Below are positions 1-64,000 of a DNA stretch of 64,000 nt, piece by piece. The position numbers and the translations under genes were made by a program. This DNA is from Litoreibacter roseus (GTDB lineage Bacteria; Pseudomonadota; Alphaproteobacteria; Rhodobacterales; Rhodobacteraceae): contig NZ_BLJE01000002.1 in the NCBI RefSeq assembly GCF_009811795.1, positions 62,001-126,000 of the forward strand. Reading direction: 5' to 3'. Position 1 is the stretch's first letter. Every line of letters begins with the position of its first letter. The notes under the pieces are model-generated. The model saw only the letters and a list, made by a program, of their open reading frames with translations. It did not search any database and was not told the DNA's origin.

Positions 1-282
1 AATGCAAACGCTGATTATGCTGCGAGGTTTCTAAAGGAGCTGCATGCAGAAACAGGCAACTGGTTGCTCGCGGCAGGCAGGTACCATTCTCAAACTGAAC
101 GCCACGCAAAACTCTACCGTGCCAAGGTTGCAAAGGTCCTGAAAAGACTAGGCGGCGAAAGATCAAACACGACCCCACAATCGTTGGCCACGCAAATCGG
201 AACAACTAGCTCTCTGTTCCAGTCATCAAATCGCCGGAAGCACCAGGCCGGAGCAGCCAGTCTGTGGGGGCAAGATCGATGA
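1..282 (+). CDS. Lytic transglycosylase (SLT-type), C-terminal part only
   Basis: The reading frame is open from base 1 and stops with TGA at 280-282, so only the last 93 codons are present. The residues YAARFLKELHAETGNWLLAA match the late part of an SLT lysozyme-like fold, where repeated helices end in a W-x-x-A-A-x-x-Y pattern; this is followed by about 40 weakly structured residues. Such enzymes cleave peptidoglycan, and one sitting directly before flhA is plausibly used for flagellar rod passage through the wall. Its stop overlaps the flhA start (ATGA), indicating a shared transcript. The catalytic glutamate lies outside the window, so activity cannot be judged. Confidence 0.7.
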   Translation, partial: NANADYAARFLKELHAETGNWLLAAGRYHSQTERHAKLYRAKVAKVLKRLGGERSNTTPQSLATQIGTTSSLFQSSNRRKHQAGAASLWGQDR

Positions 283-2363
283 AGAACCTCTCGATCAGAA
301 ATATCTTTCAGCCCACGGTTCTGCTTGCCCTCGCTTTGATGTCGATCATAGTCATGATGATCCTGCCCATGCCTGCGTGGATACTGGATATCGGGCTGGC
401 CGCATCCTTTGGATTGGCCATCCTCATCTTTACGATCACTTTGTTTCTTGACAGGCCGCTCGACTTTTCGGCGTTTCCGACCATCCTTCTGGCGTCGCTC
501 ATGTTACGCCTGTCCCTGAACGTCTCTTCAACAAAATTGATCATCGGAGAAGGACATACTGGCACCTCCGCAGCCGGTGACGTGATCGAAGGCTTCGCGA
601 TGTTCATCATGGGCGGCAGTGTCTTTTTGGGCCTCGTCGTGTTTTCGGTTCTGCTTATCGTCAATTTCATCGTCATCAACAAAGGCGCGGCGAGAATGGC
701 CGAGGTCGGCGCGCGCTTCGCTCTTGACGCGATGCCCGGAAAACAATTGGCAATCGACAGTGATATGTCAGCGGGAGCAATCGACCACGCAGAAGCCAAG
801 GCTCGGCGCGAACGCGAACAAGCCGAGACCACATTTTTTGGATCATTGGACGGTGCGTCGAAATTCGTGAAGGGCGACGCAGTCGCGGGCCTTCTGATCA
901 CCCTTCTGAATCTTGTGATGGGTCTGGTGATAGGGGTTGCGCTGCATGGTATGCCGATCGGGCGCGCGTTCGAGACCTATGCGATCCTGACGGTGGGTGA
1001 CGGACTTGTTACGCAAATCCCGGCCGTCATCATCTCAATCGCATCTGCACTTTTGCTTGCCCGCGGCGGTGCGACCGGCACAACGGACAACGCCCTTTCC
1101 GCGCAACTGGGACGTTATCCGGCCGCTTTGGCGACCGTCGGCGTTTTGATGTTCTTCTTCGCGCTCGTCCCTGGTCTCCCGTTCCTGCCATTTGTCGTCG
1201 GAGCGATCGCATTGCTGGCCTGCGCTTGGCATGTGTCGCGGAAAGCACCTGCGGAACCTGAGATCGAGGAAGAAGCGGAGCAACTGCCTGCGATACCCCA
1301 AAAATCGATGGGCGACATTTTGGATCTGGATGAGATTCATGTGCAATTCGCGCCGGACCTTGTTCCAATGGCTTTGGATCCCGCGACGGGTCTAGAAGCC
1401 CGCATCACAAATATGCGAAACCACGTCGCGACCAGCTTTGGGCTTGTCTTACCCGAAGTCCGACTGACTGACGACGCAACCTTGGGGCATGGGATGTATC
1501 GCATTCGCATTCACGGCGTGGATCAGGTCGAAGCCCAGTTGAAGCCGGACGCCATCTTGGCGCTTTTGCCGGCGGGAACAGATATCCAGATCGAAGGGGA
1601 TCGCGTCGAAGAACCTGTGTACGGCGCGCCTGCAAAATGGATCAATCCATCCGCTCAGGAAAACGCGGCGATGGAAGGGTGCACAGTCGTCACCCCGGCG
1701 GAAATTCTAGCAACGCATTTGCTTGAGATCATCAAAAACAACATGTCGCGCCTGCTAACAATGCGGGCTCTCCGGCGGCTACTCGATGAATTTGTGAATC
1801 TGTCCGACAAGAAACGCGGCGATGCCAACAAGCGCCTTCTGGATGAGATGATCCCGGAAAAGGTCTCGATGGATACGCTGCTGCAAGTGCTGCGTCTGCT
1901 CCTGGATGAACAAGTCTCCATCAGAAACATCGCGCTGATTATTGAGGCCACGGCGGAGGGTCGCAATACCTACGGAACAGCAGAAGGCATCTGCGAGCAT
2001 GTGCGGCAGCGTTTGGGGTTCCAATTGGTCGCTGAGTATCGTCGGGCGGACGGTTCCCTGCCTCTGATACAGCTGTCCCCGGACTGGGAAGAGCTTTTTG
2101 TGAAGTACCAGCTCGACGGGGACATGCAAGGCGCCGACGTGGCCTTACCCCCGGAAGATTTTAACCGCCTGACACGGAGCATTTCTGAAAAAATCTCTAA
2201 GGCTGGCGAGAACGGCGTCTTCCCGGCCATTATCACCTCTACCCGGCGCAGACGTTTTTTGCATGCAGTTCTGTCATCTAAAGGTATCGCAGCCCCGGTC
2301 TTGTCCTTCGAAGAGATCGCGCGCGATGCAAAACCGGCGGTTGTAGGCCTTGTCGCTGCATGA
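279..2363 (+). CDS. flhA: Flagellar type III export gate protein FlhA
   Basis: A 694-residue protein, normal length for FlhA (FHIPEP family). About eight hydrophobic segments occupy roughly residues 15-320 and the large cytoplasmic domain fills the rest. FlhA forms the nonameric ring of the flagellar export gate and receives chaperone-substrate complexes. ATG at 279 is preferred over an in-frame GTG at 264, because it overlaps the upstream TGA by 4 nt and has GGGGG about 10 nt upstream. The stop overlaps the fliR start at 2360. First of the flhA-fliR-flhB-FliJ-like run. Confidence 0.95.
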   Translation: MKNLSIRNIFQPTVLLALALMSIIVMMILPMPAWILDIGLAASFGLAILIFTITLFLDRPLDFSAFPTILLASLMLRLSLNVSSTKLIIGEGHTGTSAAGDVIEGFAMFIMGGSVFLGLVVFSVLLIVNFIVINKGAARMAEVGARFALDAMPGKQLAIDSDMSAGAIDHAEAKARREREQAETTFFGSLDGASKFVKGDAVAGLLITLLNLVMGLVIGVALHGMPIGRAFETYAILTVGDGLVTQIPAVIISIASALLLARGGATGTTDNALSAQLGRYPAALATVGVLMFFFALVPGLPFLPFVVGAIALLACAWHVSRKAPAEPEIEEEAEQLPAIPQKSMGDILDLDEIHVQFAPDLVPMALDPATGLEARITNMRNHVATSFGLVLPEVRLTDDATLGHGMYRIRIHGVDQVEAQLKPDAILALLPAGTDIQIEGDRVEEPVYGAPAKWINPSAQENAAMEGCTVVTPAEILATHLLEIIKNNMSRLLTMRALRRLLDEFVNLSDKKRGDANKRLLDEMIPEKVSMDTLLQVLRLLLDEQVSIRNIALIIEATAEGRNTYGTAEGICEHVRQRLGFQLVAEYRRADGSLPLIQLSPDWEELFVKYQLDGDMQGADVALPPEDFNRLTRSISEKISKAGENGVFPAIITSTRRRRFLHAVLSSKGIAAPVLSFEEIARDAKPAVVGLVAA

Positions 2364-3136
2364 TGGGCCTGCTTAGCCAATTATCGGGGCAGGCGAACGA
2401 GACCATCTGGATCTTTGCACTGATCGTGATGCGCATCGGCGCGATCATGGCCCTTTTGCCAGCATTTGGTGAGCAGGCCGTTCCTGCCCGTATCAAGCTG
2501 GGTGCAACAATGGCGTTCAGTATTATCGTGGCGCCCGTCGTCTGGTCCAAATATCAGGCTGTGTTTGATCCGGAGCTATGGCTAAGTCTTCTGTGGCCCG
2601 AAGTGATCGCCGGACTTGCCCTTGGCCTTCTGTTTCGGTTTTTCGTGATTACCCTGCAAATCGCAGGATCTGTCGCTGGACAATCGACGTCCCTGTCGCA
2701 AATTTTTGGCGCTGGTATGGGGGCCGAGCCTCAACCGGCCTTTAGCACATTATTGGTCATTTCAGGGCTCTGCCTCGCTGTAATGGCTGATCTGCATCTT
2801 CGCGTCGTCGAAGCGATTATCTTGTCTTACGATGTCTTTCCGGTCGGGCGGGCGATCCCAAGCACGGATCTATCGGAATGGGGCGTTGGCAAAGCGGCCT
2901 ACGCCTTCTCGCTCGGCTTCACACTTGCCGGACCCTTTATCCTGATCTCAGTAATCTACAATTTGACTCTGGGTGTGCTTAACCGCGCGATGCCGCAGCT
3001 CATGGTGTCTTTCGTCGGCGCGCCCGCGATCAGCTTCGGCAGCCTTGTAATGCTGCTGATTTCGTCGCCGTTTCTTTTGACTGTCTGGCTTAGGGCCTTT
3101 GTCGAAGGCTCGGATCTGATGGGAACAGCCTTCTGA
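2360..3136 (+). CDS. fliR: Flagellar export apparatus protein FliR
   Basis: A 258-residue, strongly hydrophobic protein of the FliR/SpaR family, with about six membrane segments. FliR joins FliP and FliQ in the helical export pore of the flagellar basal body. Family features seen are an N-terminal F-x-L-I-x-x-R-I-x-A stretch and the late segment G-P-F-I-L-I-x-V-I-Y-N-L. The start overlaps the flhA stop by 4 nt and the stop shares one base with the flhB start. fliQ is present in the window (7752-8021) but fliP is not. Confidence 0.93.
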   Translation: MMGLLSQLSGQANETIWIFALIVMRIGAIMALLPAFGEQAVPARIKLGATMAFSIIVAPVVWSKYQAVFDPELWLSLLWPEVIAGLALGLLFRFFVITLQIAGSVAGQSTSLSQIFGAGMGAEPQPAFSTLLVISGLCLAVMADLHLRVVEAIILSYDVFPVGRAIPSTDLSEWGVGKAAYAFSLGFTLAGPFILISVIYNLTLGVLNRAMPQLMVSFVGAPAISFGSLVMLLISSPFLLTVWLRAFVEGSDLMGTAF

Positions 3137-4218
3137 TGACAAGTGATGACGACACAGAGAAGACCCACGACCCGACGCCCAAAAAGCTTGAAGATGCGCG
3201 AAAGCGTGGCGAGGTTCCGAAATCCATTGACCTGAATGCGGCTGCATCCTTGTTCGGTTTCGTTGCCGCTTTGATGCTGCTCGGACTAGAAGGGGTTATG
3301 ACGTTCTCAGGCGCCTTGGCGGAATTGCTTGCCAACGCAGACGATGTTGCCGAACAAACCTTACAAAGCGGCGGGCCGTGGCTGATGGGTGGCCTGGTCT
3401 GGACGATGGCCGGGGTGACGCTTCCGCTCTTTGGGCTTCCGGCACTCTTGGTTATCATCGCCCTTTTCGGACAGCGCGCTATAATTTTCGCGCCGGACAA
3501 GCTGGCACCGAAACTGAACAGGATTTCACCGATTGAAGGCGCGAAGAACAAGTTCGGCGCAAAAGGCATATTTGAATTTGGCAAATCGGCAACGAAGCTG
3601 GTTTTGGCCTGCGCTCTTTTGGTATTTTTTCTCTTGGGCAAGCTCGACCAGCTCGTGACTTCGACAGCAAAGACAGCCGGGCAAATCGTTCTGGCCATGG
3701 GATCAATACTTGTCGAGTTCTTGATGATCGTCTTCGTCATGACGCTGGCGATCGGCGGCATCGACTATCTTTGGCAGCACGCACAGCATATCCGCAAAAA
3801 CCGCATGTCAATGAAGGATATGAAAGACGAGGCAAAGGAATCTGACGGCGATCCGCAGTTCAAACAACAACGGCGCCAGCGAGCCTACGACATTGCCATG
3901 AACAAGATGCTGTCAGATGTCCCGACAGCCGACGTCATCATCGTGAACCCGACACATTATGCTGTCGCACTTAAGTGGGACAAGATGTCGGGCAACGCGC
4001 CTATTTGCGTCGCGAAAGGTGTTGATGAAATTGCTGCGCGGATCAGGGAGGTTGCAAACGATGCCGAGGTTCCGATTTTCAGTGACCCACCGACCGCCCG
4101 GGCCCTTCATGCAACGCTTGATCTGGGGCGCGCGATTGAACCGGATCACTATCAAGCAGTGGCTGCAGCCATCAGATTTGCCGAGGGTATTCGCGCCAAA
4201 GCACGGAGAAATCGCTGA
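3136..4218 (+). CDS. flhB: Flagellar export switch protein FlhB
   Basis: A 360-residue FlhB. It has a charged N-terminus (residues 1-30), four hydrophobic segments to about residue 215, and a cytoplasmic domain with the self-cleavage motif N-P-T-H at about residues 271-274. Cleavage between N and P switches export from rod/hook to filament substrates, in concert with FliK (encoded at 14811-16250). The start overlaps the fliR stop by one base and the stop shares one base with the next gene. Confidence 0.95.
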   Translation: MTSDDDTEKTHDPTPKKLEDARKRGEVPKSIDLNAAASLFGFVAALMLLGLEGVMTFSGALAELLANADDVAEQTLQSGGPWLMGGLVWTMAGVTLPLFGLPALLVIIALFGQRAIIFAPDKLAPKLNRISPIEGAKNKFGAKGIFEFGKSATKLVLACALLVFFLLGKLDQLVTSTAKTAGQIVLAMGSILVEFLMIVFVMTLAIGGIDYLWQHAQHIRKNRMSMKDMKDEAKESDGDPQFKQQRRQRAYDIAMNKMLSDVPTADVIIVNPTHYAVALKWDKMSGNAPICVAKGVDEIAARIREVANDAEVPIFSDPPTARALHATLDLGRAIEPDHYQAVAAAIRFAEGIRAKARRNR

Positions 4219-4559
4219 TGAAGTATGCGCGTGCTGACAAGCTTAAGACCGTTCTGGAAGCCGTGATGCTGAAAGATCAAAGCGCACTCGCAAAAGCCAA
4301 CGCAAAGGTAGAGCGCATAAAAGAAGAACTGGCGACCCTTGAACTAGAAATCGCGCGAGTCGTGATTGATCCGTCAGACCCGTTTTCCCAGGGGCAAGCT
4401 GCAAAACATCGAAAATGGGTGGATGGTAAGAAGGCGAAGCTGATGATCACTCTTGCGGCAGCGATGGCAGACCGCGGGATGGTCGAGGCCGAGCTAAAGA
4501 CATCATTCGGCCGCCATCATGCATTTAGTCGCGTCGTCGCACAGAAGATGACGAAGTAG
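4218..4559 (+). CDS. Small coiled-coil protein, possibly FliJ-like
   Basis: A 113-residue, highly charged, helix-rich protein whose start overlaps the flhB stop by one base. Residues 15-45 (K-D-Q-S-A-L-A-K-A-N-A-K-V-E-R-I-K-E-E-L) have heptad-like spacing, and the chain ends in another basic helix. Size, coiled-coil character and coupling to flhB fit a FliJ-type export chaperone or ATPase stalk, but FliJ proteins diverge strongly and I do not recognise a decisive motif. The stop lies only 7 nt from the convergent fliL stop. Confidence 0.55.
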   Translation: MKYARADKLKTVLEAVMLKDQSALAKANAKVERIKEELATLELEIARVVIDPSDPFSQGQAAKHRKWVDGKKAKLMITLAAAMADRGMVEAELKTSFGRHHAFSRVVAQKMTK

Positions 4560-4566
4560 ACAGCCT

Positions 4567-5040
4567 TTATGCGTCCTGTCGTACAAAATCTGTAATCAGG
4601 ATATCCGTAATCATCTCGTCTGCCACAGTGTGAGCGGCCTCAAGAAGAGATCTGCGAAGTGTATCCAGAGAAGGGCTGGATGCGAACGCGCCATTGAAAC
4701 CACCACTATAAGAGTGATCGAACAGCACCCTCAGAAATGCATCACGCAGCTTCGGTTCTTTCTTGTAAAGCGCCTCGGTCGAATTCGCGTTCGTTTGCAG
4801 ACTAAGGGAGAGAACGACAAGAGAGCTGACTCTCTCTCCTCTGACGATCGGGACGATGAATTGGTTGTTCATTTTGACAAAAGCGATATCAGCTTTTGCG
4901 GCCTCTTCGGCCGCCGCTTTTGCCATTTCTTCTTTCTTCGCCACTTCATCCGGGGACGGCGGCGGGCGAAGCACCATGCCGCCACCAACACCTGCACCGA
5001 GACCAAGGAAAATGAATATTGGAATGAGAAGCTTTTTCAC
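4567..5040 (-). CDS. fliL: Flagellar basal body-associated protein FliL
   Basis: A 157-residue protein with one N-terminal membrane anchor (residues 4-25, G-rich), a charged linker containing E-E-M-A-K-A-A-A-E-E-A-A-K, and a periplasmic domain with N-Q-F-I-V-P-I-V. The later F-D-H-S-Y-S-G-G-F-N-G-A-F is typical of alphaproteobacterial FliL-like proteins. FliL surrounds stator units and supports torque. It is the last gene of the nine-gene minus-strand flgB operon, 8 nt after flgH. Confidence 0.85.
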   Translation of the reverse strand: MKKLLIPIFIFLGLGAGVGGGMVLRPPPSPDEVAKKEEMAKAAAEEAAKADIAFVKMNNQFIVPIVRGERVSSLVVLSLSLQTNANSTEALYKKEPKLRDAFLRVLFDHSYSGGFNGAFASSPSLDTLRRSLLEAAHTVADEMITDILITDFVRQDA

Positions 5041-5048
5041 GGGTTCAC

Positions 5049-5786
5049 CTAAAATGGGAGCAGTATATCAGCGACCTGCTGACCAATGCGCGGCTGCTGA
5101 ACGTCGGAGATTTGCCCACGTCCGCCATAGGAAATCCGCGCCGCTGCGATTTTGTCGTACGTAATTTCGTTCTGCCGGGAAATATCGGCTGGCCGCACAT
5201 AGCCGGCGACCAATAGTTCCCTGAGTTCATAGTTTACACGTACCTCCTGCGATCCTTGGATCGTCAGAACGCCATTTTGCAAGACATCGGTGACTGTCGC
5301 TGCAATCCGCATGGAAAATTTCTCCTTCCGGCGAACCGATCCGTCACCCGATGACGAGCTGGAAGAATCCGCCGATACCGCATCGCCAAGTGTTGCGCCT
5401 TCCGGCAGGCGCTCATTTACCCGCTGAGGAATGCCGAAGAACGACGGAATGCCCAAGCTTTCCGAACCGCTACGGGACCGCGAAGTACTGTTGGAAATCT
5501 CGGCCCGTTCGTCGATCTCGATGACGACAGTTAGGATATCACCAACCTGCTGCGCCCTTTGATTGCCAAGAAGCGAATAACGCCCAGCCCGCCAAAGCGA
5601 TGCTTCGGCTGTCGGCTCAGGGACGTCCGCGGCGTTCGGCACAGGTGTCCGCATCATGGCAAATCGTTCATCTCCGTTCGCAGTGGGCTTGAAGTCGGGC
5701 GCCTTTCCGACGTCCGCAAGGCGCGCGCAACCACCAGTCGAAAGCGAAAGCGCGAGAAGGCCGCTCCAGAAAACTCGTTTATCCAT
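5049..5786 (-). CDS. flgH: Flagellar L-ring lipoprotein FlgH
   Basis: A 245-residue lipoprotein that forms the outer membrane L-ring bushing around the rod. The chosen ATG at 5786 gives a short signal peptide ending L-S-T-G-G-C, a lipobox with the acylated cysteine near residue 19, and has AAGGAAAG just upstream. An upstream in-frame start would run into flgA. Conserved parts are S-L-W-R-A-G-R-Y near residue 63, V-G-D-I-L-T-V-V-I, a serine-rich loop, and the C-terminal G-Y-V-R-P-x-D-I segment. It lies 10 nt after flgA. Confidence 0.93.
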   Translation of the reverse strand: MDKRVFWSGLLALSLSTGGCARLADVGKAPDFKPTANGDERFAMMRTPVPNAADVPEPTAEASLWRAGRYSLLGNQRAQQVGDILTVVIEIDERAEISNSTSRSRSGSESLGIPSFFGIPQRVNERLPEGATLGDAVSADSSSSSSGDGSVRRKEKFSMRIAATVTDVLQNGVLTIQGSQEVRVNYELRELLVAGYVRPADISRQNEITYDKIAAARISYGGRGQISDVQQPRIGQQVADILLPF

Positions 5787-5796
5787 GATCTTTCCT

Positions 5797-6234
5797 TCAG
5801 TTTCCGACGCGCACGGCGCCGCTCTGATCAACACGCCCAAAAACGGTATTTCTGGAGGCGAGGTTCATCACCTTGAGGCGATCCCCGACGCCGCCGCGGT
5901 CAAGGGCCCGACCTTCCGTAGCGATGCTTAAACCGCCTTTGAGATAGATGATTGTAATGACTTGATTCCGCTCGACGATCGCCGGTGGACCGATATCCGA
6001 GGGACGGATTGGCCGACCGACATAAAGGTTCGTGCGTGCTTCGCTTCCGGCCACAACACCAATGTCTTCCACCATACCCAATATGGTTTCCGGGATCAGC
6101 TTTAGATCGGCTGCCGTAATAACTGTGTTCGCGCGGATCGTTCGCGTGGGCACGACAGTGTCGGCCAACGTAGCGGCGCCCCAGAAGGATGCGACGACCG
6201 CAGTCAGCAAGAGGATCACACGCATTATGATCAT
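5797..6234 (-). CDS. flgA: Flagellar P-ring assembly chaperone FlgA
   Basis: A 145-residue secreted protein with a signal peptide ending near A-A-T-L-A-D and a SAF-type domain after it. The pattern R-T-I-R-A-N-T-V-I-T-A-A-D-L and the paired segment V-G-R-P-I-R-P-S-D-I are typical of FlgA. FlgA helps FlgI form the periplasmic P-ring. It is shorter than the enterobacterial protein (about 219 residues), which is usual in Rhodobacterales. The ATG at 6234 overlaps the flgG stop; a second ATG at 6225 is possible. Confidence 0.9.
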   Translation of the reverse strand: MIIMRVILLLTAVVASFWGAATLADTVVPTRTIRANTVITAADLKLIPETILGMVEDIGVVAGSEARTNLYVGRPIRPSDIGPPAIVERNQVITIIYLKGGLSIATEGRALDRGGVGDRLKVMNLASRNTVFGRVDQSGAVRVGN

Positions 6235-7016
6235 CGGATCTGAGTCGTCGCGCCAAGCATCTGATCAGCGGCGGTGATGACCTTCGCATTCAGTTCATAT
6301 CCGCGCTGAGCCTCAATCAGCTCTGTAATCTCGCGTACGGCATCAACCGAGGAATCCTCAAGATATCCATGACGGAAGACGCCGAGACCGTTTGTGCCCG
6401 GTTCTGCAACAAGTGCAGCGCCTGACGCGCCGGTTTCTACAAACAGGTTGCTGCCGATCGCCTCCAGGCCTTTTTCATTCGAAAACCCGGCAAGCGTCAA
6501 TTGACCTAAGAGTTCTGGCTCAACCCGATCTGCGAAGTAGCCATAAACTTCTCCGTCGGCGTTGATTGAGATGGATCGTACGTCTTCCGCAATCGTAATA
6601 TCTGGAACGATGGGATAGCCATCTGACGTAACGACTTGTCCGTCTCCCGTTCGTTTCAGACCGCCGTCGCGGGTGTAGGCTGAAATGCCAGACGGCAAGG
6701 TGACCTCTAGGTATCCGCGCCCTTCAATAGCGACGTCAAGATCGCCGCCGGTTTGGGACAACGCGCCTTGCGCTACATTGACAGTGACCGCAGTTGGCCG
6801 AACGCCAAGCCCAAGTTGCACGCCTGCGGGCACGACGGTGCCATCAGATGCGTTGATTGATCCTGCGCGGGTTTTCTGCTGATAATGAAGATCGGCAAAT
6901 TCAGCCCGGCGGGTGTTGTAACCGGTCGTCGACATGTTCGCGAGGTTGTTGGAAATGACCTCCACCCGCGTTTGCTGGGCTGACATCCCGGTCGCTGCGA
7001 TTTGAAGCGCTCTCAT
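6231..7016 (-). CDS. flgG: Distal rod protein FlgG
   Basis: A 261-residue rod protein with the FlgG-type N-terminus M-R-A-L-x-I-A-A-T-G-M and the rod/hook signature N-N-L-A-N-M-S-T-T-G-Y-N. The C-terminus S-S-V-D-A-V-R-E-I-T-E-L-I-E-A-Q-R-G-Y-E carries the second signature. FlgG builds the straight distal rod that crosses the outer periplasm. It lies between flgF (16 nt before it) and flgA (overlapping). Confidence 0.96.
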   Translation of the reverse strand: MRALQIAATGMSAQQTRVEVISNNLANMSTTGYNTRRAEFADLHYQQKTRAGSINASDGTVVPAGVQLGLGVRPTAVTVNVAQGALSQTGGDLDVAIEGRGYLEVTLPSGISAYTRDGGLKRTGDGQVVTSDGYPIVPDITIAEDVRSISINADGEVYGYFADRVEPELLGQLTLAGFSNEKGLEAIGSNLFVETGASGAALVAEPGTNGLGVFRHGYLEDSSVDAVREITELIEAQRGYELNAKVITAADQMLGATTQIR

Positions 7017-7031
7017 TACTCGATCTCCTTG

Positions 7032-7748
7032 TTATTTGGTAATTAGGCTGGCGACGGAACGCAGGCGTTCATCTTCGCGCTCGAGGAACGCCTGGCCCAT
7101 TTCGTAAGCCCGCTGAACCTGTATCATTCTCGCAATTTCCCCGACTGGATCGACGTTCGAACCTTCTAGAAAGCCTTGCAATATTCTGGTGTCTTCAACG
7201 GGGATCAATTCCCCTTCGGTTCGAAATCTCACGCCGTCTTCCCGGATCAGATCGGTCGGGTCTTCAGGACGCACCAAACCGATTTGCGCAATCGCAGCGC
7301 CATCAGCGCTGAGTGTTCCGTCGGACGAAATCGCGATGTCGCCTGCGTCTGCCGGAACGAAGAGTGGCGCGCCGCCTTGATCCAGAAGCCGGTATCCGTC
7401 GGGGGTCGCTAAATCGCCTTCCGGCGTGGGGATAAAGGCGCCGGCACGGGTGAGACGCACTCCGGCAGGGGTTTGTATCTGGAAAAACCCCTCGCCTTCG
7501 ATCGCAAGATCAAACTTGCCACCTGTTTGCGACAGCTTACCTTGCGTCATCTCCGTACGATGTCCTTCCGCAGACGCCATAGAAATCGACGCTTGATCCC
7601 GCCCCGCGCTTTTCACGTGCTCGGCGAATATGACACCTTCGCTGCGATATCCCGTTGTGGCAGCATTCGCGACGTTGTTGGCCACGACCTGCATTTCCTT
7701 CATCAGACCAGATTGTCGTGTAAGTGCGACGTATACGCTATTGGCCAT
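7032..7748 (-). CDS. flgF: Proximal rod protein FlgF
   Basis: A 238-residue rod protein with the N-terminal signature V-A-N-N-V-A-N-A-A-T-T-G-Y-R and the C-terminal S-N-V-D-P-V-G-E-I-A-R-M-I-Q-V-Q-R-A-Y-E. Shorter than FlgG, and starting M-A-N-S-V-Y-V-A-L, as FlgF does. FlgF forms part of the proximal rod. Only 3 nt separate it from fliQ. Confidence 0.93.
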   Translation of the reverse strand: MANSVYVALTRQSGLMKEMQVVANNVANAATTGYRSEGVIFAEHVKSAGRDQASISMASAEGHRTEMTQGKLSQTGGKFDLAIEGEGFFQIQTPAGVRLTRAGAFIPTPEGDLATPDGYRLLDQGGAPLFVPADAGDIAISSDGTLSADGAAIAQIGLVRPEDPTDLIREDGVRFRTEGELIPVEDTRILQGFLEGSNVDPVGEIARMIQVQRAYEMGQAFLEREDERLRSVASLITK

Positions 7749-7751
7749 GCT

Positions 7752-8021
7752 TTATCCTCCGACCACCAAGGGAATGATGCCTTCAACCCAGAAATTGGTG
7801 AGCGTCCGGCTCATGAATGTCATGGACACCCAGAAAACTCCCAACATCGCCGCGACTTTGGGAACGAAGGTAAGTGTCATCTCCTGAATGGAGGTAAGCG
7901 CTTGAAACAGCCCAATCGTGAGGCCCACGATCAACGCAATCGCAAGGACCGGGGCCGATATGATCACCGACACCCAAAGCCCCTGACGGAGCACATCGAA
8001 GAACTGAGCCTCTGTAAGCAT
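7752..8021 (-). CDS. fliQ: Flagellar export pore protein FliQ
   Basis: An 89-residue protein with two hydrophobic helices (about residues 14-36 and 50-75), the standard FliQ plan, and the central motif Q-A-L-T-S-I-Q-E-M-T-L-T-F-V-P-K. FliQ is a subunit of the FliPQR export gate. Unusually for enterobacteria but commonly in this group, it sits inside the rod-gene operon between fliE and flgF instead of next to fliP. The start overlaps the fliE stop by one base. Confidence 0.95.
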   Translation of the reverse strand: MLTEAQFFDVLRQGLWVSVIISAPVLAIALIVGLTIGLFQALTSIQEMTLTFVPKVAAMLGVFWVSMTFMSRTLTNFWVEGIIPLVVGG

Positions 8022-8305
8022 CAGACTGGCATCCGCAGAATTTCCTGGTAAGCCTGCACAACTTTGTCCCGGACACTAACGGCCGTTTCGATTGCAAGCT
8101 CGCTTTGCGCAAGGGCTTCAACCAAAGCATGCGGATCAGCGCCGCCGACCATCGCAGCTTTGGCCGTGTCCTCACCTTCTTGTAGAACCTTCGCAAAATC
8201 GTCGGCGGCGCGACCAATCTGGGCTTCACCGGTCATCGCATCCGGTTGGGTCGCGGGCTTTGAGGAATCATATGCGCGCAGGGCGAGAGTTGATGTGGTG
8301 TCCAT
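8021..8305 (-). CDS. fliE: Hook-basal body protein FliE
   Basis: A 94-residue, helix-rich protein matching FliE, the adaptor between the MS-ring and the rod. The segment G-G-A-D-P-H-A-L-V-E-A-L-A-Q-S-E-L-A corresponds to the conserved D-x-H-x-V-x-x-A-x-x-x-A-x-x-A pattern. The C-terminus V-R-D-K-V-V-Q-A-Y-Q-E-I-L-R-M-P is characteristic. It lies after flgC (15 nt gap) and overlaps fliQ. Confidence 0.95.
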   Translation of the reverse strand: MDTTSTLALRAYDSSKPATQPDAMTGEAQIGRAADDFAKVLQEGEDTAKAAMVGGADPHALVEALAQSELAIETAVSVRDKVVQAYQEILRMPV

Positions 8306-8320
8306 TCTGGAACTCCTATT

Positions 8321-8713
8321 TTAACGGCGAAGAAGGTCGAGAAGGGAAGAAGACATCTTGCGTGCCTGCTCGAACATCTTGAGATTGGCTTCGTAGCTGC
8401 GTTGCGCTTCACGCGCGTCAGCGATCTCAATAATGAGGTCGACATTTGACCCTAGATAGTGGCCTGTTTCGTCAGCCATCGGATGGGACGGATCGTAAAG
8501 TTTGGGCAAGTCGGTGCGATCAAGGTGGACGTCGCCCGGCTTCACTTGACCATTTTCGTCAGTCGGACTTATCACCTGTTCAAAGGAGACAGTCTTCCGG
8601 CGATAGCCTGGCGTATCGGTATTCGCCATGTTTTCGGATACGACACGAAGACGCTCCGACTGGGCTCTCAAGCCGCTGGCGGAAAGTGCGAGGGATTGGC
8701 TCAAATCTGACAT
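8321..8713 (-). CDS. flgC: Proximal rod protein FlgC
   Basis: A 130-residue rod protein with the signature S-E-N-M-A-N-T-D-T-P-G-Y-R-R-K and the FlgC-type C-terminus with S-N-V-D-L-I-I-E-I-A-D-A-R-E-A-Q-R-S-Y. FlgC polymerises with FlgB and FlgF in the proximal rod. It is 8 nt after flgB. Confidence 0.95.
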   Translation of the reverse strand: MSDLSQSLALSASGLRAQSERLRVVSENMANTDTPGYRRKTVSFEQVISPTDENGQVKPGDVHLDRTDLPKLYDPSHPMADETGHYLGSNVDLIIEIADAREAQRSYEANLKMFEQARKMSSSLLDLLRR

Positions 8714-8721
8714 GGAAACCT

Positions 8722-9111
8722 CTAGCGACCGCGACCGACGCTGGTCTTCAGGATGGAAAGTGAAGTCTGATAAATAGTGATCGCACGAGAGTGCTGGCGC
8801 TCTGCCTCGATGGACTTGAGCATCTCGCTTTCGATGGAAACCGAATTTCCACTTGGCGAGGTTTGAGAGGTGGTATCGGTGAACGCCTGTGATGCAGCGA
8901 CGTTCGTGTCATGACCGATATGGCCGACCCGCGTTGCGCGCATTTGATGGGGGCCGCCGGAGCCAACGATCTCTTTAAATGGTTTGACGTCTTGCGCCTG
9001 ATATCCAGGAGTATCGGAGTTCGCCAAGTTGCGCGCAACAACTGCCTGACGCCCGGCAGCATGCCGGGCCATTGCCGACGCAGTTTTGAATATCTCTAGC
9101 GATTTCAGCAT
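8722..9111 (-). CDS. flgB: Proximal rod protein FlgB
   Basis: A 129-residue protein with the rod signature R-N-L-A-N-S-D-T-P-G-Y-Q-A and the C-terminal helix S-I-E-A-E-R-Q-H-S-R-A-I-T. The frame extends upstream to 9348, but that would overlap fliI; the ATG at 9111 matches the family start (M-L-K-S-L-E-I-F) and is preceded by GGAGAAG. First gene of the nine-gene minus operon that ends with fliL; its promoter must lie in the short divergent spacer shared with fliI. Confidence 0.93.
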   Translation of the reverse strand: MLKSLEIFKTASAMARHAAGRQAVVARNLANSDTPGYQAQDVKPFKEIVGSGGPHQMRATRVGHIGHDTNVAASQAFTDTTSQTSPSGNSVSIESEMLKSIEAERQHSRAITIYQTSLSILKTSVGRGR

Positions 9112-9128
9112 CGGGGCTTCTCCCTCGA

Positions 9129-9154
9129 TTGGTTTCAACCAAGCCTTAAGGTTG
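9129..9154. promoter_or_regulatory. Overlapping inverted repeats in the flgB-fliI divergent spacer
   Basis: The 85-bp spacer between flgB and fliI holds two overlapping palindromes: TTGGTT-TC-AACCAA (9129-9142) and CAACC-AAGCCTTAA-GGTTG (9136-9154). They share the AACC arm, so only one cruciform or dimer site can form at a time. The position between two divergent flagellar units suggests an operator serving both. No full TTAA-N7-TTAAC CtrA motif was found in the spacer. Confidence 0.4.
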
Positions 9155-9196
9155 ATTCCTTTAAAAACCGTAATTGAACTAAAAAGGATTGTTCCG

Positions 9197-10537
9197 ATGC
9201 CGATAACCAACTTCGCACCCTTAATGACGCGCTTACAGGCTGAAAAACGTGCGATAAGATTTGGAAAAGTTCTGGAGAGTGACTCAAACTCTATGAAAAT
9301 CAGTGGATTAGGCCCCTTCGCACGATTGGGCGATATGGTTTGCCTCAAACAGTCCGATACAAAAGAGATGATGGGAGAGGTTATCGAGCTTGCACCAGAT
9401 GGTATCCGGGTTCTCGCTGAAGACGGGACATCAGGCTTTGCAATAGGTGATGAGGTCTCACTTGTTGGCGGCGCTCAAATCGCTCCTGACCACTCATGGC
9501 TCGGTCGAGTTATCGATCCATTTGCAAGGCCACTTGATCATCGCCCGTTGCTGCCGGGTGGGAAATCGACTTCTGTTCGGGGAAAACCACCAGCAGCTGC
9601 AGACCGCGCACGACTGGGGCGCCGGTTAGAAACGGGTATTGCTGCATTCAACACGTTTTTTCCAATCGTCAAGGGTCAACGATTAGGCCTCTTCGCCGGA
9701 TCAGGGGTAGGCAAATCAACTCTATTGTCGAACCTAGCCAAAGGCGTTGAAGCCGATGTTGTGGTGCTGGCCCTCATCGGGGAGCGTGGCCGGGAACTAC
9801 GGGAATTTATTGAGGACACCCTCGGCTCTGAAGGACTGTCACGTGCAGTAGTCGTTGCCGCAACATCGGATCAGTCAGCGATGATGCGGCGGCGGGTTGC
9901 CTGGACCGCGATGGCGGTTGCAGAACACTTTCGCGACGAAGGGCATCATGTACTATTTCTTGCGGACTCTGTCACCCGTTTTGCGGAAGCCCATCGAGAG
10001 ATCGCCGCATCTGCAGGAGAGGCTGCATCGCTCCGTGGCTTCCCGCCATCAACAACCCAAGCAATAACAGAGCTTTGCGAACGAGCGGGACCAGGTTGTG
10101 TCGGAGCAGGATACATTACGGGCGTCTTTTCCGTTCTTGTCGCCGGCTCTGATATGGAGGAACCAGTCGCTGACATTATCCGCGGTGTATTGGACGGTCA
10201 TATTGTTCTAGATCGTCGCATAGCCGAGCGTGGACGGTTTCCGGCCATCGATGTTCTGAGATCTGTTTCAAGAAGCTTACCCGGCGCTGCGAGCGATGAT
10301 GAGAACCGGCTTCTTTTGTCTGCGCGTAAGCTTATGGGTGACTTCGCAGAGGCGGAGGTCATGATACAAGCTGGCCTCTACGCGGCCGGATCTGATCCAG
10401 CAATAGATGATGCAATCGTGGCCAGACCTAAGCTGGAAACTTTTCTGATCCAAAATCAAGGAGAACTTATATCCACCTGCTTTGAACGCTTAAACTTGTG
10501 CATTCCGGATAGCGAAGACCTAGCTAGTCTAAGTTAG
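9197..10537 (+). CDS. fliI: Flagellar export ATPase FliI
   Basis: A 446-residue F1-type ATPase. The Walker A motif G-S-G-V-G-K-S-T lies at about residues 168-175, and V-L-A-L-I-G-E-R-G-R-E follows. The FliI-type N-terminal domain covers about residues 20-90. FliI hexamers energise delivery of export substrates to the FlhA/FlhB gate. The ATG at 9197 (AAAGGA 9 nt upstream) is preferred over an earlier in-frame ATG at 9086, which would overlap flgB. The 3' end is rather AT-rich. No fliH lies beside it in this window. Confidence 0.95.
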   Translation: MPITNFAPLMTRLQAEKRAIRFGKVLESDSNSMKISGLGPFARLGDMVCLKQSDTKEMMGEVIELAPDGIRVLAEDGTSGFAIGDEVSLVGGAQIAPDHSWLGRVIDPFARPLDHRPLLPGGKSTSVRGKPPAAADRARLGRRLETGIAAFNTFFPIVKGQRLGLFAGSGVGKSTLLSNLAKGVEADVVVLALIGERGRELREFIEDTLGSEGLSRAVVVAATSDQSAMMRRRVAWTAMAVAEHFRDEGHHVLFLADSVTRFAEAHREIAASAGEAASLRGFPPSTTQAITELCERAGPGCVGAGYITGVFSVLVAGSDMEEPVADIIRGVLDGHIVLDRRIAERGRFPAIDVLRSVSRSLPGAASDDENRLLLSARKLMGDFAEAEVMIQAGLYAAGSDPAIDDAIVARPKLETFLIQNQGELISTCFERLNLCIPDSEDLASLS

Positions 10538-10658
10538 ACATCCTTAGATCATGTGTAGAGCAGCTAGCATGATCAATTCTCACACAATAGCAAAATAAGG
10601 CCTCCATTGGAGCTCCATTTTTCAAAGACTAATCGCTAATAACGCTCGCCGCGAAGGC

Positions 10659-11468
10659 CTAAACGAGATTTAAGCGTGGGATATTTTGTAGAAGTGTCAA
10701 CGCAGCCGATCCACCTTGAGCTGCTTGAAAAGCTTGAACCTGCGCATTCAGTAAGAATTTATTTGTTAGATCATCTAAAGCCTCTTCGTTGGAAAAATTA
10801 CTGACATCGTCACTTCCAAGAATTGACTGAGCCCGATCTTTAAGCGTTTCAAGTTGCTGATCAATCGGTAGTGTTCCAAAAGACGAGGGCAATGAGAAAG
10901 TTGTTTCGAATACAGCACGTAGCGGTGGATTCCCCATGATTGAGAACCATTTCGTATCATTTGATACAGAGCGCTCTGCGATAGTACCAAGCTCGCGCTC
11001 TAGCCCCAAGGCCAAACGCATATTTTCATCCTGTTCTCCGACTGCCTCTTCGAAGCTCCGAGTTTCATACGCATTCACAATTGTATCAGCAAATCCCGGC
11101 TCGCTTGTGAGGGGTGCACGCTCTTCTCCGAAGCCAAATGCTTTCGCAAATTCAAGATATCGTTTGTCTGCAAGTTTATTTGCGAGAGAGCCATCATCTG
11201 TAGCACCCTCCGAGAGGACGGTTTGAATAAAGAACTTGTTATCGATGTCTTCGCTAAGGCCAAAAGCACCAAGCGCCACTTTCAATAAGATTCTGTCGGC
11301 GACAAGCGCCTCGGCGGTTTGAACTTCACCAATCCGGCTTCTGAAATCTTCGGTCTCCCGAGCGATCAACCCACTGTTCGAGTAAGTCTCCTGCTGTACT
11401 TCGGCAGTTCTTTGCAGGAAAATCCATCCGTTAAGACCACCTAAAGGAACTACTGGCTGAAAGGTCAT
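10659..11468 (-). CDS. DUF1217 family flagellar-cluster protein
   Basis: A 269-residue, mainly helical, acidic protein of the DUF1217 type found in alphaproteobacterial flagellar regions. Recognisable parts are A-L-V-A-D-R-I-L-L-K-V-A-L-G-A-F-G-L near residue 56 and D-K-R-Y-L-E-F-A-K-A-F-G-F-G near residue 102; in this family such repeats end in G-L or G-F. Function is unknown; export or assembly roles are guesses from location. The start overlaps the flbT stop (ATGA), so it is the last gene of the fliC-flaF-flbT string. Confidence 0.75.
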   Translation of the reverse strand: MTFQPVVPLGGLNGWIFLQRTAEVQQETYSNSGLIARETEDFRSRIGEVQTAEALVADRILLKVALGAFGLSEDIDNKFFIQTVLSEGATDDGSLANKLADKRYLEFAKAFGFGEERAPLTSEPGFADTIVNAYETRSFEEAVGEQDENMRLALGLERELGTIAERSVSNDTKWFSIMGNPPLRAVFETTFSLPSSFGTLPIDQQLETLKDRAQSILGSDDVSNFSNEEALDDLTNKFLLNAQVQAFQAAQGGSAALTLLQNIPRLNLV

Positions 11469-11869
11469 TGAGGTGCCGCCGCGATTAAGCGTTCCTCCCG
11501 CGGGAGGAGCGCACGCAAGGACTTCAGAGCAGGATAGTAATTCGCCTCAAGAGCTTGTGCTGTTGCCGCTGCCAATAATGACCGGCTATCGGCGTCCTTG
11601 AAAACTTGGCTCAACTGCTCCAAGCCTCGCAAAACTTGATTATTTGCATCCTCCGGCATAACGTCACCTGAGAGGATCAGCTGCATGATATAGCAAACCC
11701 GACGAACTGGTGTGTTGATCTCTTCTGGATGCAGGGCATCACGAAGCCGAAGAATATTCGCATTCGGCGTGACGATGTTCAGCTTGGCACGGCGATCACC
11801 ATTTTCGATAACGGCACCATTCACCAAGACACGCTCTTTCGGATTTAGCTTTAAAACAAGACCACCCAT
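11465..11869 (-). CDS. flbT: Flagellin expression regulator FlbT
   Basis: A 134-residue protein matching FlbT. It starts with the typical K-L-x-P-x-E-R-V-L-V-N-G-A-V-I-E-N-G and has the central R-R-V-C-Y-I-M-Q-L-I-L-S-G. In Caulobacter, FlbT binds the flagellin mRNA leader and lowers its stability until the hook is complete; a similar role toward fliC just upstream is inferred. It overlaps flaF by one base and the DUF1217 gene by four, so the three are probably translated together. Confidence 0.92.
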   Translation of the reverse strand: MGGLVLKLNPKERVLVNGAVIENGDRRAKLNIVTPNANILRLRDALHPEEINTPVRRVCYIMQLILSGDVMPEDANNQVLRGLEQLSQVFKDADSRSLLAAATAQALEANYYPALKSLRALLPREERLIAAAPQ

Positions 11870-12258
11870 CAGCTTGAAACCTTTGCAGAAAGACCGCGCA
11901 TGATCGCCATATTGAGATCTATAAGTACTTCGGGAGTTTCCTTGTCCCGTAGAATAGCTCGGGACTTTTGTTCAGTGAACTCAGCAAGATAGAAAATCTG
12001 GGCGCGCAACGGTGCAGAGAGCTGATTGGAATGATCCGCAACGCTTGTTGCAAGAAGTACCCAGAGCTTTCGATTATTGTGAATAGCCGAAACAAATGCT
12101 GGGAAGTTCTTGTCCTTGTTTGCCCAAGCGCTGCGTAAATCGCGGGTTACGCGGACAAATGCATCATACTCGACTGCCCGATCTGTACGAAGCGGGACCG
12201 AGTTCTGACCATAGCCTGTCTGAGCGAAATTACTTTGAGTTTGTGGCGACATATTCAT
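11869..12258 (-). CDS. flaF: Flagellin synthesis/secretion factor FlaF
   Basis: A 129-residue FlaF, the usual partner of FlbT. Recognised by E-Y-D-A-F-V-R-V-T-R-D-L near residue 30, F-V-S-A-I-H-N-N-R-K-L-W near residue 56, and the ending D-L-N-M-A-I-M-R-G-L. In Caulobacter FlaF is needed for flagellin translation and secretion. GGAGG about 7 nt before the ATG supports this start. It follows fliC after a 68-nt gap containing a hairpin. Confidence 0.92.
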   Translation of the reverse strand: MNMSPQTQSNFAQTGYGQNSVPLRTDRAVEYDAFVRVTRDLRSAWANKDKNFPAFVSAIHNNRKLWVLLATSVADHSNQLSAPLRAQIFYLAEFTEQKSRAILRDKETPEVLIDLNMAIMRGLSAKVSS

Positions 12259-12293
12259 GGGGAAACCTCCGGAGGATCAAATTGGGGGAAATC

Positions 12294-12315
12294 GGGGCGC
12301 CACTATGGGCGCCCC
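12294..12315 (-). terminator. Hairpin after fliC
   Basis: A perfect 8-bp stem (GGGGCGCC/GGCGCCCC) with a 6-nt loop, 12 nt past the fliC stop on the minus strand and before flaF. The downstream minus-strand sequence is only moderately T-rich, so it may act as a partial terminator or 3' mRNA stabiliser. That would make flagellin mRNA more abundant than the flaF-flbT message. Confidence 0.6.
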
Positions 12316-12326
12316 ATCTTGGAGGC

Positions 12327-13868
12327 TTAACGGAACAATGACAGGATCGACTGCGGAGCCTGGTTCGCAATCGAAAGTGCTTGCACACCAAGCTGCTGTT
12401 GTACCTGCAGAGCTTGGAGACGCGCAGAAGCTTCCTCCATATCCGCATCAACAAGTGCGCCGATACCGGACTTCAGGGAGTCAGTCAGTTGGCTGATGAA
12501 GTTCGCTTGAGTCTCGATACGACCTTCCGCCGAACCAAAGGAAGCAGAGGCATCAATGGCATTGTTGATCAGCGTCTCGATGTTGTCCAGTGCAGCATTT
12601 GCACCGGCTGTCGATGTGACATCAATCTTATCCAAACCGAACAGACCGCCTGACGCTTCACCGCCTTTATTTCCGTTCACATCAAACGCCAGAGACGCCC
12701 CAAGGGTACCGTCGTTATCGACTTTCAGGCTGGCTTGACCAGTCTCATCATCGATTACAACCTCACTTGTGATACCTTTAAAACCAGCAGAGTCGATTGC
12801 GGTCTTCAAGCCACGTGCAACATCCTCAAAGGTTTCACCCTTACCAGCGATATATTGAACGGAAGATGCGCCGATTGTTACAACGTAGCCGTCGCCTTCT
12901 TCGACAGCAGCAGCAGTGCTGAAGTCAATCTGCTCGGCACGTTGGTCAATCGTACTAGCGGTAGCCGTGTTATCACCGCTTGGTGCTGCGCCATTTACGG
13001 CCGTGATGTTAACTGTACCACCGCCAGCAGTCACAGGCGCTGTAACCTCAAGCCCTTCAAACGCGCGGGTCGAACTGATTTCAAGCACACCAGCGGTGTT
13101 AGAAGCCGTAACACCTTCAAGCCCTAGTGCATTAATTTGACCAGCAAAAGACGCCGCGAAATCTGTCGCATCCAACGCGCCAGTTGTACCAGTATAGGAC
13201 AACTCCACACCAGCAACTGTAATAGTCTCACTGACACCGTCTGCGCCATTTGTAAAGGTTAGTTCAGCAGTGTTCGCAGCCGATACGACTGTTGTTGCCG
13301 CCGTCGAGCCGCCAATCTCGCCGTTGGCATTCAACGATGCTCCGCTACCGATCTTACCAGCGTCAGTGCTGAGGTCCTGGCGGGCAACCGTGATATCGCT
13401 AGCGCGTACATCGCCATCGCCAATACGATCCAAAGACGACAGAACATTGATATCTTCTGTTCCGCTAAGCAGGTTCAACCCATTGAATTGGGCGGCACCA
13501 ACAACAGATTTAATCTGGTCGGTCAGTGCATTGATGTCTGTTTGGATCTTTTCACGGCTGACGTTCTCTTCCTGCGCAGCAGTGATCTTACCTTTGATTT
13601 CAGTCAGAAGGTCAGCAACTGTTTCCGAGCCATTTCGGGCAACAGCGACAGTTGACTCACCCAATGCCAAGCTATCGGAGATCGCTTCAAACCCCTTTAC
13701 GTCGGACTCCATAACTTTAGAGATCGCCCAGACCGCCGAATTATCTTTAGCAGATGCAACAGATTTACCTGTGGAGATTTCCGATTGGGTTTTCTGCAGG
13801 TCGTTGTTGATACTCTTGAGGGTGTTGAGCGCAACCATTGCGCTGTTATTTGTCAGAATACTAGACAT
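12327..13868 (-). CDS. fliC: Flagellin
   Basis: A 513-residue flagellin. The conserved D0/D1 N-terminus contains L-N-T-L-K-S-I-N-N-D-L-Q-K-T-Q and I-S-T-G-K; the C-terminus ends L-G-V-Q-A-L-S-I-A-N-Q-A-P-Q-S-I-L-S-L-F-R. The central 160-400 region is a variable, Thr/Ala/Gly-rich surface domain. The protein is exported by the FlhA/FlhB gate and assembles the filament. It has its own long upstream region (13869-14072) with a CtrA-like motif. Genes for its likely regulators flaF and flbT follow directly. Confidence 0.96.
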   Translation of the reverse strand: MSSILTNNSAMVALNTLKSINNDLQKTQSEISTGKSVASAKDNSAVWAISKVMESDVKGFEAISDSLALGESTVAVARNGSETVADLLTEIKGKITAAQEENVSREKIQTDINALTDQIKSVVGAAQFNGLNLLSGTEDINVLSSLDRIGDGDVRASDITVARQDLSTDAGKIGSGASLNANGEIGGSTAATTVVSAANTAELTFTNGADGVSETITVAGVELSYTGTTGALDATDFAASFAGQINALGLEGVTASNTAGVLEISSTRAFEGLEVTAPVTAGGGTVNITAVNGAAPSGDNTATASTIDQRAEQIDFSTAAAVEEGDGYVVTIGASSVQYIAGKGETFEDVARGLKTAIDSAGFKGITSEVVIDDETGQASLKVDNDGTLGASLAFDVNGNKGGEASGGLFGLDKIDVTSTAGANAALDNIETLINNAIDASASFGSAEGRIETQANFISQLTDSLKSGIGALVDADMEEASARLQALQVQQQLGVQALSIANQAPQSILSLFR

Positions 13869-13944
13869 TCAAGTTTCCTTTGTTTTCTGATGCATTTTGC
13901 ACCGTTTGACATCCACTTTCGTGGTACTAGGCGTCGTTCTGACA

Positions 13945-13972
13945 CTTGCGCGATCGCTTTACGATCTTGCGC
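13945..13972. repeat. Paired CTTGCGC repeats in the fliC leader
   Basis: CTTGCGC occurs at 13945-13951 and again at 13966-13972, 21 bp apart, about two helical turns. They flank a GATCGCTTTACGATC-type partial dyad. They lie between fliC and the CtrA-like site, so they could be an activator site or a leader RNA element. Evidence is the repeat itself only. Confidence 0.3.
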
Positions 13973-14015
13973 CACCCCGTTTTTGAGATGCCCCTGCACT
14001 AGGCATAGAGTTTCT

Positions 14016-14032
14016 TAACGGGGGCCTAACCG
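14016..14032 (+). promoter_or_regulatory. CtrA-like binding motif upstream of fliC
   Basis: TTAA at 14016-14019, seven bases, then CTAACC at 14027-14032. The established alphaproteobacterial CtrA consensus is TTAA-N7-TTAAC, so this is one mismatch away with exact spacing. It lies about 150 bp upstream of the fliC start and 40 bp from the end of the flgN-like gene. CtrA is known to activate flagellar genes in Rhodobacterales, often through the phosphorelay. Confidence 0.45.
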
Positions 14033-14072
14033 CCGATATGGACGTCCAAAGGACTTGAGTAAAATTTGACCG

Positions 14073-14429
14073 TTAAGCACGTTTCTCCATTGAAGATATC
14101 GGCGCCTTATGGCTGGCCATTTTACCGTTCGCCTCGTAAGCCTTGAGCTCCTCGCTAACACTCTTGATCTCGGATAAGCGATTAATAACTGACCTGAGAC
14201 CCTGAAGTGCAGAAGAGTAGAGGCGCTCGTTTTCTGTTGCAAATGCGAGTAGGCGATCTCGTGCGGATTTATCAAGCTTTGACTTCTGACTTTCGAGCTC
14301 ATCTGCAAGAGACTGCTTTTCCGCCTCAAAGTCCTGTAGAGCTCTCAGATCACCAGAAAGCAGTACAGTCTTTTCGCGCTCCATTAAGGTAATTAACCTA
14401 CGCTCAAGGTCTTTGACATTATGTTTCAC
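14073..14429 (-). CDS. FlgN-like flagellar chaperone
   Basis: A 118-residue, all-helical charged protein. The N-terminal R-L-I-T-L-M-E-R-E-K-T-V-L-L-S-G-D-L resembles FlgN, the export chaperone for the hook-filament junction proteins FlgK and FlgL. Two long amphipathic helices with a basic tail follow. It overlaps the rod-binding flgJ-like gene by 11 nt, so the two are probably co-translated. FlgN proteins are weakly conserved, and the junction protein genes are not in this window. Confidence 0.55.
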   Translation of the reverse strand: MKHNVKDLERRLITLMEREKTVLLSGDLRALQDFEAEKQSLADELESQKSKLDKSARDRLLAFATENERLYSSALQGLRSVINRLSEIKSVSEELKAYEANGKMASHKAPISSMEKRA

Positions 14430-14700
14430 TGCTACGCTCCTTTAATGCGTTAAAAAGTGTTTCGGCCAATCCGATGCCACCCGTTTCGACTAACATTTGC
14501 GCGTGTTGCTCTCTCAGGAAAGACGAGAACTGCTCTTCGCCAATGCCGCCCCCAAAACTGTCACGCGCTTCACCAAGGCCCGCAGATTTTAGCATCTCAG
14601 ATAAGAAAGAGGCCTCCAGATCTTTGGCAATCTCTCGGAGTTGTTCTGTTTTGTCAGGGCTGAGCGGTGCCGGCGTGGCTGGTGAAATCGGATCAACCAT
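14419..14700 (-). CDS. Rod-binding protein (FlgJ N-terminal type)
   Basis: A 93-residue protein with the rod-binding domain only: A-K-D-L-E-A-S-F-L-S-E-M-L-K-S-A-G-L and later F-S-S-F-L-R-E-Q-H-A-Q. Enterobacterial FlgJ has an added muramidase half; here that half is absent, as in alphaproteobacteria, where a separate SLT enzyme is thought to do this job. A candidate SLT enzyme ends at 282 in this window. Confidence 0.82.
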   Translation of the reverse strand: MVDPISPATPAPLSPDKTEQLREIAKDLEASFLSEMLKSAGLGEARDSFGGGIGEEQFSSFLREQHAQMLVETGGIGLAETLFNALKERSSET

Positions 14701-14810
14701 TGGGTTTCCTTCGAATTCTAATGAATTTCTCTGAAGATACCCTCCGGAAGGTAAAGAAGCGGTAACCAGTAAAGGTCATAAGCAACTCGAACGCGACAGA
14801 AAGTCATGCA

Positions 14811-16250
14811 ATGATTCAAATGCTTTTATCTCAACTCGCAAACACTGGCGACAGTATGAATTCGGTGGCACAAGCAGTCGCCGACGTAGATCAAGAAGTT
14901 CCAGCTTTCAGTCTAGATATCGTCGCGGACTTATTCGAACAGGTCGAAGAACTCCCTAACAGCAGTCCTTCAACAGTTGCCGCTACGAAAGTTGAAATTA
15001 CTGCAAACCCAAACCAACTTGAAGTAAATATCCAAGGTCGTTCATCGAACATCTCTCGAGATGAGCGGTCATTACTTTCCAATCCTCTACTAGAGGAGCA
15101 GTTAGATAACTCCATTTTCGGATCCGAAGAAAACGAAATTCCATTGGATACGGATGCTCCGCCAAAGAATTCGGTGGGCATTGCACACAATCATCAAGTA
15201 GAAATTGCAGACAAGACGATAACCGAGGCCAATCCGGTTTCTGAAAAACCTGATTTCAGAGAAATCCAAACCACCGACCCGGTTGAGAGGACGGCGTACG
15301 AAAACCCGATGGCGCACGTGGGTAGCGGAGCTTCACCAGTTCTGCACACTGAAGCAACATCTTATGGTCAAAACCAGAGCGATACGCCAAAACCACACCG
15401 GACTTCAGAACCCAGCTACGATAAAGCTGAGGAAAAAGAACAAGCTGTACCAGCAGCTGCTATGCGTACTGCACCGGGGAATGATGCAGACAGTATAGCG
15501 CATGCACGCAAAGCGAATTCTTCATCGCAAGTATCGACCGATGATCTGAGCGGATCGAAGACCGCAGCAAAAGTCCAAGCCCAAGACGCTCCGGCGTCGG
15601 AGGATTTTCTTAAAAGCCCAGAAAGGGCCAACTCCGGCGAACCTCGGAAAGCGGACCCACCTCGCGTAAAATCTACTCCTGATTCTGTGCCAGTAGAGAC
15701 GGCGCCAAAGGTGGTTGATTCTAAAATTGATCTAGGCCCAAAGCTTGAGATTTTTGAACAAAACAATTCACCCTTACAACAAGCGACGACCCGGGTAGCA
15801 ACTGAGGTCGGAGGCGCGCGGACTATAGTCACGGCAACGAACACGGAAGTAGCGGTCAAGACCGAGCAGGTATCGCTTCAAATTACCCAAGCCATAAAGA
15901 CCGCAGACGCGCGCGAAATCGAGGTTCGGCTCGACCCCGAAGAACTTGGTAAGGTACGCTTAGTCTTGAGCCAGCGTGAAAACGGAATGTCTGTCCAGAT
16001 CATTGCTGAACGGCCAGAGACTTTGGACATAATGCGTCGCAATGCAAGTGAACTTTCCGCTGACCTGCATCAAGCCGGTTTCGAAAATACCGAATTCAGC
16101 TTTGAACACCGCGAGAATCAAAACTCGTCAGAAGACACAACTGGATCTTCAAGCGGTCAGGATAGTGCCACCGACGACTCCAATACTGTACCCGAACGAT
16201 CTGAAATAACGACGTATCAGATTACCAACGGCTTAGACCTGAAGCTCTGA
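14811..16250 (+). CDS. fliK: Flagellar hook-length control protein FliK
   Basis: A 479-residue protein. About residues 1-350 are low-complexity, rich in Ser, Thr, Glu and Lys. The C-terminal Flg_hook domain at about 355-440 has I-E-V-R-L-D-P-E-E-L-G-K-V-R-L near residue 370 and V-Q-I-I-A-E-R-P-E-T-L. FliK measures hook length and triggers the FlhB switch. A degenerate GTAA-N7-GTAACC motif (14751-14767) lies 44 bp upstream. The gene is more AT-rich than flgD after it; 11 nt separate the two. Confidence 0.88.
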   Translation: MIQMLLSQLANTGDSMNSVAQAVADVDQEVPAFSLDIVADLFEQVEELPNSSPSTVAATKVEITANPNQLEVNIQGRSSNISRDERSLLSNPLLEEQLDNSIFGSEENEIPLDTDAPPKNSVGIAHNHQVEIADKTITEANPVSEKPDFREIQTTDPVERTAYENPMAHVGSGASPVLHTEATSYGQNQSDTPKPHRTSEPSYDKAEEKEQAVPAAAMRTAPGNDADSIAHARKANSSSQVSTDDLSGSKTAAKVQAQDAPASEDFLKSPERANSGEPRKADPPRVKSTPDSVPVETAPKVVDSKIDLGPKLEIFEQNNSPLQQATTRVATEVGGARTIVTATNTEVAVKTEQVSLQITQAIKTADAREIEVRLDPEELGKVRLVLSQRENGMSVQIIAERPETLDIMRRNASELSADLHQAGFENTEFSFEHRENQNSSEDTTGSSSGQDSATDDSNTVPERSEITTYQITNGLDLKL

Positions 16251-16261
16251 GGAACGAAGAA

Positions 16262-16918
16262 ATGGAAATTACGCAAACACCTGCAACCACGCCTGCCGCT
16301 CAAACGAAGGCCGAAACAGACACAGACGTTGTTACATCGGATTTTGAAACGTTTCTGACGCTGCTTACAGCGCAGTTGGAAAATCAGGATCCGCTGAACC
16401 CGGTCGAGTCTCAGGATTTTGCCACCCAGCTGGCGACCTTTTCCGGCGTTGAGCAGCAGGTGAAGACTAATGATCTGCTCGAGTCTCTGAACACGCAGGT
16501 TATGAGTTCAGGTCTTGGTGAAATGGCGGGCTGGGTTGGAATGAGCGCTCGTGTCAGTGCTGATGGATATTTTGACGGAACTCCAATCGAGATTGTTCCC
16601 GATCCGCCAACCTTCGCTGATAGTGCCCAACTTGTTGTCAAGAATGCCGCGGGTGAGGTCGTTCAGCGCAGCCCAATCGATTTGAGCGGGGAGACGTTGG
16701 AATGGGCAGGCGTGCAAGACAACGGCCAACCATTTGCAAGTGGTCGATACGCGTTCTCGGTTGAGGCATACTCTAATGGGGAAGTGATCGAAGAAGAAAC
16801 GCCGGATATCTACGCGCGTGTAACAGAGGTCAGAAACGAAAACGGCCAGCAAATTGTCGTGCTTAGCGGGGACATTAAGCTTCCCGCTGGCGAAGTGACC
16901 GGCCTTCGCGAAACTTAA
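16262..16918 (+). CDS. flgD: Hook assembly scaffold FlgD
   Basis: A 218-residue hook-cap protein. The N-terminal signature F-L-T-L-L-T-A-Q-L-E-N-Q-D-P-L-N-P is diagnostic and is followed by S-G-V-E-Q-Q. The FLG-type fold with G-R-Y-A-F-S-V-E-A follows. FlgD caps the growing hook while FlgE subunits insert. The stop codon overlaps the convergent ubiB stop in a shared TTAA, which closes the flagellar block. Confidence 0.94.
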   Translation: MEITQTPATTPAAQTKAETDTDVVTSDFETFLTLLTAQLENQDPLNPVESQDFATQLATFSGVEQQVKTNDLLESLNTQVMSSGLGEMAGWVGMSARVSADGYFDGTPIEIVPDPPTFADSAQLVVKNAAGEVVQRSPIDLSGETLEWAGVQDNGQPFASGRYAFSVEAYSNGEVIEEETPDIYARVTEVRNENGQQIVVLSGDIKLPAGEVTGLRET

Positions 16919-18450
16919 AGTACGCTCACCAGAAGAGCGATCACACCGGAAACGCCAAGTCCAGCCGCGAAATAAGCAATCGGAGCGAGCGAAGAGGTGC
17001 GCGACTTGGCCGCCTTCTGGTTTTGACGCGACTTTGCGGATAGCGTATCTTCGACGAGTTTTGGCAGCTGAGGACCGAACCGCCCCAAGACTTGCGCCGT
17101 CGCAACCAGATCCCTCACAAGCGCACGCGGACCTACATTCTGCTTAATGTAATCCTCAACCACCGGCCGCGCGACTTTCCAGATATTGATCTGCGGATAC
17201 ATCGTCCGGGCGACGCCCTCTACCACCACCATTGTCCGCTGCAAAAGGATCAACTCGGTGCGTGTTTCCATGCCAAACCGCTCTGTCACCTCGAAGAGGT
17301 AACTGAGCAGGCGGCCCATCGAAATCTGCGTCGCATCCATACCAAATATCGGCTCTCCGACAGCTCTGAGAGCTTGGGCAAATTCGTCAATGTCCCGATC
17401 CGCCGGAACGTAGCCAGCTTCAAAATGCACCTCTGCCACGCGACGGTAATCCTTGCGGATGAACCCAAACAGAATTTCTGCATACACACGGCGCGTATAT
17501 TCATCGATCCGACCCATGATCCCGAAATCATAGGCAATGATGTCGCCCGCTGCGCTAACCTTCAGATTGCCTTGGTGCATATCCGCGTGAAAATACCCAT
17601 CATTAAGCGCTTGCCGCAAAAATAGCTGTAGCACGCGCTCCCCGATAGCCTTTCGATCGTGTCCAGCGGCATCAATCGCCTCGACGTCGCCAAACGGAAT
17701 ACCCTCGGCCCATTCCATCGTCATTACGCGCTGCTCCGAGAAGAAGAAATGCGCGCGAGGCACAACAAAGCCCGCATCATCGGTTGTTTTCGCAGCGTAT
17801 TCCCCGGCAGCTGCGGCCTCTAACCTCAGATCCAGCTCACCTTTGACCACACCGTCGAAGTGCTTGATCACGTCCGTTGGACGCAAGCGGCGTGAAGATG
17901 GGGAAAAAAGCTCGACCAGCAATGCGGCAAAGTAAAATGCGTCGACATCCGTGCGAAACGCCCGCTCGATACCCGGCCGCAGAACCTTCACGGCGACCTC
18001 TTCCCCTGTCTTTATGAGACGCGCGCGATGGACCTGCGCGATGGAGGCCGCGGCAACTGGCTCCGAGAATTCGGAGAAGATCGAGTCAGCGGGCGCGCCA
18101 AGCTCGTCCTCGACAGTTTGCTTGGCTATTTCCTTTGAAAACGGCGGCAGCTTGTCCTGAAGTACGCGCAGTTGGATCGCCAATTCGTCACCGACGACAT
18201 CAGGGCGGGTCGACAGGACTTGGCCAAACTTGATGTAGGCGGGTCCCAGTGCAGTTAGGGCACGGGTCGCAGGTGGCATTTCGGGGTCGCCCCGAAGCCC
18301 AAGCCAGGCGAATGGCTTTGCCAATATCTTCGCCACAACGCGTAGCGCAGGCGGCGTGCTGAATGCATCAAGGACGAGGTCCATGGCACCCGTGCGTTCA
18401 AACGTGGCGCCGGTTCGTATGAGGCGCCAGATATTGTGAGGTCCGCGCAT
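16915..18450 (-). CDS. ubiB: Ubiquinone biosynthesis ABC1-family protein UbiB
   Basis: A 511-residue atypical kinase-like protein (ABC1/ADCK). The motif K-F-G-Q-V-L-S-T-R-P-D near residue 80 is the KxGQ signature. The later A-D-M-H-Q-G-N-L and Y-D-F-G-I-M-G correspond to catalytic and metal-binding loops. Two C-terminal hydrophobic segments anchor it to the membrane. UbiB supports ubiquinone ring modification, probably through ATP hydrolysis on the membrane. The ATG at 18450 sits one base after the ubiE stop; the longer frame from 18483 would overlap it. Confidence 0.93.
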   Translation of the reverse strand: MRGPHNIWRLIRTGATFERTGAMDLVLDAFSTPPALRVVAKILAKPFAWLGLRGDPEMPPATRALTALGPAYIKFGQVLSTRPDVVGDELAIQLRVLQDKLPPFSKEIAKQTVEDELGAPADSIFSEFSEPVAAASIAQVHRARLIKTGEEVAVKVLRPGIERAFRTDVDAFYFAALLVELFSPSSRRLRPTDVIKHFDGVVKGELDLRLEAAAAGEYAAKTTDDAGFVVPRAHFFFSEQRVMTMEWAEGIPFGDVEAIDAAGHDRKAIGERVLQLFLRQALNDGYFHADMHQGNLKVSAAGDIIAYDFGIMGRIDEYTRRVYAEILFGFIRKDYRRVAEVHFEAGYVPADRDIDEFAQALRAVGEPIFGMDATQISMGRLLSYLFEVTERFGMETRTELILLQRTMVVVEGVARTMYPQINIWKVARPVVEDYIKQNVGPRALVRDLVATAQVLGRFGPQLPKLVEDTLSAKSRQNQKAAKSRTSSLAPIAYFAAGLGVSGVIALLVSVL

Positions 18451-18451
18451 T

Positions 18452-19204
18452 TCAGATTTTCCAGCCGGAATGCAAAGCGGCAACGCCGAAGGTCATGTTG
18501 CGGTAGCTCACATTTTCAAACCCGGCAGCGCGGATAAGTGCGGCAAACGCCTCTTGATCCGGAAACTTACGGATTGATTCCACAAGATACTGATAGCTAT
18601 CCCGGTCGCCTGCGATCAGCTGACCCAAACGCGGGATCACGTTGAAGGAGTACAAATCATAGGCCTGCTGCATCAGGGGGTTCGGCAATTGCGAAAACTC
18701 CAGAACCATAAGACGCCCGCCCGGCTTAAGAACACGGTAGGCCTCGGACAACGCGTCCTCGATCCGAGTGACATTCCGAATGCCGAAGCTGATCGTGTAA
18801 ACATCGAACGCGCTGTCTTCAAAGGGCAGCGCCATTGCATCGCCTACGATCCAGTCAAGCTGATCCGCTCTTTGTGATGCCTCGGCTCGTTTGCGCCCCT
18901 CCACCAGCATCGACTCGGTCATATCAAGCACGACTGCTTCAGCCTCCTTGGCGCGCTTTAAGAAACGGAATGCAATGTCACCAGTGCCGCCCGCGACATC
19001 AAGCAGCCGTTGCCCAGCACGGGGCGCAAGCCAGTCCATCATGGCGTCCTTCCACAAACGGTGGACTCCGCCAGACATTGCGTCGTTCATAATATCGTAC
19101 TTAGACGCAACATTGGAAAATACGCCGTGCACCAGCCCGGCCTTTTCGTCTTCACGCACGTCGCGATACCCGAAATGAGTGGTGTTGTTGTCGGAATCGC
19201 TCAT
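18452..19204 (-). CDS. ubiE: Ubiquinone/menaquinone C-methyltransferase UbiE
   Basis: A 250-residue SAM-dependent methyltransferase. The SAM motif [12 protein letters not shown] is near residue 70. The family motifs [13 protein letters not shown] (about residue 38) and R-V-L-K-P-G-G-R-L are both present. It methylates the ring carbon of demethoxy-ubiquinol. The ATG at 19204 (M-S-D-S-D-N-N) matches the family start. Divergent from mutM across 116 bp; first gene of the ubiE-ubiB pair. Confidence 0.95.
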
Positions 19205-19320
19205 TTTCGGCGCCCTCGCTGTGACCATCACCCGCTCGATATAGAGCTTTGCGGTGGGACACAAAATGTGATTGCGTCGCACTGTCATTGACACACCACT
19301 TGTCCGGAGAGGCCGAGACC

Positions 19321-20172
19321 ATGCCCGAATTGCCAGAAGTGGAAACCGTCATGCGCGGATTGGCACCCGTGATGGAAGGCCAGCAAATCACCAAGGCAGA
19401 GGTTCGCCGTGCTGATCTGCGCTGGCCCTTTCCAGAAAATATGGCGGCTCGGCTTCAGGGACAGACCGTCCTGCGCTTGCGAAGGCGATCCAAGTATATC
19501 CTGGCCGATCTATCATCGGGGGAAACCCTGATCATCCATCTAGGGATGTCCGGCCGGATGTTGATCGAGGGAAGAGGTACGGCCAATTTCCATTCGGACC
19601 ATACGCCGGCGGGAAAGCATGATCATGTCATTTTGCAAACGTCGGCGCCTGCTTGTATCACTTTCAACGATGCCAGACGGTTTGGCGCAATGGATTTGGC
19701 GCCGACGGAAGGCCTAAACGGCCACTGGCTGATTGAGAAATTGGGGCCTGAGCCGCTCGGCAACCGCTTCGACAGCGCCTATCTTGCCGACGCGCTTAAG
19801 GCCCGCAACACTCCGATAAAGGCCGCCCTTCTGGATCAGCGCGTCGTGGCTGGGCTTGGAAACATCTATGTCTGCGAAGTCTTGCATCGAACAGGAATTT
19901 CGCCGCGCAGAAAGGCCAAGAACATATCACGGCACAAGATCGAAACCCTTCTACCTGCGATACGTGATGTATTGTCCGAGGCCATCGAGGCGGGCGGATC
20001 CTCCCTGCGCGACTACAGGCAGGCCGACGGTGAGCTTGGCTACTTCCAGCATAAATTCGCGGTCTATGATCGCGCAGACAAACCCTGCCCCAAACCTGAA
20101 TGTGGCGGTACGATCAAGCGTATCGTTCAGTCTGGACGGTCCAGTTTTTACTGCGCAACTTGTCAAAGATAA
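19321..20172 (+). CDS. mutM: Formamidopyrimidine-DNA glycosylase
   Basis: A 283-residue base-excision repair enzyme that removes 8-oxoguanine and formamidopyrimidines. The start M-P-E-L-P-E-V-E-T gives the catalytic Pro2 and Glu3 once Met is removed, which fixes the start at 19321. The C-terminus holds a four-cysteine zinc finger (C-P-K-P-E-C...C-A-T-C). The central H2TH region contains [16 protein letters not shown] lies about 9 nt upstream. Confidence 0.97.
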
Positions 20173-20232
20173 GTTGATACCGCCCATCAGGGTGCTAAGC
20201 CTTGCTACTTGAAACCACTGACAGGTGACCTC

Positions 20233-21009
20233 ATGGCGTTCAAAACCATCATCGTTGAGCAAGAAGAACATGTAACGCTCATTCAGCTCAATCGGCCAGA
20301 CGCGCTCAACGCACTGAATGCCGAGATGCTGGAAGAAATCTCCACCGCGCTGTCAGAGGCCGAACAGAATGAAAAGGTCCGCTGCGTTGTCTTGACCGGA
20401 TCTGAAAAGGCATTTGCAGCCGGAGCAGATATCACTGAGATGGCGAAGAAGTCTTTCGTCGATGTGTTCAGCACAAATCTTTTCGCCGAATTCTCCGACA
20501 ACATGCTCAAGTTCCGAAAGCCGATCATCGCCGCTGTCTCGGGATACGCTTTGGGCGGTGGATGTGAGCTGGCCATGATGTGCGATTTCATCATTGCTTC
20601 CGACACTGCAAAATTCGGACAGCCAGAAATCAATCTCGGCGTGATGGCCGGTCTTGGTGGATCCCAACGTCTGACCCGGTTTGTCGGTAAGTCGAAATCC
20701 ATGGACATGCATCTGACGGGCCGGTTCATGAACGCAGAAGAAGCGGATCGGTCCGGCCTCGTGAGCCGGATTGTACCCGCCAAAAAACTGAAGTCTGATG
20801 CGATGGCCACAGCCGCAAAAATCGCTGAGAAGTCGGCGATCGCGACGATGGCTGTGAAAGAGTCGGTAAACCGCAGCTACGAAACAACGTTAAACGAAGG
20901 TTTGCTGTTTGAGCGACGTCTATTTCACTCTCTTTTTGCGACCCACGATCAGACCGAGGGCATGGATGCATTTATCGAGAAGCGCGAACCTCAATTTCGC
21001 GACAAGTAA
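20233..21009 (+). CDS. Enoyl-CoA hydratase (crotonase family)
   Basis: A 258-residue soluble enzyme that hydrates trans-2-enoyl-CoA in fatty acid beta-oxidation. Crotonase signatures are A-F-A-A-G-A-D-I-T-E-M (CoA oxyanion hole) and G-Y-A-L-G-G-G-C-E-L-A. The two catalytic glutamates fall near residues 114 and 134 (G-C-E-L and Q-P-E-I). The ATG at 20233 (M-A-F-K-T-I) is preferred over the upstream in-frame ATG at 20209. Placed between mutM and rpsT, as is common in Rhodobacterales. The exact substrate cannot be told. Confidence 0.92.
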   Translation: MAFKTIIVEQEEHVTLIQLNRPDALNALNAEMLEEISTALSEAEQNEKVRCVVLTGSEKAFAAGADITEMAKKSFVDVFSTNLFAEFSDNMLKFRKPIIAAVSGYALGGGCELAMMCDFIIASDTAKFGQPEINLGVMAGLGGSQRLTRFVGKSKSMDMHLTGRFMNAEEADRSGLVSRIVPAKKLKSDAMATAAKIAEKSAIATMAVKESVNRSYETTLNEGLLFERRLFHSLFATHDQTEGMDAFIEKREPQFRDK

Positions 21010-21023
21010 GATCGAATATCCCG

Positions 21024-21051
21024 TTGACTTGCTGGCGACTCGGTCCTAGAA
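21024..21051 (+). promoter_or_regulatory. Possible rpsT promoter
   Basis: TTGACT (21024-21029), a 16-bp spacer, then CTAGAA (21046-21051), about 45 bp upstream of rpsT. The -35 matches the vegetative consensus at 5 of 6 positions, the -10 is weak. Confidence 0.35.
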
Positions 21052-21094
21052 GCGCGGTCTGAGTTTCAAACACCGTAAATCGGGGTCCTTACGC

Positions 21095-21361
21095 ATGGCA
21101 AATTCGCCTCAAGCCAAAAAACGCGCGCGCCAAAACGAGCGCCGCTTCGCTGTGAACAAAGCGCGTCGGTCGCGCATCCGGACGTTCTTGCGCAAAGTCG
21201 AAGAAGCCATCGCATCCGGTGATCAGGCTGCCGCGAAAGATGCGCTGAAAACTGCGCAACCAGAATTGATGCGCGGCGTCACAAAAGGTGTGATGCACAA
21301 GAACACCGCATCTCGGAAAATGTCGCGTCTGTCGTCGCGGGTCAAAGCACTTAGCGCTTAA
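21095..21361 (+). CDS. rpsT: 30S ribosomal protein S20
   Basis: An 88-residue basic protein with the S20 start [14 protein letters not shown] and the end [12 protein letters not shown]. It binds 16S rRNA in the small subunit. A promoter-like sequence precedes it and a strong terminator follows 28 nt after the stop, so it is probably a single-gene unit. Confidence 0.97.
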
Positions 21362-21388
21362 CCGCCACCGAAAACAGACCGTTTCTAG

Positions 21389-21414
21389 CGCGCCCCGATG
21401 GGCGCGTTTTTTTT
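21389..21414 (+). terminator. Rho-independent terminator of rpsT
   Basis: A 7-bp stem CGCGCCC/GGGCGCG with a 4-nt loop CGAT, followed by eight T residues (21407-21414). This is the clearest intrinsic terminator in the window. Confidence 0.92.
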
Positions 21415-21562
21415 ATGTTCAACCACTTACAAGACCTGCTTCACAGGGCTGTGAGATTCGATGACCGACTAAGTTTGAGTCAAGCGTGAAGATCGGTTGA
21501 TAGAGACCCACCCCAATAGCTAGGTTCTGTGAGCGATTCACTTTGTCTACGGGGGACACGGG

Positions 21563-22012
21563 ATGGGCACGGATAGCGATCCGCGCGTTTCAGAAGCTAT
21601 GCCTACTGAAGCGTGGGACCGCTTAAAGGCAGATGAAACTGCTGTGCTTGTTGATGTCAGGACAGCTTCTGAATGGAGCTTTGTGGGATGTCCTGATTTA
21701 TCTGAGCTTGGGTGTTCGATGCACTGCATCGAATGGGCCAAGTTTCCTGATATGATCCCAAATCCGCGGTTCGTGGAAGAGGTGATGGAGGCTCTGGATG
21801 GTCAAACACCATCTCAGATTTTCTTCATCTGCCGTTCCGGTGCCAGGTCCAAAAGCGCAGCTGTCGCGGTGGAAAATGCCTTAGGGGAAAAGGGCGTTCA
21901 AAGCCGGTGCGTAAATGTGGCCGAGGGTTTTGAAGGCGATTTGAACGCGAAGAAGCATCGGGGGGGCCTCAACGGATGGAAGGCCCGGGGATTGCCGTGG
22001 AAGCAATCCTGA
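21563..22012 (+). CDS. Rhodanese-like sulfurtransferase
   Basis: A 149-residue single rhodanese domain. The active-site loop C-R-S-G-A-R is at residues 90-95, with Cys90 as the likely sulfur carrier. The early V-D-V-R-T-A-S-E-W motif and the late G-G-L-N-G-W-K are typical. Substrate is unknown. The stop lies 18 nt before dnaA, so dnaA is probably transcribed with it. The 148-bp region upstream (21415-21562) shows no DnaA-box cluster. Confidence 0.85.
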   Translation: MGTDSDPRVSEAMPTEAWDRLKADETAVLVDVRTASEWSFVGCPDLSELGCSMHCIEWAKFPDMIPNPRFVEEVMEALDGQTPSQIFFICRSGARSKSAAVAVENALGEKGVQSRCVNVAEGFEGDLNAKKHRGGLNGWKARGLPWKQS

Positions 22013-22030
22013 ACATTGAACGGGTGGAAG

Positions 22031-23401
22031 ATGACGGAAGAAACTTGGGGACGCGCGCGTGCTGCATTGCGAAGCTCTATTGGAAAGAACAATTTTACGA
22101 CTTGGATAGAGCCCCTGGAATTTGTGTCTTACGACGATGGTGTCGCGGAGTTTCATGTAAAAACCCTTTTTCAGGGTGACTGGGTCAAGCGCAATTTCGG
22201 CGACCAGATCAAACAAGAAATTTGCAACCAAGGGGCCGAAGTCACACGGCTCAACTTCTCGTTGGCAAAGGACGCGATGCCGAGACCACAGGTGTCGAAA
22301 CCTGCGAAGAAGGTGGAAACTGCGGAAATCAAAAGGTTCTCTCCCGACACGAAGGATGAGCTTCCCGGTGCACCGCTGGATCGTCGCTTCACGTTTGATC
22401 GGTTTGTCGTAGGCAAACCAAATGAACTGGCTCATGCTGCTGCACGCCGTGTCGCGGAAGGCGGCCCAGTCTCGTTCAATCCGCTTTTTCTCTATGGGGG
22501 CGTGGGGCTTGGTAAAACGCATTTGATGCATGCAATTGCATGGGAGCTCAGTGAGCGGTCCCCGGAATTGCGTGTGCTTTACCTGAGCGCTGAACAATTC
22601 ATGTATCGCTTCATTCAGGCGCTGCGTGACCGACAGATGATCGACTTCAAACAGTTGTTTCGCTCGGTCGATGTTCTGATGGTGGATGACGTCCAGTTTA
22701 TTTCGGGCAAGGACAGCACGCAGGATGAGTTCTTCCATACGTTCAACGCGCTGGTTGATCAGGGAAAGCAAATCATCATTTCTGCAGATCGGGCACCCGG
22801 CGAGATTGATGGTTTGGAGGAGCGGATCAAATCGCGTTTGCAGTGGGGTCTGGTCGTCGACCTACATCCGACAGACTACGAATTGCGCCTCGGCATCCTT
22901 CACCAGAAGGTGGAGCAATACCGCGAGCATTATCCTAACCTTGAGATTTCCAATCAGGTTCTGGAGTTCCTCGCCCATCGCATCTCCAGCAATGTCCGCG
23001 TCTTGGAAGGCGCGCTGAACAGGCTTGCCGCCTTGGCTGCGTTGATCGGGCGCGAAATCACGCTTGAGATGGTCCATGACAGTCTGGCCGATATCCTTCG
23101 TGCGTCGGATAAGAAGGTCACCGTCGATGAAATTATGCGGAAGACCTGTGATTACTACAATGTCCGGATGTCAGATCTGATTTCACCAAAGCGCAGCCGG
23201 AACATCGCCCGTCCACGCCAGATGGCAATGTACCTGGCCAAGCACCTCACACAGCGCTCTTACCCCGAAATTGGCAAGCGGTTCGGGAACCGCGACCATA
23301 CGACAGTCATTCATGCTGTTCGGAAAATCGAAGAACTGAAAGCGCAAGACAGCCAGGTTGCTGAGGACGCCGAGCTTTTGCGGCGGATGCTGGAAGCTTG
23401 A
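22031..23401 (+). CDS. dnaA: Chromosomal replication initiator DnaA
   Basis: A 456-residue DnaA with all four domains: N-terminal DnaB-interaction domain (1-70), a short linker, the AAA+ ATPase with G-G-V-G-L-G-K-T-H and D-D-V-Q-F, and the C-terminal helix-turn-helix with F-G-N-R-D-H-T-T-V-I-H-A. It binds TTATNCACA boxes and melts oriC. The ATG at 22031 fits the family N-terminus; a TTG in frame at 22016 is less likely. Confidence 0.97.
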   Translation: MTEETWGRARAALRSSIGKNNFTTWIEPLEFVSYDDGVAEFHVKTLFQGDWVKRNFGDQIKQEICNQGAEVTRLNFSLAKDAMPRPQVSKPAKKVETAEIKRFSPDTKDELPGAPLDRRFTFDRFVVGKPNELAHAAARRVAEGGPVSFNPLFLYGGVGLGKTHLMHAIAWELSERSPELRVLYLSAEQFMYRFIQALRDRQMIDFKQLFRSVDVLMVDDVQFISGKDSTQDEFFHTFNALVDQGKQIIISADRAPGEIDGLEERIKSRLQWGLVVDLHPTDYELRLGILHQKVEQYREHYPNLEISNQVLEFLAHRISSNVRVLEGALNRLAALAALIGREITLEMVHDSLADILRASDKKVTVDEIMRKTCDYYNVRMSDLISPKRSRNIARPRQMAMYLAKHLTQRSYPEIGKRFGNRDHTTVIHAVRKIEELKAQDSQVAEDAELLRRMLEA

Positions 23402-23457
23402 GGTCTTGACGCCCCCGTCCGAACAACGGACATTCACCAATATATGATTGCATTGCC

Positions 23458-23483
23458 GGGCGGAGAGGGTAACTTCTCCGCCC
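23458..23483 (+). promoter_or_regulatory. Hairpin between dnaA and dnaN
   Basis: GGGCGGAG and CTCCGCCC form a perfect 8-bp stem with a 10-nt loop. It ends 24 nt before the dnaN ATG and has no T-tract after it, so it is more likely an mRNA leader structure than a terminator. It could reduce read-through or set dnaN expression relative to dnaA. Confidence 0.5.
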
Positions 23484-23507
23484 CGGGTGTCTCAGAGGGA
23501 TTGGATC

Positions 23508-24626
23508 ATGAAAATCAGTGTCGAACGCGGCGTTCTGCTCAAGGCCGTCGGTCAGGCCCAATCGGTTGTCGAGCGGCGAAACACGATACCAATTCTCGCG
23601 AACGTGCTGATCGAAGCAGAAGGCGATACCGTCAGCTTTCGCGCGACTGATCTGGACATTGAAGTCGTAGACAAGGCGGCAGCTCAGGTCGAGCGCCCTG
23701 GTGCGACGACCGTTTCAGCAACAACGCTTCATGAGATTGTTCGGAAACTTCCTGATGGCGCCCTTGTAACGCTCGCCGATGACGGTACCGCAGGTCGCCT
23801 GACGGTCGAGGCAGGCCGATCAAACTTTTCGCTGGCCACGCTACCGAAAGAAGACTTTCCAGTCATGGCGTCGTCAGAGTACGAGTCGAACTTCACAGCC
23901 GCCGCGCCAGTTTTACGTCGGCTGTTCGACAAATCGAAGTTCGCCATCTCGACCGAGGAAACCCGCTACTATCTGAACGGTGTTTATATGCATGTTGCGG
24001 AAAGCGAAGGTGCCACGGTTCTGCGTTGCGTTGCAACAGACGGCCATAGACTGGCCCGGATTGATGCGGATCTTCCACAGAATGCCGAAAACCTGCCAGG
24101 GGTAATCGTGCCCCGAAAAGCCGTCGCCGAATTGCGCAAACTGCTCGACGACGATGAGATGCAAATCGCAGTGTCCGTTTCAGAAACAAAAGTGCGCTTT
24201 GCCACGCCAGAAATCACGCTGACCTCCAAGGTCATCGACGGCACATTTCCAGATTACACTCGGGTCATTCCACAGGGAAACAGCCGCAAGCTGGAGGTTG
24301 ACGCCTCCGAGTTTGCAAAGGCCGTTGATCGGGTCGCTACAGTTTCGTCTGAACGCTCACGAGCCGTCAAACTTGCGCTTGATGAAGATCGGCTTGTGCT
24401 TTCAGTCAATGCGCCGGACAGCGGCGCGGCTGAGGAAGAGCTCGCGGTCGCCTATAGCGACGAGCGGCTCGAAATTGGCTTCAACGCGAAATACCTCCTT
24501 GAGATTGCAGGCCAAGTTGATCGTGAGAACGCGGTTTTCATGTTCAACTCGGCACAGGATCCGACGCTGATGCGCGAAGGCAATGATCAGTCAGCTGTCT
24601 ACGTTGTGATGCCGATGCGTGTCTGA
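23508..24626 (+). CDS. dnaN: DNA polymerase III beta sliding clamp
   Basis: A 372-residue clamp with three repeated domains and the typical beginning M-K-I-S-V-E-R-G-V-L-L-K. The ending Y-V-V-M-P-M-R-V is the conserved clamp C-terminus. It forms the dimeric ring that tethers polymerase to DNA. The ATG at 23508 is chosen; the frame extends upstream to 23448 but without family similarity. The stop lies 8 nt before recF. Confidence 0.97.
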   Translation: MKISVERGVLLKAVGQAQSVVERRNTIPILANVLIEAEGDTVSFRATDLDIEVVDKAAAQVERPGATTVSATTLHEIVRKLPDGALVTLADDGTAGRLTVEAGRSNFSLATLPKEDFPVMASSEYESNFTAAAPVLRRLFDKSKFAISTEETRYYLNGVYMHVAESEGATVLRCVATDGHRLARIDADLPQNAENLPGVIVPRKAVAELRKLLDDDEMQIAVSVSETKVRFATPEITLTSKVIDGTFPDYTRVIPQGNSRKLEVDASEFAKAVDRVATVSSERSRAVKLALDEDRLVLSVNAPDSGAAEEELAVAYSDERLEIGFNAKYLLEIAGQVDRENAVFMFNSAQDPTLMREGNDQSAVYVVMPMRV

Positions 24627-24633
24627 CACCGCC

Positions 24634-25743
24634 ATGTCGCAGCTATGGTTGTCAAACCTGACGCTGTCGCATTTCAGATCCCACCGACGCGCAGAGCTTG
24701 AACTGGATGGCCGGCCACTTGCGATTTTCGGACCAAACGGGGCAGGCAAAACCAATATACTTGAAGCCGTTTCGTTATTGTCTCCGGGCCGAGGTCTGCG
24801 ACGCGCGAAGGCTGATGAAATCGCGCGGAAACCCGAGGCGATTGGATGGAAGATCAGCGGCATACTGCAGACATCCGGCCAGACCTATGAAGTTGAAACC
24901 AAGGCTGAGGCGGGCGGCAACAGAACCGTCACCATAGATGGCAAATCTAGTCCGCAATCCGCTTTGGGGCGGGTCAGCCGCATGGTCTGGCTCATACCGG
25001 CAATGGACCGTCTGTGGTTGGAAGGGGCGGAAGGGCGCAGACGGTTTCTGGATCGCCTGACACTCAGCTTTGAACCGCGCCACGCCGATGTCTCGATGAC
25101 GTATGAGCGCGCCATGCGTGAACGCAACAGACTGTTAAAAGATATGGTGCGTGACGCTCACTGGTATTTGGCCCTTGAAAAACAGATGGCCGAAGCCGGT
25201 GCAGAGATCATTGCAAATCGAACTTACACGTTAAAGCGCCTGCAGGCGGCGCAGGACGATGCAAGCTCGGCGTTTCCCGCGGCAGATTTATCGATTGATG
25301 GCCCAGATGATACCACGCTTATCAACGACCAAGACAGCCTGCGCCAAGCACTCGAAGCGTCACGGCATATGGATTTGCGGGCAGGTCGGACACTGGTCGG
25401 ACCTCATCGCGTAGATTTGTCAGCCATATATCGAGCGAAAGATATCGAGGCAAAGCAGTGTTCGACCGGGGAGCAGAAAGCGCTTCTACTTTCATTGATC
25501 CTCGCAAACGCCCGCGCGCTGGCTGAAGACTTTGACGCGCCGCCAATCATGCTGCTGGATGAGGTCGCCGCCCATCTCGACGCGGATCGCAGGCGCGCAC
25601 TTTATGAAGAAATCTGTGGTTTGAAGGCGCAAGCTTGGATGACTGGGACAGGGCCTGAGCTTTTTGAGGATCTCGGCGACCGTGCGCATCACATCGAGGT
25701 TACAAGCGAAGATGGCATATCTACTGTAGGTCGCGGCGCATGA
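24634..25743 (+). CDS. recF: DNA replication/repair protein RecF
   Basis: A 369-residue SMC-like ATPase. The Walker A motif G-P-N-G-A-G-K-T is at about residues 33-40; the C-terminal signature S-T-G-E-Q-K-A-L-L and Walker B L-L-D-E-V-A-A-H-L-D follow. RecF loads RecA at gaps with RecO and RecR. A GTG at 24619 overlapping dnaN is an alternative start. The stop overlaps the LysE-type gene by 4 nt, an unusual partner for recF. Confidence 0.95.
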   Translation: MSQLWLSNLTLSHFRSHRRAELELDGRPLAIFGPNGAGKTNILEAVSLLSPGRGLRRAKADEIARKPEAIGWKISGILQTSGQTYEVETKAEAGGNRTVTIDGKSSPQSALGRVSRMVWLIPAMDRLWLEGAEGRRRFLDRLTLSFEPRHADVSMTYERAMRERNRLLKDMVRDAHWYLALEKQMAEAGAEIIANRTYTLKRLQAAQDDASSAFPAADLSIDGPDDTTLINDQDSLRQALEASRHMDLRAGRTLVGPHRVDLSAIYRAKDIEAKQCSTGEQKALLLSLILANARALAEDFDAPPIMLLDEVAAHLDADRRRALYEEICGLKAQAWMTGTGPELFEDLGDRAHHIEVTSEDGISTVGRGA

Positions 25744-26360
25744 CGGTAACGGCATTCGACCTCCTGCTCTACGCAGGCGCTTTGTTTATTTTATTCCTCA
25801 CACCTGGGCCGGTTTGGGTCGCCCTTCTCGCCCGTGCACTGTCGGGCGGCTTCAATGCGGCCTGGCCATTGGCGCTTGGCGTCGTGGTGGGTGACGTTAT
25901 CTGGCCGCTCGTCGCTATTCTTGGCATCACGTGGCTGGTGAGCGAGTTTGCGTGGTTCATGGATATGCTCCGGTGGGTTGCCGTCGTGATGTTTCTGGCA
26001 ATGGGCCTTGCGTTGATCCGTAAAGCTGACGGGCAACTCCGCTCGGACACTCGCCTGACGAGACCGGGGATGTGGGCGGGCTTTATCGCAGGGGTCGTGG
26101 TGATCCTTGGGAACCCCAAGGCCATTCTTTTCTATATGGGCGTCCTGCCGGGTTTCTTCGATCTGACAAAAGTCACCGCCTGGGACATTGCTGCAATCTG
26201 TTTTCTCAGTCTTTTGGTTCCACTTCTTGGCAATCTGATACTGGCGGCCTTTGTGGACCGTGCTCGAAGGTTCTTGAAATCGCCGGGTGCTGTCAGACGG
26301 CTAAACCTGATCTCGGGTACCCTGCTTATCACAGTTGGTGCACTGATTGCAGTAACTTGA
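25740..26360 (+). CDS. LysE/RhtB-type amino acid exporter
   Basis: A 206-residue membrane protein with five to six hydrophobic segments. The signature P-G-P-V-W-V-A-L near residue 20 and G-N-P-K-A-I-L-F-Y near residue 123 mark the LysE family. Likely exports amino acids such as homoserine, threonine or lysine; the substrate cannot be told. It overlaps recF by 4 nt, so it is co-transcribed with replication genes. After it comes a 113-bp spacer with repeats. Confidence 0.85.
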   Translation: MTVTAFDLLLYAGALFILFLTPGPVWVALLARALSGGFNAAWPLALGVVVGDVIWPLVAILGITWLVSEFAWFMDMLRWVAVVMFLAMGLALIRKADGQLRSDTRLTRPGMWAGFIAGVVVILGNPKAILFYMGVLPGFFDLTKVTAWDIAAICFLSLLVPLLGNLILAAFVDRARRFLKSPGAVRRLNLISGTLLITVGALIAVT

Positions 26361-26375
26361 CGTTCATTACGTTTA

Positions 26376-26402
26376 TTTCACTTGTTTCACTTATGACACT
26401 TA
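26376..26402. repeat. Three 9-bp iteron-like repeats
   Basis: TTTCACTTG, TTTCACTTA and TGACACTTA follow one another without gaps, two nearly identical and one at 6-7 of 9. They lie in an AT-rich spacer, 9 bp before a perfect DnaA box and 72 bp before the antitoxin-like gene. They may be an operator of the gene pair or initiator binding sites. Confidence 0.5.
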
Positions 26403-26411
26403 GGGTAGAAG

Positions 26412-26420
26412 TTATCCACA
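26412..26420 (+). promoter_or_regulatory. Perfect DnaA box
   Basis: TTATCCACA, an exact match to TTATNCACA and the strongest E. coli-type box, in the LysE-antitoxin spacer. One or two such 9-mers are expected by chance in 64 kb, so significance rests on the intergenic position beside iteron-like repeats in the replication gene cluster. Confidence 0.5.
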
Positions 26421-26473
26421 CCACATCAGATGGCGGCGGCATATAGTAAAAGTATCAAGTCTGGGGACTTCAA

Positions 26474-26928
26474 ATGGCGAATACAGCGGATGTCATAGAT
26501 CTGACAAAGCGTTTTCCGACAGATGACGAGATTGCAAGTGCGGCAGAGGCGGCATCGGCGATTGCAAGCGCGTGCGCCCGAAACGGCGGGGCGTTGCGGT
26601 TTCTCGATGCAAATGACGACATGGTTGTTCTCACACCTGCACTTTGCAGTTTGATTACGGACGTACTGGGGCACGTCTCACGGGGAAATATGGTAACCAT
26701 CGGTGCGACTGAGACGATGCTGACGACGCAGCAGGCGGCTGACATTCTTAATGTCTCCCGCCCTTTTCTCAGCAAACTCCTGAAAGAGGGCAGGATTCCA
26801 CATGTGCCTGTCGGATCGCATCGCCGCGTCAGATTTGCCGACCTTCTCAGCTATAAAAAACAGCGTGATGCAAAACGGGACGATGCCTTGGACGATTTGT
26901 TCAAGCTCGGTCAGGAGTTCGATGCCAC

Positions 26929-26932
<4 letters not shown>
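26474..26932 (+). CDS. Excisionase-like DNA-binding protein, probable antitoxin
   Basis: A 152-residue protein. The C-terminal third has an excisionase/MerR-like helix-turn-helix: T-T-Q-Q-A-A-D-I-L-N-V-S-R-P-F-L near residues 84-99, then G-R-I-P-H-V-P-V-G-S-H-R-R-V-R. The N-terminal half is acidic and helical. Pairing with a PIN toxin, with a 4-nt overlap, points to a type II antitoxin that represses its own promoter. The repeats at 26376-26402 are candidate operators. It could also be a plain regulator. Confidence 0.75.
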
Positions 26933-30023
<3,091 letters not shown>

Positions 30024-30032
30024 CCTTGTACT

Positions 30033-30116
30033 ACCGTACGATATGAGATCCGTGCGCCAAATAACCTCAACGGCCGCAGGTACACGGGATGTTCGTTGCC
30101 GGAACATCCGTACGGT
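30033..30116. repeat. Nested inverted repeats downstream of gyrB
   Basis: ACCGTACG (30033-30040) and CGTACGGT (30109-30116) are 8-bp outer arms. Inside them GGATGTTC/GAACATCC (30087-30109) forms an 8-bp stem with a 7-nt loop. No T-tract follows, so it may be a bidirectional mRNA end structure or the trace of a mobile piece. Confidence 0.45.
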
Positions 30117-30179
30117 CAACGAGGTCGAAGTGAATATCGGCCTTCACGGACAGGACTATCGATGAACGCGATAAAACCC

Positions 30180-30500
30180 ATGCCATGGTCAAGCCGCATG
30201 ATCTCTGCGCTGGCCTCACCCCTCCCTACCCGCACCTCTTCATGGTTTGGAACGAAGTCCGGGTAGGTTCGGTCCCGCACCATCTTGAAGTCCAGTGTCA
30301 GTATTTCCCAGATCATCGTTCCGCTCCGGATGATTGCGGTCGAGCGAACTGGCGTTGATCGTAATTGTGATATTAGAGTTTTCGGGGTTTTCCTCATCGA
30401 TCAGAAAAGTACCATCATAATCTAGAAGCTGACCAACGGTGCGAGACAATCCAATGTGATCAATCTCCCTACCAACGTAGGCGTGATGTGCATGGGCAGA
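30180..30500 (-). pseudogene. Broken YceI-like gene
   Basis: Reading the minus strand, two frames together spell a YceI-like domain. One frame gives Y-V-G-R-E-I-D-H-I-G-L-S-R-T-V-G and Y-D-G-T-F-L-I-D-E-E-N-P-E, then N-A-S-S-L-D-R-N-H-P-E-R-N-D-D-L. A second frame, after about 30300, gives L-D-F-K-M-V-R-D-R-T-Y-P-D-F-V-P and E-V-R-V. E. coli YceI has D-T-N-H-A-E-R-D-K-H-L at this point. An in-frame TAA near 30500 removes the N-terminus. YceI proteins are periplasmic lipid/isoprenoid-binding. A sequencing frameshift cannot be excluded. Confidence 0.6.
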
Positions 30501-30812
30501 TTAGGGTCTGAACAGCGGCCAGCCTTTGCTGCGGCAACCGGATCGACGCCTTGACCTACGACTAATTCAGCGAAGAACCCGTGCCGCCCTGCTGGGTGCG
30601 CCGGAAGGTACGGGATGCCCGCACTCTTGCAGATCGTCTCGCCACCCGCCAGTTCATCAGATCGTCCCAAAAGTCGCGCGGACGTGCGAATTTTGTATAG
30701 GTTTTATACGAGATTTCGGCCGTTTTCCGAAAGTTCGACGGAATTTCAAACGGGCGTTTCCGCACGCTTCCACACAAAGCCCTGTGAATAATCCATATTG
30801 TTGAGGTGTTTT
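30501..30812. other. Non-coding or decayed stretch beside tRNA-Arg
   Basis: No convincing gene is seen in either strand; frames are short and unlike known families. It holds TGTGAATAA (30783-30791), the complement of a perfect DnaA box TTATTCACA, 22 bp past the tRNA 3' end. With the broken YceI-like gene it makes an approximately 790-bp gene-poor gap between gyrB and the tRNA. Confidence 0.5.
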
Positions 30813-30889
30813 TGGCGACCCCGGCAGGATTCGAACCTGCAACCTGCCCCTTAGGAGGGGGCTGCTCTATCCAGTTGAGCCACGGGGCC
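30813..30889 (-). tRNA. tRNA-Arg (anticodon CCT)
   Basis: A 77-nt cloverleaf on the minus strand with encoded CCA. Acceptor GGCCCCG pairs with CGGGGTC (one G-U); D-arm GCTC/GAGC; anticodon stem GCCCC/GGGGC with loop CTCCTAA, giving CCT for AGG codons; T-arm has GGTTCGAATCC. The decayed DNA lies on its 3' side, a usual integration point, but no integrase is seen. Confidence 0.96.
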
Positions 30890-30966
30890 ACTCGACCCTC
30901 GTTTTCCGTCGAAATGTTTGGCAACGCAACAGAAATTCCGTTTTAGAGAGGCGTTGGGCTTCGCTC

Positions 30967-32070
30967 ATGCTTGGACAGCCTAGCCGTTTCGAGGTAAGAC
31001 ATTCATCGGGGGCCTTCAGGAAGGTAACAGCGTTGGCGCAAAGATCCGGGCCGGACTACAGGCATAAACTAACACTGCGCGACGTCTCAGAAGCATCTGG
31101 GGTCAGTGAAATGACCGTGAGCCGTGTTCTTCGCAACAGCGGTGACGTGTCAGAAAAGACGCGTGCGAAAGTGCTGGAGGTCGCGCGTACCCTTGGCTAC
31201 GTGCCGAATAAGATTGCGGGTGCGCTGGCCTCAAACCGGGTCAATCTTGTTGGCGTGATCATTCCGTCTTTATCCAACATGGTCTTCCCTGAAGTGCTGA
31301 TGGGTATCTCACGGGTGCTAGATGAAACACCCTTGCAACCGGTCGTTGGTGTGACTGGGTATGAGCCTGAAAAGGAAGAGCAGGTCATTTTCGAAATGCT
31401 ATCCTGGCGGCCCTCCGGTTTAATCGTTGCAGGGCTTGAACACACGGATGCGGCGAAGGCGATGATGCGGAACGCGGGCGTCCCAATCGTGGAAATCATG
31501 GATGTTGACGGCGAACCCGTTGATGCATGTGTCGGAATCTCGCATGAGCGAGCCGGCCGGGAAACCGCGCGCGAGATACTGGCCCGCGGTTACCGCAAGA
31601 TTGGGTTTTTGGGGACAAAGATGCCGCTGGACCACCGCGCGCGAAAACGTTTCGAGGGATTTTCAAGTGTTCTGAAGGACGAAGGCTTGAGCATCGTTGC
31701 GGAAGAATACTACTCTGGCGGCTCTGCTTTGGCGAAGGGCCGTGAGATGACTCAAGCTATTCTCGCAAAGGCGCCGGATTTGGATTTCCTGTACTTCTCG
31801 AATGATATGATCGGCGCGGGCGGTCTGCTCTACTGTCTCGAAATTGGCATAGATGTCCCCGGGCAACTTGGGCTTGCTGGATTCAATGGTGTTGACCTGA
31901 TTGACGGCCTTCCCCGGAGGCTTGCGACACTCGATAGCTGCCGGGCGGAAATTGGCGCGCGGGCGGCTGAACTGATTGCCGCGGCCGAGACGACGCCGAA
32001 AGACGCATCACCGCAGCGCATCGAGATTTCGCCTATCTTCGCGCCGGGGGATACAGTTCGACCCAAATAG
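30967..32070 (+). CDS. LacI family transcriptional regulator
   Basis: A 367-residue repressor. The helix-turn-helix L-R-D-V-S-E-A-S-G-V-S-E-M-T-V-S-R-V-L-R lies at about residues 37-56, and the hinge A-G-A-L-A-S-N-R follows. The remainder is a periplasmic-binding-like sugar domain with N-L-V-G-V-I-I-P-S-L-S-N. Sequence pattern leans to the gluconate (GntR) subgroup. The N-terminus has about 30 extra residues before the HTH, so the true start may be downstream. No sugar genes lie adjacent, so its target is elsewhere. Confidence 0.9.
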   Translation: MLGQPSRFEVRHSSGAFRKVTALAQRSGPDYRHKLTLRDVSEASGVSEMTVSRVLRNSGDVSEKTRAKVLEVARTLGYVPNKIAGALASNRVNLVGVIIPSLSNMVFPEVLMGISRVLDETPLQPVVGVTGYEPEKEEQVIFEMLSWRPSGLIVAGLEHTDAAKAMMRNAGVPIVEIMDVDGEPVDACVGISHERAGRETAREILARGYRKIGFLGTKMPLDHRARKRFEGFSSVLKDEGLSIVAEEYYSGGSALAKGREMTQAILAKAPDLDFLYFSNDMIGAGGLLYCLEIGIDVPGQLGLAGFNGVDLIDGLPRRLATLDSCRAEIGARAAELIAAAETTPKDASPQRIEISPIFAPGDTVRPK

Positions 32071-32104
32071 CACCGAACGCCCGATTTTGCGGTTGTTTAC
32101 GCCT

Positions 32105-32147
32105 CTCACTTAGCTTTGCGCTCCCAAGCCAGCATCGCTTAAGTGAG
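32105..32147 (+). promoter_or_regulatory. Inverted repeat overlapping the phyR ribosome site
   Basis: CTCACTTA (32105-32112) pairs with TAAGTGAG (32140-32147) over a 27-nt gap. The right arm includes most of the GAGG at 32145-32148, which is the likely ribosome binding site of the GTG at 32158, so RNA pairing would hide it. It may instead be an operator. Confidence 0.4.
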
Positions 32148-32157
32148 GTACAGTCCT

Positions 32158-32898
32158 GTGCTAGACAAAGTTCCAAATTACGACATTCCGGCGTCCGCGG
32201 CGCTGCGCTATCTGCGACGACATGCCCGCGCATTGACCCGCAATCAGGTGGTTGGTGACCGGTTGGCGGAAAAGGCGAGCGCGCTGCTGCGTCTGCAGGA
32301 TGACACCGATCGCCTGCCATTTAAGCTAGCATTGTTCCGAACGTTTCACAGGCTTTACGCGGAGCATTTCGAAGAGACCAGCCATGACATTGCCCAAATC
32401 GTCTTTCTGCTACGGACGATTGAAAAGTTTTCCATAGCGGAGATTGGCAAGACACTGGGGCAAAACCCCATTGATGTTTTGGCTCTTTTCAATGCCGCCC
32501 GCGCCGAAATGCTGCGCCTGCGATCGCTCCACATTCTGCTGATCGAAGACGAAGCGATGATCGCGATGGATCTAAGCTGCTTTCTCGAAGAGCAGGGCCA
32601 CAAGGTGACCGGTGTGGCGATGACCCATGCAGGGGCGGTTGGTCTGGCCTACGAAACCAGACCTGATCTGATCATATCGGACATCGCCCTTGCAGATCGC
32701 TCATCTGGTTTGACGGCGGTGGATGACATCGTCAAAGCACAAGGCCACATCCCGGCAATTTTTCTAACTGGCCGGCCCGATCTTTTGCTGACGGGTGAAG
32801 GCGCTGAACCTGCGTTCGTTTTGGAAAAGCCCTATGGCGAGGATGAGATCCTGTCCGCCATGAGCCAAGCGATGAGTGCATCAGTCGTGATGTGTTGA
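32158..32898 (+). CDS. PhyR-like anti-anti-sigma response regulator
   Basis: A 246-residue protein with the reversed PhyR layout: an ECF sigma-like N-terminal domain (about 10-120) and a C-terminal receiver (about 124-240). Asp175 in I-I-S-D-I-A-L-A-D is the phospho-acceptor, with Glu130/Asp131 and Lys224 completing the site. In alphaproteobacteria PhyR-P binds NepR and frees EcfG for the general stress response. GTG at 32158 has GAGG 9 nt upstream. NepR and EcfG genes, usually adjacent, are not seen here. Confidence 0.88.
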   Translation: MLDKVPNYDIPASAALRYLRRHARALTRNQVVGDRLAEKASALLRLQDDTDRLPFKLALFRTFHRLYAEHFEETSHDIAQIVFLLRTIEKFSIAEIGKTLGQNPIDVLALFNAARAEMLRLRSLHILLIEDEAMIAMDLSCFLEEQGHKVTGVAMTHAGAVGLAYETRPDLIISDIALADRSSGLTAVDDIVKAQGHIPAIFLTGRPDLLLTGEGAEPAFVLEKPYGEDEILSAMSQAMSASVVMC

Positions 32899-33114
32899 TT
32901 AAGTCTTTGCGCCTGCGCGCGGGCCTGCGAAAAACCAGATCAGGAAGCCGATCAAAGGCAGAATGAGAACGAGCGCGATCCAGAATACTTTCTGGCCGGT
33001 TGATGCATTTGACCCAAAGATCGAAACAAGCGCCCAGATATCGAGCACGAAAACGATAAAGCCACCGATTGTTGTAGGGCCCATAGCCGTTATTCCATCC
33101 ATTTTGCCATTCAA
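32899..33114 (-). CDS. Small membrane protein, PLDc_N-type
   Basis: A 71-residue protein with two hydrophobic helices (about 15-35 and 43-65), the second with K-V-F-W-I-A-L-V-L-I-L-P-L-I-G. The W-x-x-L-V-x-x-P-x-x-G pattern resembles the phospholipase D N-terminal (PLDc_N) membrane module. Function unknown. It converges with phyR, with adjacent stop codons. The start may be M5 at 33102. Confidence 0.6.
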   Translation of the reverse strand: MNGKMDGITAMGPTTIGGFIVFVLDIWALVSIFGSNASTGQKVFWIALVLILPLIGFLIWFFAGPRAGAKT

Positions 33115-33238
33115 GTGGGCAGAGGGTAGCGGCCAAATCTGGAACTATCCACCAATTGTTTGGCTTTACCGTAGCTGCCTTGCCTGAGCGTTCGAATGAC
33201 GTCATTGTCAGGATGTGATGGACTGAGAAGGGCGGGCT

Positions 33239-34102
33239 ATGGCCGCATTTGATGCGACTGCAAGACGAGGCCTTCTGCTGGTCAGCCCCACATTCGTCTA
33301 TGTCCTGCTCTTGCTCGCAGCCCCACTGGCGACGGTTTTTGCATTCAGCTTCTGGACGCAGGATTTCCTCAGCATCGACTACACGGTGACACTGAAGAAC
33401 TATCAGGAAGCCTTCAGCGACCCCATCTACCGGACGCTCTTGGGTCGATCCCTTCTCATCGCAGGCGCAGTGACGACTGTTACAGTCATATTGGCCTTTC
33501 CCATCGCTTACTTCGTGTCTTTTCACGTCGCACCTGAGAGGAAGGCGCTTTGGATTTTTCTGATCACCATACCGTTTTGGACCAGCTATCTTCTGCGCGT
33601 CTTTCTGTGGAAGGTCATCCTTGGGTTTAATGGCGTCCTCAATTCCTCACTGATTGGGGTCGGTCTGATCGATGAGCCCATTACTCTAATCCTCTACAAC
33701 GCCAATGCAGTCGTCATCACTCTGGCGCACGCATTCGCACCCTTTACGATATTGCCGATCTATGTGGCCCTCGAAAGAGTGGATCGGTCACTCTTGGAAG
33801 CCGCGCAGGACCTTGGGGAAACACGGGTTTCGACCTTCTTTCGTGTGACGCTGCCGCTTGCCATGCCGGGTGTGATCGCAGCCGTTTTGATCGTGTTTAT
33901 TCCAACCATTGGCGACTACGTCACGCCTCGCCTCGTGGGTGGTCCTGATGGGCTAATGATTGCGAATATGATCCAGACACAGTTTCTAAAACTCAACAAT
34001 GCACCGATGGGAGCGACGCTTGCTGTTCTTTCCATGTGCGCGGTGACCCTTGTTTCGCTGGTGTTCCTTATGCTGAACCGCCGATATTTAAAAACATCAT
34101 GA
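33239..34102 (+). CDS. ABC transporter permease, polyamine (PotB-like) type
   Basis: A 287-residue inner-membrane protein with six predicted segments and the permease coupling motif E-A-A-Q-D-L-G-E-T-R near residue 184. It resembles PotB/PotH permeases for spermidine or putrescine. Partner permease and ATPase overlap it by 4 nt each in turn, forming a three-gene operon without a visible binding protein. Confidence 0.88.
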   Translation: MAAFDATARRGLLLVSPTFVYVLLLLAAPLATVFAFSFWTQDFLSIDYTVTLKNYQEAFSDPIYRTLLGRSLLIAGAVTTVTVILAFPIAYFVSFHVAPERKALWIFLITIPFWTSYLLRVFLWKVILGFNGVLNSSLIGVGLIDEPITLILYNANAVVITLAHAFAPFTILPIYVALERVDRSLLEAAQDLGETRVSTFFRVTLPLAMPGVIAAVLIVFIPTIGDYVTPRLVGGPDGLMIANMIQTQFLKLNNAPMGATLAVLSMCAVTLVSLVFLMLNRRYLKTS

Positions 34103-34905
34103 AGGGTGGCTGGCTACGCATATACGCGATCGTTTATTTGATCTTCTTATATCTGCCCGTCGCTCTCTTGCCGATTTTTGCATTCAACGATGGCACCATT
34201 ATCGCCTTTCCGCTGCAAGGATTCACGGCGAAATGGTTTCTGGAACTCGCAGCGATCCAAGCGCTCCATTCCGCACTATGGAACTCACTCTTCATCGCAC
34301 TTGTCACAGCGACGCTGAGTACGTTGCTGGCGATTGGGGCGGCGCGGGCGTCCACGCGCTATAAATTTCCCGGAAAGGCGCCAATCATGGGCGCGATCAT
34401 GCTGCCCCTCGTCCTGCCGGAAATCATCGTGGCCGTGGCTTTACTGGTCGTACTGCTTCAGCTTGGTATCGGCCTCACCTCATGGACGGTCATCGCCGGA
34501 CACACACTGATCTGCACACCTTTTGCCATTGCCATCCTTAGTTCATCCTTCCAAGGCTTGGACGCCTCCGTCGAGGAAGCCGCCATTGATCTGGGAGAAA
34601 CCCGTTGGGGCGCATTCAGAACCATTACGTTACCGCTTGTGGCGCCGGGCATCATTTCGGCGTTTCTCATTGCCTTCACGATATCTCTGGATGAGTTCAT
34701 CATCGCTTTTTTTCTGACAGGTGCAGAGCCGACGCTGCCGGTTTACCTTTGGAGTCAGCTGCGCTTTCCGACCCGCATCCCAGCGGTCATGGCGCTGGGA
34801 ACGTTATTGCTGCTGGCCTCCCTTATCATTCTGAGCATAGCCGAATACGCCCGCCGCCGTGGCATCGCGCGGACCGGTGGGAAAGACAGCGGGGGATTTC
34901 TGTGA
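34099..34905 (+). CDS. ABC transporter permease, polyamine (PotC-like) type
   Basis: A 268-residue membrane protein with six segments and the EAA loop E-E-A-A-I-D-L-G-E-T-R near residue 155. PotC-type end with S-L-D-E-F-I-I-A-F-F. The ATG at 34099 overlaps the upstream stop (ATGA); the frame reaches back to 34036 but that start would sit inside the first permease gene. Forms the channel with the PotB-like protein. Confidence 0.88.
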   Translation: MKGGWLRIYAIVYLIFLYLPVALLPIFAFNDGTIIAFPLQGFTAKWFLELAAIQALHSALWNSLFIALVTATLSTLLAIGAARASTRYKFPGKAPIMGAIMLPLVLPEIIVAVALLVVLLQLGIGLTSWTVIAGHTLICTPFAIAILSSSFQGLDASVEEAAIDLGETRWGAFRTITLPLVAPGIISAFLIAFTISLDEFIIAFFLTGAEPTLPVYLWSQLRFPTRIPAVMALGTLLLLASLIILSIAEYARRRGIARTGGKDSGGFL

Positions 34906-35969
34906 TTGGGCTGACCAATGTAGAGAAGTACTACGGCGACTACCACGCACTGCGCGGCATCACGGCCAACATACCGGAGGGAGAATTCTTCTCCCTCCTT
35001 GGTCCATCCGGGTGCGGGAAGACGACCTTACTGCGCGCGATTGCCGGATTTGAACATCTCTCGGGCGGGTCGCTGACCATTGATGGGCAGGACATGTCGC
35101 GTATCGCCCCACATAGACGCCCCACCAATATGGTCTTTCAAAGCTACGCGATATTTCCTCATCTGAGTGTCGCCGAAAATGTTGGCTTTGGACTGCGCAA
35201 GCGGAAGGATATCAACCGGGATGCGCGACAACGCATGGTTGACGAGGCGTTGGATATGGTGGGCCTTTCCGGTTATGGCAGCAGGCGGGCCCATGCCCTG
35301 TCTGGCGGTCAACGACAGCGTGTGGCCTTGGCCCGCGCCCTCATATTGAAGCCTAAGGTTCTTTTGCTGGACGAACCCCTCTCGGCGCTCGACAAGAAAA
35401 TGCGCGAGCAGATGCAGGCGGAGTTGCGGCGGCTGCAGCGGCAGATTGGCATCACGTTCGTTCTGGTCACCCACGATCAGGAGGAGGCCTTGATCATGTC
35501 GGATCGGATTGCCGTCATGTTCGATGGTCAGATCGCCCAAATGGATGCGCCACAAACATTGTATCGCCGCCCCAGCACACGGCGTGTCGCGGAATTTATT
35601 GGCGTTATGAACTTCTTGCCTGCCGCGCGTGTCGGCGATGAGATGTTCGATGTGGCGGGTCTGGGAAAAGCTTTCATCGACCGGAGTCAAGTCATGAACG
35701 GCGCGGGCACCGACTGCGTGGCAGGTCTGCGCCCTGAAACACTGAGTATTCTATTCGACGGCTCAGACGTTCCGGATCACAGCTTTGAAGGCACGATCAC
35801 AGATCGCGCATATTACGGCGATATGACCTATTACGATGTCGTCATCACACCGGGAACCGCGCCCGTAACCATATCTATGAAGAATCGGGCTGGCCGACCT
35901 ATTTTGGAGCCAAATACGAAGGCTACCGTTGCATGGGATCCGAGGTCGCTGATCATATTCGGGGCCTAA
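34902..35969 (+). CDS. ABC transporter ATPase, polyamine (PotA-like) type
   Basis: A 355-residue ATPase. Walker A G-P-S-G-C-G-K-T-T, signature L-S-G-G-Q-R-Q-R-V, and Walker B L-L-L-D-E-P-L-S are all present, followed by a C-terminal TOBE-type regulatory domain (after about 270). GTG at 34902 overlaps the permease stop (GTGA) and begins M-I-G-L-T-N-V-E-K-Y-Y-G; the longer frame from 34749 is inside the permease gene. A stem-loop lies 9 nt past the stop. Confidence 0.92.
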   Translation: MIGLTNVEKYYGDYHALRGITANIPEGEFFSLLGPSGCGKTTLLRAIAGFEHLSGGSLTIDGQDMSRIAPHRRPTNMVFQSYAIFPHLSVAENVGFGLRKRKDINRDARQRMVDEALDMVGLSGYGSRRAHALSGGQRQRVALARALILKPKVLLLDEPLSALDKKMREQMQAELRRLQRQIGITFVLVTHDQEEALIMSDRIAVMFDGQIAQMDAPQTLYRRPSTRRVAEFIGVMNFLPAARVGDEMFDVAGLGKAFIDRSQVMNGAGTDCVAGLRPETLSILFDGSDVPDHSFEGTITDRAYYGDMTYYDVVITPGTAPVTISMKNRAGRPILEPNTKATVAWDPRSLIIFGA

Positions 35970-35977
35970 ACGCATGA

Positions 35978-35997
35978 GGCCGCTGCGAACAGCGGCC
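35978..35997. terminator. Stem-loop between convergent operons
   Basis: GGCCGCTG/CAGCGGCC, a perfect 8-bp stem with a CGAA loop, placed between the ABC ATPase stop and the convergent PilJ-type gene. Symmetric, so it can act on either strand; T-tract is weak on both sides. Confidence 0.7.
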
Positions 35998-36022
35998 CCG
36001 TACAAGTATATATTGATGTGGT

Positions 36023-36952
36023 CTAGATAGCAGACTTCGCGGCTGCCGTGTAAAGCATCACCACATCGTTCATGTCTTTCAGCGTGACGTTCAGACCATC
36101 GAAAATCGCATTCATCTGATCGACAGAAAGCTGACCTCCTGCAACTACCGTTTCCAGCTTTGCTTTTGCCGTGGTCCAGTCTTCATAAACTACATCGAGA
36201 CCAGCTTGTATCTCATCTGTCGGCGGTGGATTGATGCCTGCATTCGGGAAACCGTCTTTCAACGCGATCAACGATGTCTCGAACATGTTCATTGTCCCGG
36301 TCAGCGCATCCGCACTTCCCATCGCGTTAATTTTCGTAGAGATCCCGCAGCTTTCTTTCGACATCTTCTGGGTCAGCATGCGCTGACGCCCGGAAATATC
36401 GATCAGCATTGCATCGGACTGCAACATCTCGGCAGGGTTTGAGTATTGCCCGACGATCTCACTGACCAACAGTTTTGCTTCATCTAAGAGCGGCATATTA
36501 TTTTCGGCGATATGCAGGATGTTCGCCTGATGATCATCACCCTCAAGAATGGCCTCTGACGCAGTTTTGATTGGGCCCCAGACCGCCTGCAGCTTCTCGA
36601 TCTGGACAAGGGTCTTCCGACGCTCCTCCGGGCCGATGATGCCAATGCTCTCGTCACCGTATTGAAGCGCTTTCACGATCTTCTCGAATTCCGCCGTACT
36701 CGTGGTCAACGCAGAGCGGCTGCCGTCGCCACCTACCCCATTGACGTAATAGCAAGCGGATGCCGAGATCCGTTGCGACAGCATACGAAGTTTCCCAGCG
36801 AAATTTATGCGCTCGCCTGCGCCAACGTCTTCGATTACGAGTCCGGCGGGCTCAACCTGACTTTGCATCGCGGCCTGCGCGATTGCACCGTGAAGCCCAA
36901 GCGCCACGATAGCGGCGGGAAAGGCCAAGCTGCATTTAGGTATCTTCTTCAT
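36023..36952 (-). CDS. Secreted double PilJ-type domain protein
   Basis: A 309-residue exported protein with a signal peptide (residues 1-27, ending A-I-A-Q-A). Two copies of the type IV pili methyl-accepting N-terminal (PilJ-like) helical domain are marked by F-A-G-K-L-R-M-L-S-Q-R (about 51-61) and I-S-G-R-Q-R-M-L-T-Q-K (about 186-196). No signalling domain or second membrane segment is present, so it is probably a periplasmic ligand binder. The start at 36952 has GGAGG upstream. It is last in the minus-strand run from 49277. Confidence 0.75.
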   Translation of the reverse strand: MKKIPKCSLAFPAAIVALGLHGAIAQAAMQSQVEPAGLVIEDVGAGERINFAGKLRMLSQRISASACYYVNGVGGDGSRSALTTSTAEFEKIVKALQYGDESIGIIGPEERRKTLVQIEKLQAVWGPIKTASEAILEGDDHQANILHIAENNMPLLDEAKLLVSEIVGQYSNPAEMLQSDAMLIDISGRQRMLTQKMSKESCGISTKINAMGSADALTGTMNMFETSLIALKDGFPNAGINPPPTDEIQAGLDVVYEDWTTAKAKLETVVAGGQLSVDQMNAIFDGLNVTLKDMNDVVMLYTAAAKSAI

Positions 36953-37069
36953 TCCAAACCTCCATCCCTGATCAGCCATAGAACAGCTGATCGATGCGGT
37001 AGGGCGGCTCTTTACGGGAGAGCGCGCCCTACAGAGTTGTTGATGTTTCTTTGCGTAGACTGTGCAGGC

Positions 37070-38665
37070 TTAGCCCTGAACGTCCTTGCTGACCCAGACC
37101 TCGACCCGGCGGTTCACACCCCGACCGATTTCGGACGTGTTGCAGCCAGCCGGAGCCACTTCGCCAAACCCATCGACATTGATTTTGACATGGTCAATCT
37201 TGCCGTTTGCGAAAGCCGCGAGGTCAGCTGCAACCTGTTGCGCACGCACTTTAGACAGATCGCGGTTCGCATCGAAGGCACCCACATCGTCAGTAAAGCC
37301 AACCAACGTTATCTCAGTTCCTTCAGGCTTGCCCTCAAGGTAGGAGATCAGCCGCTGCATATCCAACAACCCGCGTTCATCCAGCTTGGACGATCCAGTC
37401 CGGAACCGGAAGGTGGTCGACAGGCGATCATGCTCAAGCATTTGCGCCAGCATCTCACGGATCACACCAGCTTCGTAATTGTCGGCCTGCGCCTTAATCA
37501 GGTTCTTGGCACGACCGCTGTCCATCGATTGACTCTGACGCTTGATGCCCAAGTTGATGAAACCGGATTTCGTTACAACGCCGTCAGCGTTTTCCGACAG
37601 AGCGAACTCAAGGAATTTTTGCGCCTGCTCATCGAGCTGATCACCCCTGTTGTAGAGATACAGCCGGCGCTGAAGCGCGTATTCTTCCGTCTTTGAGGCA
37701 AACGGATCAGGCTGGCTTTCAAGACCGCATTCATTCACCAGGTTGAGTGGTTTCGCACCTCGCTGGAATGCATAACCAACAAACCCGATGGCAGATGGAT
37801 CATCATTGACGATGGCTGCAACGTCATTGTTTGTCTCCGCAACAGTGTGATTGTCAACGTATTGTGGGCCATCTTCAGTAAAGACGCGGTTCTTAAATAC
37901 AGAAAGAGTACCGGAGTTCGATTGCCGACTGATCGCCTTGATCGGCAGGTCAGGTCCGCCCAGTTCAGACCAGTTTGTCATCTGTCCGGAATAGATCTGC
38001 TGAAGCTGTTCGATGCTGATCGTATCCACCGGATTGTTCGGGTGAACGACCATGACAAGGCTGTCCACCGCGACGATGTGCTCTTGGTCAATGCTGACCA
38101 TATTGCCTGCGCCTGCGTCGCGCAGTTCGCGGGCTTCAGCTGGGCGGATCCGGCGGGATGCCATCCCGATAGAGGCCGTGCCCCCCATGAGCGTTTTGAA
38201 TGCATCACCGGACGATGTGGACGTGACGAGGAAGCTACCAAGCTCGTCGCCAAACCCACCGTCGCCAACAAAATTAGCGAGCATAACGCCCTCTTGCGCC
38301 GTGTTGGAGATGCTGGCTTCTGCATCAAGATATGACGCATACCCGCTCATCAGAAGCGGCATCAGACCCAAGCCCACCGTATCAGAGCCTGCGATTCTTA
38401 CGTCTGCAGTTTCAGTTTCAAACTTAGGGCAGTCGGCGCCTTCGCACCTCACCCGGCTGGCACTGATCCGAAGGTCGCCCAAGGCGGTTCGAATAATGTA
38501 GTTGTCATCTTTGAAGTCAATGAACTCGCCTACCAAGTTCACCGTACCATCCGCAGATTTCAGGGCAACTTCGCCCGCGTTGGCAGAAAGTGTAATGAGC
38601 GCAGCACCCAAGAGTGCAGACACACTCAATGTCGGTTTAGATGAAAAATTTAGAACGTTTCTCAC
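37070..38665 (-). CDS. PstS-like substrate-binding / OmpA fusion protein
   Basis: A 531-residue exported protein. Signal peptide to about residue 30; an unknown stretch to 85; a phosphate-type (PBP-like) domain about 86-340 with G-S-D-T-V-G and S-N-S-G-T; and an OmpA C-terminal domain about 419-531, with G-F-T-D-D-V-G and N-R-D-L-S-K-V-R-A-Q-Q-V, which binds peptidoglycan. The start is a GTG at 38665 with GAGGAGG 6 nt upstream. It would hold a phosphate-binding module at the cell wall. No pst transport genes lie nearby. Confidence 0.85.
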   Translation of the reverse strand: MRNVLNFSSKPTLSVSALLGAALITLSANAGEVALKSADGTVNLVGEFIDFKDDNYIIRTALGDLRISASRVRCEGADCPKFETETADVRIAGSDTVGLGLMPLLMSGYASYLDAEASISNTAQEGVMLANFVGDGGFGDELGSFLVTSTSSGDAFKTLMGGTASIGMASRRIRPAEARELRDAGAGNMVSIDQEHIVAVDSLVMVVHPNNPVDTISIEQLQQIYSGQMTNWSELGGPDLPIKAISRQSNSGTLSVFKNRVFTEDGPQYVDNHTVAETNNDVAAIVNDDPSAIGFVGYAFQRGAKPLNLVNECGLESQPDPFASKTEEYALQRRLYLYNRGDQLDEQAQKFLEFALSENADGVVTKSGFINLGIKRQSQSMDSGRAKNLIKAQADNYEAGVIREMLAQMLEHDRLSTTFRFRTGSSKLDERGLLDMQRLISYLEGKPEGTEITLVGFTDDVGAFDANRDLSKVRAQQVAADLAAFANGKIDHVKINVDGFGEVAPAGCNTSEIGRGVNRRVEVWVSKDVQG

Positions 38666-38810
38666 TGTCGTCCTCCTCAATACGAAACAGTTTGAGGCGA
38701 TGCAGTTTTGGGACCTTCACATCCAACACTATTTACCACACCGCATTATCTTTGCCGGCTCAATAAGGTCACATTCAGAGCCAGCATCTCTACGCTGCTC
38801 CGATTTTGTG

Positions 38811-38839
38811 CAAAATTTGCGGCAAAGCTACGGCAAATA
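38811..38839. repeat. TTTGC direct repeats upstream of the PstS-OmpA gene
   Basis: On the minus strand TTTGC occurs three times at 11-12-bp spacing (complements at 38811-38815, 38823-38827, 38834-38838), each in phase with one helical turn. GCAAAATTTGC (38811-38821) is also a palindrome. They lie about 146-174 bp before the GTG at 38665. OmpR/PhoB-type regulators bind such phased repeats, but the sequence is not the Pho box CTGTCAT. Confidence 0.4.
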
Positions 38840-38960
38840 TCGGATTGGTCATCAACCAGAAACAGTTCTGGATTTTACTTCAAAATAGCTGATGAAATGT
38901 TACTTCAAATCAAAGAGTTGAAGTACACTGATATTCTGGAATGTTTCTCAGAATGGCAAA

Positions 38961-39701
38961 CTAATTTTGCAGCGCGTACCAGTGCGATGCAATCGAAGTC
39001 GCGTGGTCAGCTCCAACAAATGCAATCAGTAACTCATTTTCAATTTTTGAGACCAGCACCTTAGAATCAGCAACGGGAGAAGCGTCCAAAATCAAACACG
39101 CTGGTTCCGTTGAACCTTGCAGAATCTGCGTTAATTCCTCGATGATGTCATCGCTAGATGCGCCAAATACCTCTTCCAATTTGGCAAGCGGATCGGTTTC
39201 TCCGTATTTGTGGCTGAGGTCGCCATCACAGAACACAAGCCAAGCCAACAAAGTGGGCTGCGCGCTTGCGACGAAATGATCCATAGGGCTGAGTTTTTTA
39301 GCGCGAATGGGGTCCGACAGATCAATCGACATATGCTCCGCAAGGCGCGAAACGGCAACCCCAGGCTCCGTCGGATCCGCCGCATGGGCCGTCCGATGTG
39401 CCACCACAAAAAGGGTGTCGGCACCTTCGACAAGGTATCCGATTTCGCTCACGAGGGTCTCAAAGCCATCCTTGCCAGATGCACCCTCAATTATACGGCG
39501 GCTTGAGACCGTCACTTCGAGCGCTGTTCCGGTGTTGGTGCTGAAGGACAAGATGCGGGTCAGGATCGTCTGATCAATCTCCTGAAGCAGCCCTGTGCGG
39601 AGATCGTCTTCTGATCCCGTCATTACCACACGGGGCATGTTCGCTGGTGCGGCGTCAGCCAGAAGATCCAGAGCGTTCCAAAAACGAGCATGTTTTGTCA
39701 T
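38961..39701 (-). CDS. Unrecognised cytoplasmic protein of the GTPase cluster
   Basis: A 246-residue protein with no family I recognise. It starts M-T-K-H-A-R-F-W-N-A-L-D-L-L-A-D. Stretches such as D-T-L-F-V-V-A-H-R-T-A-H-A-A-D and P-A-C-L-I-L-D-A-S-P-V look like beta strands of a Rossmann or P-loop-like core, but no Walker motif is present. GGGGGAGA before the ATG at 39701 supports the start. 19 nt separate it from the Roadblock-like gene; it is a probable cluster member. Confidence 0.7.
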   Translation of the reverse strand: MTKHARFWNALDLLADAAPANMPRVVMTGSEDDLRTGLLQEIDQTILTRILSFSTNTGTALEVTVSSRRIIEGASGKDGFETLVSEIGYLVEGADTLFVVAHRTAHAADPTEPGVAVSRLAEHMSIDLSDPIRAKKLSPMDHFVASAQPTLLAWLVFCDGDLSHKYGETDPLAKLEEVFGASSDDIIEELTQILQGSTEPACLILDASPVADSKVLVSKIENELLIAFVGADHATSIASHWYALQN

Positions 39702-39720
39702 AACGATCTCCCCCAAGCGA

Positions 39721-40086
39721 TTATGGTTGTGCTGCTATTTGTGAAAGCGCTTCGCGTGCGGATGACATCAGGGCGCCAAAATCAACATCTGTTGAACAGA
39801 CGCAGCACAACCCGTCGGCCAACTCGTCGCCGTCTCTGAGATAGACCGTCACGTTTTCAGTCCCGAATACCATCGCCTCGACGGTCGGCTCAGCGCTCGC
39901 GAGGCTTGCGATTTTGCCGTCCAAAGCTGTTGTCATGGTCGTACACAACTTGTCCAAATCTTCTTGCCGAACATCAGTGGATGAACTCGTGCATAAGACC
40001 ATCTTCGTGGACAAATCTGCGAACGCGATCGTGTGGCACGTCGGAAAAGCAGTTTCGATCTGATCAAGTATTTCTACGATTTTCAT
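39721..40086 (-). CDS. Roadblock/LC7-like small protein
   Basis: A 121-residue protein. The pattern A-F-A-D-L-S-T-K-M-V-L-C-T-S-S (early strands), a helix, then V-E-A-M-V-F-G-T-E-N-V-T-V-Y-L-R and the cysteine pair C-C-V-C matches the alpha/beta Roadblock-like fold by secondary-structure reading. Roadblock (MglB-type) proteins often control small GTPases, and two GTPase genes lie upstream. Fold assignment is inference. Confidence 0.5.
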   Translation of the reverse strand: MKIVEILDQIETAFPTCHTIAFADLSTKMVLCTSSSTDVRQEDLDKLCTTMTTALDGKIASLASAEPTVEAMVFGTENVTVYLRDGDELADGLCCVCSTDVDFGALMSSAREALSQIAAQP

Positions 40087-40117
40087 GTGTCAGCCTCAAT
40101 AGCACAGACGATGTGTA

Positions 40118-41110
40118 TCAGGCTGATGCTTTCTTGTCGCCAGCAAGTGCGGACCGCAGGCTCGACAGCTCAACGGGCTTATGCTCCGCCACTTGCCGCT
40201 TTGCCTCTGCAGGCGCACCAGCCGCATCACGTGCCGGTCGAGCCGTAGCGCCGTTGGTCTGCGTGCGTACACGGCGTGGCAAGACCACGGTCGCAGGTGC
40301 TTCGTCTGCCGCTGCTGAGACTTTGTCGATGGGCATAGGCGCTTCACCGGGTTCTGCGGCAGCCGTCGCAATCAGAGTATCTACGACGGGATCCGGTCGG
40401 CTGGCAACTTCCGGCAGTGCACCATCATTATCGACCACCTCTCTGGTAAGCCGCTGTGTCAGATCGATCAACGCGTCTGCAAACGCATCTCCACCGCTGG
40501 CAACCCATTTTTCTCGATCTTCACCAGCCGCCATCGCTTCGGTCAGAGAGATTGGGTAAAGCCCACAGAATTGATCACGCGTTTCAGAAGCAACGCGCCG
40601 GATGATGCGAAGCCGGTCCTTTTCAGAGTGAATTTTGTCGATCCGTGTGATCAGCAGAATGCTCTTCTGCTTCAGACTTTCCGGCATGGTTTCCCAAACA
40701 GCAGCCTCACTTTGACGCCAGGCCTGCGTCGCGTGGGTGCACCACAGAACCGCATCCGCATGATGCACAACGCGCTGCCACACTTCAGACGACATGTTCG
40801 GATCGGAAATTCCCGGCATGTCGATCAGATCGCAGACAGTCAGAATGTCAGAATCATCGAAAATCCGGACCATTGTCGTCTCTTCGAGTGGCACATCCTC
40901 AAGCCGTTCCAAGTCCACAGCATGAATTTCGCCGGAAAGGTCGACACGATGCGCAGGTTCATCCCCGTAGGAAATCCAGACAGGTGGAAGCTGTGTCGCG
41001 GTTACCTTTTCGGGCAAAGGACGGGAGCCCAACAACAGATTGGACAATGTACTTTTCCCGGCGCTAAATTCACCCATGAGGGCAATGCGTGGTTTGCGTT
41101 CAATCGTCAT
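40118..41110 (-). CDS. Dynamin-like small GTPase with Ala/Pro tail
   Basis: A 330-residue GTPase. G1 (Walker A) G-E-F-S-A-G-K-S-T at about residues 13-21, G3 D-M-P-G at 97-100, and G4 T-R-I-D at 155-158. The segment W-C-T-x-A near 123-127 and E-x-x-x-W nearby is shared with the GTPase at 43370-44986, showing the two are paralogs. The tail after about 220 is Ala/Pro/Arg-rich. AAAGGAG before the ATG supports 41110. It is 19 nt after the large dynamin-like gene. Confidence 0.82.
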   Translation of the reverse strand: MTIERKPRIALMGEFSAGKSTLSNLLLGSRPLPEKVTATQLPPVWISYGDEPAHRVDLSGEIHAVDLERLEDVPLEETTMVRIFDDSDILTVCDLIDMPGISDPNMSSEVWQRVVHHADAVLWCTHATQAWRQSEAAVWETMPESLKQKSILLITRIDKIHSEKDRLRIIRRVASETRDQFCGLYPISLTEAMAAGEDREKWVASGGDAFADALIDLTQRLTREVVDNDGALPEVASRPDPVVDTLIATAAAEPGEAPMPIDKVSAAADEAPATVVLPRRVRTQTNGATARPARDAAGAPAEAKRQVAEHKPVELSSLRSALAGDKKASA

Positions 41111-41129
41111 TTCAAACTCCTTTGACCAA

Positions 41130-43211
41130 CTATGCTGCGAAGGCAGCAAGTTCGTCCATTGTCACGTCAAGGCAGAGCGCTTGTTCTTCCTGCGCTTTCA
41201 CGCCGAACAGCTCATCAAGGTCTTCGTCGCTGATATTGCTCTTTTCTAGCACATCCATAAGGATTGCGCGCTGCTCAACAAAGAACTCTGACAGCGTAGC
41301 CACGCAATCCGTCCGGATTTTCGCGGCATGTGGACCTTTCAAATCCTCAACAATCGGATTCGTTTCAGCCTCTATCAATTTATAAAAGTCTTCGGCGAAG
41401 GCTTTGTAACCACGGCGGCGGCGCCACCAGCCTTTCCACCAGCCTGTTTGCAAATCCAGCGCGATGGTCTGGCCAAGGCTCACCGGTGGCGCGATATGCG
41501 GAACAAGCGCGGGTTTAACGGTGAAGCCGTCAACCGAGACGTTGAACATCGTCGCGTAGATTTCAGTGAGTGCCTCAGCCGCGCCTTGGTAGGCGGTCTC
41601 ACCCGCAATGCTCGCCTTCTTTGAGATCACCTGATAGCTTGACCGCAGCAAGAGCCGCAGGCCCATCGGGCTATATTGCCAGATTTCATCCGCGCCCTTC
41701 TTTTCCAGATGATCAATCAACGACGCGGTTGCGCGCTCAAGGAAGCGACCATGGGATTGGTCAACGCGCGTGTTGAATTCCCCAATTGCCTTGGACAAAT
41801 CCTGAGACAGTTGCTGCGTGAACTTTTGTTCGATCTCGTCGATTGCAGTGACGACCTGATCTTTTTGAAGCCCGGCATCGCCATTTCTATCGCTTCGCAT
41901 CAGCGTAACTTGGTTCGTTGCCCGAAGACCTGTCGCGATGTTCATCGCCTTACGCGCTGCTTTCTGGATCGCGTCTTGACCTGCACCCTCATCAACCCGT
42001 TCGGCCAGCGCACGATAGAACGCCGGTATTCCCGAAGCCTCCCAAGCAAGCTCTTCCGGGGTTAGCCTGTCGTGATTAACGTCCTCAAGCGTCGCCGACC
42101 AATTGTCGAGCGACTTGGCGCTCTCGCCGTGCATTGCCTCTAACGTGCCAAGCATGGCCATATTCGCCCAATATGCACTGCCGAAGATTATTTCGGAGTC
42201 GGCGGGACCGTTGTTCTTTTTCAACGTCTGAATGATGCTATCGCGAATTTCGGGAACTTGCGTCGCGGGATCCGGCAACTCATCGATGCGGTTCACGAAA
42301 ACGATGATCTCGCGTGACTTCACATTGGAGATCAGCCGGATTAAAGCCATATCCATTGAGGTCAACGCTTGGTGTGCCGAAAGTACGACAACGCAGATGC
42401 GACTGTCACGGATCGCGTTGATAGTGATCTGTTCGCGCATCATGAAGGTGTCATTCACACCGGGCGTGTCGCGAATACACAATGGCAATGGCATGTCGGG
42501 GCGTTCGATATAGAGATCTGCGGACTTGGTGATGTCGGCGAACTGACCCTGGTTGTCCGTTTCTTCCCCTTCGATCGGATCGTCGCCCAAGCATACGTAG
42601 CGCTGGATTAGATCGTCATCGATATAGCCGTATTTGTGTTCCTGTCCCAACAGCAATTCAAACTTCCGCCCAAGACGTGCGCGGGTTTTGTCGCGCATCT
42701 GAGCGATCTGGGCGCGCACCTTTTCCAGTTCATCATCAGCGCCCGCGCGCGCGGCCAGCTCGCCAATGCGACCGCCGTCTTCGACAAGACGGTCCCACTC
42801 GGTCTCGTCGAAGAATTTGAACTTCGCACGCGATGCCGGATCGGGATCGGGCGTGTTGATATGGAGGGATGTCACGACCGACGTCCAAGGGTTCACATCG
42901 GCGGGCAGCAAATCGGGCGAACCGATCATTGCATTCACGAGGGAGGTTTTGCCAGCCTTGATCTGGCCGATGACCGTAACGCTTGGCTGGACAGCTTCCA
43001 TCTGCAGTTGAAGTTTGGAGAGCTTCTTCTGCGTCTCCTCATCTGCCAGAACCGACAGGTTCTCGAGCGCATCTTCGAAATCGGACAGCTTTGCGGCAAA
43101 CGCAGCCATGCCCTCAAGACCGCGCTTGAAGACATTTCTCAGGGCGGGGTCTACGGCGGTGTAATCTTCTTCGATAACGTCATCCATATTCATCTGACTT
43201 ATCTGTCCCAT
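41130..43211 (-). CDS. Large dynamin-like GTPase
   Basis: A 693-residue protein. The G domain has G1 G-Q-I-K-A-G-K-T-S at about 82-90, G3 D-T-P-G-V-N-D at about 248-254 and G4 N-R-I-D at about 307-310, followed by a long helical stalk-like region. A basic-aromatic patch W-W-K-G-W-W-R-R-R-R near 591-600 is a likely membrane-contact site. Bacterial dynamins remodel or protect membranes. The start at 43211 is uncertain; M7 or M9 are alternatives. Confidence 0.85.
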   Translation of the reverse strand: MGQISQMNMDDVIEEDYTAVDPALRNVFKRGLEGMAAFAAKLSDFEDALENLSVLADEETQKKLSKLQLQMEAVQPSVTVIGQIKAGKTSLVNAMIGSPDLLPADVNPWTSVVTSLHINTPDPDPASRAKFKFFDETEWDRLVEDGGRIGELAARAGADDELEKVRAQIAQMRDKTRARLGRKFELLLGQEHKYGYIDDDLIQRYVCLGDDPIEGEETDNQGQFADITKSADLYIERPDMPLPLCIRDTPGVNDTFMMREQITINAIRDSRICVVVLSAHQALTSMDMALIRLISNVKSREIIVFVNRIDELPDPATQVPEIRDSIIQTLKKNNGPADSEIIFGSAYWANMAMLGTLEAMHGESAKSLDNWSATLEDVNHDRLTPEELAWEASGIPAFYRALAERVDEGAGQDAIQKAARKAMNIATGLRATNQVTLMRSDRNGDAGLQKDQVVTAIDEIEQKFTQQLSQDLSKAIGEFNTRVDQSHGRFLERATASLIDHLEKKGADEIWQYSPMGLRLLLRSSYQVISKKASIAGETAYQGAAEALTEIYATMFNVSVDGFTVKPALVPHIAPPVSLGQTIALDLQTGWWKGWWRRRRGYKAFAEDFYKLIEAETNPIVEDLKGPHAAKIRTDCVATLSEFFVEQRAILMDVLEKSNISDEDLDELFGVKAQEEQALCLDVTMDELAAFAA

Positions 43212-43353
43212 AGTACCGATCACATCCCATTACAGCGGGATGAGCAAATTTATGCCATCTCGCCCTGCAAAAGCCATTGTTAATCCGCTTTTAATAGCGA
43301 GATCGTGACCCGAATATGGCGGCAATTCGGCATTGTTAGGCGAACAGATACAG

Positions 43354-43372
43354 TAAGCCCCACAAAGGCTTA
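43354..43372 (-). promoter_or_regulatory. Small hairpin at the GTPase gene end
   Basis: TAAGCC/GGCTTA with a 7-nt loop, overlapping the stop codon of the GTPase at 43370. The following 140-bp spacer before the dynamin-like gene may contain a separate promoter. No T-tract. Confidence 0.3.
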
Positions 43373-44986
43373 TGCAGCGTTAAGAAGGTCCAAATCACGG
43401 CGAAGTTGCAGCAAAAGCGTAACAGCGTCGAGCGCAGCAACGCCTGCGTCTTCCATCTGCAACAGGACAAGAATGTCCAATGCATCCGTCACATCTTCCT
43501 GAAGTGCGGTCGCTGAGGGGTCTTCAGACTGTTCGAGATTCGCGCTCAGCGTCTCAAGCGCGGCCTGACAACGCTCAATGATGAGTTCACTGTCCGGATC
43601 AGCCGATCTATCAGAATCACCTTGGATAGCGGTCGCCGCACTCGCCAAAATTTCTCGCGCACTCTCAACCCCGAACGTCTCCAAACCAGAATCATCCTCG
43701 ACGGACTGTGGTTCAGGCGCTTCCGCGGCGACGTCCTCCGGCGACTCAGCGTCTACCGGCGGCGCCCCCACGAAGTCTACGGTTGTCTCTTCTTCGAGTT
43801 CCTCGACACGTTCTGACGCGACCTCCTCCACCGGGAGTTCAACGGCCTCTTCATCAGTCTCGCTCTCGACCGGCTCGTCGGCAGTCATCTCATCTACGAC
43901 ATCCACGGGCGGCAGCAAATCAAGAGGTGCACTGTCTTCAGGCACTTCCTCTATCTCTGGAGAAGGCTCTTCCGCAGGCGGGATATCAGCAAGCTCAGCA
44001 TCGACCTCTTCGAATGTCAGCCCTTCTTCGGGTTCGATTTCAGGTTCAGCAAAATCCACCGGCTCGTCCGTCGCGAAAATCGGATCAGCCAGCTTTGCAA
44101 CAACGGGCTCAGGCGCCACGGACGCCGCATTAGGGGCATCAACCTCCGGCTCATCCTCGAAATCGTCTGGAACATGTCGGGCCAAGAAAAGTTCAACCTG
44201 GTCGAGACTGGCGCGCTGGCCCGCATCGACCTGCTTCTTCACACCTGAGATCAGCGCAGGCGCACCGCTGGCCTTGAACATATCACGGTTCAGTTGACCA
44301 TCCGGTGCGTTTGCGGCCAAAGCTTCCAAAGTCGCAAGCGGCAATATCTTCAGAAACCAATCTGCGGCGACACCTTCGAGTGCTTGAAGGTGGCTTTTCA
44401 AAACGCCCTTTTCGGACGCGATATCTGCTTTTGTGACAACCAGGAAACCATGGTCTCTGAGCGCGTCTGGTACGCTATGCCAGATCTTTCTCTCGTTTGG
44501 GGCGAAAGCTTGCGTGCACCAGATCGCGATGTCCGTTCTGCGGCATGCCCACGCCACGGCCTTCATATGGTCGCGCTCATCTCCACCAGCGGCGACTTCG
44601 AGCAGGCTGATTTTGCGCAGTGCAGGCAAATCCGCTTCAACCGCGACCAAAACGGGGGCCATGTTTGCCGCTTCCTGCAGCGCGATACCGTCCAAGGTCG
44701 CCGTAGAGCCGTCGCCAAGCGTGCAAATGGTCTTTGCCTCGGCGCCATAGCGCAGTTCCAGCGTGGGCAGGCGCAAGCCAGCGGGTATAATCTGCTGACC
44801 AACAAGCAAGTTTACCAAACTGGATTTCCCGGCCCCTGCCGTCCCAAACACGGTCACCCGCACGGGCTGACTTAGGCGCGTCAGCAGACGCGCGCCATTT
44901 TCGATAGCCTTGGACGGCAAGTTTGCTGAAGCGAGTGCTCGCTCCAGCCGTTTCGTTGCCGCCTCAGGCGACAGGGGTTCGGTCAT
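43370..44986 (-). CDS. GTPase with long acidic tail and degenerate switch II
   Basis: A 538-residue protein. G1 G-T-A-G-A-G-K-S-S is at about 48-56 and G4 T-K-A-D at about 185-188. At the G3 place it reads L-L-E-V-A-A-G-G-D-E, so the usual DxxG is missing. The region 155-180 (I-W-C-T-Q-A) aligns with the smaller GTPase. Residues 274-470 are Glu/Asp/Pro-rich and probably unstructured, and the C-terminal 60 residues form helices. It may bind GTP but hydrolyse slowly. It overlaps the PP2C gene by 4 nt. Confidence 0.8.
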   Translation of the reverse strand: MTEPLSPEAATKRLERALASANLPSKAIENGARLLTRLSQPVRVTVFGTAGAGKSSLVNLLVGQQIIPAGLRLPTLELRYGAEAKTICTLGDGSTATLDGIALQEAANMAPVLVAVEADLPALRKISLLEVAAGGDERDHMKAVAWACRRTDIAIWCTQAFAPNERKIWHSVPDALRDHGFLVVTKADIASEKGVLKSHLQALEGVAADWFLKILPLATLEALAANAPDGQLNRDMFKASGAPALISGVKKQVDAGQRASLDQVELFLARHVPDDFEDEPEVDAPNAASVAPEPVVAKLADPIFATDEPVDFAEPEIEPEEGLTFEEVDAELADIPPAEEPSPEIEEVPEDSAPLDLLPPVDVVDEMTADEPVESETDEEAVELPVEEVASERVEELEEETTVDFVGAPPVDAESPEDVAAEAPEPQSVEDDSGLETFGVESAREILASAATAIQGDSDRSADPDSELIIERCQAALETLSANLEQSEDPSATALQEDVTDALDILVLLQMEDAGVAALDAVTLLLQLRRDLDLLNAA

Positions 44987-45969
44987 TTAGCTTGGCCTGC
45001 CACTTTCGGTTCGCGAATAAACGTCGTCGGTGTGGTCACGATAGGCTCTCGAACGAGGTCGTCGTCAAGGGCTTCGTCTGCCGCGACAGGCATATTGTCG
45101 ACATTTCGCACATTTCCGCGGGCGCTGAGGGCTTGCGCCCCGTTCGCAAGCGGTGTTGTCTTGGCTCTTGCGGTGGTAGACACGTCGTTGACGCGGATTA
45201 CACAAATTGAGATATTGTCCTGATCCGGGTCGCCAAGGCGCTCTATGGCAGCCAAAAGAATATCAGCAATCTCAGCGCTGCGTTTCTTCCGGTTCCGATG
45301 GAGAAGGCGTTCGATTTGTTTCTCAGACAAGTATTGTAGCCCATCGGAAGCGACCACAACCATATCACCGGCCTTCAGGGTCGTCGGTTTCGCCGGGCAA
45401 TCCACCTTCGGGATCCGATCACCGATCAGAACAGATGTCAGGCAGTTCCGATCCGGGTGGTTCGCGCCGACCTCCGGTTCCATCAAACCGCTTTTGACCA
45501 TGAAATCGATCTGCGGCGCCATGGAGTGATCTTCGTTCAACTGTTTCAGCTTACCGCCGCGCAGCATATAAAGCGGAGAGTCACCGATAGAGATCCAGTG
45601 CAAGCGATTTTCGACAAGAACGGGTGCGACAAGCGTCGCCCCCATGCCACGGGTGTCAGGATGGTCTTCCACGTGGTCCCGCACACATGCGTTCGCGGCA
45701 TCAGCTGCGTGACGCAAAATCTCCTCGGCATGCGCTTCGAAGTTATCGATGTTGGCGCATTGGAACTTCAGCTCGCTGAATACTTCCGTAAGAATGATCT
45801 TGCTGGCAACATCGCCTGCTGCGTGTCCACCCATACCATCCGCAAGGACGGCAAAGCCGGAATTTGTTCCCATCGGGAAGTCCGCCGTCACGGCGTCCTC
45901 CTGATAATCTCGCGTGCCTTGGCTTATGCCAAGTGCGACGTCGAAGCGTGGTTCATGCGATCGCCACAT
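44983..45969 (-). CDS. PP2C-type Ser/Thr protein phosphatase
   Basis: A 328-residue PPM phosphatase. Metal-binding residues are in D-Y-Q-E-D (21-25), A-D-G-M-G-G-H (43-49), A-S-D-G-L near 215 and D-P-D-Q-D-N-I-S near 255. After about 275 an unstructured tail follows. The ATG at 45969 has GGAGGG 6 nt upstream and overlaps the FHA gene by 17 nt. It probably reverses phosphorylation by the kinase at 46971-49277. Confidence 0.92.
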   Translation of the reverse strand: MWRSHEPRFDVALGISQGTRDYQEDAVTADFPMGTNSGFAVLADGMGGHAAGDVASKIILTEVFSELKFQCANIDNFEAHAEEILRHAADAANACVRDHVEDHPDTRGMGATLVAPVLVENRLHWISIGDSPLYMLRGGKLKQLNEDHSMAPQIDFMVKSGLMEPEVGANHPDRNCLTSVLIGDRIPKVDCPAKPTTLKAGDMVVVASDGLQYLSEKQIERLLHRNRKKRSAEIADILLAAIERLGDPDQDNISICVIRVNDVSTTARAKTTPLANGAQALSARGNVRNVDNMPVAADEALDDDLVREPIVTTPTTFIREPKVAGQAK

Positions 45970-46894
45970 CGTCGTCGCCCTCCGTTTTGTCGGTTTCCCA
46001 GTTGAAGTCAGGGCCACACAGCGCGACCAGCCGAAGTGTTGTTTCGCCGATTACGATCTCATCGCCATTCGACAGCTCTTCAGTGCTGAGAAGGGGTTTA
46101 CCGTTCAAACGCACCAAGTTTGACTTTCCACCGTGTCCCAGGTGGAACTTGTGGTCCATAGGATCGTAGGCAATCGCCGCGTGGTTTGTGCGGGAGATAC
46201 TCGTGTCGCCAAAATCAAGTTGGACTGCCTGATCTTCACCCCGTCCGATCTGTGACATGCCTGCAAGCAGCGCATAGCTTTCACCGCGACCGGGCCCATC
46301 TGCGACGATGATCCAGCCAACCGGAAACTTTGCACGGCCATTTGCGACCTGACGCGCCTTCTCGTCGAAGAGATCGACGACGGGGCTTTCTGTGGGGTCA
46401 AAGCCCAGCAATCGTGTCTTGGTCCGCGCAGCACGCCGTCCGGGTCGACCGGAAGGCTTTGCGATTGGCACGGGTGCGGAAGCGTCTGCAGCAGGCTCCG
46501 GTGTCGGCTCAGGGACAACGCCGGCAAAAGGATCAGCTTCTTGCGGTGCTGCAGGTTCAGCTGTGTCGATATCCCAGACGTTCATGGCAGGTTTTGCCGC
46601 TTCCGGCTCGTCCGGCTTCTGTATCGTCACATCGCTTCTTGCAATGACACCGCCCAGATCAAGTGACGCGGGAGCGTCCAGATCTTCAGGCGATGTGCTC
46701 AATTCAGCAGCCAGGTCCGCCAATGGAAGATCGTCCATCTGAGGTTCTGCAAAAAGACTTTCGCCTGCCGCTTTCAGGGGGTCGAGACCGACGTCCTCAT
46801 TCAGCGTGTCTTCGAGGACAAGCCGTTCGTCTTCTTCCGACGCGCCGCCTTTATCGGCGGATTTTTTAGCGATCATTTCGCGAATAAACTTCAT
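45953..46894 (-). CDS. FHA-domain phosphothreonine-binding protein
   Basis: A 313-residue protein. Residues 1-190 are acidic and Pro/Ala-rich with low complexity; the FHA fold spans about 193-292 with I-G-R-G, S-I-S-R-T-N-H and L-N-G-K-P-L. FHA domains read phosphothreonine. An N-terminal T in V-L-E-D-T-L-N-E-D (about residue 30) is a possible kinase site, as in GarA/OdhI-type proteins; this is inference. 76 nt follow the kinase gene. Confidence 0.88.
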   Translation of the reverse strand: MKFIREMIAKKSADKGGASEEDERLVLEDTLNEDVGLDPLKAAGESLFAEPQMDDLPLADLAAELSTSPEDLDAPASLDLGGVIARSDVTIQKPDEPEAAKPAMNVWDIDTAEPAAPQEADPFAGVVPEPTPEPAADASAPVPIAKPSGRPGRRAARTKTRLLGFDPTESPVVDLFDEKARQVANGRAKFPVGWIIVADGPGRGESYALLAGMSQIGRGEDQAVQLDFGDTSISRTNHAAIAYDPMDHKFHLGHGGKSNLVRLNGKPLLSTEELSNGDEIVIGETTLRLVALCGPDFNWETDKTEGDDDVAIA

Positions 46895-46970
46895 TGTCCT
46901 GCCTCTTTCTGATCCGATCTCTCAACGCGGATGGTGATGTTCCCCCAGGAAACTGATGCACACCGATCCA

Positions 46971-49277
46971 TCATTGCTCTTCCGTGCTGTAGTTAAATGA
47001 TGCGACCCACATGAAGTTGTCCCGTGACACAGCAAAATTGAAGAACTCAATTTCGTTTGCAACTTCGCGCGTCATGATCTCCGCCATGGTGATATCTAGT
47101 CCGACCCGTTCGCTTGTTGGGATATAAGCTACAATAATATCCCCAACTTGTAGATCGTTTTCATTATTTTCAGGCACTGATGTGACAACAGTTTGCCATT
47201 CTTCGCCTGCGAACTTGCTCTGAAATTCGATTCCGTTGAGCAGGGCAACTTCCTGGACAACTGGTAACGCGATGTCATTGCGCGTAATCTCTGTTGCCCC
47301 GCTATCCTTCAAGCCAAACTGAATCTGAACCAACGGAACGTCGCTTGATGCCGCAGCAGCCTGTAAAAGAGGGCCAAGATCAGACGAGTCGCTGATTTCG
47401 GTGCCATTCACCTCGACCACAGCCTGACCTTCACGCATCCAGTCCGCAGCGGTTGGGTCGAGATCCTTGATCACAACATCAGAGCCCTGAGTGGTGGTAA
47501 ACGGCAGATCGACCGAAAGACCGGTGACCACGAGGCGCGACTGTGCCGAGACCGGTTCGAGCACGTCAGGAATAACTGCGCCATCGCGCGGTACAAAAAC
47601 GATTGCGGAACTGGCGCGCGAACTGCTGTCAACGGCGGGTTCTGCGGGTCCGTCCGGAATGACCGCGATGTCTGCTTCTGCGAACGAATTAGTCAATTCG
47701 TTAGACCGTTGAACAGGAATTGCGGATGTCGCACCCTCGGCCGCGTCTGATTGCCCTGCGGTCTCATCATCTGTCGATAACAGGCCTGATCCGACGACCC
47801 CGAGGGCTGCGACAATCGCAATCGCCGCCGCAGCCCCAAGGAACAACATCCCACGCGATTTTGCAGCGTGCGGAGCAACCGGAACCTCGGCGACCTCCTC
47901 AGCAGCGCTGTCATCTTCTGTGTGCTCGATAGTGTCTTGCGCGATGATGTCCGTCTGATCGTCAGAGTCCGACGCAGTAGCAATATCGCCTTCTGCATCA
48001 TCTTCCTCGATGTCTTCTTCAACAACTGGATCGTCACTCTTGTCCGTATCAATAATCTTATAGCTGGACGCGGGGAACTCGTTCACATCGTCAAGGTCGT
48101 CTGAGACCTCTGCACTTTCTTCTTTATCGGCCAAATCTTCAGCCGCAGTGATTTCTGTCTCTGCCTTGTCATCTTCAGGTTCTTCAACCACAACCTCTTC
48201 TGCCGGGACGGGAATTTCCTTCAGAGCAGGTTTCTCCTCGACCACGGCGCTCGTGGAAACAAGCTTAGCGACGGTCGCGCTGATGACAGCATCGTCTTGC
48301 GTCGAGGCCGCACCCTGTTTGGGCAGAACTGGATCAAACTCTTCGCCCTTCAGCATTGCAAGCCACTCTGCGGCTGATTGAAGGCGGTCCTTTGGGAACA
48401 CGGCAAGGGAACGGTCCACAGCCGCCAAAAACTTAGGATCAAGACCTTTGCCTGCCTTCTCGGAAAGCGGGACATAGGGATCTGGCTCACTTGCCGCGAT
48501 CGCTGCTAGGCGTGCTTGACTGTTTGGTGGCGTTTCACCTGCGGTCAGGTGATAGAACGTCGCACCCAAAGCATAGAGGTCACTGTAAGGCCCCTGCTTG
48601 CTGCCTTGGATATAGAATTCCTGCGGGGAGTAGCCGTCTTTGACGACACGCATTGCGGACAAAACACGGCTCTTCTTCGTTGCTTCTTCACGAGCAGCGC
48701 CAAAGTCGATCAGAACCGGATTGCGTGTTTTCGCATCCAAGAGAATGTTATCGGGCGAGATATCCCGATGCAGCATGTCCTTGCCATGGATGAACCCGAT
48801 GGCGTCAAGCAGCTTCTCAAGGATCGGCTGGACCTGCTCGGGCGGGATCATCTGCCCCCCCTCCTCAAGCGTCTCAAGCAAGTCGTAGCCTTCGACAAAA
48901 TCAAGCGCCATGTAGGCGGTGTCGTTGTCTTCGAAAACGTGATGCACGCCCACGATGTTCGGGTGATTCAGTTTCGACAAGTTGAAAGCTTCTTTGACGA
49001 AGAGCTTTACGATCGACTTGTATTCAGCCTGATGCGCGCGCGACCGCGCCGCAACGATATTGTGACTGCGGCGGCAGAAAGATCCCGGGAAGCATTCCTT
49101 GATCACAACCTTCCGGTCGAGACTGTCCCGCGCGAGATATGTAATGCCGAATCCACCACTGTTGAGAAAGCTCTCAATGGTGTACTGGCCATGCATAAGC
49201 ACAGTGCCCGGCTTCAACTCATCGGAGAAGCTCGACGACGCGTCACTCTCTGTTTTCTTCTCAGCTGCGGTACTCAT
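46971..49277 (-). CDS. Transmembrane Ser/Thr protein kinase with C-terminal PDZ-like region
   Basis: A 768-residue kinase. Kinase domain about 30-312: Gly-rich S-G-G-F-G, Lys60 in V-V-I-K, catalytic H-R-D at 170-172 and D-F-G at 191-193. A strongly acidic linker (about 355-465) precedes one membrane helix at about 477-500. The remaining 268 residues lie outside and include segments like S-R-L-V-V-T-G-L-S-V-D-L-P that resemble PDZ repeats. It may sense envelope signals. First gene of the run; preceded by a 305-bp spacer. Confidence 0.9.
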   Translation of the reverse strand: MSTAAEKKTESDASSSFSDELKPGTVLMHGQYTIESFLNSGGFGITYLARDSLDRKVVIKECFPGSFCRRSHNIVAARSRAHQAEYKSIVKLFVKEAFNLSKLNHPNIVGVHHVFEDNDTAYMALDFVEGYDLLETLEEGGQMIPPEQVQPILEKLLDAIGFIHGKDMLHRDISPDNILLDAKTRNPVLIDFGAAREEATKKSRVLSAMRVVKDGYSPQEFYIQGSKQGPYSDLYALGATFYHLTAGETPPNSQARLAAIAASEPDPYVPLSEKAGKGLDPKFLAAVDRSLAVFPKDRLQSAAEWLAMLKGEEFDPVLPKQGAASTQDDAVISATVAKLVSTSAVVEEKPALKEIPVPAEEVVVEEPEDDKAETEITAAEDLADKEESAEVSDDLDDVNEFPASSYKIIDTDKSDDPVVEEDIEEDDAEGDIATASDSDDQTDIIAQDTIEHTEDDSAAEEVAEVPVAPHAAKSRGMLFLGAAAAIAIVAALGVVGSGLLSTDDETAGQSDAAEGATSAIPVQRSNELTNSFAEADIAVIPDGPAEPAVDSSSRASSAIVFVPRDGAVIPDVLEPVSAQSRLVVTGLSVDLPFTTTQGSDVVIKDLDPTAADWMREGQAVVEVNGTEISDSSDLGPLLQAAAASSDVPLVQIQFGLKDSGATEITRNDIALPVVQEVALLNGIEFQSKFAGEEWQTVVTSVPENNENDLQVGDIIVAYIPTSERVGLDITMAEIMTREVANEIEFFNFAVSRDNFMWVASFNYSTEEQ

Positions 49278-49582
49278 CTTTCACCCACTAAGTCGCTCTG
49301 TCGGGGACTATTCCCAAAATGGCGACAAAGCCCCTCTGTCCTGCTAACTATCCCAAACAATTTGTTCAAATCATGAAGCCAATTGGCCCATTTGTAGTCA
49401 CAAAGCCGCCTGAAACCTTTAAAAGCCCATTAAATACAAAGGCTTCTCAAGGATCGCCGGAAAATGTGGCAGCGGCTGGGCGGTCGCGTGAATGTAAACG
49501 AAGTGTAAATCACCCCGAGTCGCGCGACCCTGAACAAGAGATTCTCTTTCGCTATGCCCGTCTTCGGACGTATGAACAGGTC
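49278..49582. other. Spacer upstream of the kinase gene
   Basis: About 305 bp between the kinase start and the tamB stop. It is AT-richer than its surroundings and probably carries the promoter of the minus-strand signalling run. TTTGT-AGTC-ACAAA at 49391-49404 is a small palindrome. No confident promoter or gene seen. Confidence 0.5.
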
Positions 49583-52500
49583 TTAGTAATCCCGCTTGAA
49601 AAAAACACCGAGAGAGGTGTTGCCATCGGCGCCCAGCGTGCCTTTCGCTGTGATGGAAGATGTCAGATCGATGTTCAACGATACGGAGCTGTCCGTTGAA
49701 GCCCCGACCGTCACGTCAGTGTAGACGTTGTCCGAAAGGTATTTGCCCGCCCTAACCGCTGTTCCGCCGTCCGAGTTGGTCGTTACGTCGAGATCATCCA
49801 GGTCAAATCCGCGCCTGAGCTGCGACACGATGCTGTTTCCTCCGCGCCCCGCGAGTGTAGCGACTGCGTTTGCGAGCTGCAGAGCCTGAAACGCGGATAG
49901 CTGACTGACGTCGCGTCCAAAGAACAGCTGGGCCAGAACCTCGTCTTGGGGTGCGGCTGGTGTTGACTCAAATCGCACTTCTGGGGAAGAGGCCGACCCT
50001 TCGATGACAACGCTCGCCGTTCCTGTCGCAGTGTCCGTCACCGCAACGAAACGCAGGAACGGATTGAAATCCCCCTGCAATTGGATGGTACCCTCATCCA
50101 GCGTGAACCTCTGTTCGAGAATATCCAGTCGCCCGCGTATCAACTCAAACCGACCGGCGGAGACGATGTTGTTTGTTGTGCCAGACAAACGCAGGCCGCC
50201 GCCCAGTTCCGCGTCGATCCCACGACCCCGAACAAAGATCTGAGACGGCGCCCGGATAGCAAGATCCAAGGCATAGCCGGGACGGTCCGCGCCAGTCTGT
50301 TCTTCAGGAACCTGTTCCAGCCCTGCCCGGGCGAGCGTTTGCGCGATACGGGGGGACGGGTTTACATGCACGACCTCTGGAACGATCCCGAAGCCGCCAA
50401 CACCGGACGACGGCACAGTGATCGTCGTTCGACCAAGCTCCAGATCGCCGGCGATCCGGGCACCGCCCTGTAGATTGCCCGCAAGGGTGACCTGCCCATC
50501 GACTTCGGTTTCATATAGCGACGGATCCACGAGCCCCAACCGGATCAGTTGGACACGAAGGTCTGCGGGATTTGGCGCGGCAAGCCCTATGGTTCCAGAC
50601 ACCGTAACCCGGCCACTGGTCGTTGACTGAGCGGTAAGATCAAGTGCCGCACGGCTTCCCTGAAGGTTGATCGTTCCGCCAATGTCTTCGAACGCCAGTC
50701 GAAGGTTCGGATCGGCAAACCGGCCACCGGATATTGTGATATCACCCGACACAGCGTTCAAAGACGCAGGGCCATCTATTTGCAGCGCGAACCGGGTGTT
50801 TCCTGAAATCCGCCGGGGCGTGATAAACGGATTGGCAAGACCTAGTGGTGCGGTGCCTTGCGCGCTCACATTCAATTGGCCTTCGTTGGAAACCGTTCCG
50901 GCGATCTGCGCTCTAGCACCCGCGGGTCCGTCCAGAACAGTTGCCACCTGCCACCTATCACCACTTTCTCGCGCTGTGCCATCTAGGACAACAGATCCGT
51001 TCACGTCAGTGACCAAAGGACTGATATCTGGGACGCGCACGGTATAGGACAACGACCGCACCGGCCCTGTAACGACGCCACGCAAGCGAGCCGTGGATTG
51101 ATAAGGACCCGTCAAATCCGCATTCACGATCCAGTCGTCGTCAGGCTGTTCTGCCGTCCCCGTTATGGTCGCAGCCCCGCGGTATTGGGGGGCAAGCGGA
51201 TTCACATCCGGTAACCGCACGTCATATTGGATCGAGGGCGAGGCCCCAGTGGCACGCCCGGCGACTGACGCGGTCAATCCATAGGGCCCTGCGACATCTG
51301 TCTGGATCTGCCATCCCTCGACTGTTTGCTCGGCGGTGCCGTCCAACTCAACGGCACCGGTAAACTGCGGAACCAGTGGGCGGATGTCGGGCAATCTTAC
51401 TTCATATTTCACATTCGGGTTTGGTCCGGTCGCCATGGCATCCACACGCGCCGACAGATCATAGGGGCCCGCCAAATCCGCAACGACCTGCCAGCCGTCG
51501 ACCCTTTGCGTGGCAATGCCGTCTACGGACAACGCGCCGCTGTACTGTGGCACCAGCGGCTGGACGTCGGGCAGGTTCAACTGAAATGCCACCTCGGGGG
51601 TCTCGCCCGCAAGACGACCTGCGATCTGTGCTGTTGTGTCAAACGGGCCTTCTGCCATCGTCAGAACGGACCATCCCTCCGGCGTTTGCGTTGCAGTACC
51701 ATCTAGGAGCAAAGGGCCGGTAGTATCTGGGATAACCAAGCCTGAATCGTTCAACCGGATGTCGTATTCCGCGAAGGCATCATCGGTAGCAAACCGGCCT
51801 GAGGCCTCAACTGAGATCTGATCGTTTGAGACGTTTGCTCGCTCCAGAACCGTCCCATCCAGAGTGCGACGGGCGGCAATATCCAGTCGTGTCGTCCCGG
51901 CCAAAACGGTGTCTGCCTGTGATTGATCCAGACGAAGATCAGTTGCATTACCGGCGATAACCACATCAAAAGCGCCCCCCAAAGCAGTGGAGCCCGCGAT
52001 ATCAAGCGTCGCTTGTCCGCCCAGTGACCGGCCCGCAAGACCTGAGAAGCGTTCAATGGACTGCGCCGCAATGCTTAGATCAAACGCAGTCCGCAATCCT
52101 TCCCCCAATGCGTTCACATCTACATCACCGGTCAGTGCGTAATCCTCCCCGCCTAAGTTAAGATCAGTGAGACGCAGAGGCTGGTCTTCTACATATTCAA
52201 CAGCAAACGACCCCTCGATCTCCGGCCCGACGGCTTGTTGAAGCGCCTCATCGCCGAAGGCGATCCCGTCCGCAGCAATGTTCATATCGGCGGTGACCTG
52301 GCCGACCGCATTCACATTGCCTTGCAGAATGCCGCGGCCATCCAGTGCAATGCGGGCCACTTCCATCTCACCACGGATCAGGTCAAGAACACTCGCGCGC
52401 GCAGACCATGTGTCGCCAGCATCTCGGTCATACTGAACTGAAAGATCAACGCTGCCGACCCGCGTCGGCGCCCCGCCTATGGGCAAAAGAACCGTAGTAT

Positions 52501-53551
52501 CGTCTTCTGGCGCGATCCGACCCGTCAAATTAATCAACGTCGGCCAATTGTCCCGGTTTAAAGCCACCTCGCCCGAAAGCTGCAATGCATCCGTTTCCAG
52601 AGCAATCTCGGACAGATCTAACGCACCCTCTGCTGTTCGCCTCCCAGCGACAACAAGGGAGACATCTTCGCCAAAGAACGTCCGATACTCTGGCGCGAAA
52701 AGCGCCGTGACATCGCCGCCCAAGTTGGCGGTGAACCGGCGGGCGGCCTCTGACCCCGGCTGTGCACCGTCTCCGGCAAGCGTCACTGTTCCAGACAGGC
52801 GATCCTGCCCGTCCGTCGCAACGGAAATCGTGGCCTCAAAGTCATCAAGCGGACCTTCGCCGGCAATCTGCAGCGCCACATCCGGTTGACCCGGCAATGC
52901 GAGAAGCCGCGAAACGATGCCGCCAGGCCCTTCCGACAGATCGATCATGATACCAGTCGCTTGCGTGTCCGCGGCGTAGCTGGCGTCGATGATAAAGCGC
53001 CCGGTCCGGCCATCCACTCGTTCTGCCGTCATCTGAAGGGCACCCGATCCACCGCTGAGCCGAGCGCTGGCCTCAAGCGTGAGCTCAACCGCCTCGCCAA
53101 TTACCGGGGCGCCGAGCACGATCCGATTGGCGGACAGGCTGTCCACTTGAATGGAAACCGGCAGATCGGGAAGGGAAAACTCGCTTGCTTCAGCTGCAGG
53201 TGGCTCGCCGGGTGCCGGCTGCGGAAGCCGCGACAGAAGAATTGTCTCTGCAGACAGTTCCTGAACCTCCAACCGGCCGCGCAGCAAAGCGGACCGGTTC
53301 CAGTTCAGCCTCAGTGTTTCAAGTACCAGCCAAATGCCCTGTTCGTCCGCGATGCTGATCCGGTCAATAGACGCTTCTGAACTGAGCGCACCGCGAAATC
53401 CGGTGATACGCACATCGCGACCTTCACCACCCAAAGAGTTTTCTAGAAGCTCAGTCAAAAATCCCCGATCTTCATCCGAGGCTTCCTGCTGCGCGAACAC
53501 AGGTGTTGCGAAGCATAACAGGCAGAGAAAGATTCTGAGGAGCCCGGTCAT
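49583..53551 (-). CDS. tamB: Translocation and assembly module protein TamB
   Basis: A 1322-residue exported protein with an N-terminal signal/anchor (M-T-G-L-L-R-I-F-L-C-L-L-C-F-A-T), a long beta-helix-like repeat body (P-x-x-x-V-x-G-T-A-E-Q repeats about 680-900), and the DUF490 C-terminal region ending F-F-K-R-D-Y. It spans the periplasm and works with TamA in outer-membrane protein or lipid transport. The ATG overlaps the tamA stop (TGATG). Confidence 0.93.
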   Translation of the reverse strand: MTGLLRIFLCLLCFATPVFAQQEASDEDRGFLTELLENSLGGEGRDVRITGFRGALSSEASIDRISIADEQGIWLVLETLRLNWNRSALLRGRLEVQELSAETILLSRLPQPAPGEPPAAEASEFSLPDLPVSIQVDSLSANRIVLGAPVIGEAVELTLEASARLSGGSGALQMTAERVDGRTGRFIIDASYAADTQATGIMIDLSEGPGGIVSRLLALPGQPDVALQIAGEGPLDDFEATISVATDGQDRLSGTVTLAGDGAQPGSEAARRFTANLGGDVTALFAPEYRTFFGEDVSLVVAGRRTAEGALDLSEIALETDALQLSGEVALNRDNWPTLINLTGRIAPEDDTTVLLPIGGAPTRVGSVDLSVQYDRDAGDTWSARASVLDLIRGEMEVARIALDGRGILQGNVNAVGQVTADMNIAADGIAFGDEALQQAVGPEIEGSFAVEYVEDQPLRLTDLNLGGEDYALTGDVDVNALGEGLRTAFDLSIAAQSIERFSGLAGRSLGGQATLDIAGSTALGGAFDVVIAGNATDLRLDQSQADTVLAGTTRLDIAARRTLDGTVLERANVSNDQISVEASGRFATDDAFAEYDIRLNDSGLVIPDTTGPLLLDGTATQTPEGWSVLTMAEGPFDTTAQIAGRLAGETPEVAFQLNLPDVQPLVPQYSGALSVDGIATQRVDGWQVVADLAGPYDLSARVDAMATGPNPNVKYEVRLPDIRPLVPQFTGAVELDGTAEQTVEGWQIQTDVAGPYGLTASVAGRATGASPSIQYDVRLPDVNPLAPQYRGAATITGTAEQPDDDWIVNADLTGPYQSTARLRGVVTGPVRSLSYTVRVPDISPLVTDVNGSVVLDGTARESGDRWQVATVLDGPAGARAQIAGTVSNEGQLNVSAQGTAPLGLANPFITPRRISGNTRFALQIDGPASLNAVSGDITISGGRFADPNLRLAFEDIGGTINLQGSRAALDLTAQSTTSGRVTVSGTIGLAAPNPADLRVQLIRLGLVDPSLYETEVDGQVTLAGNLQGGARIAGDLELGRTTITVPSSGVGGFGIVPEVVHVNPSPRIAQTLARAGLEQVPEEQTGADRPGYALDLAIRAPSQIFVRGRGIDAELGGGLRLSGTTNNIVSAGRFELIRGRLDILEQRFTLDEGTIQLQGDFNPFLRFVAVTDTATGTASVVIEGSASSPEVRFESTPAAPQDEVLAQLFFGRDVSQLSAFQALQLANAVATLAGRGGNSIVSQLRRGFDLDDLDVTTNSDGGTAVRAGKYLSDNVYTDVTVGASTDSSVSLNIDLTSSITAKGTLGADGNTSLGVFFKRDY

Positions 53552-55383
53552 CAGAACGCCTGCCCTATGCCGATGTAGATCTCGAAACCGGTGTTGTCAT
53601 CCGGCCCACTGACCGGCACGCCGACATCAAGCCGTACTGGCCCAATCCCGGTGTCATATCTCAGACCGATCCCCGCGCCGCTGTGCCATTCACCCGAGCT
53701 TCCATCGGGAAAGTTTTCCGGACCCACATAGCCCGCATCGTAGAAACCGACCACGCTGAGATTGTCCCCGGTTCTGGCCCGGATCTCACCAGAAAGACCT
53801 AGAAATGATCTGCCGCCGATTAACTCGTCGTCTGGCAATTCAATCCCGAGCGATTGGTAGTCCTGCCCCCGCACAGTACCACCACCGCCAGAGTAGAACA
53901 GGAAATCAGATGGGGCGTTTTCGACCGTCGGTCCGGACAAGGCGCCAAGCTGCGCGCGCACTGCAAAGGTCAAGCGGTCATCAGGTCCGGTGCTTGTGTA
54001 AGCCCGACCGTCAAGATAGGCGCGTAGACCATCATCCGTGCCATCAATGCTAAGAAAAGGTGTCAGATTTGCCTGCGCGTAGTAACCTTCGGTCGCGCTG
54101 AGCCTGTTGTCGCGATAGTCGAAGGTGGCGCTCATGGGAACGGTGAAGATGGTATAGCTCTGATTGCCAAACGCATCTTCGGTCTCAGCGGTCGTGATAC
54201 CAACACCAAGCGTATATTCCCGCCGCGCGCTCGCGTAGCGCCTAATGCCCATTTCGACCGAGGCTTGGCGTGAATTAAAGTTCACCTCATCCAGACGCTC
54301 CAGCTCGGTCAGGGCGTAAAAATCTGTGTCTTCGTTGAAAGTCGCCGGGCGGTCAAAGCGCGTGAGGAACCGGAAGTCTTCGCCGCCGGTGTCGCCGCCG
54401 ATACCTTCGATCTCAAATTCAAACCGAAGTCGCTCGGCGCCGCCCAGAAGATTGCGATGCATCCACGCGCTCGAAACGGAAATCCCTTCCTGTGTCGAAA
54501 TCTCGGCGCCAAACTCAAGCCGCCGGGGCTTTTCCTCGATTATCTGCGCATTTATGTCGAGGGTGTTGCCCGGCCCTATCTCGTCCGCTTCGCTTAGCGC
54601 AACCACCCGGAATGTTCCCGTACGACGCAGGCGCGTGGTGACCCTGTCCAATTCTTCAGGAGAAAAGGTCTCGCCCGTCGGCAACCCGGCGATATCGCGG
54701 ATACGCGACGTGCGCACATCCTCGTTGCCGCTGATCACCAGGTCGCCAAAGTCCAGCTTTGGTCCTGTGTCTAGCGTGATCCGCGCGTCAAGCCGGCGAT
54801 CGGGGTGACGCGCGGTGATCTCTTGTCCTGCGACCTCGGCCTTTGCGCGCCCCAACTCACGCCACCGTTCGATGGCCACGTCAACCGTATCCCGCAGCAC
54901 GGGCGTTCGCGCGACTTCGTTGGTTGCAAAACCGTCGGGCAGTTCCGTCCCCCGAGCAACAGGCGCAATGGACGCGGCCCCAAACCGATAGCGTGGGCCA
55001 GCCGTGACCCGGACCACCACAGTGCGAATGGCCGTGGGTGGGGAAATAGGCGGAATGGACGCGGCCTCGCGCCCGTCAATTTGGATCGTGATCCCAGGAC
55101 CAAAGTAGCCTTCGCTGTAGAGCGCGCCGATCAACCGTTCATAGTCTGCTTGTGATGCTGCTAAAATATCTTGAGGCGTCGCTTCATCATCCAACTGATC
55201 CAGAAGCAGTGACTGCTTCAGTGCCGCATTCAGATCTTCATTTTCCGAAGTAGATTGAATGACAAGGTCGAAAGCCTGCACAGGTATAGATGACAACAAA
55301 AGAAAAGCAGTGCAGAAGCTGAGGGCTACGGAGTGTCGCAAGAGGACTATGTTTCCCACAATCAGAAGAGCACGGACCGACAA
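53551..55383 (-). CDS. tamA: Outer-membrane assembly factor TamA
   Basis: Up to 610 residues: signal sequence, three POTRA domains (about 40-290), and a BamA-type beta barrel (about 300-610) with R-G-Q-D-Y-Q-S-L-G and G-F-Y-D-A-G-Y. The chain ends in Phe as barrel proteins do. The outermost start is a TTG at 55383; a GTG at 55359 is also possible, so the first residues are uncertain. It overlaps tamB by one base. Confidence 0.9.
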   Translation of the reverse strand: MSVRALLIVGNIVLLRHSVALSFCTAFLLLSSIPVQAFDLVIQSTSENEDLNAALKQSLLLDQLDDEATPQDILAASQADYERLIGALYSEGYFGPGITIQIDGREAASIPPISPPTAIRTVVVRVTAGPRYRFGAASIAPVARGTELPDGFATNEVARTPVLRDTVDVAIERWRELGRAKAEVAGQEITARHPDRRLDARITLDTGPKLDFGDLVISGNEDVRTSRIRDIAGLPTGETFSPEELDRVTTRLRRTGTFRVVALSEADEIGPGNTLDINAQIIEEKPRRLEFGAEISTQEGISVSSAWMHRNLLGGAERLRFEFEIEGIGGDTGGEDFRFLTRFDRPATFNEDTDFYALTELERLDEVNFNSRQASVEMGIRRYASARREYTLGVGITTAETEDAFGNQSYTIFTVPMSATFDYRDNRLSATEGYYAQANLTPFLSIDGTDDGLRAYLDGRAYTSTGPDDRLTFAVRAQLGALSGPTVENAPSDFLFYSGGGGTVRGQDYQSLGIELPDDELIGGRSFLGLSGEIRARTGDNLSVVGFYDAGYVGPENFPDGSSGEWHSGAGIGLRYDTGIGPVRLDVGVPVSGPDDNTGFEIYIGIGQAF

Positions 55384-55571
55384 TATACATCAAATCAGAA
55401 ACCGCCAATCAAGTTCCCTGTGATCGGCGCTTCGCTGCGAAAAAGGTGCGACAATCGGCTTTGCTTTCGGTCAATTTGCATCATGTATCCCCAAATGCTG
55501 ACGCTTATATTTACTGCAAAGGCGACCCGGTCCGCCGCGCCGCCGCGTCCTAGCAAAACACGAGGTTAGAC

Positions 55572-56984
55572 ATGTTGGACGGTTTTTCGGCCGAGACACT
55601 TGCACGCGTTCAATTTGCGTTCACCGTATCGTTTCACATCATTTTTCCTGCCTTCTCCATTGGGTTGGCAAGTTATCTGGCTGTGTTGAACGCCCTATGG
55701 CTGAAAACGCGAGACGAGACCTATCTGAAACTTTTCACGTACTGGAAAAAGATCTTTGCCGTGGCATTCGGCATGGGCGTCGTGTCGGGCATTGTCATGT
55801 CCTACCAGTTTGGCACGAACTGGAGTGTTTTCTCAGATAAAACCGGACCGATCCTCGGGCCGCTTATGGCCTACGAAGTTTTATCCGCCTTCTTCCTGGA
55901 GGCAGGTTTTCTCGGCATCATGCTGTTTGGGCGGGAGCGAGTGGGTGACAAGCTGCATATGTTTGCAACCGCCATGGTCGCTTTCGGCACGTTGATGTCC
56001 GCCACATGGATTCTTTCCGTAAACTCCTGGATGCAGACGCCTGCAGGCTACGCCGTTAACGACGTGGGTCAATTTATTCCTGAGAACTGGTGGGAGATCG
56101 TCTTCAATCCCTCCTTCCCGTATCGGCTGGTCCACATGACTTTGGCTGCCTATCTGACGACCGCCTTTGTGGTCGGTGCGGTCGGCGCACTTCATTTGCT
56201 GCGGGATCGCTCGGATAAGGAAGCGCGGCGCATGTTTTCGATGGCCATGTGGATGGCAGTTGTCGTCGCACCAATCCAAATTGTCGCAGGCGATTTGCAC
56301 GGTCTGAACACGCTGGAATATCAGCCCGCCAAGGTCATGGCGATGGAAGGTCACTATGACAGCTATCCCGACGGTGCGCCGTTGATTTTGTTTGGCATTC
56401 CGAATGCGGAAGAAAAGCGGATTGACTACGCGATCGAGATCCCGAAACTGTCCAGTCTGATCCTGAAGCACGATCTAAACGCACCGCTCGACGGTCTGGA
56501 CACCATTCCAGACGAAGATGAGCCACCGGTAGGGATCGTGTTCTGGAGCTTTCGGATCATGATCGCCATTGGCATGGGTATGCTTGTGATCGGCGCGTGG
56601 AGCTTGTGGCGGCGGGTCCGAGGCAAGCTTTACGAAGACAAGTGGCTGCAGCGCGCGGTTCTTTTGATGGGGCCAAGTGGCTTCGTCGCTGTGCTGGCAG
56701 GTTGGATCACGACAGAGGTCGGGCGCCAGCCGTTCACAGTATACGGTGTAATGCGCACCAGTGAATCTCTCGCACCGGTGGCGGCGCCTGCGGTGGCGGC
56801 GTCTCTGACTGCATTCATCATCGTCTACTTCTTCGTATTCGGGGCGGGGACATTCTACATCCTGCGGATGATGAACATGCGAGCCGACACCAAGAAACTT
56901 GGTTTGCGGGATGGGCCCATTCGAACTGCGGGCATCACACCTGCGCAGCAATGCAACGATCTGCAAACGCAGCCCGGCCAATAG
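55572..56984 (+). CDS. cydA: Cytochrome ubiquinol oxidase subunit I (CydA family, CIO type)
   Basis: A 470-residue integral protein with about nine helices. His22 (S-F-H-I-I-F-P) and His188 (R-L-V-H-M) are the heme ligands, and Glu102/Glu110 match the E. coli pair near the heme. The Q loop is short, as in the cyanide-insensitive CioA subgroup. It oxidises ubiquinol and reduces oxygen without proton pumping. CGAGG before the ATG. No FNR box is obvious in the 188-bp upstream. Confidence 0.92.
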   Translation: MLDGFSAETLARVQFAFTVSFHIIFPAFSIGLASYLAVLNALWLKTRDETYLKLFTYWKKIFAVAFGMGVVSGIVMSYQFGTNWSVFSDKTGPILGPLMAYEVLSAFFLEAGFLGIMLFGRERVGDKLHMFATAMVAFGTLMSATWILSVNSWMQTPAGYAVNDVGQFIPENWWEIVFNPSFPYRLVHMTLAAYLTTAFVVGAVGALHLLRDRSDKEARRMFSMAMWMAVVVAPIQIVAGDLHGLNTLEYQPAKVMAMEGHYDSYPDGAPLILFGIPNAEEKRIDYAIEIPKLSSLILKHDLNAPLDGLDTIPDEDEPPVGIVFWSFRIMIAIGMGMLVIGAWSLWRRVRGKLYEDKWLQRAVLLMGPSGFVAVLAGWITTEVGRQPFTVYGVMRTSESLAPVAAPAVAASLTAFIIVYFFVFGAGTFYILRMMNMRADTKKLGLRDGPIRTAGITPAQQCNDLQTQPGQ

Positions 56985-56996
56985 GAGACGTCAAAT

Positions 56997-58001
56997 ATGA
57001 TTTTGGATCTTCCGTTTATCTGGGCCGGTATCATCGCATTTGCCGTTTTGGTTTACGTCATCCTGGACGGCTTTGATCTGGGCGTGGGAATTCTGTTTCC
57101 ATTCGTGAAGAAAGATATCGACCGGGACGTGATGATGAACTCGGTTGCACCTGTTTGGGACGGCAATGAAACATGGCTGGTTCTGGGGGGGGGCGGATTG
57201 TTCGCCGTCTTCCCGCTGGCCTACGCGGTGGTGATGCCGGCGCTTTACATGCCGATCATCCTGATGCTTCTGGCGCTGGTCTTCCGTGGCGTAGCGTTTG
57301 AGTATCGGTGGCGCACCAAGCGCTGGAAGGGTGTGTGGGACATCGCGTTTTTCGGCGGTTCCGTGATGGCAGCGTTCATGCAAGGCATTGCTCTGGGTGC
57401 CTTGGTGCAGGGTATCGAAATGTCCGACCGCGCTTATGGAGGCGGCTGGTGGGATTGGCTCACCTATTTTTCACTGATTACCGGGCTCGCCGTTGTATTT
57501 GGATATGCGCTTTTGGGCTCCACGTGGTTGGTGATGAAGACCAGCGACGATCTGAACAGTCGGATGCGCCGCTACTCTGTCAGATTGGCGGTTATCACGC
57601 TTGGCTTCATTGGCCTTGCCAGCCTGCTGACTCCGTTTCAGGACCCGGTTTACTTTGAACGCTGGTTTGCCTTCCCGGGTGTCTTTGTCAGCGTCGCGAT
57701 GCCAGCGCTTGTTCTTGTGGCGGCTTTCCTTTTGTTCCGCGGACTGTGGGACGACAAGGATGTCCAACCGTTCTTCGCGGCGCTCGCGCTGTTTCTGCTG
57801 TGCTTCATCGGGATCGGCATCAGTTTTTATCCCAACATCGTACCGCCATCGCTTTCGATCTGGGAGGCCGCAGCACCGGATTCGAGCCTTCAATTTGCTC
57901 TTGTCGGAACCGTGATCCTTGTCCCCATGATCTTGGGCTACACGGCCTACGCGTACTGGGTATTCCGCGGGAAGGTCGATCCAAGCGAAGGGTACCACTG
58001 A
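56997..58001 (+). CDS. cydB: Cytochrome ubiquinol oxidase subunit II (CydB family)
   Basis: A 334-residue membrane protein with the CydB start F-I-W-A-G-I-I and L-D-G-F-D-L-G-V-G-I-L, and W-D-G-N-E-T-W-L-V near residue 54. It pairs with CydA 12 nt upstream. The stop overlaps the ATG of a tiny gene by one base. Confidence 0.95.
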   Translation: MILDLPFIWAGIIAFAVLVYVILDGFDLGVGILFPFVKKDIDRDVMMNSVAPVWDGNETWLVLGGGGLFAVFPLAYAVVMPALYMPIILMLLALVFRGVAFEYRWRTKRWKGVWDIAFFGGSVMAAFMQGIALGALVQGIEMSDRAYGGGWWDWLTYFSLITGLAVVFGYALLGSTWLVMKTSDDLNSRMRRYSVRLAVITLGFIGLASLLTPFQDPVYFERWFAFPGVFVSVAMPALVLVAAFLLFRGLWDDKDVQPFFAALALFLLCFIGIGISFYPNIVPPSLSIWEAAAPDSSLQFALVGTVILVPMILGYTAYAYWVFRGKVDPSEGYH

Positions 58002-58093
58002 TGAAAAAGCTCGCTTGGTTCGTGGGCATCTGGATCGCAAGCGTCGGCGTGCTTGCAGTCGTGGCTTACGGAATCCGCCTTGCCATCACCTGA
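58001..58093 (+). CDS. DUF2474-type oxidase small peptide
   Basis: A 30-residue peptide (start M-K-K-L-A-W-F-V-G-I-W) with one membrane helix, overlapping the cydB stop by one base. Members of DUF2474, like CydX, follow CIO-type cydAB genes and stabilise the oxidase. Its short length would hide it from most annotation. Confidence 0.75.
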   Translation: MKKLAWFVGIWIASVGVLAVVAYGIRLAIT

Positions 58094-58178
58094 CAAGACG
58101 TTGCGTTCGCCTTGCTGATTTGACATTTTGATCGACCCCGCGCTTCGCTATCGTTGCTGAATATCTGGGAGGAACATC

Positions 58179-59354
58179 ATGACAGACATCGTTATTCTAT
58201 CAGGCGCGCGCACAGCGATCGGGACCTTCGGCGGATCCTTGGCGAGCACGGCGCCCATTGATCTAGCAACGGTCGTGACAAAAGCCGCGCTGGAGCGTGC
58301 GGGTGTCGAGGGCGGCCAAATCGGTCATGTAGCCTTTGGTCATGTCATCAACACCGAACCCCGCGATATGTATTTGTCCCGCGTCGGAGCAATGCAGGCA
58401 GGTATCCCGGACACCACGCCAGCGATGAACGTCAACCGACTTTGCGGCTCCGGCGTGCAGGCGATCGTTTCGGTCGTGCAATCTCTCATGCTTGGCGATG
58501 CGGAGTATGGGGTTGCGGGTGGCGCGGAAAACATGAGCCGCTCGCCCTACATTTTACCGCAAGCACGCTGGGGTCAGAAGATGGGTGATGCTGGCGCTCA
58601 GGATATGATGCTGGGCGCATTAAATTGCCCATTCGGCACCGGCCATATGGGCGTCACCGCCGAGAACGTATCAGAAGAGTGGGAAATCTCTCGCGCGGCT
58701 CAGGACGCCTTCGCCATGGAAAGCCAAACCCGCGCAGCAAACGCGATTGAGCAAGGTTATTTCAAAGATCAGATCGTCCCAGTAGAGGTGCGCGTAAAAC
58801 GCGATATTGTTGCCTTTGACACCGACGAGCATCCCAAAGCCACCTCCCTCGAAGCGCTGTCCGGTCTGCGCGCGGTCTTCAAGAAAGACGGCAAGGTCAC
58901 GGCGGGCAATGCTTCAGGGATCAATGACGGTGCAGGCGCGCTGGTTTTTGCCAATAGCGATGCGGCCAAGCGCGACGGCTTGCCCCCCCGAGCGCGCGTA
59001 TTGGGATACGCCCATGCAGGCGTCCGGCCCGAGGTTATGGGTGTTGGACCAATTCCGGCGGTTGAAAACCTCCTGAAGAAAACCGGTCTGGCGATTGATG
59101 ACTTCGATGTCATCGAGTCCAACGAGGCCTTCGCGGCGCAAGCTCTTGCCGTCAGCAAAACACTCAAAATGGATCCGGCACGCGTCAATCCAAATGGAGG
59201 TGCGATCGCGTTGGGCCATCCCGTTGGGGCGACCGGCGCGATCATTACGGTCAAAGCCCTGTACGAGCTAGAGCGTACAGGCGGTAGCAAAGCATTGATC
59301 ACGATGTGCATCGGTGGCGGACAAGGTATCGCACTGGCAATCGAACGAGTTTAG
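58179..59354 (+). CDS. Acetyl-CoA acyltransferase (beta-ketothiolase)
   Basis: A 391-residue thiolase. Cys89 (N-R-L-C-G-S-G) is the acyl-carrying nucleophile; His347 (L-G-H-P-V-G) and Cys377 (C-I-G-G-G) complete the active site. It cleaves or condenses 3-ketoacyl-CoA in beta-oxidation or polyhydroxybutyrate synthesis. It stands 85 bp after the oxidase genes, preceded by GGAGG. Confidence 0.94.
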   Translation: MTDIVILSGARTAIGTFGGSLASTAPIDLATVVTKAALERAGVEGGQIGHVAFGHVINTEPRDMYLSRVGAMQAGIPDTTPAMNVNRLCGSGVQAIVSVVQSLMLGDAEYGVAGGAENMSRSPYILPQARWGQKMGDAGAQDMMLGALNCPFGTGHMGVTAENVSEEWEISRAAQDAFAMESQTRAANAIEQGYFKDQIVPVEVRVKRDIVAFDTDEHPKATSLEALSGLRAVFKKDGKVTAGNASGINDGAGALVFANSDAAKRDGLPPRARVLGYAHAGVRPEVMGVGPIPAVENLLKKTGLAIDDFDVIESNEAFAAQALAVSKTLKMDPARVNPNGGAIALGHPVGATGAIITVKALYELERTGGSKALITMCIGGGQGIALAIERV

Positions 59355-59461
59355 CGCGCCGTCTGCTTCGTAATCTTCGAAAGTAACTTCCGTTAAGGGC
59401 GTTTTCACGCGGCGTTGTCACACTGTAGGTCAAATTCCGATTCTACGGCTGTGATGTAGCG

Positions 59462-61642
59462 ATGAAAGATTTTACGCATGAAGACGAACTTCAGCAGGAG
59501 CGCCGCGCGCGCCTTGCCGTCGAACGTCGGCTGGAATTGAAGCAAGCGGAGCTGATCGATGCAAACCGCAAGCTGTCCAACCACGCGCTGTCGCTGTCCA
59601 CGCAGATCATCGACCAGCGGCGCGTCGTGAGCCAATTGGAAGGTCAAAACACAAAGGTCGTGCACGACCTCGAGATGGCAAATAGCAAGGTGATGATGGT
59701 GGAACGTCTCCTGTGGGACGCGCTCGAAACCATTCAGGATGGATTTGCCCTTTTTGATGCTGACTTCCGACTGATCATCGCGAACCAGCCGTATCTGCGC
59801 GCGCTTGACGCGGGCTCTATCGGACCCGGGAACACCTACGCCAAAATTCTCGACCTGTGTATCGAGGAAGGCATCGTTGATCTGCAGGGCATGCCCGAAG
59901 ACGAGTGGTTCGATTTCATGCTGGGGCGTTGGCAAGGTCAGGCCATAAGCCCCATTACCCTGCGCCTTTGGGACGGTTCCTACATAAAAATGGCGGATCG
60001 GCGCACAAGTGACGGCGGGATCGTTTCGCTGGCGCTCAACATAACGGATGCCATTCTCAGGGAAGAGGAATTGCGCGACGCCAGAGATACCGCTCAGGCT
60101 GCGGACCGTGCAAAATCTGCGTTCCTCGCAAAAATGAGCCACGAGTTGCGCACGCCAATGAATGGTGTGGTTGGAATGGCCGATTTGCTGTTGGAGGGGG
60201 ATCTAGATGAGGAAGAGGTTCTCTATGCCTCTACCATTCGCAACTCGGGCGACGCGCTTCTGGGCATCATCAACGACGTGCTCGACTTCTCTAAAATGGA
60301 AGCGGACAAGCTGGAACTGAAGCCGGAAGCCTTCAACCTAGAACGCATCGTTCAGGATGTTGCGCTGATTGTCGAACCAGTTGTTCACGAGAAAAGCTTC
60401 ACCTTCACCGTGGATTTCGACCAGTTCTTGCCCATAGAGTACATCGGCGATCCCGGACGACTACGTCAGATTCTTACGAACCTTGTGGGAAATGCGATCA
60501 AATTTACGGAAAAAGGTTTTGTTCTGATCCGCGTTACAGGGATGCCCATGGAAGACGAGGGCATGTTCAAGCTGACCTTTACGGTGGAGGATTCCGGCAT
60601 CGGAATCGACAACGAGAAGATCGATCACATCTTCGGCGAGTTCAATCAGATAGAAGACGAGGCCAACAGGAAATACGAAGGGACAGGTCTGGGCCTCGCC
60701 ATCACGCGAGGATTGATCGAACAGATGGATGGTGAGATCTGGGTCGAGAGTGAAAAGGGCGAAGGCACTTGTTTTGGGTTCTCCCTCCCGATCCAATTGG
60801 CCGATACACCTGAAATCGCAACACCCCCCCTGCCCGATGGGCTAAAATCAGCACTGGTCCTATCGGACGATGACACGGATCGAGCCGTTTTGAGCCGCCG
60901 TCTGGAACAAGCTGGACTAAACACGCGGCAAGGCGCGCTTTGCGATGGCGACCCTGACAATGAAAGCCCACCGGACGTGACATTCATTGTCGCGAACGAG
61001 GACATCGAGCAAACACGATCAATCTGCTTGCGGATAGCGTCCACGTCCCCGGTCATTCTGGTCGGCAATGCCAAGCATCAGAGCTTGCGTCTGGACAGGA
61101 TCCCCTTCCTCCGCAAACCGATCCTGAAAACCAACCTCTTCGACAAACTGGCGGAACTGCCGCAATTCAAGACCATTGACTCAACCGAAGACGAGCCACA
61201 GTTGCCGTTGTGCCGCGTGCTCGCAGCGGAGGATAACAAGACGAACCAGCTTGTCTTCAAAAAGATGATCAAACGGCTGAACGTAGACCTCCGCCTCGTG
61301 GAAAACGGAAAAGAGGCCGTCGAGGCATTCAAGAAGGATACTCCGGACCTCGTATTCATGGACATCTCGATGCCAGAAATGGACGGGATGGAGGCCACAC
61401 AACTGATCCGTGAATATGAAGCCGCGAAGGACATTTCACCCGTTCCAATCGTCGCGATGACGGCGCATGCTTTGTCCGGGGATGAAGAGCGGATAAAAAA
61501 TTGTGGTCTTACGCATTACATGACGAAGCCGCTTAAAAAGCATCTGATCGAAGAGCACATAAATGGCGTCGCCGCGACTATTTCGCCGTCAGAGCCGGAT
61601 CAACCTGCATTCGGCCCGTCACCAGACCCCGCCAATTCGTGA
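59462..61642 (+). CDS. Hybrid sensor histidine kinase/response regulator
   Basis: A 726-residue soluble kinase with no membrane segment. Coiled coil 1-80, a PAS-like domain about 82-200, HisKA with His227 (M-S-H-E-L-R-T-P), HATPase with L-V-G-N-A-I-K and G-T-G-L-G-L-A, then a receiver-like segment about 460-585 without a phospho-acceptor Asp, and a normal receiver with Asp634 (F-M-D-I-S-M-P). The gene end overlaps the convergent asparaginase gene by 65 bp. Output is unclear. Confidence 0.9.
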   Translation: MKDFTHEDELQQERRARLAVERRLELKQAELIDANRKLSNHALSLSTQIIDQRRVVSQLEGQNTKVVHDLEMANSKVMMVERLLWDALETIQDGFALFDADFRLIIANQPYLRALDAGSIGPGNTYAKILDLCIEEGIVDLQGMPEDEWFDFMLGRWQGQAISPITLRLWDGSYIKMADRRTSDGGIVSLALNITDAILREEELRDARDTAQAADRAKSAFLAKMSHELRTPMNGVVGMADLLLEGDLDEEEVLYASTIRNSGDALLGIINDVLDFSKMEADKLELKPEAFNLERIVQDVALIVEPVVHEKSFTFTVDFDQFLPIEYIGDPGRLRQILTNLVGNAIKFTEKGFVLIRVTGMPMEDEGMFKLTFTVEDSGIGIDNEKIDHIFGEFNQIEDEANRKYEGTGLGLAITRGLIEQMDGEIWVESEKGEGTCFGFSLPIQLADTPEIATPPLPDGLKSALVLSDDDTDRAVLSRRLEQAGLNTRQGALCDGDPDNESPPDVTFIVANEDIEQTRSICLRIASTSPVILVGNAKHQSLRLDRIPFLRKPILKTNLFDKLAELPQFKTIDSTEDEPQLPLCRVLAAEDNKTNQLVFKKMIKRLNVDLRLVENGKEAVEAFKKDTPDLVFMDISMPEMDGMEATQLIREYEAAKDISPVPIVAMTAHALSGDEERIKNCGLTHYMTKPLKKHLIEEHINGVAATISPSEPDQPAFGPSPDPANS

Positions 61643-62573
61643 TTGGACCAACAGTCCGCTTCTGGACCAGTGGATCATCTGGATCCAGCACGCCGTAGCG
61701 CACTAAAAGGGCGGCTATGGATGCCTCAGACGCGCGGGTTGCGCCATCGACAATTTTAAGCGCAATCCCAAGTTGCTTACCCGGTAAGATCGCGATGAAC
61801 ACGCCTTCGGCCCCGGTCTTGATGGCCGCCTGCCCATTCGCCGCGCCCATAAGTTCCGTGCACGCCCTGCCCTTTCCCGCGACCAAATCGGGATGTGCGA
61901 TCATCGCCTCAACAAGCCGCTTTGCCGCCACGCCACGTGCATCGGATGTTTTTGACACCATTTGGGCTGCGGCGCGGGCAAGACCGGTCAACGTCGTTGC
62001 GAAATTCGGGGCGGAGCAGCCATCAATCCCATATGTGGGGGAAACCAACCCGGTCATGTTTTCGAACGCATCCCGGACGGCCAGTTGAACCGGATGATCG
62101 ATCTCAAGATATTCCGGCCTCGCATTCAGATGCCTGCCTAGCGTCAAAAATCCGGCGTGTTTTCCGGAGCAATTGTTATGCAATTGGCAAGGTTTATCCT
62201 GCGCACGGATCAACTGCTCCGCCATGTCTTTATCCGACGGCGCCTGCACACCACAGCGCAAATCACCTTCAGAAAGTTCGAGATTACCAAGCCATGCCCC
62301 CACCCTATCGGCATGCATTGCAGCCCCTTCGTGGGAGGCGCAAGCAAGGGCCAGATGCTCAGACGTCAAACCGAACCGATCCGCCGCACCACTTTCGATC
62401 AGCGGTAACGCCTGCACCATCTTGCAGGACGACCTGGGATAGATCACAACCTCGGCATCGCCCCACGCTTCGACCACCTCGCCCGCGGTGTTGCAGACCA
62501 CAGCATGACCAAGATGTAGCGATTCAAGCAGGTCACCACGCCAGATTTCCAGCATTCGAGCGGGTTGTGTCAT
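61578..62573 (-). CDS. L-asparaginase, Rhizobium type II family
   Basis: A 331-residue enzyme of the PF06089-type asparaginase family known from Rhizobium etli. Features are S-R-S-S-C-K-M-V-Q-A-L-P near residue 50, the C-x-N-C-S-G-K-H-A-G-F motif around 133, and Y-G-I-D-G-C-S-A-P near 182. It hydrolyses asparagine to aspartate and ammonia. Its last 21 codons lie within the 3' end of the histidine kinase gene on the opposite strand. Confidence 0.88.
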   Translation of the reverse strand: MTQPARMLEIWRGDLLESLHLGHAVVCNTAGEVVEAWGDAEVVIYPRSSCKMVQALPLIESGAADRFGLTSEHLALACASHEGAAMHADRVGAWLGNLELSEGDLRCGVQAPSDKDMAEQLIRAQDKPCQLHNNCSGKHAGFLTLGRHLNARPEYLEIDHPVQLAVRDAFENMTGLVSPTYGIDGCSAPNFATTLTGLARAAAQMVSKTSDARGVAAKRLVEAMIAHPDLVAGKGRACTELMGAANGQAAIKTGAEGVFIAILPGKQLGIALKIVDGATRASEASIAALLVRYGVLDPDDPLVQKRTVGPITNWRGLVTGRMQVDPALTAK

Positions 62574-62737
62574 TCCAATCTCCTAGATGCGAAAATCCGC
62601 TAACGGGCCTTTCCCAACGCATGGCTTTTGCGATAGAATTTTGCAATCGAGATTTTAGCGTGCGGCATTCGCAACCGATCCCGTAAAGGGACTTAGGATG
62701 ACGCACCGAGGCAAGGACAGCTGGAGCTGCAATAAAA

Positions 62738-63265
62738 ATGAAGACATCTTTGAAAATCGTTGGCCTTTTGTGTGGGGCGGTTCTGGCGGTCGGATCCGCA
62801 GTCGCTCAGGAATCGACAAACCGGGTGGCCAAAAAAACGGATTGGAACGTGTTTGTTGAGGAAAGCCCGACAAAGCAGTGTTGGGTTGTCAGCGCACCGA
62901 CCGAAACCGTGAACACCAGAGAAGGCCGTGTGGTCGCCGTGAACCGTGGCGATATTCAGGTTTTTGTCAGCTACTGGCCAAGCGAAAACAAAATGGGCGA
63001 AGTTTCGTTCACCGGCGGCTATCCGTTTGGCGATGGCACAACCGTTTCCCTTCAAATCGGGTCTGGCAGCTTTGAGATGTTCACGACTGGGGAAATGGCA
63101 TGGGCGCTTCCAGCGGATGACAGCAGGATCATCTCCGCCATGAAGCGGGGATCTGAGGCTGTCCTGACAGGTATATCGGCCAAAGGCACGACGACGAAAG
63201 ATACCTTCTCGCTTCTCGGGTTCACCGCCGCAATTGAAGAGGCCGAAAATCAATGCGGAACCTGA
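62738..63265 (+). CDS. Invasion-associated locus B (IalB) family protein
   Basis: A 175-residue exported protein with a signal peptide ending A-V-A-Q and an IalB-like beta domain. A single Cys near residue 48 (K-Q-C-W-V) pairs with the C-terminal N-Q-C-G-T, as in the family. IalB was named in Bartonella; in free-living alphaproteobacteria the function is unclear. Confidence 0.85.
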   Translation: MKTSLKIVGLLCGAVLAVGSAVAQESTNRVAKKTDWNVFVEESPTKQCWVVSAPTETVNTREGRVVAVNRGDIQVFVSYWPSENKMGEVSFTGGYPFGDGTTVSLQIGSGSFEMFTTGEMAWALPADDSRIISAMKRGSEAVLTGISAKGTTTKDTFSLLGFTAAIEEAENQCGT

Positions 63266-63361
63266 CGGGCCGCTGAGCGTCGGCAGCCTCTGCGCCGTTC
63301 CGTCATGTTTTCCTTCGCTGGCGTTTTGGTGTAAGGCCAAGTTTCGCTGAAAGAGGTTTTC

Positions 63362-64000
63362 ATGACGACGGCTCCTATCACACAGGATGTTCTAACGATC
63401 CCGCGCAAAAATCCGACGGACGGCCCGCGCAATCTTGTCGGGCTGACACGGGACCAGCTGCGCGAGACGTTGATCGAGGCAGGAACGCCGGACAAGCAGG
63501 CCAAGATGCGGGTCGGCCAGATCTGGCAGTGGATCTATCAGAAGGGCGTGCGCGACTTTGATCAGATGACAAATCTGGCGAAGGACTACCGCGCGCTTCT
63601 GTCTGAAAGATTTACAATCTCCTTGCCTGAAGTTGTCAGCAAACAGGTCAGCGATGATGGCACGCGCAAATATCTGGTGCGCATTGCCGGCGGGCATGAG
63701 GTCGAGGTCGTCTATATCCCCGAAGAGGGACGCGGCACTTTGTGTATCTCATCGCAAGTCGGGTGCACGCTTACCTGTTCCTTCTGTCATACCGGCACGC
63801 AAAAGCTGGTTCGAAATCTGACTTCCGGTGAAATCATCGGGCAGGTCATGCTGGCACGCGATGATCTTGGTGAGTGGCCAGAACCGGGCAGGAATCCCAA
63901 GGACGAAACGCGGTTGCTGTCGAACATCGTACTTATGGGAATGGGCGAGCCGCTTTATAATTTTGAGAACGTCCGCGACGCGATGAAAATCGCGATGGAT
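63362..64000 (+). CDS. rlmN: 23S rRNA/tRNA (adenine-C2) methyltransferase RlmN, 5' part
   Basis: The first 213 codons of a radical SAM enzyme; the window end cuts it. The CxxxCxxC cluster motif C-T-L-T-C-S-F-C near residue 137 binds the 4Fe-4S cluster. [11 protein letters not shown] near 194 is the RlmN signature. It methylates A2503 of 23S rRNA and A37 of some tRNAs. The ATG at 63362 has AAGAGG upstream. Confidence 0.95.

Follow-up and report, generated by a model that had tools for sequence, protein, structure and literature searches.

Dynamin-like proteins are common in bacteria, but little is known about how they are activated. A stretch of 64,000 nucleotides from Litoreibacter roseus (the window) raises this question in a concrete form, since a Ser/Thr kinase, a PP2C phosphatase and an FHA protein lie there beside dynamin-type GTPases. 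Whether these genes belong together, and what such a combination could do, is considered here.

Organization of the gene cluster

The eight minus-strand genes claimed by the initial annotation are all present as open reading frames (ORFs), in the order KIN, FHA, PPP, GTA, DYN, GTB, RBL and UNK (Table 1). From KIN to UNK, the intergenic gaps measure 76, -65, -4, 146, -20, 31 and 4 nt, so that only two exceed 40 nt (76 and 146), where three wider gaps had been counted. Pfam gathering scores are surpassed by the Pkinase, FHA and PP2C matches and by the Dynamin_N matches of DYN and GTB (gathering score 27 bits), which GTA misses. No known RNA element was found at gathering scores between positions 36000 and 50000. 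Scans returned 7 promoters against 5.1 expected and 15 terminators against 11.2 expected. Two further genes, PST and PIL, follow UNK on the same strand.

Table 1. Genes of the locus, with positions in the window and supporting matches
Gene	Description	Positions	Strand	Support
KIN	Hanks-type Ser/Thr kinase	46971-49277	-	Pkinase 106.4 bits (Pfam)
FHA	C-terminal FHA domain	45953-46894	-	FHA 32.5 bits (Pfam)
PPP	PP2C phosphatase	44983-46017	-	PP2C_2 42.6 bits (Pfam)
GTA	Degenerate GTPase-fold sister of GTB	43370-44986	-	Dynamin_N 23.2 bits, below cut-off
DYN	Large dynamin-like GTPase	41130-43223	-	Dynamin_N 48.3 bits (Pfam)
GTB	Smaller dynamin-type GTPase, PRR-motif tail	40118-41149	-	Dynamin_N 49.5 bits (Pfam)
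RBL	Predicted Roadblock/LC7-fold protein	39721-40086	-	Predicted structure
UNK	Fast-evolving; residues about 140-251 probably Roadblock/longin-like	38961-39716	-	
PST	Periplasmic PstS-like solute-binding + OmpA fusion	37070-38680	-	PBP_like_2 101.4, OmpA 36.8 bits (Pfam)
PIL	PilJ-domain protein	36023-36979	-	PilJ 102.6 bits (Pfam)

Conservation and distribution

Conserved order, co-occurrence and correlated distance matrices confirm that the genes travel together, and the eight securely form a real conserved unit. Their order runs without a break through 38 of 60 Rhodobacteraceae stretches picked by hand and through 45 of 80 named ones, two samples that overlap, and is retained in many genera. 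Among 195 genomes of the order Rhodobacterales, DYN is present in 71 and RBL in 66, of which 65 also carry DYN (Fisher p 1.9e-43, the genomes being phylogenetically non-independent). The distance matrices of the eight proteins correlate at 0.53-0.91 across 40 loci, with KIN the lowest. The division into a signalling half and a GTPase half, proposed from the outset, fits the 12 of 60 stretches in which DYN sets lack the kinase trio, as well as one KIN-FHA-PPP-GTA set without DYN in its stretch.

In class-level and phylum-level genome draws, DYN profile matches were limited to Rhodobacteraceae. DYN is missing from the 21 nearest genomes, with nearness judged by TamA, yet is found further off, and some copies of the set sit on plasmids, a Leisingera plasmid among them. 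No empty site could be read beside TamAB in eight relatives and one further genome, because TamAB was kept there and the window's other neighbours were not found beside it. A phage origin was considered and rejected, no relative having been confirmed among viral contigs (42 pattern stretches). No published description of the set was found in a literature search whose coverage excluded most subscription papers and preprints.

The GTPases

DYN carries the G1, G3 and G4 motifs of bacterial dynamin-like proteins, with the generic P-loop, DTPG and N[KR]x[DE] each in 143 of 143 distinct ORFs, and its profile matches 5owv_A (E 8e-10) and 2j68 (E 3.9e-8). An aromatic-basic WW..WWRR stretch is also seen, by pattern, in 61 of the 143 ORFs. 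GTB, which consists of a GTPase domain and a variable tail (PRR-type motif in 110/130 ORFs), matches 5owv_C of the Campylobacter jejuni pair at E 1.2e-18.

Judged by sequence, GTA is a degenerate sister of GTB (hhalign probability 99.7, E 3.5e-26) and looks like a pseudo-GTPase. The DxPG motif (G3) occurs in 15/123 GTA ORFs versus 124/130 for GTB, and a strict P-loop is absent in 14 of 123 (including one contig-cut ORF); the window's GTA keeps it. The description of GTA as an acidic-tail GTPase had to be revised: its acidic stretch (residues 301-420, 46 D/E versus 1 K/R) is an internal linker, beyond which lies a conserved C-terminal segment.

The kinase, phosphatase and FHA protein

Consistent with the signalling half first described, kinase, phosphatase and FHA motifs are retained in nearly all relatives. 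Among distinct kinase ORFs of at least 400 aa, the VAIK-, HRD- and DFG-type motifs occur in 86, 85 and 89 of 90, and DGMGG occurs in 103 of 105 distinct PPP ORFs; PPP itself scores 148 bits against a Stp1-type model, below the cut-off of 230. KIN has a single hydrophobic segment, predicted by hydropathy to cross the membrane at residues 477-495, and its extracytoplasmic part shows a sub-threshold PDZ-like match (PDZ_2, 15.8 bits versus a cut-off of 27). The label of transmembrane kinase thus suits this protein but not most relatives, since such a segment is found in 13 of 45 kinase ORFs, KIN included, and the transmembrane form is lineage-specific.

OdhI/GarA proteins bind their own phosphothreonine. 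A conserved threonine motif ahead of the FHA domain belongs to this type of switch and is present in FHA, which comprises a variable N-terminus, the motif R-T-K-T-R-L-L-G-F and the C-terminal domain. The strict pattern (R-x-K-T-R-L-L-G-F), matched once in the whole genome, is found in 86 of 104 distinct ORFs, and a loose one (R-x-K-T-R-x-L-G-F type) in 97. Against the OdhI family model, FHA scores 25 bits, below the cut-off of 200. FHA is treated as a candidate phospho-relay. An N-terminal peptide (MKFIRDII-like) is also visible in the alignment, its pattern occurring in 37/104 ORFs with unrefined start codons.

Roadblock-type proteins

The Roadblock-type fold is also used in animal cells. Predicted structure assigns RBL to the Roadblock/LC7 fold, as had been guessed from its sequence, which has no Pfam or NCBIfam match and whose best PDB-sequence match (E 0.48) is unrelated. 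UNK, first called unrecognised, likewise finds no Pfam match up to E 1, as is true of RBL; its C-terminal part is nevertheless probably a second, weaker-matching Roadblock/longin-like domain. Sequence homology between RBL and UNK was rejected as unsupported (hhalign probability 0.5). A 118-163 residue protein of the kinase-less sets, Roadblock-like by eye, was also set aside, having found no backing in Pfam (2/8 sequences), among PDB sequences or in an hhalign comparison with RBL.

The neighbours PST and PIL

As a companion of the set, PST is nearly confined to versions with a long kinase; on its own it is widespread (146/195 genomes at E 1e-40). PIL accompanies it in 15 of 20 stretches fetched around PST copies. 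Elsewhere in the L. roseus genome, paralogues of PST and of the kinase are found one gene apart. PST is regarded as accessory and as a candidate sensor.

Proposed mechanism

With a probability of about one half, the set is a signalling and effector module that has spread horizontally in Rhodobacteraceae, in which a phosphorylation switch governs a dynamin pair at the inner membrane and a Roadblock-type protein regulates that pair. An envelope or cell-state signal would activate the Ser/Thr kinase, here perhaps through PST (PstS/OmpA) and the extracytoplasmic part of KIN, and in most relatives through a kinase without a predicted membrane segment. KIN would then phosphorylate the threonine of the FHA motif, and PPP would reverse this modification. 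Phosphorylated FHA may change partner, either by binding its own phosphothreonine in the manner of OdhI and GarA or by docking a phosphorylated partner, thereby releasing or recruiting the GTPase half, in which DYN and GTB would form the dynamin-like pair and GTA would serve as a degenerate-GTPase adaptor. RBL, probably with UNK, would set the GTP cycle of this half, and the output would be dynamin assembly on the inner membrane, leading to tethering, repair or remodelling.

The gene unit, predicted folds, motifs and co-inheritance are observed; we infer all interactions, the course that the signal takes and its result. The mechanism is supported by the conserved order, co-occurrence and correlated matrices, by the kept catalytic and GTP-binding motifs, by the matches to the C. 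jejuni pair, the Roadblock fold, the single genomic motif and the halves found apart, and by the adjacency of the PST and kinase paralogues together with the GlnH-GlnX-PknG-OdhI precedent. Because one fixed gene set supplies a dynamin pair, candidate GTP-cycle regulators and a phosphorylation switch whose single threonine can be predicted, how a bacterial dynamin is controlled becomes open to direct testing. A Roadblock-type regulator acting with dynamins, if true, would extend such regulators past Ras-like and Rag-like GTPases. More tentatively, the locus may be the first bacterial dynamin machine under both eukaryote-type phosphorylation and a Roadblock/longin pair, with RBL-UNK as a small Ragulator- or Mon1-Ccz1-like regulator, GTA as pseudo-GTPase adaptor and FHA as phospho-switch, a self-contained and transferable membrane-response system.

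Alternative functions

The alternative that survives best, itself unlikely, is anti-phage or membrane-damage defence, in which the dynamin pair, triggered by the kinase trio, would seal the membranes of cells that are infected or under pore attack. The patchy presence of DYN, its absence from the nearest genomes and the plasmid copies agree with it, as do matches of PADLOC kinase models to KIN (E 6.4e-42) and of LeoA/LeoBC models to DYN and GTB (E 6.5e-12 to 5.8e-8). However, hits to the PADLOC kinase models are common among Hanks-type kinases, those to the Leo models are partial, and FHA, PPP, GTA, RBL and UNK match no defence model, so that no complete described PADLOC system was found among the eight proteins. 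PST matches ZorB, a MotB/OmpA component (E 2e-5), and no defence gene is apparent by eye among the neighbouring ORFs listed, the model scan having covered ten proteins. Bacillus subtilis DynA delays phage lysis (PMC8844932), which favours a defence role. The lack of confirmed relatives in viral contigs is neutral here.

It is rather improbable that the set is a G-protein switch for polarity or regulation, comparable to MglA/MglB or the conservons, whose dynamins would act as switches and not as membrane remodellers: a Roadblock-fold regulator does stand alongside GTPases and a kinase, and GTB is short, but DYN is a 697-residue dynamin-like protein with a profile matching membrane-active members of that class, and the cluster's GTPases match Dynamin_N best, not a Ras-like family.

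A role in forming internal membranes, photosynthetic or other, is more doubtful still. L. roseus carries reaction-centre genes, which occur in 41/71 DYN genomes versus 40/124 others (p 0.0008, with phylogeny and genome size ignored) and in 20 of 33 genera with DYN versus 20 of 54 (p 0.046); this association is weak, 30 of the 71 DYN genomes lack these genes, and a same-genus genome has them with no DYN match.

PpkA, PppA and Fha gate type VI secretion, and gating in trans by the adjoining kinase, PP2C and FHA genes is largely refuted because TssC, the type VI gene searched, is missing from 45/71 DYN genomes and from L. roseus itself, the initial annotation having seen no secretion genes at the locus; TssC-bearing genera are commoner among DYN genera (19/33 versus 15/54, p 0.007), but the genome-level association is weak (26/71 versus 29/124, p 0.068) and FHA scores 14.8 bits against the TagH cut-off of 120.25.

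Comparison with known systems

The preferred reading, a phosphorylation-controlled dynamin pair, shares parts with several described systems. DO-GTPase/GAP1 conflict systems likewise comprise multi-gene operons with paired GTPases, and are set apart by description, the word "dynamin" being absent from the main text of PMC7159879. The PpkA-PppA-Fha pathway also has kinase, PP2C and FHA at a single locus, but L. roseus has no TssC, FHA falls below the TagH cut-off and the partners here are dynamins. In the MglA-MglB switch and the conservons (AGPS), a Roadblock-fold regulator adjoins GTPases and a kinase; conservons combine a histidine kinase with Ras-like GTPases (PMC13343842), whereas Pkinase and Dynamin_N domains are found here.

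The C. jejuni Cj-DLP1/Cj-DLP2 pair, which tethers liposomes, is likewise encoded by two adjacent dynamin-type genes, and the DYN and GTB profiles match 5owv chains A and C best; in contrast, GTB has 343 residues versus 614 in 5owv_C, and neither a kinase nor an FHA, PP2C or Roadblock-type protein is mentioned for the pair in the passages of PMC6104087 covered, which also report the tethering. Finally, GlnH-GlnX-PknG-OdhI is a precedent for a cascade of solute-binding protein, Ser/Thr kinase and FHA protein (PMC9769921); its output is 2-oxoglutarate dehydrogenase, whereas here the output would be GTPases and the PP2C lies in the operon.

Layout of the eight-gene set

Eight genes on the minus strand encode a Hanks-type Ser/Thr kinase (KIN), an FHA-domain protein (FHA), a PP2C phosphatase (PPP), a degenerate GTPase-fold protein (GTA), a large dynamin-like GTPase (DYN), a smaller dynamin-type GTPase (GTB), a protein of predicted Roadblock/LC7 fold (RBL) and a fast-evolving eighth protein (UNK); the positions given in the initial annotation were confirmed. 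The proposed tight spacing holds for five of seven neighbouring pairs, which overlap or lie less than 40 nt apart, whereas the wider gaps number two, KIN-FHA (76 nt) and GTA-DYN (146 nt), rather than three. The latter may possibly contain an internal promoter ahead of the GTPase half. Pfam matches comprise the kinase, FHA and PP2C domains, Dynamin_N in DYN and GTB, and a below-cut-off Dynamin_N match in GTA; RBL and UNK have no Pfam match. ORFs recognised by eye as dnaA, dnaN, recF and gyrB lie approximately 9-17 kb from the set.

Features of the window and of fetched locus stretches (L-numbers)
Feature	Stretch	Position	Description
GTA-DYN gap	window	43224-43369	mostly 90-260 nt among named relatives (68 loci retained); looks similar within genera, among relatives inspected
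PST	window	after eight-gene set, same strand	PstS-like/OmpA fusion (Pfam)
PIL	window	after eight-gene set, same strand	PilJ-domain protein (Pfam)
Third variant	L077	5967-12596	RBL, UNK, ABC-type ATPase-like protein, DYN, GTPase
Third variant	L079	7302-13369	RBL, UNK, ABC-type ATPase-like protein, DYN, GTPase
Kinase set	L200	9122-15387	KIN, FHA, PPP, GTA, PST consecutive; dynamin absent from stretch
PST paralogue	L179 (own genome, C1)	7113-12719	PST paralogue, TRAP-type binding-protein-like ORF (named by eye), paralogous 861-residue kinase; none of the set's GTPases found
Second FHA, PP2C, kinase set	L180 (own genome, C1)	6709-9890	next come a protease-like and ABC-transporter-like ORFs, named by eye; genome without TssC (type VI marker) match
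Ruegeria plasmid	L083	22680-29254	kinase, FHA, PP2C, then two solute-binding-domain genes; kinase again paired with periplasmic-type binding proteins
Photobacterium plasmid pPGC22	L082	7282-14055	three dynamin family genes amid F-type conjugation genes, between TraU family gene and traN

Conservation as a unit

That the genes travel together was borne out by kept order, DYN/RBL co-occurrence and correlated distances. DYN occurs in 71 of 195 Rhodobacterales genomes, L. roseus included, and in 33 of 87 genera. Among 60 stretches from 52 genomes, hand-picked among DYN-positive genomes, all eight genes keep the window's order in 38, or 39 on a recount adding L029, where KIN lies 4.2 kb from the rest. 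Of the remaining 21, two hold no kinase in the fetched DNA (L026, L027), contig ends truncate three (L028, L061, L068), four are rearranged so as to carry two dynamin/GTPase pairs (L063-L066), and 12 contain dynamins with a kinase trio nowhere in the fetched DNA (L067, L069-L079). Another, named collection (434 pattern matches, 410 relatives, 80 loci kept) overlaps the first sample in part (e.g. L021 and L099) and has the eight labels running unbroken at 45 of 80 loci; at the rest, the locus meets a contig end, the fetched DNA holds no kinase (Tabrizicola and its relatives), or one gene is split or inverted.

RBL was found in 66 of the 195 genomes, 65 of them DYN-positive (Fisher p 1.9e-43, uncorrected for phylogeny); the exception, G109, has a partial match (E 6.8e-4), and six DYN genomes have no RBL match (G019, G062, G081, G087, G093, G158). 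Over 40 complete eight-gene loci, the pairwise distance matrices of the proteins correlate at 0.53-0.91, with mean identity ranging from 18.9% for UNK, the fastest evolving, to 47.5% for DYN, the slowest.

Kinase, phosphatase and FHA protein

Among distinct ORFs pooled across both samples, 85-89 of 90 kinases retain the kinase motifs, and 103 of 105 PP2C phosphatases retain DGMGG. Alignment of the FHA protein reveals a long variable N-terminus ending in R-x-K-T-R-L-L-G-F, with the FHA domain shortly after; this peptide is present in 86 of 104 FHA ORFs by a strict pattern and 97 by a loose one. It matches once in the whole L. roseus genome, in the FHA gene, and the reversed-pattern control gave zero matches there; its threonine is a candidate phosphosite. 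A hydrophobic segment appears in 13 of 45 kinase ORFs, and the transmembrane form, judged from sequence, is a lineage feature.

Where the kinase has at least 650 residues, PST or PIL shares the stretch at 14 of 56 loci, against 1 of 39 where it is shorter, some genomes being counted twice; the single short case is a 191-residue partial match (L045). L. roseus encodes a kinase paralogue (59% over the kinase domain) that is one gene away from a PST paralogue. PST itself is widespread (146/195 order genomes), and among 20 stretches fetched around its copies, PIL occurs in 15 and a KIN-family kinase solely in L200.

Separable halves

Since dynamin sets exist with no kinase trio nearby, and L200 carries a kinase set without dynamin, the input and output halves are separable, in keeping with a phospho-switch governing a GTPase machine. 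In L077, the gene upstream of the set is a dual-specificity phosphatase (Pfam). Kinase-less sets L067, L069-L071 and L073-L076 have nearby a conserved small protein of 118-163 residues (alignment A8), with no match in the libraries tried.

Distribution and movement

DYN-profile matches number 2 of 337 in the class draw (E 1e-30) and 8 of 349 in the phylum draw (E 1e-20), all in Rhodobacteraceae, at limits too strict to admit more distant dynamins. Nineteen plasmid records match DYN, 12 from Leisingera, with at least 80% of DYN covered in 18; a 33-kb Leisingera plasmid carries all eight genes in order (by profile), and on a Ruegeria plasmid (L083) the set is rearranged, with two solute-binding-domain genes coming after it. 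The 42 pattern stretches from viral contigs yielded no confirmed relative. Ranked by TamA score, 3 of the 25 nearest genomes possess DYN, and the 21 nearest in the draw, the same-genus genome included, lack it; the closest DYN relative (59%) resides in a genome of 51% TamA identity. Horizontal acquisition is the simplest reading, with repeated loss as a possible alternative.

Possible role

Photosynthetic reaction-centre genes are commoner in dynamin genomes (41/71 versus 40/124 in the 195-genome draw, phylogeny uncorrected). No published description of the set was found in the literature searched, which mostly excluded subscription papers. Roles in defence or in general membrane repair both remain as accounts of its function. 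The parallel with kinase trios gating type VI secretion, raised by the initial annotation, was rejected, there being no TssC match in the L. roseus genome; physiological role aside, we favour, at a probability of about one half, a phosphorylation-gated, Roadblock-regulated dynamin pair at the inner membrane.
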